Assembly (NCBI GenBank): GCA_963576565.1 | Contig: OY755038.1 | Span: 140,670,206-140,734,205, forward strand | Direction of reading: 5' to 3' | Origin: Aspidapion aeneum | Taxonomy: Eukaryota > Arthropoda > Insecta > Coleoptera > Brentidae | Length of the DNA: 64,000 bases | Shown: piece after piece, positions 1 to 64,000 of the stretch | Layout of the letters: each line of letters starts with the position of its first letter | Numbering within the stretch: the stretch's first letter is position 1 | Notes under the pieces: model-generated | Database searches by the model: none | Told to the model about the DNA's origin: nothing | The model's input: the letters and a program-made list of their open reading frames with translations, nothing else | Program-made: the position numbers and the translations under genes

Positions 1-235
1 ATATACAATTAATTTTTAAAAAAGCAAAACATATTTTTTGGTTGAACGCTAATTTTCAACTCATTTACGTATTCATGACTACTTAGAAAGACACTTCGTA
101 TTTTGTTGTCGTTGTTTAATTGGGGAAAAGCTTTATTTTTTTCCTTTTATATTATACATATACATACATACACCCACATATACATACATACAATCACATA
201 CATACATACATATACACACATGCACATACATACAT
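1..235. repeat. Left inverted terminal repeat of Penelope-like element 1
   Basis: The first ~230 bases reappear, reverse-complemented, at 2633-2860 with only a few differences, including the stretches around the words AACGCTAATTTTCAACTC and GACTACTTAGAAAGACAC and a block of TACA/CATA microsatellite. The repeat may begin before the window. Terminal repeats of Penelope-like elements (pLTRs) are known to occur in direct or inverted orientation, which fits the enclosed gene. Confidence 0.85.
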
Positions 236-476
236 ACACGTATTATATTTATATTTTTTATTAATGTTATTATTATTATTATTTTTTTAATAATTTCTAT
301 TATTATTATTTTTTTTTATATTTTATATAATTTTGATCATTTTTATAATATTAATATTAATGTATATTAATATATATATTTTTCTATAAATATTTTATAT
401 TATTTTTTAAATATAATTTTCTTTTAAGTTTACTTTATTTTGTTTATTGTTAATTTCATTAATCGTCATTTGGGGG

Positions 477-2640
477 TTATTTTAAGCGAATTCTATTGAG
501 TAGGGAGTTATAGACCGTACTCAATTTGTTAACATCGCTACGTAAATTAACTGCTCTATCTTTATTAATGTTTGTATATATCATTTCCAAAATGGAGCGT
601 TTGTAATAATTAGTTTCTTTTTCCAAGATCTTTGCTTCCTCAAGTGGCTAATGCTGTCTTATCTTTTTTATTTTTATTTTTTTCTTGGCAATCGTATTTA
701 TGTTGTTTGAATCGATTTTCAATATATTGTTTTGTTTGACCGATGTATATTTGATCACAGCTACAGGGTATACTATAGATCGCACTAGACTGCTTTAAAA
801 ATGGAGTTTTATCTTTAAGTTGTGTAAATAAGCTGTTTGTAGTTTTTAAGTTATAAAAAACCAATTCTAGGTCATTTTTTTGAAAGCATTGCTTTAGTTT
901 GTGAGATAAGCCATGGACAAATGGGATCTTAAAATATTTTTTTCTTTCATTATTAATATTTTCAGAGTTCTCTGGTGGGCTTATATGCTTAAAAACATTT
1001 ATAAAACACTGATTTATAAATGTTGATGGATAATTGTTTTTCTTTGCGATATTTTTTATTATTTTTTTGTTTTCATCCCAGAATTTTTGATGACTAAGAT
1101 AGTGCGATCTATATAAAAGGTTGTTTATTGTGCTTATTTTATGCTGAACACTGTGGTATGAATTGTAATTTAAAGTTCTGCCAGAGCTAGTCGGTTTACG
1201 GTACCAATTGGTAATCAAACTTCCATCACTCTCTCGGATAACCTTAACATCCAAAAATGCTAGATTTTTGTCAGTTTCTTTTTCAATGGTAAATTGAATT
1301 TTCGGATGAATGGAGTTAAAAATAGTGAGAATAGTCTCTATTTTGTCTTTTGGTACAGCGGAAATTGTATCATCAACATATACAAAAAGAAATGGAATAA
1401 AAAAATCGATCTTTTTGTAAACTTCTCTGATCACATGATCCATGACTATATTAGCTAATACGGGTGAGCTGGGGTTTCCCATTGCACTACCATCTAATTG
1501 TTGGTACATTTTGCCTTGGAATGAAAAATAGCTCGTGTCAAAACATAAAGAAATCATTTCAAGTATCTTCTCCACTGGCAATTCAGTGTAAGCGCTAATA
1601 TGTCTTTTATGCTTTTTAATTATATCTAGTACCAATGATTTCGGAATGTTGGTGAATAAGGATACCACATCAAGAGATATAAGTTCATAGTTATCAGGGA
1701 GAGTCACATTTTTAATCTTTTCTACAAATTGAAATGAGTTCTTTATATTGAATTCAAAAGTAGTGGTAAGCGGATTCAAAATTTGATGTAACCAAGTAGC
1801 TATATTATATGATGGTGAATTTAGGCAACTCACAACCGGTCTCATTTTGAATCCGTTTTTGTGGGTTTTACGTAAGCCATATAGTTTAGGAGGGACAGAA
1901 TTATGATTTTTAATTTTTTTTGATATATTTTCACTAATATAGTTACATTCTTTGAGATCATTGATAAAAGAGTTAATTTTTGATTGATATTTTGTAGTGG
2001 GGTCATTGTGTAACAATTTATAGACCAAGTCATCATTTAACATTTCTGTCATTGCACTATCATAATCCAAACGATTCATAATGACAGTGCTGTTACCCTT
2101 ATCTGCCCTGCTTACTATAATATCAGGATTTTCTTTTAAGAATTTGTTAGCATGTTTATACTGTTTAAAAACGTTTTTATATTTTTTATTGATAGGGTTG
2201 TTGTTGGTGTTTTTATTTAAATAATTAGATATTATATTCACTGGATCCGATCTCACGTTCTGTGCTTTGTCCTCATCCCAGTCTTGTTGTGATGATATTA
2301 TATACTCTAAATCCTTGATAAATGTTTGAATAGATAGATGTTGTGGGCTAACTGGTAATGAGAATTTGGGACCTAAACCTAAAATAGTCAAAATATCATT
2401 TGGTAGGTTGAGATTAGTGTAGTTAAAAATAAATTCCTTGTTTTCTGCAATTGTAAACTCTTGGCTATCGCTATTTAAATTGTTTATGTTGTTAATGTTT
2501 ATCTCTTTTATGTAATTAAATTTTTTCTCGAAAAAATTAGTCAAAAATCTATTAAAACTATCATAGTTTGCTATAGTGACAAGACCTCTTACCTTTGCTT
2601 TTAATTCCATAAGTTCTTTATCTAAACTATGTATGTGCAT
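477..2640 (-). pseudogene. Penelope-like reverse transcriptase / GIY-YIG endonuclease, frameshifted near the C-terminus
   Basis: Retrotransposon protein that would copy element RNA at a nick made by its own nuclease. The open frame 640-2640 has 666 residues. Visible in order: the PLE N-terminal motif ADKGNSTVIM (about 179-188), KTHKNGFKMRPVVS (258-271), palm motif A LDVVSLFTNIP (323-333), DGSAMGNPSSP (383-393), catalytic YVDDT (421-425), IEKETDKNLAFLD (452-464), and the start of a GIY-YIG domain IYSIPC..IYIGQT (621-636). The frame stops at 640, but the conserved end of the GIY-YIG domain continues in another frame down to a stop at 477, so one indel near 640 has disabled the nuclease. The first ATG lies inside the right inverted repeat, so the 5' untranslated region would be the repeat itself. 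The RT part looks intact, so the element is probably young. The Penelope-like assignment is secure; the clade is not. Confidence 0.9.
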
Positions 2641-2860
2641 GTGTGTATATGTATGTATGTATGTGATTGTATGTATGTATATGTGGGTGTATGTATGTAT
2701 ATGTATAATATAAAAGGAAAAAAATAAAGCTTTTCCTCAATTAAACCACGACAACAAATTTCGAAGTGTCTTTCTAAGTAGTCATGAATACGTAAATGAG
2801 TTGAAAATTAGCGTTCAACCAAAAAATATTTTTTGCTTTTTTAAAAATTAATTGTATATA
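2633..2860. repeat. Right inverted terminal repeat of Penelope-like element 1
   Basis: Reverse complement of bases 1-235. It overlaps the first codons of the minus-strand PLE frame and contains the TATG/TGTA microsatellite. Its outer end is at the word AATTGTATATA (2850-2860). Confidence 0.85.
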
Positions 2861-3766
2861 CCAAGGTTTAAACAGGAAAAGTTTTGTGTTCTGACAACAA
2901 TGCATGTTATCTATGCATTTTAATATACAACAACTCCAAACTAGAAAATAAGTTCCATCACTGTCTTAATTGTATCATACTATATACACTTGTCCCACTC
3001 TAAATTAAATCAGTACCGTACACTACTAGTGCCACTCTATTCAAGGTTGCCTTTTGCTTTAAACTTAAAGAATTTTAATTTGTTTTAATATTTCGGAACA
3101 ATGAAAATCCAGAATAGTGACAACAATGCGGACTAATTTTGCCGCCCATAATATAACCTGTCTGATAAACAAAACAAAAGAAAATATAAATAATTAGCAG
3201 ATTAATGTCGGGTTTCGTTTTTAATTTTGTGCCGTTTGTTTTCCTGATGTGCTTGAATTCTTGTTTTTTGTTGTTCCAATGTACGATCTAGTCTGAAGGG
3301 TGAGTAACGAATTTTAAATATTTTAACAGTCCTTTTTAAATTTTAACATAGGTTTATAATGTGTACATTGTTGTTATTTTCTACATGGTATTATGGCTTG
3401 CTACAGGTTTTATTTGTTATTGTTGTTTTTATATGAATAGCTGATTGATCTCTTCGTGCGTATTTTATTGAGCCACCCATCAGTTACTAAAAAAAATTTT
3501 TGAACCTTTGTATAAAAAATTTTATATATGTATATTAAAAAAAAAGGAAGAAAAATAAACCATAATTTATTCTTTATATAAATAAATAAAAAAATCAGTT
3601 TCATATACATTAAAAGGGAAAAAAATATTTAGGAAAAAAATAATATATTGTCAATAAGGTCATTTTAAATGTTATTCATTGGGAAAAGAATAATAATTTT
3701 TAATTGGTGATGTATTAATGTGCCGTATTTTGTATTATCTTACTAATGAGTTGTAACCTTTTTAGT
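2861..3766. other. Non-coding AT-rich stretch
   Basis: No supported gene, tandem array or terminal repeat was seen. Short open frames here are A/T-rich chance frames. Confidence 0.5.
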
Positions 3767-3817
3767 CTGATGAAGACAAAAACTATTGTCGAAACGTTAC
3801 CGATGGATTAAAACGTC
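3767..3817 (+). ncRNA. Hammerhead-ribozyme-like core
   Basis: CTGATGA (3767-3773) fits the CUGANGA core box. It is followed by a 5-bp stem II, GACAA (3775-3779) with TTGTC (3786-3790), then GAAA (3791-3794), a possible stem III CGTT (3795-3798) with AACG (3812-3815), and TC (3816-3817) where cleavage would occur. I see no good stem I: the bases flanking 3767 and 3817 do not pair directly. Penelope-like elements are reported to carry minimal hammerheads in their terminal repeats, so this may be the remnant end of another PLE. Activity is doubtful. Confidence 0.4.
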
Positions 3818-5047
3818 TATTTACCAGAACAACAGTGTCCTTCTTCTTAGTTGCATTACAAGGACGTGATAAGTTTACCAAGAATATTCTATTCTCTGGC
3901 AAGATTTGCCTTTTAGCGTCCAGCAGAGTCACGCTGAATGACGTGGTCGAGTGACCCTTGATTTCTTCTCCATTGGAGGTTTTGACAAAATCCACCAGTA
4001 AAACCACGTTCTTAGTGAGCCCCCAATACTGATTTGCTGTGCAGGGTCTGTGAATTTGTGGAGAGTTTACCTTATTGAGGTAAGTAATTTTTTTGCTATT
4101 TCCACGATGTGGACAAAATGCTCATTCTAGTTTTTTTGTTAAAATGTTAAAAACAGGTTCCTTGGGAAGACCGCGTGATTATCCCGCTACAATTTTCATC
4201 CTGTTTTTGGTTACAAAAAATCCATCAGGAATTTGCAAATTATTTCCTGACCAGAACAATGTCTCAGACAGTCCATCATTTCCATGGTCTCAGGCACTCC
4301 ATTGTCTCAGGCAGCCCATGGTTTCCATAGTCGCAGGCAGTCCATAGTTTCCATTTCCATGAATATCAGGCAAGATCTTTCCTTTTATTTTGAGAAAAAT
4401 ATAAGTTTATATTAAAATAAATTAATGGGTACTCTAAACCTACTAAAATAATAAAACATAAACATAAATTCTTAAGGATAAAGAAAATAAAATTTTATTC
4501 TAAAATTTTAATTTTACCATGATGTACACTTGATGGCAACTTGCTTAAAACTATAACCTCCCTGGTATATTATGGCCATAACAACCAGGTAAATATGTAG
4601 TGTGATTGCCAAAGGGTAATAATCCTCTACATAAATAATTAGGTATTTTTTGCAACGTTTTCCTTTTTTTTAATTAGGTATCCGTTTTTAATAGGTATGA
4701 ATTACCTTCAAGAGGTCTTATTCTTTTGTCCTTTATTTTTTTTGTTATAAATTTCCATGAAGATTTTTTAATAAATCTATTGTTGTTTTTTTCTTTAAAC
4801 TGGTGTTTTTACTTTCGTCAAAAAAAATCTCTTCTTTATTAATTTGTAATAATGTGCCTTTAATAATAATTCACTATTTAAGGTATTTAATTTGTGTTTC
4901 TCATTTTACACATGAATAAAAATAAGTGGCGTCCAAAAACATTTAATATATATACAGGTACTTCTACTCAGTGATAAAAAACCTACGACTCAGCTCTCCT
5001 AAGAAAAAAACTGAGTGTCCGTTCGCTGAAGCCTAAACAGATATTTT
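3818..5047. other. Non-coding stretch with one short minisatellite
   Basis: Apart from the minisatellite at 4261-4355 nothing recognisable was found. Open frames at 3783-4007 (minus) and 4093-4347 (plus) show no known domain. Confidence 0.45.
4261..4355. repeat. Short imperfect minisatellite
   Basis: About four imperfect copies of a 17-26-bp unit built on GTCTCAGGCAGTCCAT followed by TTTCCAT. Confidence 0.55.
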
Positions 5048-5175
5048 TAGCTCACACTACTACTATATAAGTAGTGTGAGCTATGATGGTGATCCTAATT
5101 TTTTCGAGAAAAAAAAAGTTGCTCCGATTTCAATATATGTTTGCGTTTCAGATGATTTTGAAACTTTTTTGTTTT

Positions 5176-6092
<917 letters not shown>

Positions 6093-6206
6093 AACGACCA
6101 ACCCGCATAACTCAAAAACGGCTTGTCCGATTTTAATGAAATTTGTTACCTAAGTTGATGGTCCCATTTAAAAATGAACAAAATCCACCGAACGCAAGCC
6201 AAATAA

Positions 6207-6545
6207 AAGGGTGGGGGTAGATACCAAAAATTAGAGTTTATGTGAAAATATGGCGTGTGTGATATCAAACGAAAGGTAATTAAGTCTGGAGTTAAACAAA
6301 ATGAATTTTAGTTTATTTAAAAAAAAGGGTGGGGGTAGATCTCAAAAATTAGAGTTTAAGTGAAAATATGGCGTGTATGATATCAAACGAACGGTAATTG
6401 AGTCTGGAGTTAAACAAAATACATTTTAATTTTTTTTAAAAGGGTGGGGGTAGATTTTAAAAATTAGAGTTTGAGTCAAAACATGGCTTGTGTGGTATCA
6501 AACGAAAGGTAATTGAGTCTGGAGTTGAATAAAATATATTTCAGT
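6207..6545 (+). repeat. Three ~115-bp tandem units inside the CTGT element
   Basis: Units begin with AAGGGTGGGGGTAG at about 6207, 6325 and 6439 (spacings 118 and 114). Each contains ATATGGCGTGTGTGATATCAA-like sequence and AGTCTGGAGTTAAA. The same units recur in the copies near 59.7 and 60.4 kb. Confidence 0.85.
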
Positions 6546-6716
6546 TTTTAGTTATATTAGCTGACACGTACACTATGACTATAGTACCTAGTGTGAGCTT
6601 AGGTGCCCATAGATTGGCAGAGTATTTATATGGTGTTGCTGAATTAAACTTTGCGAGGGCCCAAAGGAATGGGGTTGATTTAAATTCTGACAACTTCCAA
6701 TACTATCCCTTAATTG

Positions 6717-7032
6717 TTAACCCTGTGAAAATTGATTATTTGGGACCATATTAATTAAGGGTTGCTGACTTGAGTTCTGCACATTTACATTATTGTTTAA
6801 ATAAGGTTGTGCTACCAATGCTTGATTTTGGGTCTGAAAACTTTGGCTATTTATAGTTTGTATATTATTACTTATTAATGGTGGCACAGTAAAAGTTTGG
6901 TTTAGATTTTGGCAATTTACAGCGGTAACGGTTTGAAGATGTGGATCTATATTTTGAGAATTTGGTAAATTATTACTAAAATTTTGGCTAGAAGAGGTTT
7001 GATTTAGTTTTGATAGTTTAAAGCCGGGTACT
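6717..7032 (-). pseudogene. Asn/Gln-rich open frame, unrecognised
   Basis: About 105 codons are open on the minus strand without an early ATG, strongly biased to N, Q, S and P (for example SQNFSNNLPNSQN and NNNVNVQNSSQQP). Beyond the stop at 6717 the same frame keeps the N/Q-rich character towards 6640, suggesting a once longer coding stretch. It could be a low-complexity exon remnant or a transposon ORF. No domain is recognised, and composition alone is weak evidence. Confidence 0.25.
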
Positions 7033-7974
7033 CATTAACGAACCACGAGTATCGATCAACGAACGCGATCTATTCGCTATTGTGGACGGCATTGTTCGGG
7101 GCTCGCAGCGCGATATCGAAACCTTAAATTAAAAGAAAGTACTACGAATACACATCTCTTGCAAAAGTTTACCTACATAAATACATTTTTTAAATAATAA
7201 AAAAAACATTTAAAAAATATTGCTAAATCTATTTGTAATAGTTTACTTGTAAGAAAATAGTAACCTGTCAGTCTTACTTTTTTACTTAAATTGCGAATAT
7301 CTCAAAAGCTAATCTATTAATTTTTGAAATAATATCAATGATGTAAAGGAATAGAAAAAACTCTTTTAAACCAGGTATCACTTGACCCACTTTCCCTCTC
7401 TAAAGTCAAGAGGTCAAAGCTGCCCCAACTAGGAGTCGCTAGATATAAATATTTTAAGAAAATAAAAATAATGTGTCCAAGGATTTTTTCAAAAATTTAC
7501 TTTAAATACCCATAATGACATCCCGTATACGTTTTCTGTGAGCATATAACTTTAAATTAAAATTGATAATGATGATGATAACGAAAATGATATACGTATG
7601 TTTTATCGCTCCGCTTGTTTTGTAAAAATAGTTTTTGCTTTTTTCTTATTGGGTAATAAATTTTGTAGTATAAAATGGAAAATAAATATATTTGGTTTAC
7701 CTCACTTTACTGATAACGGTAATTACCACTTATGATTGGACAAGCTAACCTATGTACGTATTAATGCTAAAAACTGCACACAACAGATGTGGCTTTACTC
7801 AGGCGTTGCGATCTGTATTGAGAGATGTTGAAGGAATAAGAAAAATTCGCGCGCGCTCGCTTAAAGCGCCTCTAGCGGTACATATTCAGGAATTACAAAA
7901 TGATAGCGGTAATGTCACTCTACCAGGGTACGCGTATAAAATGGATGTTGGATGTTACTTATATATATATATAA
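7033..7974. other. Non-coding stretch
   Basis: No supported gene. A somewhat less AT-rich patch lies at about 7025-7130 and another at 7780-7940; a short open frame at 7752-7982 has no recognisable domain. Confidence 0.4.
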
Positions 7975-8044
7975 ATTTTTAGTTTTGTTGCTTTCTTGGG
8001 GATGTGGTTCTAATAAAACTAGCAAATACGGATTCACATATATT

Positions 8045-8072
8045 GACGTTTCGGTCCAAAGACCTTCTTCAG
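8045..8072 (-). ncRNA. Hammerhead-like motif, left arm of PLE 2
   Basis: On the minus strand: CTGAAGA (fits CUGANGA), stem II GGTC/GACC with a 4-base loop, then GAAACGTC. The identical motif lies in the right arm at 14136-14163. It resembles the minimal PLE hammerheads with a very short stem III that are reported to act as dimers. Stem I is poor. Confidence 0.45.
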
Positions 8073-8445
8073 AAACTAAAAAGAAAGGAAACAACGCTTT
8101 TGGAAATTTGTTTTCTTAGCAATTATTTTTTAGAGAAAAAATATAAATTAAACTAAATAATTAAAACACAAATAAAAATAAAAAATACTCACCATTCACT
8201 ACATTTTCACACTACATTATGTCAACATCAGTTTTAAAAAGACAGTCACACTTTTTACACTTTAAAAACACTTTAAAAATTAATATACAAACAAATAACA
8301 CGCATACGAAGACTTTTAGTTTGCTAATAAAATATTTTTATTTTAATTTTTGTTTAAACAGCCAATGTGTGTGTGTGTGTGTGAGCGCTGTGTTCTGGAA
8401 GGTATATTGATAAGTTTTTTGTTCTATCTTATAATTTTACTTTTT

Positions 8446-9320
8446 TCAAGCAATAATATATATTATGTTTTGGTGGGTTTGAGTTTCGTTGGAAAGAGTG
8501 TTTTTTTTTGGTAATAAGTTAAAATATATTGGATTTAGTTGTTTTATGTCAGTCCGTGAGTTGATACAGTTATCACTTTTTTGTATTTCAATCATTTCCA
8601 AAAACTCTCGTTTTTTTTGGTGGCATTCAGTTTTTAATATTTTTGTGTTTTCAAAATTAAATGTATGATTCAATGACGTACTGTGGTTCGTTAGGGCTGT
8701 TTAATTTTTTTTGTCGTATTTGTGTCCATTTAATCGGTTTTTGAGATATTGTGATGTTTGTCCAATGTACACATTGTTGCAGTTTTTACAGGCTATTTGA
8801 TATACAATGTAGCTTTTTTTCTCCTTTGGGATCGAAGACTTTAACTGACTGAAATTTTTTTTAGATAAGTTGTACCCTTTATATGCTGTTGTTATATTAT
8901 ATGGTTTAAAAATATTGCTTATTTGTTATGATAGCCTTGGTACATATGGGATTGATAGATATTTATTATTTTTTGTATTTGTTGTTCTGTTTTTATGTTG
9001 AAGTTTATTGTAAAATAAATAGATTCTATTTTTAAAAGTTTTATCAATTAAAGATTCAGGGTAGTTGTTTAGGACAAGTGCTTTTTCTGGATCAGATAGC
9101 TGTATCGCTCTGTCTACGAGACCAATTATAACAGATTTTTTTTGGGTAAAAGGGTGCTGTGATTTAAAATTTAAATATCTGGACGACCACGTTTCTTTTG
9201 TGTACCACTCAGTTTTTATTGAGTTGTTTTGTCTATACAAGGTCATGTCTAAAAAGTTAATCTTTTGATCGGTTTCTTTCTCTATTGTAAATTGAAGTTT
9301 TTTATGATAGGCATTAAATT
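8446..9320 (-). pseudogene. PLE RT C-terminus and GIY-YIG fragment (left arm)
   Basis: The minus-strand frame 8926-9246 encodes the post-palm region (IKTEWYTKETWSSRYLNFKS), followed in other frames by the GIY-YIG core and then 8446-8673 (ILKTEC..KREFLEMIEIQ), the usual C-terminal helix of the PLE nuclease. At least two frame breaks occur. It lacks the palm, being cut off at about 9320 where the inverted junction lies. It pairs with the right-arm copy at 12830-13687. Confidence 0.8.
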
Positions 9321-9785
9321 AACGACTTATTGGGCGACCTTTCAACATATCAAAAACTAAAAAATGACCCAACAAACATTTACCAAAAGAATAATAATGA
9401 TCTAATAACAAAATGGGAATCAAAAATGTATCTCCAAACGATGCAAAAAGTTTAAAAATTCAAAACTCGCAAGCCCCTAGAATTTACGGCCTACCAAAAC
9501 TTCATAAAAAAAATATTCCATTAAGACCAATTGTCTCCTGTATACAATCTCCTTTCGAAAAATTATCAAAATAGCTACTACATAAAAGATTCAACAGACT
9601 TTAAAAATAAAATTAAAAACATAAAATTACCTGATGACCACATATTAATATCTCTAGATGTAGTATCTCTATACACAAACATTCCAACAGAATTAATACA
9701 AAAAATAATTACAGAAAAATGGACAGACATAAAAAAATACACTGACATACCACTAGACGAATTTTTAGCAGCAATAATTCTAACA
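9320..9785 (+). pseudogene. PLE RT N-terminal/palm fragment, interrupted by the LINE
   Basis: Plus-strand frames with shifts encode the fingers and motif [21 protein letters not shown] near 9490-9540 and LISLDVVSLYTNIP at about 9640-9690, then a helix ending IPLDEFLAAIIL at 9780. The frame then runs into the LINE 5' end; its continuation (TYFSYNKNFYKQ) is found at 12651. The fragment carries stops and frameshifts of its own, so it was probably already decayed. Confidence 0.75.
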
Positions 9786-9807
9786 GCCTAAACAAAGCCT
9801 CGGAGCA

Positions 9808-10715
9808 ATGGATGGAAACTCTCGAAGACGAAAAAAGCAAAGACAAAGGACTATGAATATAGCTACATGGAACGTACAGGTAGTAAATCATAAATTGGAC
9901 ATTATTGCAACCGAAGTGCAGAATTGTAAGACGATATCATTGCACTCACAGAGACAAAAAAGAAAGGAACAGGTACGAATAGTGTCGGTAATTTTGTCCA
10001 TATATTCACTGGAGTCCCAAAAGAAAGAAGAGCAGCCGGAGGGGTATCCTTGTTAATAAAGAAGAATCTAAAGAATAAGATTACAGACTACGATTGCATT
10101 AGTGAAAACATACTTCGTGTAAACATGAAGATGCTTGGACATAATATAAGCATTATAGCAGTCTACGCACCATCAGATGACGAAAGAGTAGCTACAAAAC
10201 AAATGTTCTTTGACCAACTTGATGAGACTATCACAAAAATCGGTAATACCAGAGAAATAATTATGCTTGGCGATTTTAATAGCCGAACTGGTAGGCAAAC
10301 CCAGAGCAAAGTGATAGGACCATTTGGAGAGGAAGTAACAAATGATAATGGCTTAAGACTGATGCAATTGTGTGAAACCCACAACCTAAAAATAAATAAT
10401 GGTTTTTTTAAACATAAGGATATTCATCGATATACCTGGACTCAGCCAACAAGAAATCTTAAATCAATCATTGATTACGCTATAGGTGGACAACACTCAC
10501 AATTAAAGTGGTATGATGTGCGAGCACTTCGTGGTGTTACCTGTGGATCTGACCACCATCTGGTAAAAGCAAAAATATTATTCCCTTTAAGAAAAACAAA
10601 TAAGGACGAAAGTATTAGAGAAAATGAAAACCTAGAATGCATCGAAGACAATCAAAAATACAACTTTAGAAGTCTAGAAATCGAAAGAATAGTAGATTGT
10701 ATCAGAACCGATTAG
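9808..10715 (+). pseudogene. LINE APE-type endonuclease, frameshifted
   Basis: The endonuclease would nick target DNA to prime reverse transcription. It begins MNIATWNVQ (9852 on), the usual first strand and catalytic Asn of this family. A run of indels at about 9930-10050 scrambles the region that should carry the ALTET-like catalytic Glu. From 10050 the frame is clean: IIAVYAPSDD, MLGDFNSRTG (catalytic D-x-N) and CGSDHHLV (catalytic S-D-H) are all present. It stops at 10715, where the linker to the RT continues in another frame. Confidence 0.8.
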
Positions 10716-11139
10716 ATGAAAAATTAATAAACACAAATCACTCATTTGAAGAGATATATACAAACATAATTAAAAGCTTGAAGGAAGCAAGCAACGAAGC
10801 TGTTGGGTAGCAAGATAATAGAAATAACAGGAAGGGTCAAAGAGAGAAAAAACGCACATACTTGAAATGGCTCAGTACTAAAGAGCAAAGAGACCTAGAA
10901 ATCTACAGGGAAACCAGAAGACAGCTAAGAAATTTGATACGCACAGAAAAAAATGAAATGTTCGAGCGCAAGTTCCACGACATAAATACACACGTAGGAG
11001 GTAGGCAGAGTTCTGAAGTATGGAAATTTATTTCTACAGTAAAAACCCAACAAAAGAAAAAGTAAACATTCAGATAATCAAACCAGAACAATGGACAGAA
11101 CACTACAAGGGACTGCTGCAGTAGACGAGACCCGAATAT
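10716..11139 (+). pseudogene. LINE linker between endonuclease and RT, broken
   Basis: A charged, Lys/Arg/Glu-rich linker, partly open at 10862-11065 (WLSTKEQRDLEIYRETRRQ), with stops before and after. It is typical of the spacer preceding the RT in RTE-like LINEs. Part of the usual segment just before the RT fingers seems to be missing around 11070-11230. Confidence 0.6.
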
Positions 11140-12171
11140 ATGGCAACCTCTCCGAAGAGAGACATAGAAGTACATGGAGAGGAAGTAATAGTCGAAAAAG
11201 AAATGATAAAGAATAATATTAAAAAGCTTAAACTACTCGAAAATCTTACATATATTATCAATCAATGCATAAACGGACATCCAGTACCTAATGATTGGAA
11301 AATTGCATTTATATCCTCAATACATAAAAAAGGAAACAAGCTGCATTGCAACAATTACAGAGGAATTTCGGTAACCAGTACTCTAAGTAGATTGTACGGT
11401 AGGATTCTTAGAGATCTAATAGAGAATGATTTTCATGAACAAGAAGAAGAAGAAGAGCAAAGTGGGTTTCGCGCAGGCAGATCTTGTAGTGATAATGTTT
11501 TTTGTCTTAAACAAGTAATTGAGAAAAGGAGCGCCAGAAATATAGACACTCATGTTACTTTTGTGGACCTACAAAAAGCATATGATACCGTTCCAGTAGA
11601 AAAATTATGTACAGTGTTAGAGCAAACTAATATCAATCATACATACATAAAAGCGATAAAAGAACTATACAAAGGGTCAAAATCTAAAATTAAAATTGGA
11701 AATCGACTTTCAAAAGAATTCCTGGTAACAAAAGGCTTAAGACAGGGATGTTGTATCTCTCCAACTCTTTTTAAAATATATATCGCAGTAGCTCTAAAAA
11801 ACTGGAAACGTAAAGTGCACGGCATGGGAATACAACTTAACGACCGATTTACCATATACACACTACAGTTTGCTGACGACCAAGTAATTGTGGCTAATGA
11901 TAAAGAAGGCATGGAGTATATGATGAGAAAGTTAACAGAAGAATACCAAAAGTGGGGATTAACAGTGAACGTGGACAAGACACAGTACTTATGTATTGGA
12001 AACGAATCCAGTGAGTTAGTACTAGAAAATGGACAAACAATATATCCATGCAATGAGTATGTATACGACACCTTTGATAAGACAGGAACAGACTGTAAAG
12101 AATTGGAAAAAAGAATAGCAAAAGCAAAAAAGGTTATTGGATGTACAGTATTTTATGGAGCAGAGAAATAA
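11140..12171 (+). pseudogene. LINE reverse transcriptase
   Basis: 343-residue open frame. Motifs in order: WKIAFISSIHKKGN, NNYRGISVTSTLSRLYGRIL, QSGFRAGRSCSDNVF, motif A FVDLQKAYDTVP, GLRQGCCISPTLFKIYI (motif B) and QFADDQVIVA (catalytic FADD). A Glu-rich slippage-prone run (EQEEEEEQ) precedes the QSGFR motif. An indel at about 12150 moves the rest into the next frame. The catalytic residues themselves are intact. Confidence 0.9.
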
Positions 12172-12620
12172 AAAAGAATGTAAAATTTAACATATATGAA
12201 ACAATGGTGAAAAGCACGCTGTTGTATGGAATAGAGACTTGTCGCGTAACATAAAAATACAAAACAAAAATGGAAAGTGTCGAAATGGATGCAATAAGAA
12301 GATCAATGAGAATATCTAGAATAGATCACATAAGAAATGAGATCATAAAAGAAAGAATGGGAATCGAGGGAAGCATAACGGATGACATCACTAAAAGGCA
12401 ACTGATATGGTGCGGCCATGTACAACGGATGAACGACGAAAGATTACTAAAGCAGGTCCTAGAGTGGCAACCAATACAGCGCAGAAAAAGAGGGCGTCCT
12501 AAACAAGAATGGCAACAGTCAATCCAAAGATCAATGAGTCAAAAAAATCTGACAGAAGATGACTGTCAGGATCGAAGGAGGTGGAGAATAGGCGTCAGAC
12601 AACGTAGAAAAACGTTCTAA
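12151..12620 (+). pseudogene. LINE C-terminal domain
   Basis: After the frameshift the frame reads through YETMVKSTLLYGIE, meets one in-frame stop near 12253, and continues open at 12270-12620 with MDAIRRSMRISRIDHIRNE, IWCGHVQRM and RRKRGRPKQEW, ending in RQRRKTF. This is the standard C-terminus of these insect LINEs and ends just before the trinucleotide tail. Confidence 0.85.
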
Positions 12621-12650
12621 ACCGACATAGTAGTAGTAATAAATCTAACA

Positions 12651-13687
12651 TTAAACTCCACATATTTTTCCTACAACAAAAACTTTTACAAACAAAATAG
12701 CGGCACAATTAGTTTTAGAACACCTAGAAGAAAATGTTATAAAAAACTTCGATTTCAAGATCCCCTTCTTTTTTCGGTACGTCGACGACTGCGCATGCGC
12801 TGTACCAAAAAACAAACAAAAATATATTTTATTGTTGTTTTAATGCCATCACAAAAAACTTCAATTTACAATAGAGAAAGAAACCGATCAAAAGATTAAC
12901 TTTTTAGACATGACCTTGCATAGATAAAACGACACAATAAAAACTGAGTGGTACACAAAAGAAACGTGGTCGTCCAGATATTTAAATTTTAAATCACAGC
13001 ACCCTTTTATCCAAAAAAAATATGTTAAAATTGATCTCGCAGATAGAGCGATACAGCTATCTGATCCAGATTTTCGAGAATCATCTATAATAAAAGCAAA
13101 AAAAGCACTTGTCCTAAACAACTACCCTGAATCTTTAATTGATTAAACTTTTAAAAATAGAATCTATTTATTTTACAATAAACTTTAACATAAAAACAGA
13201 ACAACAAATACAAAAAATAATAAATGTCTATCAATCCCATATGTACCAAGGCTATCAAAACAAATAAGCAATATTTTTAAACCATATAATATAACAACAG
13301 CATATAAAGGGTACAACTTATCTAAAAAAAATTTCAGTCAGTTAAAGTCTTCGATCCCAAAGGAGAAAAAAAGCCACATTGTATATCAAATACCCTGTAA
13401 AAACTGCAACAATGTGTACATTGGACAAACATCACAATATCTCAAAAACCGATTAAATGGACACAAATACGACAAAAAAAATAAAATATCCCTAACCAAC
13501 CACAGTACGTCATTGAATCGTACATTTGATTTTGAAAACACAAAAATATTAAAAACTGAATGCTACCAAAAAAAAACGAGAGTTTTTGGAAATGATTGAA
13601 ATACAAAAAAGTGATAACTGTATCAACTCACGGACTGACATAAAACAACTAAATCCAATATATTTTAACTTATTACCAAAAAAATAA
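12651..13687 (+). pseudogene. PLE 2 RT palm/thumb and GIY-YIG nuclease, degenerate
   Basis: Continuation of the PLE gene after the LINE. TYFSYNKNFYKQ is followed directly by the helix after motif B (QLVLEHLEENVI), so the GSP motif itself has been deleted. FFFRYVDDC (catalytic YVDD) lies at about 12770-12800, then IEKETD, IKTEWYTKETWSSRY, and the GIY-YIG domain with IVYQIPCKNCNNVYIGQT at 13380-13431 and KTECYQKK at 13553. Several frameshifts and stops. The part from about 12830 on is the inverted partner of 8446-9320. Confidence 0.8.
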
Positions 13688-14135
13688 CACTCTCTCCAAT
13701 CAAACTCAAACCCACCAAAACATAATATATATTATTGCTTAAACACATACATAACAAAAACGAAAAAGTAAAATTATAAGATAGAACAAAAAACTTATCA
13801 ATATACCTTCCAGAACACGGTACTCACACACACACACACACACATTGGCTGTTTAAACAAAAATTAAAATGAAAATATTTTATTAGCAAACTAAGAGTCT
13901 TCGTATGCGTGTTATTTGTTTGTATATTAATTTTTAAAGTGTTTTTCGTGTAAAAAGTGTGACTGCCTTTTTAAAACTGATATTGACATAATGTAGTGTG
14001 AAAATGTAGTGAATGGTGAGTATTTTTTATTTTTATTTATGTTTTAATTATTTAGTTTAATTTATATTTTCTCTCTAAAAAATAATTGCTCAGAAAACAA
14101 ATTTCCAAAAGCGTTGTTTCCTTTCTTTTTAGTTT

Positions 14136-14163
14136 CTGAAGAAGGTCTTTGGACCGAAACGTC
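14136..14163 (+). ncRNA. Hammerhead-like motif, right arm of PLE 2
   Basis: CTGAAGA, stem II GGTC/GACC, GAAACGTC: the mirror copy of 8045-8072. It lies near the outer end of the inverted repeat, where PLE terminal-repeat hammerheads are expected. Stem I shows only two clear pairs beside the core. Confidence 0.45.
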
Positions 14164-14265
14164 AATATATGTGAATCCGTATTTGCTAGTTTTATTAGAA
14201 CCACATCCCCAAGAAACCAACAAAACTAAAAATATAAAATATATGGTTCAAGAAAAAAGAAAAGT

Positions 14266-14268
<3 letters not shown>

Positions 14269-14321
<53 letters not shown>
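14269..14321. repeat. (AT)n microsatellite
   Basis: About 26 AT dinucleotides directly downstream of PLE 2. Confidence 0.95.
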
Positions 14322-14326
<5 letters not shown>

Positions 14327-15683
14327 TGATGCACTCGGTGTTGTCACCTCGACGTTAAGGATACGACGACCTGACCTCACCTATTTCTAGTGGTGTTAGC
14401 CCATATATAGGTACATATATGACATGAGGGGAAGTTCCTTTACCAGAATTTCAAAAGAGGGGTAAATAATTTTTTTTCAAATATTTGATAAATACGTGGA
14501 ATATGTTCGGACCTCAGACCGATATACAACCTTTAGATATGTGCTATTTCCTGCCACCTCAGGCACTGTTGCCGGTTTTATTAAGCTGATAACGTATGGC
14601 GTAAGTCTATAAGCAACAATAGCTTTATCTAACTAAATTTAAATATTAAATATAAGGTAACAACGTTTTACTTTTATTTAGGGACACTTTAGGAAATATT
14701 ACAACTTTAAAAGGTTGCAAAAGTTTGTAAGAAAAGATTAATGGTGACAACGTACTGTCTTTATATAAAAAACCGAACATTTATACTTTCATTATAGAAA
14801 AACTTGCTGTTATTTTTTTTGGAAAACACATTTTGAGGTTTTGTGATCTCAGAAAAGTTACATAGCTTGAATGTCCTAAATACAATTTTTGTTGAAAAAT
14901 GGTTTACTTACTGTCAAAAATTCTACACAAAGATCCGATAAACATTAAAAGGAAATTGTCAAAAATACACTCTATGGAATGCAAAAAAAATTAATACATT
15001 ATCTTAATTTATATATTTTTGGGTTTGCAATGTTTATGACATGATTGATATAACAGAATTAAAAAAAAAATTATTTATCCGTAACAATAAATTTAATAAA
15101 AAAGAAATTGTAATAATTAGTTTAAAACAGGAAATCCATATACAGGAATGATGTGTTTGCCCACGCCACAGCCCAACGCGAATATTATTAATCTAATAAT
15201 AACCACCAGCAATTATACGGCTCAAATGTTGACGTGATGTCAGAATTTGTAAATGACATTCTTTATCAAAAAAGTTTCACGGGCGAATCCTCAGAGGTAA
15301 AGTAGCTTGGGGACGCCAGAAGACGCCAGAAGACAGCCTAAGCCCTGGATTTTTTTTTAAATTTGAAGTAATTTCACGAGGTAAAAAGTCTTAACAAAAA
15401 AGTATTAGGGGCAAGTTCTCAGAGGTAAAGGTAGCTCGGGGAAGCGTTTCGGCCTCATTCAAGCATAACCATGAAATGAAATGATCATGTCGGTATCTGA
15501 AAAAGAAATAGGAAAAACTGTCAATTTGCAGCTTTGACATTCTTTAATATTTAATTTCCAAGTAAGTCATATCAAAATTATAATATCTTTATGTTCAATT
15601 TAGCACTGTGCCTAAGAGTCATTTGCAGCGGTAATAGCCAAGTTTACAAAAACATTTCCAAACTAGTGAGAATCTTTCATTGT
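14322..15683. other. Non-coding stretch with a diverged direct repeat
   Basis: Two diverged copies of a ~50-bp word (TCCTCAGAGGTAAAGTAGCT at about 15291 and a variant at about 15418) lie ~125 bp apart, with a doubled GACGCCAGAA near 15312. The segment at 14330-14900 shares short CACCTC/GAGGTG and TTTTGTGAYCTCAGAAAA words with 21420-21600. Bases 15596-15683 belong to the repeat that resumes at 17105. Confidence 0.4.
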
Positions 15684-17104
15684 AAAGGATCAGGCACACC
15701 TCTTATGGGATTTCTGTAATCCGTCAAACTTCATGAAATTTTGGTATGTTATAGACTGAACCTTTCTTATCAAAAGTTGTTATGAGCCCAACTCAAATTA
15801 ATGACCAGTTTTTGAAATACAGGGTGTTGAATGTGATAATGTCCAAGAACCATAATAGCTTTTTAGACAGGTTTTCCAAACTTATACACACTGTTACTAT
15901 TATATATATTTACGATTTATATATATATTTACGAAATATTAGTTGAATTTTTTAATGAGAAACAATCTTCAGTATGTTGTAGATTAAACCTTGCTCATCA
16001 ACATCTCTTATGGGTCCAACTTAAATGTATGACCAGTTTTTGAAATACAAGGTGTTGAAAGTGATCATGTCCAAGAAGCAGAATAGCTCTTTAGACGGGT
16101 TTTCCAAACATATACGCAATGTTAGTATTACATATATTTGCGATTTATTTATTATTTTTAATCTGTACCTTTAAAGCATTATCTGCAGGGTGTTTAAGTA
16201 AATATTAGCTGAAAGTGTTAATCAGAAACAAGTGTTGTTGTGTTTTAGATTGAACATTTTTTATCAAAAGTTCTTATGGGCCCAATTTAATTAATGACCA
16301 GTTTTTAAAATACAGGGTGTTGAAAGTGATAATGTTCAAGAAGCATTATAGCTCTTTAGACAGGTTTCCAAACCAGAAATGATTAAAAAGTAATTGTATT
16401 ACGTTTTTAAAATTTTTTATCAGGTATTTTGATAGAGGATTTTTAAAAAAGTCACTTTTTCTTTACAATTAGTCCCTTTTCACTTTTTTTGCTGCACAAT
16501 TTTGCTAAAAGCCCTGCGTTAATAGTAAGATGCTTGATAATATAAACAAGACATAGATTTTAAATTAGTATTTAAAAAATTATATTTGTCGAAACACCCT
16601 TTATTAAATACTTAATAAGTTCAACTTCATCATTAAAAGAATCACTAGAAAACTAATAAATACTCTATATGTAACAGTAACATTGTGTATATGTTTGGAA
16701 AACCCGTCTAAAGCACTATTATGCTTCTTGAACATTATCACCTTCAACACTCTGTATTTCAAAAACTAGAAATTAATTTAAATTGGGCCCATGAGAACTT
16801 CTGATGAGCAAGGTTTAATCTACAGCACATTAAAGCTTGTTTCTCAATAAAACATTCGACTGATATTAACTTAAATACCCTGTAGATAATGTTTGAAAGG
16901 TAAAAATTAAAAATAATAAATAAATCGTAAATATATGTAATAAAAACATTATCACTTTCAACACCCTGTATTTCAAAAAGTAGTCATTAATTTGAGTTGG
17001 GCCCATGAGAACTTTTGATAAGAAAGGTTCAGTCTACAACATACCAAAATGTCATGAAGTTTGACGGATTACAGAAATCCCATAAGAGGTGTGCCTGATC
17101 CTTT
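15684..17104. mobile_element. Foldback-like element with tandem-unit arms
   Basis: The ends are inverted copies: AAAGGATCAGGCACACCTC at 15684 and its complement ending at 17104, continuing into CTTATGGGATTTCTGTAATC. The left arm holds three ~250-300-bp units, each with the words TGACCAGTTTTTGAAATACA and AGGGTGTTGAA (near 15800, 16030, 16300). The right side holds two in opposite orientation (near 16760, 16970). No coding capacity. The flanks (15596-15683 and 17105 on) rejoin into the repeat seen whole at 18936-19040, which marks it as an insertion. Confidence 0.7.
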
Positions 17105-18320
17105 GTATTGGAGAACTTGGCTTTACTTTTATCTCAATTCTTTTAACGGAACACCACTCTCGCGTACTTGGCTTTTTTTACATGAAATGTTTTTGTTATG
17201 ATTTCACTCCTTTTTTAAAGGATTTGGGTAATATTTAAGTTTTAAAGTAGTAAAATATGAGGAATATTATTCAAAAGTTTTGCAATGCCTTATTAAAAAT
17301 TTTGAGTTTTTTTTTATATTTTCCTATGGTTTTATCATAGTTCCTATCAGCCTTCTAAAGCTCAGCTCTCTAGTGTTCCTCGAAATAGGCAATGCTAATT
17401 TTATATAACTTTACATTTATAGGGGAGGAAAGTAAATTAAAATTTTGGTGTTTTTTACTATACTTAGTTCTATCATAGTTCCTAGCAGTCTTCCAAAGCT
17501 CAGCTCTCTAGCGTTTCTGGAAGAGGAGAATGTTACTTTTACATAACTTTACATTTAAAGGGGAGGGAAGTTAATTATAATTTGGGGTTTTTTAATTTTA
17601 TTTTATAGTTTTATCATAGTTCCTATCGGCCTTCCGAAGCTCAGCTCTCTAGCGTATCTGGAAGTGGGCAATGTTACTTTTACATAACTTTACAGTCATA
17701 GGGTACGGAAGTAAATTAAAATTTTGGGGTTTTTAAGTTTTTTCCAATGGTTTTGTCATATTTCCTATCAGTCTGCAATAGCTCAGCTCTCTAGCGCATC
17801 TGGAAGTGGGCAGTGTTAAATTTACATAACTTTACATGTATGGGGGAGAGGAGTGAATTAGAATTTTCGGGTTTTTTGATTTTTTCCAATGGTTTGGTCA
17901 CAATTTTTATCAGTATGCCAAATTTCAGCTTTGTAGCGTGTCTGGAAGTACAGTAGAATTTTGATGATCTATACATGAGTGAGCGAGTGGCAATTTCGAT
18001 GTTTTTTGAAATTACGTAACTACTTTACTATTTCATGGAATTCCATGAAATTTGTAGAGATTATTAACTCTATAAAGATGTGACTGTGTGCAAAGTTTGA
18101 GTTTCGTAGCTCATTCCGAATTAGAGTTTTAGATAGGTCAAATATGGGCTTAAATGTTTCAAGAAAAGATAATACAGCCATTTCCGCGCGAACTTGGCGG
18201 GACACTACTGTGCCCCCAGATAATAGTTCCTATCAGCCATCCAAAGCTCAGCTCTCTAGCGTTTCTGAAAATGGGCAATGTTACTTTTACATAAAAAAAA
18301 GTTTACAATTTGTTAAGGGT
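17105..18320 (+). repeat. Repeat block A with ~122-bp minisatellite
   Basis: Starts with TATTGGAGAACTTGGCTTTAC and continues into about five units (roughly 17330-18000) of a 115-150-bp minisatellite marked by CATAGTTCCTATCAGCCTTC, AGCTCAGCTCTCTAGCG and ACATAACTTTACATTTA. A further partial unit lies at 18225-18300. The block is duplicated at 18936-20400. Confidence 0.8.
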
Positions 18321-18763
18321 AGGGTAACATATAAAATTTTAGTGGCGTCCCAAAGTCGGAGGTCTTTATGAAAACAACAAATTTTTTCACTGTATTTTTT
18401 AAAAATAATCTTTTAGGGAAATATGTTATGCCCTGTGTTATAAGGCCAGAGGCGTCCAAAAAAGGCGACAATTTTTTAGGATTACAAATATTCCCAATGT
18501 AAGGACGCCGGTGGAGAGTAACTGTCAATTAAAGCCGTTTTAGTTATAGATTTTTAAAATTATAATTTAAATTCCTACAATAAAGTTTTAAACACATTTG
18601 ATGTAGAAAGCTTATTTTTTGAGAAAATCATTTGAAATAGCATCGTATCAACTTTAGCTTTAACACTACTATATATAATATACCGATTAAAATAAAAAAA
18701 ATATTCTCTAAAAAAAATGTTTTCAATATTGTCCTCTTAAATGATTTTTTAGAAAACTGAATC

Positions 18764-19135
18764 ATAATAAAAACATTTCATGTAAAAAATAAGCCAAGTA
18801 CGCGAAAGTGGTATTCCGTAAAAAGAATTGAGATAAAAGTAAAGCCAAGTTCTCCAATACAAATTTCAAAATGAATGGTTCTTACTAGTTTAGAAATGTT
18901 TTTTTAAACTTTTCTATTCTAGCCAAACTTCTTTACATTCAATTTAGCACTGTGCCTAAGAGTCATTTGCAGCCGTAATAGCCAAGTTTAGAAAAACATT
19001 TCGAAACTAGTAAGAACCATTCATTTTAAAATATCTATTGGAGAACTTGGCTTTACATTTATCTCAATTCTTTTTACGGAATACCACTTTCGCGTACTTG
19101 GCTTTTTTTACATGAAATGTTTTTGTTATGATCTC
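18764..19135. repeat. Short-spaced inverted repeat
   Basis: Bases 18764-18905 are the reverse complement of about 18997-19135 (words GCCAAGTACGCGAAAGTGG and CCACTTTCGCGTACTTGGC). It separates repeat block A from block B. Confidence 0.75.
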
Positions 19136-20400
19136 ACTGCTTGGTTAAAGGATTTGGATAATATTTAAGTTTTAAAGTAGTAAAACATGCGGGATATTGT
19201 TCAAAACTTTTGAAATGCATATTAAAAATGTTGAGGTTTTTTATATTTTCCTATGGTTTTATCATAGTTCCTTCCATCAGCCTTCTAAAGCTCAGCTCTC
19301 TAGTGTCCCTGGAAGTAGGCAAAGTTAATTTTACATAACTTTACATTTATAGGGGAGGAAAGTAAATTAAAATTTTGGTGTTTTTAAATTTTTTCCTATA
19401 GTCTTCCAAAGCTCAGCTGTCTAGCGTTTCTAGAAGTGGACAATGCTAATTTACATAACTTTACTTTTATAAGGGAGGGAAGTTAATTAAACTTTGGGGT
19501 TTTTTAATTTTCTTTTATAGTTTTATCATAGTTCCTATCAGCCTTCCAAAGCTCAGCTCTCCAGCCTTTCTGGAAGTGGGCAATGTTACTTTTACACACT
19601 TTTACATTTATAGGGAAGGGAAGTAAATTAGAATTTTGGGGTGTTTTTTTTTTCTATAGTCTTATCATAGTTACTATCGGCCTTCCAAAGCTCAGCTCTC
19701 TAGCGTGTCCGGAAGTGGGCAATTTTACTTTTACATTACTTTACATTTATAGACATATATATTAAAAAGAGTGAAGCCGTTTGAGCTAGTAAACTAAGTG
19801 AATTACACATAAAACAAAATAATGCTATAAACACAACACAATTGTTAGTTACAGACTAAACAAAGCGGGGAGAACTGTTGAGTAAACCCTAAGTTTAAAT
19901 CTGATTTTTCTAGTAAATTAAGTTAAAACAAAATTGCTAATTAGTCTTACTGACTAGATTGTAATACAATAAACACAGTGTGTTTGACAAATAAAAAATA
20001 AAAAAGAAACTTTACATTTAGAGGGGAGGAAAGTAAATTATAATTTTGAGGTTTTTAATTTTTTTCTATAGTTTTATCATAGCTAAGCATAGAGTAAATT
20101 AGAATTTTGGGTTTTTTTTCCAGGGGTTTGGTCATAATTTCTATAAGTCTGCCAAATTTCAGCTTTGTAGCATGTCTAGAAGTACAGTAGAATATTGATG
20201 ATATATACATGAGTGAGTGAGTGAGTGGCAATTTCGACGTTTTTTGAAATTTCGTAACTACTTTACTACTTTATGGAATTCCATGAAACTTGGAATGGTT
20301 GTTAACTCCATGAAGATCTACGACTGTGCAAAGTTAGAGATTCCTAGCTCATTCCGAAGTAGAGTTTTAGATAGGTCATATATCGGCTGAAATGTTTCAA
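18936..20400 (+). repeat. Repeat block B, diverged duplicate of block A
   Basis: Matches 15596-15683 plus 17105-18160 in order: TTAGCACTGTGCCTAAGAGT, the TTGGAGAACTTGGC word, several ~122-bp units (19255-19752, resuming 20009-20100), then the segment with GAGTGAGTGGCAATTTCGA and CTCATTCCGAA. Block B carries a retroposed insert at 19750-20008 that block A lacks. Confidence 0.8.
19750..20008 (+). mobile_element. Short retroposed insert with 12-bp target duplication
   Basis: The insert is flanked by ACTTTACATTTA at 19738-19749 and 20009-20020, inside a minisatellite unit that reads straight through in the other copies. It ends in an A-rich tail (AAATAAAAAATAAAAAAGAA) preceded by CAATAAA. I see no tRNA-type A and B boxes, so a 5'-truncated LINE 3' end or a processed transcript is likelier than a classic SINE. 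Confidence 0.65.
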
Positions 20401-21707
<1,307 letters not shown>

Positions 21708-21814
21708 GCCCCAGAACTAATGGTACATAGTCAAACTGTAGATTCCCTGGGTCAAAATATTACGATTTAGCCATACTTACCTTAGTCCAAAAGTTCGTAC
21801 TAACCGAGATACAG

Positions 21815-22765
21815 GGTGTTAAACTCTATTTTTTCAATTGTATTTTCTTTAATAACTTTTTTAATAAGTAATATTTTTGCAAAAAAAAACAAGTGTGTAA
21901 GTTTTACCACCCTGTGTTTCCTAAGGTTTTCCATAGTTTTCCCAAAAACTACGTTGTTCATAAGTTTATATAGGTTTTTTTCAAAAGTAGTTTTAGCTTT
22001 TGTTCTCATTAGTGTATTGAGAAAAATATAACCTTTTAAACAGTAACTTTGCTTAAACATCAATGCTTTATGAATTTTAGTGAGAACTAAACCATGTGAT
22101 AACGCCTGTTTTAAGTTTCTGTAATGGTTAACAGTTTGGGTTGTTTTGAACTTTGAGGAATACGATGTTCGGCGCAAAAAGGGAGATCTCTGTGAGAATC
22201 ATGTAAACTTTCGGAGTAAGATAGGTCTACTTCAAGATTATGGTATTGACATGACATTGATGTTTGTGTCAGTAAAATAAAACCCTCCATGTTGAAGGCA
22301 TTGGGACATTCCCCATCCATAGAGGTTATACCAATCTGTATATAAAAGATATTTTGAGGGTTTAGATGAATCGTAATTTTTCATGTATTTGTTGTTAGCC
22401 TCATCCAGACGATTACAACATTGCGATATACCCCCACATACGCCCCTTTCAAAAAATAATAGCATGTCAATATCTTGTATTGTTTCTAAAGAACACACGG
22501 TATGCTTTAGTATACAGTCCCATGGATAGCCAGGAACTGTGTAATAGTGATCCGGGTCCAGTCCATATGTCCTAAAGCATGTGTCGCGAAAGGTTTCGAA
22601 TACCAGCATTAAAAGACATATATCTGTTTTTAAATAATAATAACTGTAATCCCAAAGAGTTTTCATATTAAAGGTGTTCCATACTAATTGCGCTGGTATT
22701 CTTCCGCGGAAATGAGCTCATCGTTTAGTTTATTATAAAAAAAATTATTGTTTTTTTCTAGATAA
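21815..22765 (-). pseudogene. Polinton-like family B DNA polymerase, 3' (C-terminal) part
   Basis: Remnant of a protein-primed-type family B DNA polymerase of the kind carried by Polintons and related endogenous viral elements in insects. Minus-strand frames show, in order: a segment near 22690-22765 ending in AEEYQ; KTLWDYSYYYLKTDICLL, the end of the 3'-5' exonuclease region (22610-22666); [36 protein letters not shown], the first polymerase motif with its Asp (near 22330); then [20 protein letters not shown] and [16 protein letters not shown] (near 21930), the second polymerase motif. Frame changes occur near 22240 and 22150. The final palm motif and the whole thumb are missing: coding similarity stops at about 21815 beside the (AT)n tract. 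The 5' part of the same gene lies beyond the 21.8-kb insert, at 44568-45800. Confidence 0.85.
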
Positions 22766-22776
22766 TCGTAAAAAAC
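22766..22776 (+). repeat. Target site duplication, left copy
   Basis: TCGTAAAAAAC here is repeated exactly at 44557-44567 and occurs once in the polymerase reading frame that the insert splits. Depending on where the terminal repeat is started, the true duplication is 5-11 bp. Confidence 0.75.
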
Positions 22777-23165
22777 GGATGACGTTCACAATGTCGAAAT
22801 ACATATAATCGAAATTTAAAATCTTGAACTCATTATATCGAAAATCAAAATCTCGAACAATCAAAATTTCGAATAATTAAAACATAGAAAATCAAAATGT
22901 CACAAATCAAAATCTCGAAAAATCGAAATGTAGAAAATAATAATATCGAAAATTAAAATATCGAAAATTAAAATGTCGAATTGAAAATTGTCGAATAATT
23001 AAAATATCGAAAATTAAAATATCGAAATTACAAAATATCGAAAATACAAATATCGAAAAATTAAAATCTCAAATAACCAAAATGTCGAATACTAAAAATG
23101 TCGAAAATCAAAATATGGAAACTACAAAATATCGAAAAATTACAATCTCAAATAATCAAAATGTC
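22777..23165 (+). repeat. Left terminal inverted repeat with TCGA-rich subterminal units
   Basis: Imperfect 15-19-bp units of the form AAAATATCGAAAATTA, AAAATGTCGAAT and AAAATCTCGAAC. The order of variants mirrors the right end (for example GTAGAAAATAATAATATCG occurs in both), so it is a true inverted repeat rather than shared composition. Confidence 0.85.
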
Positions 23166-23372
23166 AAAATGTTAAGTCAAAGATTTGAAAGTAATCAACG
23201 TCATGGACAAAAAAGATATTCAATTTATTTTAAATCAAAAAGGCAAAAAGCAAATCTATTTGAACGGTTTTTTTTTAACCAAGAGAAAAGTAGTGGCCAT
23301 GCAATATATTGGAGGTGCACTAACTATACAAGTGGATGCAAAGCCAGGATAATTAACCAAAATACAGATAGG
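23160..23372 (+). pseudogene. FLYWCH zinc-finger fragment cut off by the satellite
   Basis: The open frame contains SQRFESNQRHGQKRYSIYF, then FERFFFNQEKSSGHAIYWRC, then SGCKARI. This matches the FLYWCH pattern: conserved F and Y, the W-R-C with first Cys, and C-K-A-R with second Cys. The final His part of the zinc site should come 10-20 residues later, but the satellite begins at 23371, so the finger is incomplete. FLYWCH fingers bind DNA and occur in insect MULE transposases. Frames running on into the satellite (repeating a GLVRF pattern) are meaningless. Confidence 0.7.
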
Positions 23373-26300
23373 TTTGGTTTGGTTAGGTTTGGTTAGGTTT
23401 GGTTAGGTTTGGTTAGGTTTGGTTAGGTTTGGTTAGGTTTGGTTAGGTTTGGTTAGGTTTGGTTAGGTTTGGTTAGGTTTGGTTAGGTTTGGTTAGGTTT
23501 GGTTAGGTTTGGTTAGGTTTGGTTAGGTTTGGTTAGGTTTGGTTAGGTTTGGTTAGGTTTGGTTAGGTTTGGTTAGGTTTGGTTAGGTTTGGTTAGGTTT
23601 GGTTAGGTTTGGTTAGGTTTGGTTAGGTTTGGTTAGGTTTGGTTAGGTTTGGTTAGGTTTGGTTAGGTTTGGTTAGGTTTGGTTAGGTTTGGTTAGGTTT
23701 GGTTAGGTTTGGTTAGGTTTGGTTAGGTTTGGTTAGGTTTGGTTAGGTTTGGTTAGGTTTGGTTAGGTTTGGTTAGGTTTGGTTAGGTTTGGTTAGGTTT
23801 GGTTAGGTTTGGTTAGGTTTGGTTAGGTTTGGTTAGGTTTGGTTAGGTTTGGTTAGGTTTGGTTAGGTTTGGTTAGGTTTGGTTAGGTTTGGTTAGGTTT
23901 GGTTAGGTTTGGTTAGGTTTGGTTAGGTTTGGTTAGGTTTGGTTAGGTTTGGTTAGGTTTGGTTAGGTTTGGTTAGGTTTGGTTAGGTTTGGTTAGGTTT
24001 GGTTAGGTTTGGTTAGGTTTGGTTAGGTTTGGTTAGGTTTGGTTAGGTTTGGTTAGGTTTGGTTAGGTTTGGTTAGGTTTGGTTAGGTTTGGTTAGGTTT
24101 GGTTAGGTTTGGTTAGGTTTGGTTAGGTTTGGTTAGGTTTGGTTAGGTTTGGTTAGGTTTGGTTAGGTTTGGTTAGGTTTGGTTAGGTTTGGTTAGGTTT
24201 GGTTAGGTTTGGTTAGGTTTGGTTAGGTTTGGTTAGGTTTGGTTAGGTTTGGTTAGGTTTGGTTAGGTTTGGTTAGGTTTGGTTAGGTTTGGTTAGGTTT
24301 GGTTAGGTTTGGTTAGGTTTGGTTAGGTTTGGTTAGGTTTGGTTAGGTTTGGTTAGGTTTGGTTAGGTTTGGTTAGGTTTGGTTAGGTTTGGTTAGGTTT
24401 GGTTAGGTTTGGTTAGGTTTGGTTAGGTTTGGTTAGGTTTGGTTAGGTTTGGTTAGGTTTGGTTAGGTTTGGTTAGGTTTGGTTAGGTTTGGTTAGGTTT
24501 GGTTAGGTTTGGTTAGGTTTGGTTAGGTTTGGTTAGGTTTGGTTAGGTTTGGTTAGGTTTGGTTAGGTTTGGTTAGGTTTGGTTAGGTTTGGTTAGGTTT
24601 GGTTAGGTTTGGTTAGGTTTGGTTAGGTTTGGTTAGGTTTGGTTAGGTTTGGTTAGGTTTGGTTAGGTTTGGTTAGGTTTGGTTAGGTTTGGTTAGGTTT
24701 GGTTAGGTTTGGTTAGGTTTGGTTAGGTTTGGTTAGGTTTGGTTAGGTTTGGTTAGGTTTGGTTAGGTTTGGTTAGGTTTGGTTAGGTTTGGTTAGGTTT
24801 GGTTAGGTTTGGTTAGGTTTGGTTAGGTTTGGTTAGGTTTGGTTAGGTTTGGTTAGGTTTGGTTAGGTTTGGTTAGGTTTGGTTAGGTTTGGTTAGGTTT
24901 GGTTAGGTTTGGTTAGGTTTGGTTAGGTTTGGTTAGGTTTGGTTAGGTTTGGTTAGGTTTGGTTAGGTTTGGTTAGGTTTGGTTAGGTTTGGTTAGGTTT
25001 GGTTAGGTTTGGTTAGGTTTGGTTAGGTTTGGTTAGGTTTGGTTAGGTTTGGTTAGGTTTGGTTAGGTTTGGTTAGGTTTGGTTAGGTTTGGTTAGGTTT
25101 GGTTAGGTTTGGTTAGGTTTGGTTAGGTTTGGTTAGGTTTGGTTAGGTTTGGTTAGGTTTGGTTAGGTTTGGTTAGGTTTGGTTAGGTTTGGTTAGGTTT
25201 GGTTAGGTTTGGTTAGGTTTGGTTAGGTTTGGTTAGGTTTGGTTAGGTTTGGTTAGGTTTGGTTAGGTTTGGTTAGGTTTGGTTAGGTTTGGTTAGGTTT
25301 GGTTAGGTTTGGTTAGGTTTGGTTAGGTTTGGTTAGGTTTGGTTAGGTTTGGTTAGGTTTGGTTAGGTTTGGTTAGGTTTGGTTAGGTTTGGTTAGGTTT
25401 GGTTAGGTTTGGTTAGGTTTGGTTAGGTTTGGTTAGGTTTGGTTAGGTTTGGTTAGGTTTGGTTAGGTTTGGTTAGGTTTGGTTAGGTTTGGTTAGGTTT
25501 GGTTAGGTTTGGTTAGGTTTGGTTAGGTTTGGTTAGGTTTGGTTAGGTTTGGTTAGGTTTGGTTAGGTTTGGTTAGGTTTGGTTAGGTTTGGTTAGGTTT
25601 GGTTAGGTTTGGTTAGGTTTGGTTAGGTTTGGTTAGGTTTGGTTAGGTTTGGTTAGGTTTGGTTAGGTTTGGTTAGGTTTGGTTAGGTTTGGTTAGGTTT
25701 GGTTAGGTTTGGTTAGGTTTGGTTAGGTTTGGTTAGGTTTGGTTAGGTTTGGTTAGGTTTGGTTAGGTTTGGTTAGGTTTGGTTAGGTTTGGTTAGGTTT
25801 GGTTAGGTTTGGTTAGGTTTGGTTAGGTTTGGTTAGGTTTGGTTAGGTTTGGTTAGGTTTGGTTAGGTTTGGTTAGGTTTGGTTAGGTTTGGTTAGGTTT
25901 GGTTAGGTTTGGTTAGGTTTGGTTAGGTTTGGTTAGGTTTGGTTAGGTTTGGTTAGGTTTGGTTAGGTTTGGTTAGGTTTGGTTAGGTTTGGTTAGGTTT
26001 GGTTAGGTTTGGTTAGGTTTGGTTAGGTTTGGTTAGGTTTGGTTAGGTTTGGTTAGGTTTGGTTAGGTTTGGTTAGGTTTGGTTAGGTTTGGTTAGGTTT
26101 GGTTAGGTTTGGTTAGGTTTGGTTAGGTTTGGTTAGGTTTGGTTAGGTTTGGTTAGGTTTGGTTAGGTTTGGTTAGGTTTGGTTAGGTTTGGTTAGGTTT
26201 GGTTAGGTTTGGTTAGGTTTGGTTAGGTTTGGTTAGGTTTGGTTAGGTTTGGTTAGGTTTGGTTAGGTTTGGTTAGGTTTGGTTAGGTTTGGTTAGGTTT

Positions 26301-29300
26301 GGTTAGGTTTGGTTAGGTTTGGTTAGGTTTGGTTAGGTTTGGTTAGGTTTGGTTAGGTTTGGTTAGGTTTGGTTAGGTTTGGTTAGGTTTGGTTAGGTTT
26401 GGTTAGGTTTGGTTAGGTTTGGTTAGGTTTGGTTAGGTTTGGTTAGGTTTGGTTAGGTTTGGTTAGGTTTGGTTAGGTTTGGTTAGGTTTGGTTAGGTTT
26501 GGTTAGGTTTGGTTAGGTTTGGTTAGGTTTGGTTAGGTTTGGTTAGGTTTGGTTAGGTTTGGTTAGGTTTGGTTAGGTTTGGTTAGGTTTGGTTAGGTTT
26601 GGTTAGGTTTGGTTAGGTTTGGTTAGGTTTGGTTAGGTTTGGTTAGGTTTGGTTAGGTTTGGTTAGGTTTGGTTAGGTTTGGTTAGGTTTGGTTAGGTTT
26701 GGTTAGGTTTGGTTAGGTTTGGTTAGGTTTGGTTAGGTTTGGTTAGGTTTGGTTAGGTTTGGTTAGGTTTGGTTAGGTTTGGTTAGGTTTGGTTAGGTTT
26801 GGTTAGGTTTGGTTAGGTTTGGTTAGGTTTGGTTAGGTTTGGTTAGGTTTGGTTAGGTTTGGTTAGGTTTGGTTAGGTTTGGTTAGGTTTGGTTAGGTTT
26901 GGTTAGGTTTGGTTAGGTTTGGTTAGGTTTGGTTAGGTTTGGTTAGGTTTGGTTAGGTTTGGTTAGGTTTGGTTAGGTTTGGTTAGGTTTGGTTAGGTTT
27001 GGTTTGGTTAGGTTTGGTTAGGTTTGGTTAGGTTTGGTTAGGTTTGGTTAGGTTTGGTTAGGTTTGGTTAGGTTTGGTTAGGTTTGGTTAGGTTTGGTTA
27101 GGTTTGGTTAGGTTTGGTTAGGTTTGGTTAGGTTTGGTTAGGTTTGGTTAGGTTTGGTTAGGTTTGGTTAGGTTTGGTTAGGTTTGGTTAGGTTTGGTTA
27201 GGTTTGGTTAGGCAGTAACGCACCCAGGAATATGTTTTTAGGGGGGCCCGAGGCCTCATAATGTCGTATTTCATGCTATTTTTGTGTTTATTTATGAAAT
27301 ATGTGGAAAATATTTACAAAAATCATAGGCTTGGGGGGGGCCCGGGCCCCGGGGCAACCCCCCTGGGTGCGCCCATGGGTTAGGTTTGGTTAGGTTTGGT
27401 TAGGTTTGGTTAGGTTTGGTTAGGTTTGGTTAGGTTTGGTTAGGTTTGGTTAGGTTTGGTTAGGTTTGGTTAGGTTTGGTTAGGTTTGGTTAGGTTTGGT
27501 TAGGTTTGGTTAGGTTTGGTTAGGTTTGGTTAGGTTTGGTTAGGTTTGGTTAGGTTTGGTTAGGTTTGGTTAGGTTTGGTTAGGTTTGGTTAGGTTTGGT
27601 TAGGTTTGGTTAGGTTTGGTTAGGTTTGGTTAGGTTTGGTTAGGTTTGGTTAGGTTTGGTTAGGTTTGGTTAGGTTTGGTTAGGTTTGGTTAGGTTTGGT
27701 TAGGTTTGGTTAGGTTTGGTTAGGTTTGGTTAGGTTTGGTTAGGTTTGGTTAGGTTTGGTTAGGTTTGGTTAGGTTTGGTTAGGTTTGGTTAGGTTTGGT
27801 TAGGTTTGGTTAGGTTTGGTTAGGTTTGGTTAGGTTTGGTTAGGTTTGGTTAGGTTTGGTTAGGTTTGGTTAGGTTTGGTTAGGTTTGGTTAGGTTTGGT
27901 TAGGTTTGGTTAGGTTTGGTTAGGTTTGGTTAGGTTTGGTTAGGTTTGGTTAGGTTTGGTTAGGTTTGGTTAGGTTTGGTTAGGTTTGGTTAGGTTTGGT
28001 TAGGTTTGGTTAGGTTTGGTTAGGTTTGGTTAGGTTTGGTTAGGTTTGGTTAGGTTTGGTTAGGTTTGGTTAGGTTTGGTTAGGTTTGGTTAGGTTTGGT
28101 TAGGTTTGGTTAGGTTTGGTTAGGTTTGGTTAGGTTTGGTTAGGTTTGGTTAGGTTTGGTTAGGTTTGGTTAGGTTTGGTTAGGTTTGGTTAGGTTTGGT
28201 TAGGTTTGGTTAGGTTTGGTTAGGTTTGGTTAGGTTTGGTTAGGTTTGGTTAGGTTTGGTTAGGTTTGGTTAGGTTTGGTTAGGTTTGGTTAGGTTTGGT
28301 TAGGTTTGGTTAGGTTTGGTTAGGTTTGGTTAGGTTTGGTTAGGTTTGGTTAGGTTTGGTTAGGTTTGGTTAGGTTTGGTTAGGTTTGGTTAGGTTTGGT
28401 TAGGTTTGGTTAGGTTTGGTTAGGTTTGGTTAGGTTTGGTTAGGTTTGGTTAGGTTTGGTTAGGTTTGGTTAGGTTTGGTTAGGTTTGGTTAGGTTTGGT
28501 TAGGTTTGGTTAGGTTTGGTTAGGTTTGGTTAGGTTTGGTTAGGTTTGGTTAGGTTTGGTTAGGTTTGGTTAGGTTTGGTTAGGTTTGGTTAGGTTTGGT
28601 TAGGTTTGGTTAGGTTTGGTTAGGTTTGGTTAGGTTTGGTTAGGTTTGGTTAGGTTTGGTTAGGTTTGGTTAGGTTTGGTTAGGTTTGGTTAGGTTTGGT
28701 TAGGTTTGGTTAGGTTTGGTTAGGTTTGGTTAGGTTTGGTTAGGTTTGGTTAGGTTTGGTTAGGTTTGGTTAGGTTTGGTTAGGTTTGGTTAGGTTTGGT
28801 TAGGTTTGGTTAGGTTTGGTTAGGTTTGGTTAGGTTTGGTTAGGTTTGGTTAGGTTTGGTTAGGTTTGGTTAGGTTTGGTTAGGTTTGGTTAGGTTTGGT
28901 TAGGTTTGGTTAGGTTTGGTTAGGTTTGGTTAGGTTTGGTTAGGTTTGGTTAGGTTTGGTTAGGTTTGGTTAGGTTTGGTTAGGTTTGGTTAGGTTTGGT
29001 TAGGTTTGGTTAGGTTTGGTTAGGTTTGGTTAGGTTTGGTTAGGTTTGGTTAGGTTTGGTTAGGTTTGGTTAGGTTTGGTTAGGTTTGGTTAGGTTTGGT
29101 TAGGTTTGGTTAGGTTTGGTTAGGTTTGGTTAGGTTTGGTTAGGTTTGGTTAGGTTTGGTTAGGTTTGGTTAGGTTTGGTTAGGTTTGGTTAGGTTTGGT
29201 TAGGTTTGGTTAGGTTTGGTTAGGTTTGGTTAGGTTTGGTTAGGTTTGGTTAGGTTTGGTTAGGTTTGGTTAGGTTTGGTTAGGTTTGGTTAGGTTTGGT

Positions 29301-32300
29301 TAGGTTTGGTTAGGTTTGGTTAGGTTTGGTTAGGTTTGGTTAGGTTTGGTTAGGTTTGGTTAGGTTTGGTTAGGTTTGGTTAGGTTTGGTTAGGTTTGGT
29401 TAGGTTTGGTTAGGTTTGGTTAGGTTTGGTTAGGTTTGGTTAGGTTTGGTTAGGTTTGGTTAGGTTTGGTTAGGTTTGGTTAGGTTTGGTTAGGTTTGGT
29501 TAGGTTTGGTTAGGTTTGGTTAGGTTTGGTTAGGTTTGGTTAGGTTTGGTTAGGTTTGGTTAGGTTTGGTTAGGTTTGGTTAGGTTTGGTTAGGTTTGGT
29601 TAGGTTTGGTTAGGTTTGGTTAGGTTTGGTTAGGTTTGGTTAGGTTTGGTTAGGTTTGGTTAGGTTTGGTTAGGTTTGGTTAGGTTTGGTTAGGTTTGGT
29701 TAGGTTTGGTTAGGTTTGGTTAGGTTTGGTTAGGTTTGGTTAGGTTTGGTTAGGTTTGGTTAGGTTTGGTTAGGTTTGGTTAGGTTTGGTTAGGTTTGGT
29801 TAGGTTTGGTTAGGTTTGGTTAGGTTTGGTTAGGTTTGGTTAGGTTTGGTTAGGTTTGGTTAGGTTTGGTTAGGTTTGGTTAGGTTTGGTTAGGTTTGGT
29901 TAGGTTTGGTTAGGTTTGGTTAGGTTTGGTTAGGTTTGGTTAGGTTTGGTTAGGTTTGGTTAGGTTTGGTTAGGTTTGGTTAGGTTTGGTTAGGTTTGGT
30001 TAGGTTTGGTTAGGTTTGGTTAGGTTTGGTTAGGTTTGGTTAGGTTTGGTTAGGTTTGGTTAGGTTTGGTTAGGTTTGGTTAGGTTTGGTTAGGTTTGGT
30101 TAGGTTTGGTTAGGTTTGGTTAGGTTTGGTTAGGTTTGGTTAGGTTTGGTTAGGTTTGGTTAGGTTTGGTTAGGTTTGGTTAGGTTTGGTTAGGTTTGGT
30201 TAGGTTTGGTTAGGTTTGGTTAGGTTTGGTTAGGTTTGGTTAGGTTTGGTTAGGTTTGGTTAGGTTTGGTTAGGTTTGGTTAGGTTTGGTTAGGTTTGGT
30301 TAGGTTTGGTTAGGTTTGGTTAGGTTTGGTTAGGTTTGGTTAGGTTTGGTTAGGTTTGGTTAGGTTTGGTTAGGTTTGGTTAGGTTTGGTTAGGTTTGGT
30401 TAGGTTTGGTTAGGTTTGGTTAGGTTTGGTTAGGTTTGGTTAGGTTTGGTTAGGTTTGGTTAGGTTTGGTTAGGTTTGGTTAGGTTTGGTTAGGTTTGGT
30501 TAGGTTTGGTTAGGTTTGGTTAGGTTTGGTTAGGTTTGGTTAGGTTTGGTTAGGTTTGGTTAGGTTTGGTTAGGTTTGGTTAGGTTTGGTTAGGTTTGGT
30601 TAGGTTTGGTTAGGTTTGGTTAGGTTTGGTTAGGTTTGGTTAGGTTTGGTTAGGTTTGGTTAGGTTTGGTTAGGTTTGGTTAGGTTTGGTTAGGTTTGGT
30701 TAGGTTTGGTTAGGTTTGGTTAGGTTTGGTTAGGTTTGGTTAGGTTTGGTTAGGTTTGGTTAGGTTTGGTTAGGTTTGGTTAGGTTTGGTTAGGTTTGGT
30801 TAGGTTTGGTTAGGTTTGGTTAGGTTTGGTTAGGTTTGGTTAGGTTTGGTTAGGTTTGGTTAGGTTTGGTTAGGTTTGGTTAGGTTTGGTTAGGTTTGGT
30901 TAGGTTTGGTTAGGTTTGGTTAGGTTTGGTTAGGTTTGGTTAGGTTTGGTTAGGTTTGGTTAGGTTTGGTTAGGTTTGGTTAGGTTTGGTTAGGTTTGGT
31001 TAGGTTTGGTTAGGTTTGGTTAGGTTTGGTTAGGTTTGGTTAGGTTTGGTTAGGTTTGGTTAGGTTTGGTTAGGTTTGGTTAGGTTTGGTTAGGTTTGGT
31101 TAGGTTTGGTTAGGTTTGGTTAGGTTTGGTTAGGTTTGGTTAGGTTTGGTTAGGTTTGGTTAGGTTTGGTTAGGTTTGGTTAGGTTTGGTTAGGTTTGGT
31201 TAGGTTTGGTTAGGTTTGGTTAGGTTTGGTTAGGTTTGGTTAGGTTTGGTTAGGTTTGGTTAGGTTTGGTTAGGTTTGGTTAGGTTTGGTTAGGTTTGGT
31301 TAGGTTTGGTTAGGTTTGGTTAGGTTTGGTTAGGTTTGGTTAGGTTTGGTTAGGTTTGGTTAGGTTTGGTTAGGTTTGGTTAGGTTTGGTTAGGTTTGGT
31401 TAGGTTTGGTTAGGTTTGGTTAGGTTTGGTTAGGTTTGGTTAGGTTTGGTTAGGTTTGGTTAGGTTTGGTTAGGTTTGGTTAGGTTTGGTTAGGTTTGGT
31501 TAGGTTTGGTTAGGTTTGGTTAGGTTTGGTTAGGTTTGGTTAGGTTTGGTTAGGTTTGGTTAGGTTTGGTTAGGTTTGGTTAGGTTTGGTTAGGTTTGGT
31601 TAGGTTTGGTTAGGTTTGGTTAGGTTTGGTTAGGTTTGGTTAGGTTTGGTTAGGTTTGGTTAGGTTTGGTTAGGTTTGGTTAGGTTTGGTTAGGTTTGGT
31701 TAGGTTTGGTTAGGTTTGGTTAGGTTTGGTTAGGTTTGGTTAGGTTTGGTTAGGTTTGGTTAGGTTTGGTTAGGTTTGGTTAGGTTTGGTTAGGTTTGGT
31801 TAGGTTTGGTTAGGTTTGGTTAGGTTTGGTTAGGTTTGGTTAGGTTTGGTTAGGTTTGGTTAGGTTTGGTTAGGTTTGGTTAGGTTTGGTTAGGTTTGGT
31901 TAGGTTTGGTTAGGTTTGGTTAGGTTTGGTTAGGTTTGGTTAGGTTTGGTTAGGTTTGGTTAGGTTTGGTTAGGTTTGGTTAGGTTTGGTTAGGTTTGGT
32001 TAGGTTTGGTTAGGTTTGGTTAGGTTTGGTTAGGTTTGGTTAGGTTTGGTTAGGTTTGGTTAGGTTTGGTTAGGTTTGGTTAGGTTTGGTTAGGTTTGGT
32101 TAGGTTTGGTTAGGTTTGGTTAGGTTTGGTTAGGTTTGGTTAGGTTTGGTTAGGTTTGGTTAGGTTTGGTTAGGTTTGGTTAGGTTTGGTTAGGTTTGGT
32201 TAGGTTTGGTTAGGTTTGGTTAGGTTTGGTTAGGTTTGGTTAGGTTTGGTTAGGTTTGGTTAGGTTTGGTTAGGTTTGGTTAGGTTTGGTTAGGTTTGGT

Positions 32301-35300
32301 TAGGTTTGGTTAGGTTTGGTTAGGTTTGGTTAGGTTTGGTTAGGTTTGGTTAGGTTTGGTTAGGTTTGGTTAGGTTTGGTTAGGTTTGGTTAGGTTTGGT
32401 TAGGTTTGGTTAGGTTTGGTTAGGTTTGGTTAGGTTTGGTTAGGTTTGGTTAGGTTTGGTTAGGTTTGGTTAGGTTTGGTTAGGTTTGGTTAGGTTTGGT
32501 TAGGTTTGGTTAGGTTTGGTTAGGTTTGGTTAGGTTTGGTTAGGTTTGGTTAGGTTTGGTTAGGTTTGGTTAGGTTTGGTTAGGTTTGGTTAGGTTTGGT
32601 TAGGTTTGTTAGGTTTGGTTAGGTTTGGTTAGGTTTGGTTAGGTTTGGTTAGGTTTGGTTAGGTTTGGTTAGGTTTGGTTAGGTTTGGTTAGGTTTGGTT
32701 AGGTTTGGTTAGGTTTGGTTAGGTTTGGTTAGGTTTGGTTAGGTTTGGTTAGGTTTGGTTAGGTTTGGTTAGGTTTGGTTAGGTTTGGTTAGGTTTGGTT
32801 AGGTTTGGTTAGGTTTGGTTAGGTTTGGTTAGGTTTGGTTAGGTTTGGTTAGGTTTGGTTAGGTTTGTTAGGTTTGGTTAGGTTTGGTTAGGTTTGGTTA
32901 GGTTTGTTAGGTTGGTTAGGTTTGGTTAGGTTTGGTTAGGTTTGGTTAGGTTTGGTTAGGTTTGGTTAGGTTTGGTTAGGTTTGGTTAGGTTTGGTTAGG
33001 TTTGGTTAGGTTTGGTTAGGTTTGGTTAGGTTTTGGTTAGGTTTTGTGGTTAGGTTTGGTTAGGTTTGGTTAGATTCGGTTAGGTTCGGTTAGGTTTGGT
33101 TATTTGGTTAGGTTTGGTTAGGTTTGGTTAGGTTTGGTTAGGTTTGGTTTAGGTTTGGTTAGGTTTGGTTAGGTTTGGTTAGGTTTGGTTAGGTTTGGTT
33201 AGGTTTGGTTAGGTTTGGTTAGGTTTGGTTAGGTTTGGTTAGGTTTGGTTAGGTTTGGTTAGGTTTGGTTAGGTTTGGTTAGGTTTGGTTAGGTTTGGTT
33301 AGGTTTGGTTAGGTTTGGTTAGGTTTGGTTAGGTTTGGTTAGGTTTGGTTAGGTTTGGTTAGGTTTGGTTAGGTTTGGTTAGGTTTGGTTAGGTTTGGTT
33401 AGGTTTGGTTAGGTTTGGTTAGGTTTGGTTAGGTTTGGTTAGGTTTGGTTAGGTTTGGTTAGGTTTGGTTAGGTTTGGTTAGGTTTGGTTAGGTTGGTTA
33501 GGTTTGGTTAGGTTTGGTTAGGTTTGGTTAGGTTTGGTTAGGTTTGGTTAGGTTTGGTTAGGTTTGGTTAGGTTTGGTTAGGTTTGGTTAGGTTTGGTTA
33601 GTTTGGTTAGGTTTGGTTAGGTTTGGTTAGGTTTGGTTAGGTTTGGTTAGGTTTGGTTAGGTTTGGTTAGGTTTGGTTAGGTTTGGTTAGGTTTGGTTAG
33701 GTTGGTTAGGTTGGTTAGGTTGGTTAGGTTTGGTTAGGTTTGGTTAGGTTTGGTTAGGTTTGGTTAGGTTTGGTTAGGTTTGGTTAGGTTTGGTTAGGTT
33801 TGGTTAGGTTTGGTTAGGTTTGGTTAGGTTTGGTTAGGTTTGGTTAGGTTGGTTAGGTTTGGTTAGGTTTGGTTAGGTTTGGTTAGGTTTGGTTAGGTTT
33901 GGTTAGTTGGTTGGTTAGGTTTGGTTAGGTTTGGTTAGGTTTGGTTAGGTTTGGTTAGGTTTGGTTAGGTTTGGTTAGGTTTGGTTAGGTTTGGTTAGGT
34001 TTGGTTAGGTTTGGTTAGGTTTGGTTTGGTTAGGTTTGGTTAGGTTTGGTTAGGTTTGGTTAGGTTTGGTTAGGTTTGGTTAGGTTTGGTTAGGTTTGGT
34101 TAGGTTTGGTTAGGTTTGGTTAGGTTTGGTTAGGTTTGGTTAGGTTGGTTAGGTTTGGTTAGGTTGGTTAGGTTTGGTTAGGTTTGGTTAGGTTTGGTTA
34201 GGTTTGGTTAGGTTTGGTTAGGTTTGGTTAGGTTTGGTTAGGTTTGGTTAGGTTTGGTTAGGTTTGGTTAGGTTTGGTTAGGTTTGGTTAGGTTTGGTTA
34301 GGTTGGTTTGGTTAGGTTGTTAGGTTTGGTTAGGTTTGGTTAGGTTTGGTTAGGTTTGGTTAGGTTGGTTAGGTTTGGTTAGGTTTGGTTAGGTTTGGTT
34401 AGGTTTGGTTAGGTTTGGTTAGGTTTGGTTAGGTTTGGTTAGGTTTGGTTAGGTTTGGTTAGGTTTGGTTAGGTTTGGTTAGGTTTGGTTAGGTTTGGTT
34501 AGGTTTGGTTAGGTTTGGTTAGGTTTGGTTAGGTTTGGTTAGGTTTGGTTAGGTTTGGTTAGGTTTGGTTAGGTTTGGTTAGGTTTGGTTAGGTTTGGTT
34601 AGGTTTGGTTAGGTTTGGTTAGGTTTGGTTAGGTTTGGTTAGGTTTGGTTAGGTTTGGTTAGGTTTGGTAGGTTTGGTTAGGTTTGGTTAGGTTTGGTTA
34701 GGTTTGGTTAGGTTTGGTTAGGTTTGGTTAGGTTTGGTTAGGTTTGGTTAGGTTTGGTTAGGTTTGGTTAGGTTGGTTAGGTTTGGTTAGGTTTGGTTAG
34801 GTTTGGTTAGGTTTGGTTAGGTTTGGTTAGGTTTGGTTAGGTTTGGTTAGGTTTGGTTAGGTTTGGTTAGGTTTGGTTAGGTTTGGTTAGGTTTGGTTAG
34901 GTTTGGTTAGGTTTGGTTAGGTTTGGTTAGGTTTGGTTAGGTTTGGTTAGGTTTGGTTAGGTTTGGTTAGGTTTGGTTAGGTTTGGTTAGGTTTGGTTAG
35001 GTTTGGTTAGGTTTGGTTAGGTTTGGTTAGGTTTGGTTAGGTTTGGTTAGGTTTGGTTAGGTTTGGTTAGGTTTGGTTAGGTTTGGTTAGGTTTGGTTAG
35101 GTTTGGTTAGGTTTGGTTAGGTTTGGTTAGGTTTGGTTAGGTTTGGTTAGGTTTGGTTAGGTTTGGTTAGGTTTGGTTAGGTTTGGTTAGGTTTGGTTAG
35201 GTTGGTTAGGTTTGGTTAGGTTTGGTTAGGTTTGGTTAGGTTTGGTTAGGTTTGGTTAGGTTGGTTAGGTTTGGTTAGGTTTGGTTAGGTTTGGTTAGGT

Positions 35301-36270
35301 TTGGTTAGGTTTGGTTAGGTTTGGTTAGGTTTGGTTAGTTTGGTTAGGTTGGTTAGGTTTGGTTAGGTTTGGTTAGGTTTGGTTAGGTTAGGTTTGGTTA
35401 GGTTTGGTTAGGTTTGGTTAGGTTTGGTTAGGTTTGGTTAGGTTTGGTTAGGTTTGGTTAGGTTTGGTTAGGTTTGGTTAGGTTTGGTTAGGTTTGGTTA
35501 GGTTTGGTTAGGTTTGGTTAGGTTTGGTTAGGTTTGGTTAGGTTTGGTTAGGTTTGGTTAGGTTTGGTTAGGTTTGGTTAGGTTTGGTTAGGTTTGGTTA
35601 GGTTTGGTTAGGTTTGGTTAGGTTTGGTTAGGTTTGGTTAGGTTTGGTTAGGTTTGGTTAGGTTTGGTTAGGTTTGGTTAGGTTTGGTTAGGTTTGGTTA
35701 GGTTTGGTTAGGTTTGGTTAGGTTTGGTTAGGTTTGGTTAGGTTTGGTTAGGTTTGGTTAGGTTTGGTTAGGTTGGTTAGGTTTGGTTAGGTTTGGTTAG
35801 GTTTGGTTAGGTTTGGTTAGGTTTGGTTAGGTTTGGTTAGGTTTGGTTAGGTTTGGTTAGGTTTGGTTAGGTTTGGTTAGGTTTGGTTAGGTTTGGTTAG
35901 GTTTGGTTAGGTTTGGTTAGGTTTGGTTAGGTTTGGTTAGGTTTGGTTAGGTTTGGTTAGGTTTGGTTAGGTTTGGTTAGGTTTGGTTAGGTTTGGTTAG
36001 GTTTGGTTAGGTTTGGTTAGGTTTGGTTAGGTTTGGTTAGGTTTGGTTAGGTTTGGTTAGGTTTGGTTAGGTTTGGTTAGGTTTGGTTAGGTTTGGTTAG
36101 GTTTGGTTAGGTTTGGTTAGGTTTGGTTAGGTTTGGTTAGGTTTGGTTAGGTTTGGTTAGGTTTGGTTAGGTTTGGTTAGGTTTGGTTAGGTTTGGTTAG
36201 GTTTGGTTAGGTTTGGTTAGGTTTGGTTAGGTTTGGTTAGGTTTGGTTAGGTTTGGTTAGGTTTGGTTGG
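23371..36270 (+). repeat. TTAGGTTTGG decamer satellite, G-rich strand on plus
   Basis: From 23381 to 32606 the decamer is nearly perfect apart from the MITE at 27213-27376 and a five-base phase change at about 27001. From 32607 on, single-base indels become frequent (9- and 11-base units). The decamer is two pentamers, TTAGG plus TTTGG. Pentamer-sized slips (TTTGG-TTTGG at 23371-23385 and 27001; TTAGG-TTAGG near 35385) show that the basic unit is five bases. TTAGG is the common arthropod telomere repeat. Confidence 0.97.
27213..27376 (+). mobile_element. hAT-type MITE inserted in the satellite
   Basis: Starts CAGTAACGCACCCAGG and ends GGGTGCGCCCAT, with an 8-base flanking repeat differing at one base (TGGTTAGG / GGGTTAGG). 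It carries GC-rich inner ends (GGGGGGCCCG, CCCGGGCCCC). A second, opposite-strand copy is at 53293-53494, which independently defines the ends. CAG-type termini and an 8-bp duplication are hAT features. Confidence 0.75.
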
Positions 36271-39200
36271 ACCTAACCAAACCTAACCAAACCTAACCAA
36301 ACCTAACCAAACCTAACCAAACCTAACCAAACCTAACCAAACCTAACCAAACCTAACCAAACCTAACCAAACCTAACCAAACCTAACCAAACCTAACCAA
36401 ACCTAACCAAACCTAACCAAACCTAACCAAACCTAACCAAACCTAACCAAACCTAACCAAACCTAACCAAACCTAACCAAACCTAACCAAACCTAACCAA
36501 ACCTAACCAAACCTAACCAAACCTAACCAAACCTAACCAAACCTAACCAAACCTAACCAAACCTAACCAAACCTAACCAAACCTAACCAAACCTAACCAA
36601 ACCTAACCAAACCTAACCAAACCTAACCAAACCTAACCAAACCTAACCAAACCTAACCAAACCTAACCAAACCTAACCAAACCTAACCAAACCTAACCAA
36701 ACCTAACCAAACCTAACCAAACCTAACCAAACCTAACCAAACCTAACCAAACCTAACCAACCTAACCAAACCTAACCAAACCTAACCAAACCTAACCAAA
36801 CCTAACCAAACCTAACCAAACCTAACCAAACCTAACCAAACCTAACCAAACCTAACCAAACCTAACCAAACCTAACCAAACCTAACCAAACCTAACCAAA
36901 CCTAACCAAACCTAACCAAACCTAACCAAACCTAACCAAACCTAACCAAACCTAACCAAACCTAACCAAACCTAACCAAACCTAACCAAACCTAACCAAA
37001 CCTAACCAAACCTAACCAAACCTAACCAAACCTAACCAAACCTAACCAAACCTAACCAAACCTAACCAAACCTAACCAAACCTAACCAAACCTAACCAAA
37101 CCTAACCAAACCTAACCAAACCTAACCAAACCTAACCAAACCTAACCAAACCTAACCAAACCTAACCAAACCTAACCAAACCTAACCAAACCTAACCAAA
37201 CCTAACCAAACCTAACCAAACCTAACCAACCTAACCAAACCTAACCAAACCTAACCAAACCTAACCAAACCTAACCAAACCTAACCAAACCTAACCAAAC
37301 CTAACCAAACCTAACCAAACCTAACCAAACCTAACCAAACCTAACCAAACCTAACCAAACCTAACCAAACCTAACCAACCTAACCAAACCTAACCAAACC
37401 TAACCAAACCTAACCAAACCTAACCAAACCTAACCAAACCTAACCAAACCTAACCAAACCTAACCAAACCTAACCAAACCTAACCAAACCTAACCAAACC
37501 TAACCAAACCTAACCAAACCTAACCTAACCAAACCTAACCAAACCTAACCAAACCTAACCAAACCTAACCAAACCTAACCAAACCTAACCAAACCTAACC
37601 AAACCTAACCAAACCTAACCAAACCTAACCAAACCTAACCAAACCTAACCAAACCTAACCGAACCTAACCGAACCTAACCGAATCTAACCAAACCTAACC
37701 AAACCTAACCAAACCTAACCAACCTAACCAAACCTAACCAAACCTAACCAAACCTAACCAAACCTAACCAAACCTAACCAAAACCTAACCAAACCTAACC
37801 AAACCTAACCAAACCTAACCAAACCTAACCAAACCTAACCAAACCTAACCAAACCCTAACCAAACCTAACCAAACCTAACCAAACCTAACCAAACCTAAC
37901 CAAACCTAACCAAACCTAACCAAACCTAACCAAACCTAACCAAACCTAACCAAACTAACCAAACCTAACCAAACCTAACCAAACCTAACCAAACCTAACC
38001 AAACCTAACCAAACCTAACCAAACCAACCAACCTAACCAAACCTAACCAAACCTAACCAAACCTAACCAAACCTAACCAAACCTAACCAAACCTAACCAA
38101 ACCAAACAAACCTAACCAAACCTAACCAAACCTAACCAAACCTAACCAAACCTAACCAAACCTAACCAAACCTAACCAAACCTAACCAAACCTAACCAAA
38201 CCTAACCAAACCTAAACCAAACCTAACCAAACCTAACCAAAACCTAACCAAACCTAACCAACCCTAACCAAACCTACCAAACCTAACCAACACTAACCAA
38301 ACCAAACCTAACCAACAACCTAACCAAACCTAACCAAACCTAACCAAACCTACCAAACCTAACCAAACCTAACCAAACCTAACCAAACCTAACCCAAACC
38401 TAACCAAACCTAACCAAACCTAACCAACCTAACCAAACCTAACCAAACCTAACCAAACCTAACCAAACCTAACCAAACCTAACCAAACCTAACCAAACCT
38501 AACCAAACCTAACCAAACCTAACCAAACCTAACCAAACCTAACCAAACCTAACCAAACCTAACCAAACCTAACCAAACCTAAACCAAACCTAACCAAACC
38601 TAACCAAACCTAACCAAACCTAACCAAACCTAACCAAACCTAACCAAACCTAACCAACCCTAACCAAACCTAACCAAACCTAACCAAACCTAACCAAACC
38701 TAACCAAACCTAACCAAACCTAACCAAACCTAACCAAACCTAACCAAACCTAACCAACCTACCAACCCTAACCAAACCTAACCAAACCTAACCAAACCTA
38801 ACCAACCTAACCAAACCTAACCAAACCTAACCAAACCTAACCAAACCTAACCAAACCTAACCAAACCTAACCAAACCTAACCAAACCTAACCAAACCTAA
38901 CCAAACCTAACCAAACCTAACCAAACCTAACCAAACCTAACCAAACCTAACCAAACCTAACCAAACCTAACCAAACCTAACCAAACCTAACCAAACCTAA
39001 CCAAACCTAACCAAACCTAACCAAACCTAACCAAACCTAACCAAACCTAACCAAACCTAACCAAACCTAACCAAACCTAACCAAACCTAACCAACCTAAC
39101 CAAACCTAACCAAACCTAACCAAACCTAACCAAACCTAACCAAACCTAACCAAACCTAACCAAACCTAACCAAACCTACACCAAACCTAACCAAACCTAA

Positions 39201-41390
39201 CCAAACCTAACCAAACCTAACCAAACCTAACCAAACCTAACAAACCTAACCAAACCTAACCAAACCTAACCAAACCTAACCAAACCTAACCAAACCTAAC
39301 CAAACCTAACCAAACCTAACCAACCTAACCAAACCTAACCAAACCTAACCAAACCTAACCAAACCTAACCAAACCTAACCAAACCTAACCAAACCTAACC
39401 AAACCTAACAAACCTAACCAAACCTAACCAAACCTAACCAAACCTAACCAAACCTAACCAAACCTAACCAAACCTAACCAAACCTAACCAAACCTAACCA
39501 AACCTAACCAAACCTAACCAAACCTAACCAAACCTAACCAAACCTAACCAAACCTAACCAACCCTAACCAACCTAACCAAACCTAACCAAACCTAACCAA
39601 ACCTAACCAAACCTAACCAAACCTAACCAAACCTAACCAAACCTAACCAAACCTAACCAAACCTAACCAAACCTACCAAACCTAACCCAACCTAACCAAA
39701 CCAACCCAACCTAACCAAAACTAACCAAACCTAACCAAACCTAACCAAACCTAACCAAACCTAACCAAACCTAACCAAACCTAACCAAACCTAACCAAAC
39801 CTAACCAAACCTAACCAAAACCTAACCAAACCTAACCAAACCTAACCAAACCTAACCAAACCTAACCAAACCTAACCAAACCTAACCAAACCTAACCAAC
39901 CTAACCAAACCCTAACCAAACCTAACCAAACCTAACCAAACCTAACCAAACCTAACCAAACCAACCAAACCTAACCAAACCTAACCAAACCTAACCAAAC
40001 CTAACCAAACCAACCAAACCTAACCAAACCCTAACCAAACCTAACCAAACCTAACCAAACCTAACCAACCTAACCAAACCTAACCAAACCTAACCAAACC
40101 TAACCAAACCTAACCAAACCTAACCAAACCTAACCAAACCTAACCAAACCTAACCAAACCTAACCAAACCTAACCAAACCTAACCAAACCTAACCAAACC
40201 AAACCAAACCTAACCAAACCAAACCAAACCTAACCAAACCAAACCAAACCTAACCAAACCTAACCAAACCTAACCAAACCTAACCAAACCTAACCAAACC
40301 TAACCAAACCTACCAAACCTAACCAAACCTAACCAAACCTACCAAACCTAACCAAACCTAACCAAACCTAACCAAACCTAACCAAAACCTAACCAAACCT
40401 AACCAAACCTAACCAAACCTAACCAAACCTAACCAAACCTAACCAAACCTAACCAAACCTAACCAAACCTAACCAAACCTAACCAAACCTAACCAAACCT
40501 AACCAAACCTAACCAAACCTAACCAAACCTAACCAAACCTAACCAAACCTAACCAAACCTAACCAAACCTAACCAAACCTAACCAAACCTAACCAAACCT
40601 AACCAAACCTAACCAACCTAACCAAACCTAACCAAACCTAACCAAACCTAACCAAACCTAACCAAACCTAACCAAACCTAACCAAACCTAACCAAACCTA
40701 ACCAAACCTAACCAAACCTAACCAAACCTAACCAAACCTAACCAAACCTAACCAAACCTAACCAAACCTAACCAAACCTAACAAACCTAACCAAACCTAA
40801 CCAAACCTAACCAAACCTAACCAAACCTAACCAAACCTAACCAAACCTAACCAAACCTAACCAAACCTAACCAAACCTAACCAAACCTAACCAAACCTAA
40901 CCAAACCTAACCAAACCTAACCAAACCTAACCAAACCTAACCAAACCTAACCAAACCTAACCAAACCTAACCAAACCTAACCAAACCTAACCAAACCTAA
41001 CCAAACCTAACCAACCTAACCAAACCTAACCAAACTAACCAAACCTAACCAAACCTAACCAAACCTAACCAAACCTAACCAAACCTAACCAAACCTAACC
41101 AAACCTAACCAAACCTAACCAAACCTAACCAAACCTAACCAAACCTAACCAAACCTAACCAAACCTAACCAAACCTAACCAAACCTAACCAAACCTAACC
41201 AAACCTAACCAAACCTAACCAAACCTAACCAACCTAACCAAACCTAACCAAACCTAACCAAACCTAACCAAACCTAACCAAACCTAACCAAACCTAACCA
41301 AACCTAACCAAACCTAACCAAACCTAACCAAACCTAACCAAACCTAACCAAACCTAACCAAACCTAACCAAACCTAACCAAACCTAACTA
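36271..41390 (-). repeat. Inverted block of the decamer satellite
   Basis: At 36270/36271 the repeat flips from TTAGGTTTGG to CCTAACCAAA (junction GGTTGGACCTAACC) and flips back at about 41390 (CCTAACTAGGTTTGG). The block carries dozens of indels and a few CCGAA variants (37650-37690), mirroring the rare CGG variants at 33070-33090. Confidence 0.95.
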
Positions 41391-41560
41391 GGTTTGGTTA
41401 GGTTTGGTTAGGTTTGGTTAGGTTTGGTTAGGTTTGGTTAGGTTTGGTTAGGTTTGGTTAGGTTTGGTTAGGTTTGGTTAGGTTTGGTTAGGTTTGGTTA
41501 GGTTTGGTTAGGTTTGGTTAGGTTTGGTTAGGTTTGGTTAGGTTTGGTTAGGTTTGGTTA
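41391..41560 (+). repeat. TTAGGTTTGG decamers, clean short block
   Basis: Seventeen error-free decamers between the inverted block and the TTCGG block. Confidence 0.95.
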
Positions 41561-43790
41561 GGTTCGGTTAGGTTCGGTTAGGTTCGGTTAGGTTCGGTTA
41601 GGTTCGGTTAGGTTCGGTTAGGTTCGGTTAGGTTCGGTTAGGTTCGGTTAGGTTCGGTTAGGTTCGGTTAGGTTCGGTTAGGTTCGGTTAGGTTCGGTTA
41701 GGTTCGGTTAGGTTCGGTTAGGTTCGGTTAGGTTCGGTTAGGTTCGGTTAGGTTCGGTTAGGTTCGGTTAGGTTCGGTTAGGTTCGGTTAGGTTCGGTTA
41801 GGTTCGGTTAGGTTCGGTTAGGTTCGGTTAGGTTCGGTTAGGTTCGGTTAGGTTCGGTTAGGTTCGGTTAGGTTCGGTTAGGTTCGGTTAGGTTCGGTTA
41901 GGTTCGGTTAGGTTCGGTTAGGTTCGGTTAGGTTCGGTTAGGTTCGGTTAGGTTCGGTTAGGTTCGGTTAGGTTCGGTTAGGTTCGGTTAGGTTCGGTTA
42001 GGTTCGGTTAGGTTCGGTTAGATTCGGTTAGGTTCGGTTAGGTTCGGTTAGGTTCGGTTAGGTTCGGTTAGGTTCGGTTAGGTTCGGTTAGGTTCGGTTA
42101 GGTTCGGTTAGGTTCGGTTAGGTTCGGTTAGGTTCGGTTAGGTTCGGTTAGGTTCGGTTAGGTTCGGTTAGGTTCGGTTAGGTTCGGTTAGGTTCGGTTA
42201 GGTTCGGTTAGGTTCGGTTAGGTTCGGTTAGGTTCGGTTAGGTTCGGTTAGGTTCGGTTAGGTTCGGTTAGGTTCGGTTAGGTTCGGTTAGGTTCGGTTA
42301 GGTTCGGTTAGGTTCGGTTAGGTTCGGTTAGGTTCGGTTAGGTTCGGTTAGGTTCGGTTAGGTTCGGTTAGGTTCGGGTAGGTTCGGGTAGGTTCGGTTA
42401 GGTTCGGTTAGGTTCGGTTAGGTTCGGTTAGGTTCGGTTAGGTTCGGTTAGGTTCGGTTAGGTTCGGTTAGGTTCGGTTAGGTTCGGTTAGGTTCGGTTA
42501 GGTTCGGTTAGGTTCGGTTAGGTTCGGTTAGGTTCGGTTAGGTTCGGTTAGGTTCGGTTAGGTTCGGTTAGATTCGGTTAGGTTCGGTTAGGTTCGGTTA
42601 GGTTCGGTTAGGTTCGGTTAGGTTCGGTTAGGTTCGGTTAGGTTCGGTTAGGTTCGGTTAGGTTCGGTTAGGTTCGGTTAGGTTCGGTTAGGTTCGGTTA
42701 GGTTCGGTTAGGTTCGGTTAGGTTCGGTTAGGTTCGGTTAGGTTCGGTTAGGTTCGGTTAGGTTCGGTTAGGTTCGGTTAGGTTCGGTTAGGTTCGGTTA
42801 GGTTCGGTTAGGTTCGGTTAGGTTCGGTTAGGTTCGGTTAGGTTCGGTTAGGTTCGGTTAGGTTCGGTTAGGTTCGGTTAGGTTCGGTTAGGTTCGGTTA
42901 GGTTCGGTTAGGTTCGGTTAGGTTCGGTTAGGTTCGGTTAGGTTCGGTTAGGTTCGGTTAGGTTCGGTTAGGTTCGGTTAGGTTCGGTTAGGTTCGGTTA
43001 GGTTCGGTTAGGTTCGGTTAGGTTCGGTTAGGTTCGGTTAGGTTCGGTTAGGTTCGGTTAGGTTCGGTTAGGTTCGGTTAGGTTCGGTTAGGTTCGGTTA
43101 GGTTCGGTTAGGTTCGGTTAGGTTCGGCTAGGTTCGGTTAGGTTCGGTTAGGTTCGGTTAGGTTCGGTTAGGTTCGGTTAGGTTCGGTTAGGTTCGGTTA
43201 GGTTCGGTTAGGTTCGGTTAGGTTCGGTTAGGTTCGGTTAGGTTCGGTTAGGTTCGGTTAGGTTCGGTTAGGTTCGGTTAGGTTCGGTTAGGTTCGGTTT
43301 AGTTCGGTTAGGTTCGGTTAGGTTCGGTTAGGTTCGGTTAGGTTCGGTTAGGCTCGGTTAGGCTCGGTTAGGTTCGGTTAGCTTCGGTTAGGTTCGGTTA
43401 GGCTCGGTTAGGCTCGGTTAGGCACGGTTAGGCTCGGTTAGGTTCGGTTAGGTTCGGTTAGGTTCGGTTAGGTTCGGTTAGGTTCGGTTAGGTTCGGTTA
43501 GGTTCGGTTAGGTTCGGTTAGGTTCGGTTAGGTTCGGTTAGGTTCGGTTAGGTTCGGTTAGGTTCGGTTAGGTTCGGTTAGGTTCGGTTAGGTTCGGTTA
43601 GGTTCGGTTAGGTTCGGTTAGGTTCGGTTAGGTTCGGTTAGGTTCGGTTAGGTTCGGTTAGGTTCGGTTAGGTTCGGTTAGGTTCGGTTAGGTTCGGTTA
43701 GGTTCGGTTAGGTTCGGTTAGGTTCGGTTAGGTTCGGTTAGGTTCGGTTAGGTTCGGTTAGGTTCGGTTAGGTTCGGTTAGGTTCGGTTA
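41561..43790 (+). repeat. TTAGGTTCGG variant satellite block
   Basis: About 223 decamers in which the second pentamer is TTCGG. Length is perfectly regular. Variants are substitutions only (GATTCGG at 42021 and 42571, a doubled GGGTA near 42377, and GGCTCGG and GGCACGG clustered at 43350-43440). Each unit contains one CpG. Confidence 0.97.
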
Positions 43791-43898
43791 GGTTTGGTTA
43801 GGTTTGTTTATGTTTGGTTGGCTCGTTGGGTTGATTGGTTAGGTTGGTTGAGTGTTTAGGTTGGTTGATTACGATTAGTTAGGTTAGGTTAGATTAGG
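43791..43898 (+). repeat. Degenerate right edge of the array with plain TTAGG units
   Basis: Diverged units (GGTTGGCTCG, GGTTGATTACG) end in AGTTAGGTTAGGTTAGATTAGG at 43876-43897 (more than one TTAGG in a row). The left edge, by contrast, is sharp and pure. Confidence 0.8.
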
Positions 43899-44556
43899 TT
43901 CTGTTATTTTTGATATTTTATAGTTACAATAATTTTTTTTCTCGATATTTTCTTGTATTGTTTATTGTATTGTAATGTTTTTAATTCTAGATTTTAATTT
44001 TCGATATTAAAATTTTCGACATTTTGTAATTGCCATATTTTAATTTTCGACTTTTATTATTTGATATTTTGATTATTTGAGATTTTAATTTTCCGATATT
44101 TTGTAGTTTCGATATTTGGATTTTCGATATTTTGTTATTTCGATATTTTAATTATTCGACATTTTGTAATTCGACATTTTAATTTTCGATATTTTAATTT
44201 TTGATATTATTATTTTCTACATTTCGATTTTTGAGATTTTTCGAGATTTTGATTTTCGACATTTTGTTATAATTTATTTAAGATTTTAATTTTTCGATAT
44301 TTGGATTTTCGATATTATGTAATTTTGATATTTTCACTATTCGACATTTTTTATTTCGACATTTTAATTTTCGATATTTTAACTTTCGATATTATTATTT
44401 TCTACATTTTGATGTTTCGAGATTTTCATTTTCGACATTTTAATTATCTATGTTTTAATTATTCGACATTTTGAATATTCGAGATTTTAATTTTCGATAT
44501 AAAGAGTTCGAGATTTTGATTTTCGATTAAATGTATTTCGACATTGTAAACGTCAC
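43899..44556 (-). repeat. Right terminal inverted repeat with TCGA-rich subterminal units
   Basis: Units such as TTTTCGATATTTTAATTTT run to 44540 and end with CGACATTGTAAACGTCAC. The outer ~400 bp mirror 22777-23165; the inner part is longer here than on the left. Confidence 0.85.
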
Positions 44557-44567
44557 TCGTAAAAAAC
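44557..44567 (+). repeat. Target site duplication, right copy
   Basis: TCGTAAAAAAC, identical to 22766-22776. Confidence 0.75.
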
Positions 44568-45800
44568 ACCCCTTTTTTGGTTAACAATTTCAATTGCCCC
44601 TGATTTAAATCTGGAAAATCCTATTTCAATATTTTAAAGTCATCTATATTTAATGTAGAAACCAGGTTGTCCAACGAACTGCCCAAAAATTTAAGAGTAT
44701 CAATAAAGCAAAAACGAATGCTTGTTGTGGGATGGCACACAGTGAAACTTGTATATTTTTCTTTATTGACGGGTAAAATGGAAATAAAATATTTCCTTTA
44801 TATTAAAATGTGAGTCATAGCCGCTCAAGTTATGGAAAGCAATATGAACCACAAAGGAGTTTTTATAGTTGCAAGATTGCAATTATTATGTGCAAAACCT
44901 CGAAAGTTGCCATTTAAGTGACAATGATCACGTGTTATTTGATCGTTTTCAACAAATTTTTTATTGTAAACATGACACCTCTCACTAGCATCTTTCAGGC
45001 TCACCTCAACGTTTATAGGCTGAACATGTTTCAATTTGGAAAAAATAAATTGAGCAAGGGCATTAATTTCTTGCGTAAGCCAGGTCATACAGTCTGGACC
45101 ATGATGGCTTTTGTAAAATGATAGTGTCGTTATAATTGCACTTAAAACAAAGACCGGCATTAGGAAGCGAAACCAGCAACGATTCAAAATCGACGTAAAT
45201 TATAAACGGTAGTTTTTCTTTGTGTACATAATTTTTAAATTTTACATCCGAGATCCGATCATATAAACTTTTTACCGCGATTCTTGAACAGTTGTTTGGT
45301 AACAAGTCTGCCCAAATCTTTTATCCACACGTAGTGACAATAGATTTCCTCTTCATCATTTTCCCCTTCCCATGGCTCAAATTTATCCAAATCTTTAATA
45401 GGAAAATAATTACTCTGAACAATCAGTAAATTGACATGCTTTTCTTTTTTCTGCTTAGTTAGGCGAACAGGAACGGCATTAAAATTTAAACAATCGTTTT
45501 TCATGTTCAACTCGAAAACGTTTACGGAAATACTAGGATTATTTTTTCAAAGTAAGAAATTTGGTTTAACGACAAGGGGAATGTAATGCCTTTAAGGTTT
45601 AAAACTTGAGAATGGAATGTTGGTACGAGGAGGGTCTATCTGGATTAATTTTAGTTGGATACAGTGCAGAAACAATAGCCCAGGCAAAATAGGCCTGATC
45701 CTTATTTTTTACATTGATACAGGCTGAAATTTCCTGATTTTCACTTTTTTTTACGAATTCCCCACAAAATACAGTATTTACTTTTAACATCTGCAATTTC
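44568..45800 (-). pseudogene. Polinton-like family B DNA polymerase, 5' (N-terminal) part
   Basis: Upstream half of the gene whose 3' part is at 21815-22765. From high to low coordinate the minus-strand frames show an N-terminal segment with INVKNKDQAYFAWAIVSALYP and DRPSSYQHS (45600-45720), HYVWIKDLGRLVTKQL (45300-45360), PFIIYVDFESL, the exonuclease I motif with its D-x-E (45180-45220), and a zinc/His segment RCHVYNK..DQITRDHCHLNG with NNCNL (44880-45000), seen in this polymerase type between exonuclease motifs. FHNLSGYDSH, the exonuclease II region, follows at about 44810-44840, then FIDTLKFLGSSLDNL (44650-44710). Coding similarity runs right up to the insertion site. There are several frameshifts and stops (near 45500, 45260, 45060, 44830, 44620), so the gene is dead independently of the insertion. 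Confidence 0.85.
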
Positions 45801-46290
45801 TTTAAGCCGTTACTAATTTTTTTTTAAGTTGAAACGCATCTGTAAAAAATTGTAAAATATCTTTATGTGATTTATTGATAATTATACCGGTTTGCACCCT
45901 AGATTCAAATATTGAAGCTATATGTCTCAATATCACCCTATTAGCAATACGTTTTTTCTATTATTGCTATTTAACCCACATCCTACAGCAGAACTAAAAT
46001 TTTGAAGAAAAAACTGAAATCATTTTAAAATCCTCAAGTTGTTTTGAAGTTTCCGTAAAGTCCCTATTTTTAAATCGCCATCCCTAACGGCCAAATTGCA
46101 TAATATAATGTACTGCCTAACTTGTTTAAGTTTCTAAATCTCTAATACAATGCTTATTTTTAGAAAAGAGAGTTTTTTCCGCTAGATCAAATTTTTTTAT
46201 TATTTAGTCACTAAGGATGGCGATTTCCTCCGAATTCATTTTTATTTTCAGAAAATAAAAAGTGGAAAATGTAACAACTTACAGCTTAAT
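45801..46290 (-). other. Probable degenerate 5' end of the polymerase gene or spacer
   Basis: Minus-strand patches such as FESRVQTGIIINKSHKDILQF (about 45850-45910, split by position) look protein-like, but the frames are broken and I cannot place them firmly. Confidence 0.3.
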
Positions 46291-46604
46291 ATATTTCAAT
46301 TATTTCAAATGTCGCCGGTTTAAATTTTCCACTGTCAATCCTTTAAAAACAACTCCGTATTTTCCCCCGTCAAACTCCTTAATATGTGGTTGTAGTCCTC
46401 TACAACTTTCTGAGGTAAGAACACGACACACTCCTCCAATTCTATCAGCACAGTTTCGCCATGCTTCGTCAAACCCAGTTTTGCTCCAATAATTTTAAAT
46501 GGTTTGTCATTCTCTAATTCCGGATGGATAGATTCATCTAAAACAATAAAATACCAATAAATAACCAGGCAACGGCTATACTTTTTAAAGCAAATTATAT
46601 ACAT
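46291..46604 (-). pseudogene. Small transposon-associated protein, possibly OB-fold-like
   Basis: The minus-strand frame 46335-46604 contains NDKPFKIIGAKLGLTKHGE, TVLIELEE and VVFLPQKVVEDY; after a frame change the ending TFEIIEIY closes at about 46291. Short proteins with this GET-V-L-LE..VFLP pattern recur in insect genomes beside polymerase-B-bearing mobile DNA, and the alternating hydrophobic strands would suit an OB fold. That association comes from general recollection, not from a search. Same strand and just upstream of the polymerase remnant, so it may belong to the same element. Confidence 0.45.
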
Positions 46605-46624
46605 ATAAAAATAACTAGCACTTT

Positions 46625-46912
46625 TAGACCAGGCAAATTACACTTTGAGAGCAAGAAAATTATTAACAGGACTTGAAGCATTGGAAATTGTAGAGCGGCG
46701 AAAAACAAAGTAAAAATAAATAAATGCGTGAGCAGGGGCGTTGCGGGTTAGGTTTGGGTGGGAGGGGGGGGGTAAAAAGGGGCAGGGAATCGTATTATTG
46801 CGATTTCCGGCGAAAGCTGACGTCGGCCAAAAAAGTGACATATAGAAAAGTCATAGGCCATGAAAATATCTAAAACTTTTGTAAATGTCATTTTTTACAT
46901 AACCTCAAAATG
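46625..46912 (+). repeat. Left TIR of the 5.5-kb element
   Basis: Contains a poly-G run (46762-46770) and the phrase GGCGTTGCGGGTTAGGTTTGG, which matches the right TIR in inverse orientation (phrase split by position). Confidence 0.75.
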
Positions 46913-48668
46913 TTCGAGAAAAATTAAAAAAACCGTAATTTTTTTTATTTTTTGTTTTTTATTTTTTATTTTTGCAAAAATAATGTCAGTTTAACAAAAC
47001 TTGGTAAGAGTAGAGCTCTTTGGGTGCTAAATGTCTACAATATTTTACAAACAAAAAAATTAAGAAGTTTCTAAGATATTTGTTTTTTCCTTTCAAAATC
47101 GCTTTATTTTTAAATGAAGTTTCTCCTTCAGGAAATCATCGTATCCAGTTCTGCTGGTACTCAGTTTTTGGCAATGAGATGTACTTTTTGGTGAATTAAA
47201 AAAAGATAATATACGTCATTTAAAAACTTGTCCAAAAAATAGAAAAATCTAAAAAAAAAAATTCACAATATTTTTTTAAGTTATTGGAGTTATTTTATAA
47301 GTTTTAAAACTGACTAGATTACTTAATTCCAAGCAAGATAAATGGCTATTATTATGGCAACAAAAATCTGCCTTGTTTTTGGAAAATTAATGTAAATATA
47401 TACATTATGACACAAATTTTATTTTTTCTAATAAACATTTTTTATCGTTCTGTATGCTATTTTTAATTTCTTTCTGAGTTTTATCGCCCTCAAAAAGTGC
47501 CGCCTAAAGCGAAGCACCCTGTCACCCCCTAGATAACCCAATTTCTTTATGTACAGGGTTTTCCCGTATATTTTTACACCATATCTAAAACGTGTATTTG
47601 AATAGATATCAAAATACTATAAATACAAAAGTTTTATAATTTTTTACAAATTTTAGGAATCTTAAGGTCAGAATGTAATTTTTTTTTCTAAATGTCAATA
47701 TTTGACAGGTTGATGGTTTTTTTTAAATTGAACACCCTATATATTATTTTAGATTTTTATAGATCTTTTCTTCCTGATTTCAAAAATATATATGTTATGA
47801 TTAAGTCGTTTGTTGGTTTTTGAGATATATGCGTTTAAAGTTTTAAAAATTAAATTGATACTCTTTAAAACATCAAAACCATGAAAAACACAATTCTCTT
47901 GTAGAATTTGAAGTGTTTTCGAGCCTGTTCAAATTCTACAAGAGAAAATAGAACAGATATTTGTCGATCTCAATGGAAATTTTACGCACTCCATCTATTA
48001 AGCTATTTACAGAAAATTTATAAGAATTATTGAAAATTAAATAATAAAGGAGGCTATGTAGAAAAATATCAATGAAGATTTAGATATTAAAATTTTTCAA
48101 AAAAAAAATTGTATTATTTTTTGCTTTTACTGGCTTGCGGCGCCCCACATTACTGCGCATAATCACCACAGATGGAAAATATTAGTAAATTATATACCTT
48201 ACAAAAGCAACAGCTCACTTTTTGTGTCAATGCAATTGTCTTTTTCATGGCTGAAACTTAAATTTTTTAAAACTTTTAAACGCATATATCTCCAAAACTA
48301 ATAAACTAAATAATCTCAACATATATATTTTTAAATCAGGAAGAAAAGGTCTAATAAAATCTAAAATAATATATATGTTCAATTTAAAAAAAACTGTCAA
48401 AGTTTGACATTTAGAAAAAAAAAATACATTCTGACCCTAAGATTCTTAAACCTCGTAAAAAATTATGAATCTTTTGTATTTATCATATTTTGATAACAAT
48501 TCAAATAAACGTTTAAGATATGGTGTAAAAATATACGGGAAATTTCTGTACATATAGCTGTAATCTTACCAAGTTTTGTTAAACTGACATTATTTTTGCA
48601 AAAATAAAAAATAAAAAACAAAAAATAAAAAAAATTACGGTTTTTAAAATTTTTCTCGAACATCTTGA
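46906..48668. repeat. Large imperfect palindrome
   Basis: 46906-47010 mirrors about 48545-48668 (words AACCTCAAAATGTTCGAGAA, TAATGTCAGTTTAACAAAAC), and 47545-47890 mirrors about 48230-48540 (words GGGTTTTCCCGTATATTTTTAC, shortened, and ATATGCGTTTAAAGTTTTAA). The left arm carries ~530 extra bases at 47010-47545. Confidence 0.75.
47896..47944. repeat. Perfect 17-bp hairpin
   Basis: CTCTTGTAGAATTTGAA at 47896-47912 and its exact complement at 47928-47944 enclose 15 bases, close to the centre of the large palindrome. Confidence 0.9.
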
Positions 48669-49794
48669 GGTTGTGGCCAAATAAAATGCGTCGGGTGACA
48701 TTTGTGGCAGCTTAAAGACGTTGCCGCCATTTTGTGACACTGTAAATAGAACAATAACGCTGTGCCAATTTGTGACACCAAAATCAAATTACTGAGTAAC
48801 TAAACAAATATCTGGAAGCAGAACCGTATTTTCCAGCTAGGTAAAACATTGATATGCCCGGTAACTTTTATACAGTGGAGAAGGGGGGGGTTCAGAAATA
48901 AGAAAATTTTAAGCGCCACAGTGTTTTAATATCAATGTTTTACAAAGAAGATCTTAATTAAAGTACAGTTCAACTCAAACGTTGTAGCCAAACAATGAAA
49001 CTCTACCTACTTCCGAGGCTTCCAGAGTATTTGTGTAATTAAAAAAACCAAAAAATTGACTAATAAACAAAATAAAATTCTGAAAGATTCCTAAATGGCT
49101 CAAAATGACACAAATAGAAAGTTCCTTATAGGTAGATGCACATTTCCAACAGGTCACAGTGTACCTACATTTGAGTCAGTAGTGTGGGACTCCATTATAT
49201 AAATGATTGTAAAAAAAAATATACACTTACAAAATCATTCCGTCATAGGGGAGATCTAGACCAAATATCTGCTGTCATCATTCTACGTTGGGTAGAATGA
49301 GACAGACAGCGACCCAGTCCGAGATCTACCCCATGAGGTAAAGTGATGTAAGGAAACCGCTAAAGAAATATAACTCTCTCTTTTGTTTCTGCAAAGTTGG
49401 TTCATAGGATTGTACAAATAACTAAGATTTAGTTCATCTTGTTTATTTTAGGAGTAAACCTACTGTAAAAAAAACTGGAAACATGAAATATGTTTTAAAA
49501 AAAAGGATGAAACAAGTTCGGGCCAAAATAGCAAGGCACTCCAAATTTCATGAGAGAAATTGTCTTAAATAAGTGAAATGAAGGAAAACAAGTCAACTTA
49601 GTAAATACTTCGCAAAATTTTGGTTATGGCGTCATACCTTTACCTTGCTTTTACACGAAATGTTAAATTAAACTATAAAATTTGTGAAAAAAATTATATC
49701 TAAAAAATGGTTGCTTACGTGAAATTGAAGAAAACTCCTACCTTGGTCCTTGATTATTTTATGGTTAAAGAAGAGGGTGTTTTGATTTGTAAAC
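48669..49794. other. Non-coding interior of the 5.5-kb element
   Basis: No supported gene or repeat. A poly-G run lies near 48885-48890. Confidence 0.4.
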
Positions 49795-50416
49795 CTGGAA
49801 GTCCCCAAACATCTTCCTGGCAACTCCGGGTCCCTGTCCTGCTCGCGCCTTCCCTGGTGATCCCCTAGCACATGACGCTAGGACAGCACATGGTCCAAAA
49901 AGGTGGTTGGATCTTGCCCGAGCGTAAAACCCTGTGGAAAATGAAATGTTTCAGTTTCCTGGAATTCGTCTATTTTGCACGAATATCCCCTACACCGAGT
50001 AACTTAAATCGAGAACCCCATGTCGACTCAATAAAATAAAGTAGATTTAAACAGACGAACTAAAATAATCCTAACGTACCTTTCCCAGGGTTACAATGCT
50101 ACACCCGGCTTCACACCAGCGTCAAGCACAACTGTCCCGTCGATGGAATGGACAGGCCTGTAGACAAAGGAGAAAAACAATATATAGTTTTTATCCAAAA
50201 CGTGGTTTTAAAAAAAAAATAAAAAAAACTCCAAAAATTCCCCACGTCCTTTGTCGAAAAAGTACATTTCACACGAAAAACAACTACAATTTGGGAGGCA
50301 AATATTGTCTTGAAGAATTCAAAAAAAAAATCGAACTTACCGCTCTTATTTCCCGTAGAAATGGCGTAGGCCGCCTTTTCATCCCTCTCAAAGGGTGTGA
50401 GCGTCACTTTAAGATT
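49795..50416 (-). pseudogene. Exon-like fragments with splice signals (minus strand), unrecognised
   Basis: On the minus strand a donor GTAAGT follows 50341. After 183 bases a pyrimidine-rich tract ends in CTACAG at 50158. A 78-base segment (50080-50157) ends in GGGAAAG followed by GTACGT; 148 bases later TTTTCCACAG precedes a 137-base segment (49795-49931) that is clearly GC-richer than its surroundings and ends TTCCAG before GTTTAC. The intron sizes are normal for insects. The first piece is open as LKVTLTPFERDEKAAYAIST but meets a stop within ~15 codons after joining; the third piece is open in another frame. This may be a captured or fossil host gene, or a non-coding RNA. I do not recognise the product. 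Confidence 0.3.
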
Positions 50417-50799
50417 CGCCTAAACACGACGGCTCACAGTAAACCGTCTTTGGTATAATCCGCAACTACTGCAGTGCCAATAACCACGAAAACAATGGCG
50501 ACACCAATCGACGGCCACAAAAAAGGCACTTTGTCGAGATCACAAAAAAATGAAGTTGCCGGAAATGCCATTCCCCAACTTGGGTGGGGAACGTACCAAC
50601 CAAATTTTCCCGGTCAAATTCAAATAAGAATGCAACCGCATTTAAAAAAAACTCGCAAACCAAAAATCCCGCCGATTCTAAGTTGGTCAACCTGACTTCC
50701 GCCGTTTTCCAACCAGCCAATGACAAAAATACACTAGTACTTCCGTACACTGCGCATGAGGTGTTGTCGGATCTATTTCCACGGTTGAAATTTTTATAA

Positions 50800-51160
50800 C
50801 AAGAACATGGAGACACCCTCCATACATAGACCGAACATTTGCCTACCGGACCCCTGCCAACATAGCAAGTAGGAGGAAAATAACCAGCCGGACTATAAGA
50901 AGCTCAGCATTGAAACCATCAACTGTAAATTCAATTACTGGAGATCAGAGCATGCAGCAAACCCAGGAATATTTGAACAATCAACCAATTCCCATATGAG
51001 TAAATCTATACTAAGTGTAGAATTTAGTTGTATTTTAGTTACAGTTTTAGTCAAAAGTTTCCTTTGCTCTTTATAAATGTTTTCTCTCAGATTCATATGG
51101 TTTGACGCCATTTTTGTAAAACATTTCTACATTAATAAAGTTGTTTCTGAACCTGAACCT
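50800..51160 (+). other. Transcript 3'-end-like segment with poly(A) signal
   Basis: A plus-strand frame ends NNQPIPI at about 50998; 135 bases later AATAAA lies at 51134-51139. Upstream at 50720-50760 are a CCAAT box (AGCCAATGAC) and an ACTGCGCATGAG word. An ATG at 50808 opens a different frame that stops after 21 codons. The signals suggest a gene fragment, but the frame is ambiguous. Confidence 0.3.
51134..51139 (+). terminator. Canonical AATAAA polyadenylation signal
   Basis: AATAAA in ACATTAATAAAGTTGTTTC, downstream of the open frame ending near 50998. A six-base word is common in AT-rich DNA, so this is suggestive only. Confidence 0.3.
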
Positions 51161-51884
51161 AAAAATACACACTGAACTACTGCTTAAACTCGGCACAAGA
51201 GTGTTCAGATGTTAACTCACACGATTTCGTTTATTCTTTTAGTCTTGGTTTTTATCCCTCGTTTATCTCCCATTTACAAAAGTGCATAACTCGTATTTAT
51301 TTTATCTTCTCCTAATGAAATTAATAAAGATATCAAAGGGGGCGGAGCCTCGGTTGTTCCTGGTCAAACCGTGGACCTAACTATGTTTTCGTGCTATCAA
51401 AACTAGCTAATCCGTGGAGGATATGAGGTTCGGAAGAGAAATTATTTTCCCAATATCCTCGAAAATAAACATAAGCGAATGAAATGTTCATCTAAATGTT
51501 TCCTTCCTGTTACTGAAACCATTTGTGATGCGGCAACGCCGCCATGCCCCAGCAGAACAGCTGTTTATCTCCGTGAACGTCAAAGAAAATTACAAAATTT
51601 TACAGATAAACAAAACACTCAAAAGTTTTAATGTGATTTTTCCCCGAAACCTGTGATCTTAAATTCCAATTACGATGTCCAGATAATGCAATGTGCGTAG
51701 TGTCCACAGTAATTCGATGGAATGTCTCCTTTATAAAGTAACTTTTTGGACACTATATAACCTCGAAACCTAGCTCTATAAAATACCCTTAATTTGTGTA
51801 CAGAAAGACGAGTCGAAGAGCCTTGATTATTTACCTAAATAAACAAATATGTAACGTTGCCTTAAACGTACAAATGACACGTTA
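51161..51884. other. Non-coding interior of the 5.5-kb element
   Basis: No supported gene. Confidence 0.4.
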
Positions 51885-52134
51885 CAAGGTTATGTAGAAA
51901 AGTCATTCACAAAAGTTTATATGACTTTTTTGTCCGGGGTCAACTTTCGCCGGAAATCGCTATAATACGATTCCCTGCCACTTTTTACCCCCCCAAACCT
52001 AACCCGCAACGCCCCCGCTCACGCATTTATTTTTTTTAACTTCGTTTTTCGCCGCTCTACAATTTCCAATGCTCCAAGTCCTGTTAATAATTTTCTTTTT
52101 TTTTGCCTTAAATGATGGTAATTCCGCTGGCCTA
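51885..52134 (-). repeat. Right TIR of the 5.5-kb element
   Basis: Reverse complement of 46625-46912; includes CCAAACCTAACCCGCAACGC and TGACTTTTCTACATAACC-like sequence (inverse). Confidence 0.75.
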
Positions 52135-52974
52135 TTTTTGTAAAATTAGGTCAATAATAAATCAAAGTGGGTACTTACTTTTTTATTTATTGATCTCTCG
52201 CGCCTTTAACCAATACAGCTACGTGTCTAGAGCTTGACTATCTTGAACTAAGCACTAAGCTCTGCAATATGTTTATTGCTTTGTAATGTTACTTTTCGAA
52301 AAAGGATACTTTTTTTAATATGTTAACCTTTTAAGACGGTCAGAGGTAATCTGTGCTGACCTCAGCATCAGGATTTCTTTAAATAAGAATTTGTGGTTTT
52401 TGTGGCTTCTTGTCTGGAACAACATATTTCCCACATCGAATTTTGAAAAACAAATAACAGACTTTGTGGTTTTGTGGTTTTTTTATTTTCTCGTTTGTCA
52501 CAAACTTCTTGACGACACGTGGGTTATAAATATACGAGTATAATAATTAAAATCATTTTTTTTAAATAATATGTATTTTTAAATACCGCTAAGGTCCTTT
52601 GGACCACTTCGCCAAGAGGCCTAGCATCAAGCTTTATTACACAACTTCTTGCACAACTCGATTTTTTAATGCCTACCCCAAATAAGTGCATTATCGAAGT
52701 AGCCCCATTTTTTAAATATCACCAATGTCCTTAAAAACACATCCTACTATTCGCCTCTTATGCCCCGTCCACCAACAACCTGATAACATCATACGCCATT
52801 TTTCTTTTTGAACTACTTTCCAAACCCAATTTTTTAATACCTACCACAAAAAAAACACATCGTACTATTCGCCTTTTTTTAGATATAGAAGAAAGTTTTG
52901 ATTTACACTCATTCACCTATTATTCTAACTCTTAGTAAAAACATAATAAAGAAAGAAGCAAATATCTCACTATT
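52135..52974. other. Non-coding stretch
   Basis: No supported gene. TTTGTGGTTTTTGTGG-type words recur around 52390-52480. Confidence 0.4.
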
Positions 52975-55488
52975 TAATAGGGCTGTCTAACAAAACATAT
53001 GATCAAATCCAAGATGTCTTCCATAGGACAAACAAACCGATTTCCCATAAGCCGTAATGTTAACAAAAACGTAAATTTTACAAAAACGAGAAGAGCTTTA
53101 GTCTCAAAAATTAATCACGTTTAAGAACGGATCCTTGCGGAAAAATGCGTTTTTCTTAAAAATATTAAACTAATGCGAGAAAATCTGAAATAAAAGGGAC
53201 CATGTTTTCTTCAAAAAAGTAGGTTATGTTTTTGTTTATTTTGTTTCTTTATAACTTTTTTTCTAGTTTTTTTACTTATTTTGAATTATTACATGGGCGC
53301 ACCAAGGGGGCGGGGCGCTAGGGGCCCGGACCCCCTCAAACCACATATATTTTTAGATATTTTCCATATATTTCATGAATAAACAGAAAAATAGCATAAT
53401 GTACAACATCATGAGACCTCTGGAGCCCCCCAAAGGTATCGGGCCCCCAAAGGTTTCGGGTCCCCCCCAAGACATATTTCTGGGTGCACCACTGATTATT
53501 ATGTCAAGTTTTTTTGCTATTGTGAATTGTGGCCGCGGAGGAAGTAATGATAATGTTAGTTTTCATTGAATTTGAAGTTTTTTGAATCAATGAATGTTTT
53601 CTATTAGGATCTTTTGTACTTGACTAAACCTTTTGCTAAGTAATAGGCCTTCTATAGCGTTAAACTGGGAAAAATATTTAACTATGATTTTTAGGTTTAG
53701 ACAAAGTTTAATTGTGTTAACCCTCCAGTAGTGACATGAAAAAGAGGCACAACTTATAGGTAGGTCAGTCCAACAGATCAATATGCACATATTGGTTGGT
53801 CAAGCAAACTTCTAATAAGTACTTTACAAAATATGTTTATTTAAAAAAATATAAGTAAACATTATATAAAAAAAAACTTGCGAAATTAAAATACAGCTTT
53901 TTCTTGTCATTGGCCTCACACACTGTACATCACCATATGATTTTCCATGAACTATAATACATAGGGCTTAAGTACAGTCAAACCTAAGGTTCATCAGCTT
54001 ACAACAGTACTGTTCAAATTTTACAACAGTACAATATTCGCTGTTGTATTACTACTGTTACTATTACTTTTATTACAGTTTTTTTTTAACAATATTTGCT
54101 CAATTATGTATCTAAAAGTTTATGCAAATAAATATATACTCTACTCTACAATTGGGCGTAACAGCATATGACCCATTAGGACCCAAGTTTTTTTGAGAGA
54201 AATTGAAAAAAAAATCTGAGAGAACTTATTTGTTTTTCTTGTGGTCATCAAAGTCAACAAAGATGACTTTTTTTTCCATCTATTTTTTGAAGGCATAAAA
54301 ATTTTTTTTTGGTAATAAAGCTCAGAACATTACCGTAGAAAGTTCACAACAGAACTTGTAGTAGGTCCAGTCAGATGCTATACAAATTTTACGGTGTACA
54401 AGTTTCAGGTGTCAAAAAGCATGAAAATAAAGGAAAATTTGCACCAAAATAGTTTAAGATAAAAAGAGGTTTGAGTTTATTCTAAACTGTTTTGAGGTCT
54501 GTAAAATAAATATTTATTAAAGAAAAAGAAACTTTGATAATACTGGACTCCACTGGACACTACACAGGACGCTACACTACCAAGAGTTTATTTAAGAGTT
54601 CTGTAGGATGGTGTACAAATTTGGTTTAGCTCATTACCCACACTTTAACCTCATATTGTTTTCCTTTTCTTTCTTCTCTAGACCCTTTTTTCAACCATAA
54701 TTTTTTTTATTTTTCAACCGTTTTGAAACAATAATCCATTCAGGAGAGACCCAGTCAGGATCATTGCTGTATTCTAGTTTTATAAGTTGCTTGCCTAGAA
54801 GAGTAAAAAAATCATAGTGAAGTATTTCTTACAGTTTAACACATAGAATGTTACACTTCTGCAAAAGGTCCACTCGAGCACAAAAAAAGATTCCAATAGA
54901 AAATGTTGCCAAAATGGCAGTTACATATTTATCCAAAACAAACCTGACAAAAAACTTTCGAATATTTCAATTTATCCTCTGTTAAGTCAGGTAATAGAGC
55001 ACTTATCCACTTTCTTTTCCCTTCTTTAAGCTGATACCTAGTTCATTTAAATCAAGATGATTTTTTAAGCTCGAAATACTTGGCATTCCATCAAAACTAA
55101 TATTATTAAGATCTCCCCAGCTGCCACAATTCATAACAGCACAAAAACTGATAATAATGATTCAAACTGAGTAAAAAACTGGAAAAAACGTTAAAAAAAC
55201 AAAAGTAAATAAAAACATAACCTGACTTTTTAAACAAAACATGGTCCCTTTTATTTGAGATTTACTGGCTTTAATTGATTTTTTTTAACAAAAACGCATT
55301 TTTCCCATGTGTACAAAGGGTCAATACTTAAAACAGCATCTTTGTTGTAAATTAAATCGTTTCACTTTTTTTTTAAATTACGTTTTTGTAAACATTGCGG
55401 CTTATGGGAAAATGCTTTGTTTGTCCTATGGCAACCATCTTGGATCGAAAAACAGCTGATCGTGACAGTTCGTTAGACCAGCTAATAA
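52975..55488. mobile_element. 2.5-kb TIR element without coding capacity
   Basis: About 52975-53575 (minus the MITE) mirrors about 55075-55488. Shared words include CATAGGACAAACAAA, CCCATAAGCCG, ACAAAAACG and, inside, GTGAATTGTGG/CCACAATTCAT. The ends read TTAATAGGGCTGTCTAAC and TTATTAGCTGGTCTAAC. The interior 53580-55075 is non-coding. The class is unknown; the right end abuts the Jockey-like LINE. Confidence 0.65.
53293..53494 (-). mobile_element. hAT-type MITE, second copy
   Basis: Opposite-strand relative of 27213-27376: the same end words (ATGGGCGCACC and GGTGCACCACTG) and the same core (CATATATTTCATGAATAAAC, CATAATGTACAACATCATGA). Flanked by ATTATTAC/ATTATTAT, an 8-bp duplication with one mismatch. 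It lies inside the left arm of the 2.5-kb TIR element, so it is younger than that element. Confidence 0.8.
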
Positions 55489-56145
55489 ACTGACCGACTG
55501 GATTAGTTTTAAACAAAGTCTGTCAGAAAAAGTAAACCTATCAGTACCATTGCAAACGCCACAACAAATCGATAAAGACATTGAATATTTTGTTACAAAT
55601 ATTCAACAAGCAGCTTGGGAAAGCAGTCCAAAACCAAAGAGAATTTTTAAGGGAAAAAACTATCCAAAGGAAGTTAAAGACTTTATATTGGAAAAAAGGA
55701 AACTAAGAAGAAAGTGGCAGCAAAGCCGTGATCCTGGGGACAAAACAAATCTCAACAACATGACGCAGCACATAAGGCAAGAAATTCTAGTAATAAAAAA
55801 TGAATCTATTAACCATTTTCTTAATGAACTTACAGATGATAAAAATACCGACTATTCCCTTTGGAAAGCAACCAAAGATTTTAAAAGACCAATTATCCAA
55901 ATTCCACCCATACGAAAATCTAACAACCAGTGGGCAAGGAGTAATGAAGAAAAAGCAGATATAAGTCATTTAGAAAAAACATTTCAACCCCACGAAGCAC
56001 TAGATGAAAACTTTCATTTAAATGAACCCCATCAAATCGAAAACCATATTAAGCTTACATCACCAAAAGAAATATTAACAGAAATTAAAAATATTAATTC
56101 GAAAAAAGCCCCAGGGTATGATCGTATTAACGGGGTAAAATTTTT
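55489..56145 (+). pseudogene. Jockey-like LINE, linker to start of RT (5' part)
   Basis: Open frame 55550-56167, about 205 residues. It runs from the spacer after the (missing) endonuclease, through a basic segment KLRRKWQQSRDPGDKTNLN and a WKATKDFKRP motif, to ILTEIKNINSKKAPGYDRIN, the first RT block. Similarity stops at about 56145, where a 6-kb insert begins; the gene resumes at 62220. The 5' end, including the endonuclease, is lost at the border with the 2.5-kb TIR element. The last ~10 residues of the open frame belong to the insert. Confidence 0.85.
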
Positions 56146-58440
56146 TCGGTCGGTACTCTACTCGTAACTGCGTATCAGTGTCCTTAAATTTCAAATTGGC
56201 ATCACCCCATTTTTTTCCAATATCTCAAAATCCAAAGCAGCTAAAATATTTTTTTATAGTATTAGTTAGGCAAGACCCGTCTCTATAAGCCCATGTAACG
56301 CAACTTTTAAAATGTTTTTTTAATATTAAGAAAAATAATGTTAAAGTCAAAACTTTGAAAATTTACAAAAGTTGTGATTTTTTTAAACTTGATTTTTTTA
56401 ATCCTGTCAAAAACTTTTTGAGGCGGATTTTATCTCACATACTTTTTTTTCTTCCTTTTGAGTCTGGCTATATCACACCTTTTAAAATTTAAAAAAATAT
56501 TGCAGGGAAAATCTGTAGCAGAATGACAAATACCCAGCTGTTGCGTTTTTCGCAAAATTTAAAGATTTTAGATGCTTATACAAAACAATTTTTTAAAATC
56601 TTATTTGACTAAAACTTAAAAGACTTTTTACCGGTTCTTATAGAGAACTAAATTCTAGATTTAATTTTTGAATTAAAAATATAATCCAAAATATTAAAAA
56701 ATTTACCACAAACATGAAAAAATCATTCGTTCAAAATAACGTTTTTTTACGCAAAAATTACACTTTTGGAGTTAAACGGCTGGGGATTTTTTAATCTACG
56801 TTTAATTTTGGGTCCCCCGAAAACCTTTCTTCTACTATAGACAGGCTTTTAAGCGGTGTAATTTTTTTTTAAATATACTTGGTAAGTGGTACCAAAAAAG
56901 CGTTTAAATTTGATATTTTTCAGTTTTTATTAATAGATATTAAAATCGTATACTGGTCGGGCATTAAACCGTCATTTTCGTCAATTTTTTGGGGATTTTG
57001 ACAACAATAGGAATGATTGTAGACCGACTCAAGCAAATTAAATACTATAACAAAAAGTGGCTAGCACTCCACTATAAGTTGCGTATCAGTGCCCTTAACT
57101 TTCTGTTTTGCACCTTTCTAAAATATCAAAATATTTCAAAATCAAAAAAAGTCAATTACTTTTTTATTGCAGTTTTGAGAAGGCAAGACCTATCTCTATA
57201 GGCCTATGTACCACAAGTTCTAGAAATATTTATCGATTTGACCAATTTACCAAAGTAGTGATTTTTTTAAAACTTGAATTTTTGAACCCTATCAAGAAAT
57301 TTCTGAGGCGGATTTTATCTGACATACTTTTTTTTCTTCCTTTTGAGTCTCGCTATACTAAACTTTTTAAAATATTAAAAAATATACCAAGCTGTCGCGT
57401 TTTTCGCAAAATTTAGAGACTTGGACTATTTATACAAATCATTTTTTTAAACTTTATTTGAACAAAACTCAACCATTTAGTGGTTCTAATAGAGAACTAA
57501 ATGCAAAATTTACTTTCTAAAAAAAAAGATAAATATAATTCAAAATTTACCGCAAACGTGGCAAAAGCACTGGTTCAAAATAAAGGGTTTTTAAATAAAA
57601 ATGACATGTTTGAAGATAAACGGCTGGAGGATAATTCTTATTTTGCGTTTAATTTTGAGTCCCCTGAAATATTTTGTTTTAATATAGGCAAGTTTTCAAA
57701 CGGTGTAAATTTTTTGTCAAAATATACATGGTAAGTGGTAGCAAAAAAGCGTTTATATTTGGATATTTTTCAGTTTTTTTTTTTTAATATCCAAATTGTA
57801 TACTTGTCGGTCAGTTTGCCATTTTTGTCAATTTTTGCGAGACTTTCATAAAAATTGGCAAGTTTCTATATTGACTTAGGAGAAGTAAAAAAAAGTTGGT
57901 TGGTAGTCCAATCTAAGCTGCGTTTCAGTGCCCTTAACTCTACAGTTTGCACCTTCTTACTTTTATCAAATTAACTCAAAATCGAAAAGAGTCAAAATAT
58001 TTTTTATTACGGTTTTAATTATGTGAGACATCTCTCTCGGTCTGCCTAACACAACTATTAGAAATATTTTTTTATTTCAAGAAAAAAAAAGTTTGTTTTC
58101 CAAAGTAGTGATTTTTTTCAAACTTGAATTTTTTAACTCCGTCAAGAAATTTCTGTTGAGGTTTTCATCTGACATACTTTTTTTATTTCTTTTAATATTA
58201 CAAGCTTGCCTATAGTTTACTTTTAAAAATATTAAAAAATATTGCAGGAAAAATCTGTAGCAGGATCAAAAATACAAAGCTGGTGCGTTATCCGCAAAAT
58301 TCAAAGATTTTGAACTACTCATACATAACCACTTTTTTAAACTTTATTTGACCACAATTTAAAAATTTAACGTTTTTAATATAAAATTATACATAAAATT
58401 AACTTTATTAAAAAATTTCCTGCAATTAGGACAGATACTC
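56146..58440 (+). repeat. Direct 0.84-0.91-kb tandem units
   Basis: Nearly three diverged copies. Recurrent words: AGGCGGATTTTATCTGACATAC, TGTTTTTCGCAAAATTTA-like, and AAACGGCTGGGGATTTTTTA. Short open frames (56989-57201, 57108-57416, 57501-57734) differ between copies and are not genes. Confidence 0.8.
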
Positions 58441-59029
58441 CTACAAATACAAGCAAGCCTATCGAAATACCGATGCTTAAAAGTTATAAGAAAAGAAGCA
58501 TTTGGTTCTGCGTTTTCTATCCTACGAAAAAGACCGGGTTGATTTTAAAACGGAGGTAATTATTTTATAATCATAAATTTCTGTAGTATTAGTAATGGTA
58601 TAATTACACCCACGTACTAAACAAGCTTAATATTTTGAAAGATATTGTGTTTCTATATTTTTAAAAACAAAATAAATAAAATAGGTAGTTTTTTAATAAA
58701 TGTTAAATTTAGCAGGATTTTTTGTTTATCTTATGGCCGTATCTAGGGTCGGATTAAGGGGAATAGCTGACCATTACAGGCAAATAATTAGTTTTTTTTT
58801 ATCTTTTGTATTTATTAAGAGCTTAAAATATCACTCTTTTCGAAAATTATAAATATTTTGGAGTTTTGTTAAAAATAAAATAAAATAGAGTTAGCACCCT
58901 TACTTACGTGTTAATTCCATTTATTTCAGGCTTCTAAATTATATTAAGAACTTACACTATTTTCGTATATGACTTGGTAATTTTGTGAAAAAAACAAAAC
59001 CCCAACTTTAAACATCTCATTACTATCAG
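58441..59029. other. Centre of the foldback-like element
   Basis: Non-coding and not matched to the tandem units. Confidence 0.4.
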
Positions 59030-59358
59030 TTACCAGCTAGATGTAGATTTTTTTTATATCACTTAAAAGCCACTCTATATTTTAAAAAAAATTCCGAAGA
59101 CCCAAATTTAACCGCAAAATAAAAAATCACCAACCATTTCAGTTTCGCTTTAAAAACTGTTGTTTTAACTGTTGTTTTAAACCAATGTTTTTTCCAAGTT
59201 TGCGGTAGATATTTTTATTTTTCTATTAAAAAAAAAATAATTTCATATATTAGCTCTCTATCAGCAATACACTTTTAAATTTTGGCCAAAAAATGGTTTT
59301 GTATTTAAGCAGTCGAAAATTTTTGAATTTGACCGACCACTATTATATGGCTTCGATA

Positions 59359-59990
59359 TTAGCTCACACTACTACTATACTATAATAGTAGTGTGAGCTA
59401 TGGTGATCCTAATGTTTTCGAGAAAAAAGGAGTTGATCCGATTTTAAAAAATTTTATATATCTTTGCGTTTCAGATGTGATTTTAAAACTTTTTTGTCGC
59501 GCCGTCTGTCTGTCTGTCTGTATGTCTGTAACGACCAACCCGCATAACTCAAAAACCACCCGCCCGATTTGAATGAAATTTGGTACCTAGGCTGGGTCTT
59601 GGGTCGCGATGATCCCATTTAAAAATGAACCAAATCTACGAAACACAAGCTAAATTAAAGGGTGGGGGTAGATTTAAAAAATTAGAGATTATGTGAAAAT
59701 ATGGCGTGTGTGATATCAAACGAAAGGTAATTGAGTCTGGAGTTAAATAAAATATATTTTAGATTATTTTTAAAAAAGGGTGGGGGTAAATTATAAAAAT
59801 TAGTGTTGAAATGAAAGTATGGCGTGTGTGATATCAAACGAAAGGTAATTAAGTCTGGAGTTAAACAAAATACATTTTTGAGTCTGGAATTGAATAAAAT
59901 ATATATAATATAGTTTTTAGTTATATTAGCTCACACGTACACTATAACTATAGTACCTAAAGCTTAGGTGCTCATATATTGGCAGAGTAT
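59359..59990 (+). mobile_element. CTGT element, copy 2
   Basis: Starting palindrome TTAGCTCACACTACTAC..GTAGTGTGAGCTA (59359-59400), only ~25 bases of CTGT, then GTAACGACCAACCCGCATAA, internal 115-bp repeats (two full, one partial) and the end GGCAGAGTATTT. Confidence 0.8.
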
Positions 59991-60140
59991 TTTTTTTTAG
60001 TGATAAAAAACTAAAAAATATCCAAATTTAGACGCTTTTTTGCTCTCACTTATGAAGTATATATTTAAAAAAATCATATCGTTTTAAAACTTGTCTGTGT
60101 AAAATAAATAGTTTTGGGAACCCAAAAATAAACACAATCC

Positions 60141-60702
60141 AAATACTCTGCCAATATATGGGCCCCTAAGCTCACACTAGGTACTATAGTTATAGTGTAC
60201 GTGTGAGCTAATATAACTAAAAACTGAAATATATTTTATTTAACTCCAGACTAAATTACCTTTTGTTTGATACCACACAAGCCATGTTTTGACTTAAACT
60301 CAAATTTTTGAAATCTACCCCCACCCTTAAAAAAAACAAAAAACTAAAATGTATTTTGTTAAACTCCGGACTCAATTACCTTTCGTTTGATATCACACAC
60401 GCCATATTTTCACTTAAACTCTAATTTTTAAAATATACCCCCACCTTTTTTTTTAAATAAATTAAAATGTATTTTGTTTAACTGCAGACTCAATTACCTT
60501 TCGTTTGATATCACACACGCCATATTTTCAGTTAAACTCTAATTTTTGAAATCTACCCCCACCCTTTTATTTGGTTTCTGTTCGGTGGATTTTGTTCATT
60601 TTTAAATGGGACCATCTCGACCCAAGACCCAGCCTAGGTACCAAATTTCATTAAAATCGGCCAAGCGGTTTTTGAGTTATGCGCGTTGGTCGTTACAGAC
60701 AT

Positions 60703-60741
<39 letters not shown>

Positions 60742-60903
60742 TACAGACAGACAGACAGACACACGGCGCAACAAAAAAGTTTCAAAATCATCTGAAACGC
60801 AAAGATATATAAAAATTTTTGAAATCGGAGCAACTTTTTTTTTCTCGAAAAAATTAGGATCACCATAGCTCACACTACTATAGTATAGTATATGTGTGAG
60901 CTA
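60141..60903 (-). mobile_element. CTGT element, copy 3, opposite strand
   Basis: Reverse complement of the family: AAATACTCTGCC end at 60141, three 115-bp repeats, a ~55-base GACA tract with ATAC variants at 60695-60765, and the terminal palindrome around 60865-60903. Confidence 0.8.
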
Positions 60904-62219
60904 AAAATCCCCAGCGGTTTATCTCCAAACGCGTAATTTTTGCTTAGACAACCGTTATTTTGACCCAGCGATTATTTCATGTTTACGGTAAATTTTTGAA
61001 CATTTTGGATATTTTTTTATGCAGGTGAATTTGATATTTAGTTTTTTTATTAAAAACGTTAAATGCGCTTTTAAATTATGGTCAAATAAAGTATAAAAAA
61101 TGGTTATGTATAAGTAGTCTAAAATCTTTGAATTTTGCGAGTAACGCAACTGCTTGTTATTTGTGATTCTGCTACAGATTTTTCCTTCAATATTTTTTAA
61201 TATCTTAAAAAGAAAATTATAGGCAGACTTAAAGGAGGAAAAGACGTACGCCAGATAAAATCCTCATTAAAAATTTTCTGGCAAATTTTTTAATTTGAAA
61301 TTATTTTTCTTATAAAAAAACAATGCTTCTAAAAGTTTTGTTGGACGGGCCGATAGAGACAGGTCTAACCTAATTAAAACCGTAACAAAAAATGTTTTGT
61401 CTCTTTTTTATTTTGAGTTATTTTGATAAAAGTGAGAAGGTGCAAAAATGATAGTTAAGGGCACTGAAACGTTAGCTTAGAGTGGAGTACCAACCAACTT
61501 CTTTTTATTTTTTACTTCTCTAAGGTCAGTGTACAAACTTGTCAATTTTTATGAAAATTCCTCAAAAATTGACGAAAATGGCGGCTAATTGACCCACCAG
61601 TATACGATTTGGATAGTTTTTAAAAAAACGGAAAATTATCCAACTTTAAACGCTTTTTTGCTACCAATTACCACGTATATTTTGAAAAAAAAATCACACC
61701 ACTTAAAAGCCTGTCTATAGTAGAACAAAGGTTTTCGGGGGACCCAAAATTAAACGCAAACTAAAAAATCCCCAGCCGTTTATTTCCAAACGTGTGATTT
61801 TTGCTTAAAAACAGATATTTTGAGCCAGTGACTTTTCCATGTTTGCGGTAAATTTTTGAATATTTTGGATTATATGCATAATTTTTTTTTAGAGGTGTAA
61901 CTTTTTTATTTAGTTTTTTATTAGAACCAGTAAATACTCTTTTATGTTTTTTTCAAATAAAGTTTTAAAAAATTGATTTGTATCAGCAGTCCAAAGTCTT
62001 TGAATTTTGCGAAAAACGCGACAGCTGGGTATTTGTGGTTCTGCTACAGATTTTCCCTGCAATATTTTTTAATATTTTAAAAAGCTTAGTATAGCGAGAC
62101 TCAAAAGGAAGAAAAAAAAAGTATGTCAGATAAAATCCGCCTCAGAAATTTCTTGACGTGCCAATGTTTATCAAAATCCCCCAAAAATTGACGAAAATAG
62201 CGTTTTGCTGCCCGACCAT

Positions 62220-62805
62220 ATCGTAAAACTATGCAACCTAATTAATGCGTCCTTTAGGCTTAGGTATGTACCTTAGCTGTGGAATGTTACAGAAGTTATC
62301 ATGATTCCAAAACCGGGAAAACCACTCCATGACGTGTCATCTTACAGGCCAATATCTTTGCTGCCAATTATATCCAAGCCCTATGGAAAATTATTGCTTA
62401 AAAGATCATCATAGAAAGACAAGAAATTATTCCATCTCATCAATTTGGTTTTCGAGACAAGCATTCCACGATAGATCAAGTACACAGAATTACTAATATA
62501 TTAGAAAAAGCACTAGAAGAGGGAAAGTTTGTTGTGCAGTTTTTCTAGATGTAGCACAAGCATTTGACAAAGTGTGGAATAAAGGCCTTAATTTTAAACT
62601 AAAACGGTTTCTGCCAAAACAATATTCGGATATTTTGGAATCATACATATCTGATAGACATTTTAGAGTGAAACAGGAAGACTCATACTCAAATTTAAAA
62701 GAAATTCAAGCAGGCGTGCCCCAGGGTAGCCGACTAGGCCCTTATCTATACTTATTTTTAACTTGCAATATCCCAAAGCCAAAAAATTGTCACAAAGGGC
62801 TCGAT
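62220..62805 (+). pseudogene. Jockey-like LINE, RT fragment (3' part)
   Basis: Resumes the LINE with VKLCNLINASFRL, then VTEVIMIPKPGKP, SYRPISLLPIISK, HQFGFRDKHSTIDQVHRI, motif A FLDVAQAFDKVW and motif B QAGVPQGSRLGPYLY, ending CNIPKPKN. Breaks: a stop near 62290, a frameshift near 62400, another near 62540. It ends at about 62805, just before the catalytic F/YADD box, so the active site and everything downstream are lost. Unrelated sequence follows at once. Confidence 0.85.
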
Positions 62806-63439
62806 TCCTTGCAAAACGCCAGTAAAACTGACGCGTCAGTTATGCGGCACACGTCGTTTAGCCTTAGTCACATGTTTTCTGCCGGCTGAAGGCGAATAAC
62901 TCCCCCGTTTTTTTTATCTTATTTAATTTTTTAACTAACTTCATTAAAATAATTTTTATAAAATTACATCAAAGAAATAGCGAAGCTAAAAATGATTCCA
63001 CAGCTATGAAACTATGTCTTGGATTTGTGGTTACGGATCAGAATGTTGGAAATAAAATATATTTTTAAAGATTTAATATGGCGGCTGTGATAAGTAGACG
63101 ACATATGTCGAATATTCGATTTTTGCTGTCCCACGACAACTTAAAAACTACTAATTCATTTTCACACTTTATACGTCGTTTTGTTGGTTAAATATTTCCA
63201 AGAATATTTTATATACATACCGGGTGGGCCAAAAAAAACCGGACAATTTTTTTTTCATTATAACTTTTGAACTATACCATCGATTTTAATCGGACAAACT
63301 GCACTTGGCAGATAATTAATTAAAGGTTTTGACTAAACAAAACATCTCAAAATCCAATATGGCGGACGAAATTTAATTGTAGCCTTCAAAAATTCTCTTT
63401 TATTCTTTATTGCGAACATGTTTATTTTATGTTTTAAAA
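62806..63439. other. Non-coding stretch
   Basis: No supported gene. CCGGGTGGGCCAAAAAAAACC at 63220-63239 (first bases shown) after a TA resembles the end of a mariner-type element, but no partner end is in the window. Confidence 0.35.
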
Positions 63440-64000
63440 TCAGTAAAAAAGCTGCATTCTTGCCACGAATAGCGAGGTACGAATCATCAAAATCAGGTAA
63501 GTGGTTCTAAAAAAATATTTTTGTTTTAACCATTATTTTGAATATTATATGATTGCATTGCCAATCATGTCTGCATTTATTTCCTTATAAATTCATTACT
63601 ACTGAACCGATTTTAATGAAATAAAAAACATCCTAGTGAGTATTGATTGCTTTTTAAAGATCATTATCAAAAATTATCGCCATCTTAATTCTTTAAAATG
63701 ACGTGTTGATTATTATTTTCTGAAAATGTTTTTCTTTTCTTTTAATTTATAGAAAAGCTTTTTCCCCGCACAACGAGGTAGAAATTAAAAAAATTGGTGT
63801 AGTGGTTCTTAAAAAAACTATTTTTGTTTCAGCCATTGTTTTACAGATTATGCGATTGCATTACCAATCCTGTCTGCATTCATTTCCTTATAAACTCATC
63901 ATTACTGAACCGATCTTAGTGAAACAAAAAAAATCATGGCGAGAATTGATTGTTCTTTAAAGTTTGTAATCAAAATTTGCCGATGTCTTAAAAGTTAAGA
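63440..64000 (+). repeat. 301-bp tandem repeat, running off the window
   Basis: Two diverged units: GCGAGGTACGAA at about 63472 and ACGAGGTAGAAA at 63773. Both contain GATTGCATTRCCAATC and ACTGAACCGATYTTA. The second unit is cut by the window end. Confidence 0.8.

What the first reader, a model, noticed from the sequence alone, without database searches (positions are those of the whole stretch)
22766..44567. A 21.8-kb MULE-like element packed with telomere-derived satellite splits a Polinton-like polymerase gene
Both borders can be read: an 11-bp direct repeat, matching inverted ends, and a polymerase reading frame that resumes on the other side with nothing lost. Inside, a FLYWCH fragment points to a Mutator-like element, but its transposase has given way to about 2,000 decamers. 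Either a transposon acquired a telomere-like seed that expanded inside it, or elements of this kind spread satellites. The latter would be a route for seeding interstitial telomere-like arrays.
Basis: partly seen in the sequence, partly recalled or inferred. Interest (0 to 1): 0.9.

Follow-up and report, generated by a model that had tools for sequence, protein, structure and literature searches.

The report
Transposon hosting an expanding telomere-like array
In what is probably an insect genome, a jumping gene carries a short DNA tract resembling the repeat found at the chromosome ends, and in this copy the tract has likely grown in place to about 2,000 repeats, which suggests one way that telomere-like blocks could be seeded inside chromosomes.

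Summary
Positions 22777-44558 (21,782 bp) are one insertion with matching inverted ends and a 9-bp (not 11-bp) target duplication, inside a Polinton-like polymerase gene; 11 of 13 paralogous loci have the site uninterrupted. It belongs to a foldback-type family in which 15 of 18 paired copies have an exact 9-bp duplication. One relative carries this family's A end, DNA 97% identical to the FLYWCH piece and a MULE transposase domain, with no decamers at the window's breakpoint.

The array most likely grew from a seed the family already carried. At the same internal place one short relative has 2 decamers and another 44, followed by the same core that follows the window's ~2,057. Other copies carry 1-57 TTCGG units there, mostly in 5-bp length steps; TTCGG also forms 7 of 16 chromosome ends read. 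In-place expansion is favoured; transposition demonstrably moves short seeds; transport of long arrays is not shown. Decamer arrays also occur at about 33 loci, mostly without this family's ends in the flanks read, so this family is not their only source. A second FLYWCH-bearing foldback element lies beside another decamer array.

The parts
22768..22776 (.). left copy of the 9-bp target duplication GTAAAAAAC
   Evidence: sequence; same length in relatives
22777..23170 (+). A-type end of the element (foldback-type subrepeats)
   Evidence: 101 matches in the genome, 40 candidates scored
23176..23366 (+). 5' fragment of a FLYWCH-MULE transposase gene (FLYWCH domain only)
   Evidence: PF04500 1.5e-7; 97% to L079, 95% to C4 locus
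23371..36268 (+). array block 1, GGTTAGGTTT, about 1,290 units, almost perfect up to about 32.6 kb
27213..27377 (.). 165-bp GC-rich insert within block 1, looking like a small mobile element
   Evidence: by eye similar to a stretch of L079
36271..41388 (-). array block 2, same decamer in opposite orientation, about 515 units
41389..43819 (+). array block 3, GGTTAGGTTC, about 250 units
43820..43906 (+). native core that also follows the 2- and 44-unit tracts of L010 and L101
43907..44558 (-). B-type end of the element
   Evidence: 84 matches in the genome, 40 candidates scored
44559..44567 (.). right copy of the 9-bp target duplication
22238..22717 (-). interrupted Polinton-like DNA polymerase B gene, piece left of the element
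   Evidence: 601 relatives, 120 listed
44559..45199 (-). interrupted Polinton-like polymerase gene, piece right of the element (upstream part of the gene)
   Evidence: 4 of 120 database proteins match both flanks; empty sites at paralogous loci

Best explanation
The 21,782-bp insertion at 22777-44558 is a copy of a foldback-type transposon family with 9-bp target duplications, likely of the FLYWCH-MULE kind, whose internal GGTTAGGTTT tract (2 units in one short relative, 44 in another) has likely expanded in place to about 2,000 units. Shown: the family ends and duplications; one relative with the A end, the FLYWCH stretch and a MULE domain; a GGTTN tract at the same position and orientation in sister copies; its great length differences. 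Inferred: the core picked up a telomere-type pentamer tract once; copies carried it to new sites by transposition; after insertion the tract lengthened by slippage or unequal exchange in pentamer or decamer steps, most of the transposase gene was lost, and break repair made the inverted block.
For: 15 of 18 paired copies with exact 9-bp duplications, one more with 10 bp; shuffled flank pairs 0 of 33,997. L010: 1,046-bp copy, 38-bp tract with 2 decamers; L101: 1,291-bp copy with duplication GCAAAATAG, 474-bp tract with 44 GGTTAG units, 40 in a perfect run; both followed by the core that follows the window's array. That core 26-mer has three exact matches: L010, L101, window. In 15 short copies, read A to B, TTCGG 177 against CCGAA 26 and TTAGG 109 against CCTAA 1; flanks 57/41 and 82/78. 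Comparable tracts in the main group: 17 of 26 module hits, 16 of these a multiple of 5 bp long, 45-525 bp, 1-57 TTCGG. L079 links A end, FLYWCH stretch and PF10551 (3.4e-9). A second long array with the same FLYWCH piece and a B end lies at C4:53.2 Mb.
Against: The decamer is a dispersed satellite (38,549 exact 40-mers; window plus L026 hold 2,104, 5.5%), so import is possible. Both copies with the FLYWCH piece have long arrays, which would also fit an array present before they moved. The inverted block and the GGTTAGGTTC block are not explained by slippage. The C4 array joins FLYWCH about 110 bp earlier and lacks the core; no A end was found in the 4.9 kb read to its left. L010's own flanks show no clean duplication. 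L079's B end was not reached, so its borders are unproven. No intact autonomous copy was found.
Confidence: 0.64

Rival explanations
1. The array was imported: the genome's dispersed decamer satellite entered the element at its short homologous seed by gene conversion, break repair or reinsertion of extrachromosomal circles, rather than growing from the seed.
For: 38,549 exact 40-mers genome-wide; array edges in 27 clusters on 11 contigs, window included; GGTTAGGTTC stretches like block 3 occur elsewhere (L055, L089); the window's array is built of three blocks with two orientation switches.
Against: An intermediate of 44 units sits at the seed in L101; sister copies expand a different unit, TTCGG, at a corresponding place, which needs no import of decamers.
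Confidence: 0.2
2. The array moved as a whole: a progenitor FLYWCH-MULE copy already held kilobases of decamers and transposed with them into the polymerase gene.
For: Clean 9-bp duplication around the whole 21.8 kb; C4:53.2 Mb shares FLYWCH piece, decamers and B end.
Against: The two arrays differ at both edges: about 110 bp apart in FLYWCH, core present in one and absent in the other, GGTTAGGTTC block in one only. The copies with known duplications other than the window are 0.8-3.1 kb long.
Confidence: 0.13
3. Assembly artefact: unrelated array contigs were placed between two transposon ends.
For: Long near-perfect arrays are hard to assemble; the C4 array holds a 200-N gap with the FLYWCH junction repeated after it; two orientation switches in the window.
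Against: No N in the window; exact 9-bp duplication across 21.8 kb that follows the family rule; uninterrupted order at 11 of 13 paralogous polymerase loci.
Confidence: 0.03

Closest known systems
Tm1 Mutator/Foldback family of Meloidogyne (PMC3169594; passages read)
   Same: composite foldback-type inverted ends of short tandem repeats, 9-bp duplications (45 of 53 elements with 8-10 bp there), short MITE-like copies, a FLYWCH plus MULE transposase assigned to the Phantom subclass
   Different: no telomere-type tract or kilobase internal satellite in the passages read
Tetris foldback element of Drosophila virilis (PMC4079207; passages read)
   Same: foldback element with 8-10-bp duplications in which an internal repeat amplified into satellite DNA
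   Different: 220-bp repeat of the inverted ends, not a telomere-type pentamer or decamer; no transposase found there
Interstitial telomeric sequences (review PMC6410037; passages read)
   Same: telomere-type repeats inside chromosomes; transposition by mobile elements named as a possible origin
   Different: here the carrier, the unexpanded seed and an intermediate copy can be seen
TTCGG telomeres of earwigs (PMC11829193; passages read)
   Same: same pentamer at chromosome ends
   Different: that paper reports even short interstitial TTCGG tracts as rare; here such tracts lie inside dispersed elements

Membership tests
Mutator superfamily, FLYWCH-MULE (Phantom-type) | target duplication of 8-11 bp, most often 9 | tested here: met
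   15 of 18 paired copies exact 9 bp, one 10 bp
Mutator superfamily, FLYWCH-MULE (Phantom-type) | long inverted ends | tested here: met
   about 390 and 650 bp, A and B types in each of 17 pairs
Mutator superfamily, FLYWCH-MULE (Phantom-type) | MULE transposase in the window copy | tested here: not met
   only a FLYWCH fragment; the array starts behind it
Mutator superfamily, FLYWCH-MULE (Phantom-type) | MULE transposase in a family member | tested here: met
   L079: A end, FLYWCH DNA 97% identical, PF10551 3.4e-9; the FLYWCH model was not hit in L079's broken frame, and L079's B end was not reached
Foldback-type element | inverted ends built of short tandem subrepeats | tested here: met
   15-16-bp subrepeats in both ends
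Interstitial telomeric sequence | repeat identical to the species' telomere repeat | tested here: inconclusive
   sister copies carry (TTCGG)n, identical to 7 of 16 ends read; the window's decamer mixes TTAGG with TTTGG or TTCGG
Interstitial telomeric sequence | made by telomerase or from telomeric DNA | not testable with these tools
   sequence alone does not show the source
Polinton-like element (the target gene) | protein-primed type B DNA polymerase | tested here: met
   relatives up to 58% over 89% of the piece, many carrying PF03175 (its name DNA_pol_B_2 is recalled); the piece itself hit no Pfam model; other Polinton genes not sought

The most novel reading that the evidence does not exclude
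FLYWCH-MULE foldback transposons are a seeding system for interstitial telomere-like DNA: at least two separate families (the ATCGAAAATT type here, the GCGC type at C3:99.66 Mb) carry telomere-type GGTTN cargo, plant it wherever they insert, and some insertions ripen into kilobase arrays, so that much of the genome's decamer satellite began inside such elements.
Probability: 0.27. Interest if true: 0.82.

Novelty: new variant of a known kind. Interest (0 to 1): 0.66.

Why it matters
Transposition of telomere-type repeats by mobile elements is listed as a possible origin of large interstitial telomeric blocks (PMC6410037). Here a carrier family, its target duplications, an unexpanded copy, an intermediate and two kilobase copies lie in one genome, so seeding and growth can be separated and dated. 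Such arrays matter as fragile sites and as misleading signals in telomere cytogenetics (recalled).

Tried and rejected
Rejected: (1) An 11-bp duplication: flanks of relatives fix it at 9 bp. (2) The decamer as the chromosome-end repeat: of 16 ends read, 7 are TTCGG and 9 are other sequence; none is the decamer. (3) A palindromic assembly fold at 36268-36271: variant spacing differs in the two arms. (4) A pair of inverted ends at 8041/14167 that the script picked up belongs to another repeat and was dropped, leaving 17 of 18 pairs. (5) A decamer array joined within 30 bp to this family's TTCGATATTTT repeats elsewhere: the strict pattern matched only the C4 locus. (6) Trees of the ends do not resolve which copy is closest to the window. 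(7) Paper searches (listings only apart from the passages cited) showed no report of a telomere-type array inside a MULE; subscription papers are mostly not covered.

Not done: a genome-wide count of A ends; 6 of 26 non-window array-edge clusters were not sampled; duplications of the C4 and C3 copies could not be read because their left ends were not reached.
Full report
HOST AND PLACE. The window is C1:140670206-140734205 of a 1.286-Gb genome in 149 contigs. Of the 12 listed relatives of a LINE in the window that carry an organism name, 11 are beetles (that these genera are beetles is recalled). The chromosome-end repeat found here, TTCGG, is in print for earwigs (PMC11829193, passages). The host is therefore probably an insect, species unknown.

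BORDERS. The left end reads GGATGACGTTCACAATG and the right end, reverse complemented, GAGTGACGTTTACAATG. Searching the genome with each end, 40 candidates were scored each time (of 1,826 and 2,186), giving 101 and 84 matches. A script found 18 end pairs; one was a different repeat and was dropped. Of the 17 left, window included, 14 have an exact 9-bp duplication and one an exact 10-bp one; two (L010, L029) have neither. Shuffled flank pairs (made from all 18) gave 0 of 33,997 with at most one mismatch. L101, found later, adds an exact 9-bp case: 15 of 18. In each of the 17 pairs one end is of type A (GGATGACG) and the other of type B (GAGTGACG or, once, GTGTGACG).

TARGET. The left flank encodes a Polinton-like polymerase piece; 4 of 120 listed database proteins match both flanks in the right order. 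The right flank has 13 other loci in the genome (14 rows, one locus in two pieces), and 11 of them carry the left flank on the same strand 45-99 bp away; one is 630 bp away and one lies on the opposite strand. The 11 are empty sites. In the 8 whose matches reach both edges the spacing is 45-60 bp, against about 27 bp expected for the window without the element, so a length difference of some 20-30 bp lies beside the insertion. The frame of the left piece is closed by a stop just left of the insertion, so this gene copy is broken there too.

FAMILY IDENTITY. The FLYWCH piece (window 23160-23372) has three other matches in the genome. C1:118454801-118454973 is 97% identical and lies in L079, which carries a shortened A end, the FLYWCH stretch and, in a decayed frame, a MULE transposase domain (PF10551, 3.4e-9). 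Pfam's FLYWCH model was not hit in L079's broken pieces, and its B end was not reached in the 4.5 kb read. No decamers stand where the window's FLYWCH stops: CAAAATACAGA runs on into coding sequence in L079 and into TAGGTTTGGTTTGGTTAGG in the window. The other two matches lie at C4:53.2 Mb. FLYWCH plus MULE with foldback-type ends and 9-bp duplications is how Tm1, a Phantom-type Mutator family, is described (PMC3169594, passages).

THE SEED. Short relatives (0.8-3.1 kb) have a core of GGTTN pentamers. In 15 paired short copies, read from A to B, TTCGG occurs 177 times and CCGAA 26, TTAGG 109 and CCTAA 1; the flanks of the same loci show little bias (57/41 and 82/78). In the main group the tract lies before TTCGAATTCACACC. 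Of 26 module hits, 17 have the same left anchor and can be compared: 45-525 bp long, 16 of 17 a multiple of 5 bp (the exception is 76), with 1 to 57 TTCGG; six of the 17 are from one tandem cluster, L029. TTCGGTTCGGTTCGAATTCACACC has 238 exact sites genome-wide and none for the reversed control; similar modules occur in other foldback-like repeats (L053, L078), so not all 238 belong to this family. TTCGG forms 7 of the 16 chromosome ends read, in telomere orientation, with 106-119 copies in the last 600 bp; the other 9 ends show other sequence.

THE SIZE SERIES. The window belongs to a rarer group whose core begins TTGGCTCGTTGGGTTGATTGGTTAGG; this 26-mer has three exact matches. L010 (1,046 bp) has a 38-bp tract with two decamers before it. 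L101 (1,291 bp, duplication GCAAAATAG) has a 474-bp tract with 44 GGTTAG units, 40 of them a perfect run. The window has about 2,057 units. The array therefore sits where shorter relatives have a seed, in the same orientation. L010 and L101 lack the FLYWCH piece. The C4 copy has the FLYWCH piece, more than 8.5 kb of decamers and a B end, without the core. A run of 200 N lies in its array, but the stretch right of it alone spans FLYWCH tail, array and B end. Its array starts about 110 bp earlier in FLYWCH, so the two loci did not inherit one unchanged array edge. No A end was found in the 4.9 kb read left of it.

WHAT SPEAKS AGAINST A SIMPLE STORY. The decamer is a dispersed satellite: 38,549 exact 40-mers, of which window plus L026 hold 2,104. 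Array edges marked by AAA within 30 bp fall into 27 clusters on 11 contigs, window included (merged by hand within 25 kb); with C4:53.2 Mb, L101 and four further C1 loci that makes about 33 loci. I sampled flanks of 20 of the 26 non-window clusters: one (L093) adjoins repeats 73-74% like this family's ends, one (L083) another foldback-like repeat, one (L090) a FLYWCH gene; the rest show retroelement-like genes (by eye) or other sequence. A check of 30 fetched array-flank stretches, including five from C1, found this family's ends only, weakly, at L093. L053 and L056 adjoin other foldback-like elements. Import of satellite into the seed is thus a live rival. Block 2, inverted, needs breakage and repair or is an assembly error.

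A SECOND FAMILY. At C3:99.66 Mb at least 213 perfect decamers are followed by a FLYWCH domain (7.9e-12), an ORF 37% identical over 54 residues to the L079 transposase (E 4e-11) and a foldback-like end of GCGC-rich repeats. Pfam's MULE model was not hit by the two ORFs scanned, and the two FLYWCH pieces gave no BLASTP match to each other. Similar GCGC repeats (81% over 184 bp) stand beside the array at C1:76.81 Mb. No duplication could be read there. This is a lead for the bolder reading, not proof.

MECHANISM. Shown: a family with 9-bp duplications carries an oriented telomere-type pentamer tract; tract length differs greatly between copies at one position; the window is the longest case seen. 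Inferred: slippage or unequal exchange after insertion; telomeric origin of the tract; loss of the transposase gene in connection with expansion. The nearest precedent for a foldback element turning into a satellite is Tetris (PMC4079207, passages); the review of interstitial telomeric sequences names transposition by mobile elements as a possible origin (PMC6410037, passages).

Noticed in passing
C8:44257233-44258755 (L021): A 1.5-kb copy of the family whose tract has grown to 525 bp of TTCGG, CTCGG and TTGGG pentamers: a telomere-motif expansion without decamers.
   Followed up: partly
C2:146574478-146581448 (L029) and C1:154104-154110 kb (L028): Head-to-tail clusters of family copies with shared or missing outer ends, i.e. 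whole elements becoming tandem repeats.
   Followed up: no
C3:99661500-99666000 (L102, L090, L103): FLYWCH-bearing element with GCGC-rich foldback-like end beside at least 213 perfect decamers.
   Followed up: partly
C1:76802800-76815900 (L055, L056): A segment of about 10 kb bounded by inverted CATTAACGTATTAACCGGAGGAGAC repeats seems inserted in a decamer array (by eye).
   Followed up: no
window 27213-27377: 165-bp GC-rich insert with inverted CACCCAGG ends inside the array; a similar stretch stands in L079 (by eye).
   Followed up: no
window 8041-14167: Inverted TATTGACGTTTC stretches with inverted flanks 6.1 kb apart bracket LINE reading frames.
   Followed up: no
window 5177-6549 and 59657-60761: CTGT/ACAG microsatellites next to 118-bp AAAGGGTGGGGGTAGAT repeats; the same repeats recur in several fetched loci.
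   Followed up: no
chromosome ends L038, L040, L047, L048: Four ends without TTCGG carry short AT-rich satellites (CAAAAATGT, AATTTTCATAATTTTTGAT types).
   Followed up: no
C1-C3 and other contigs, 238 sites: The module TTCGGTTCGGTTCGAATTCACACC is dispersed at 238 exact sites and is shared, in similar form, by several foldback-like repeats.
   Followed up: partly
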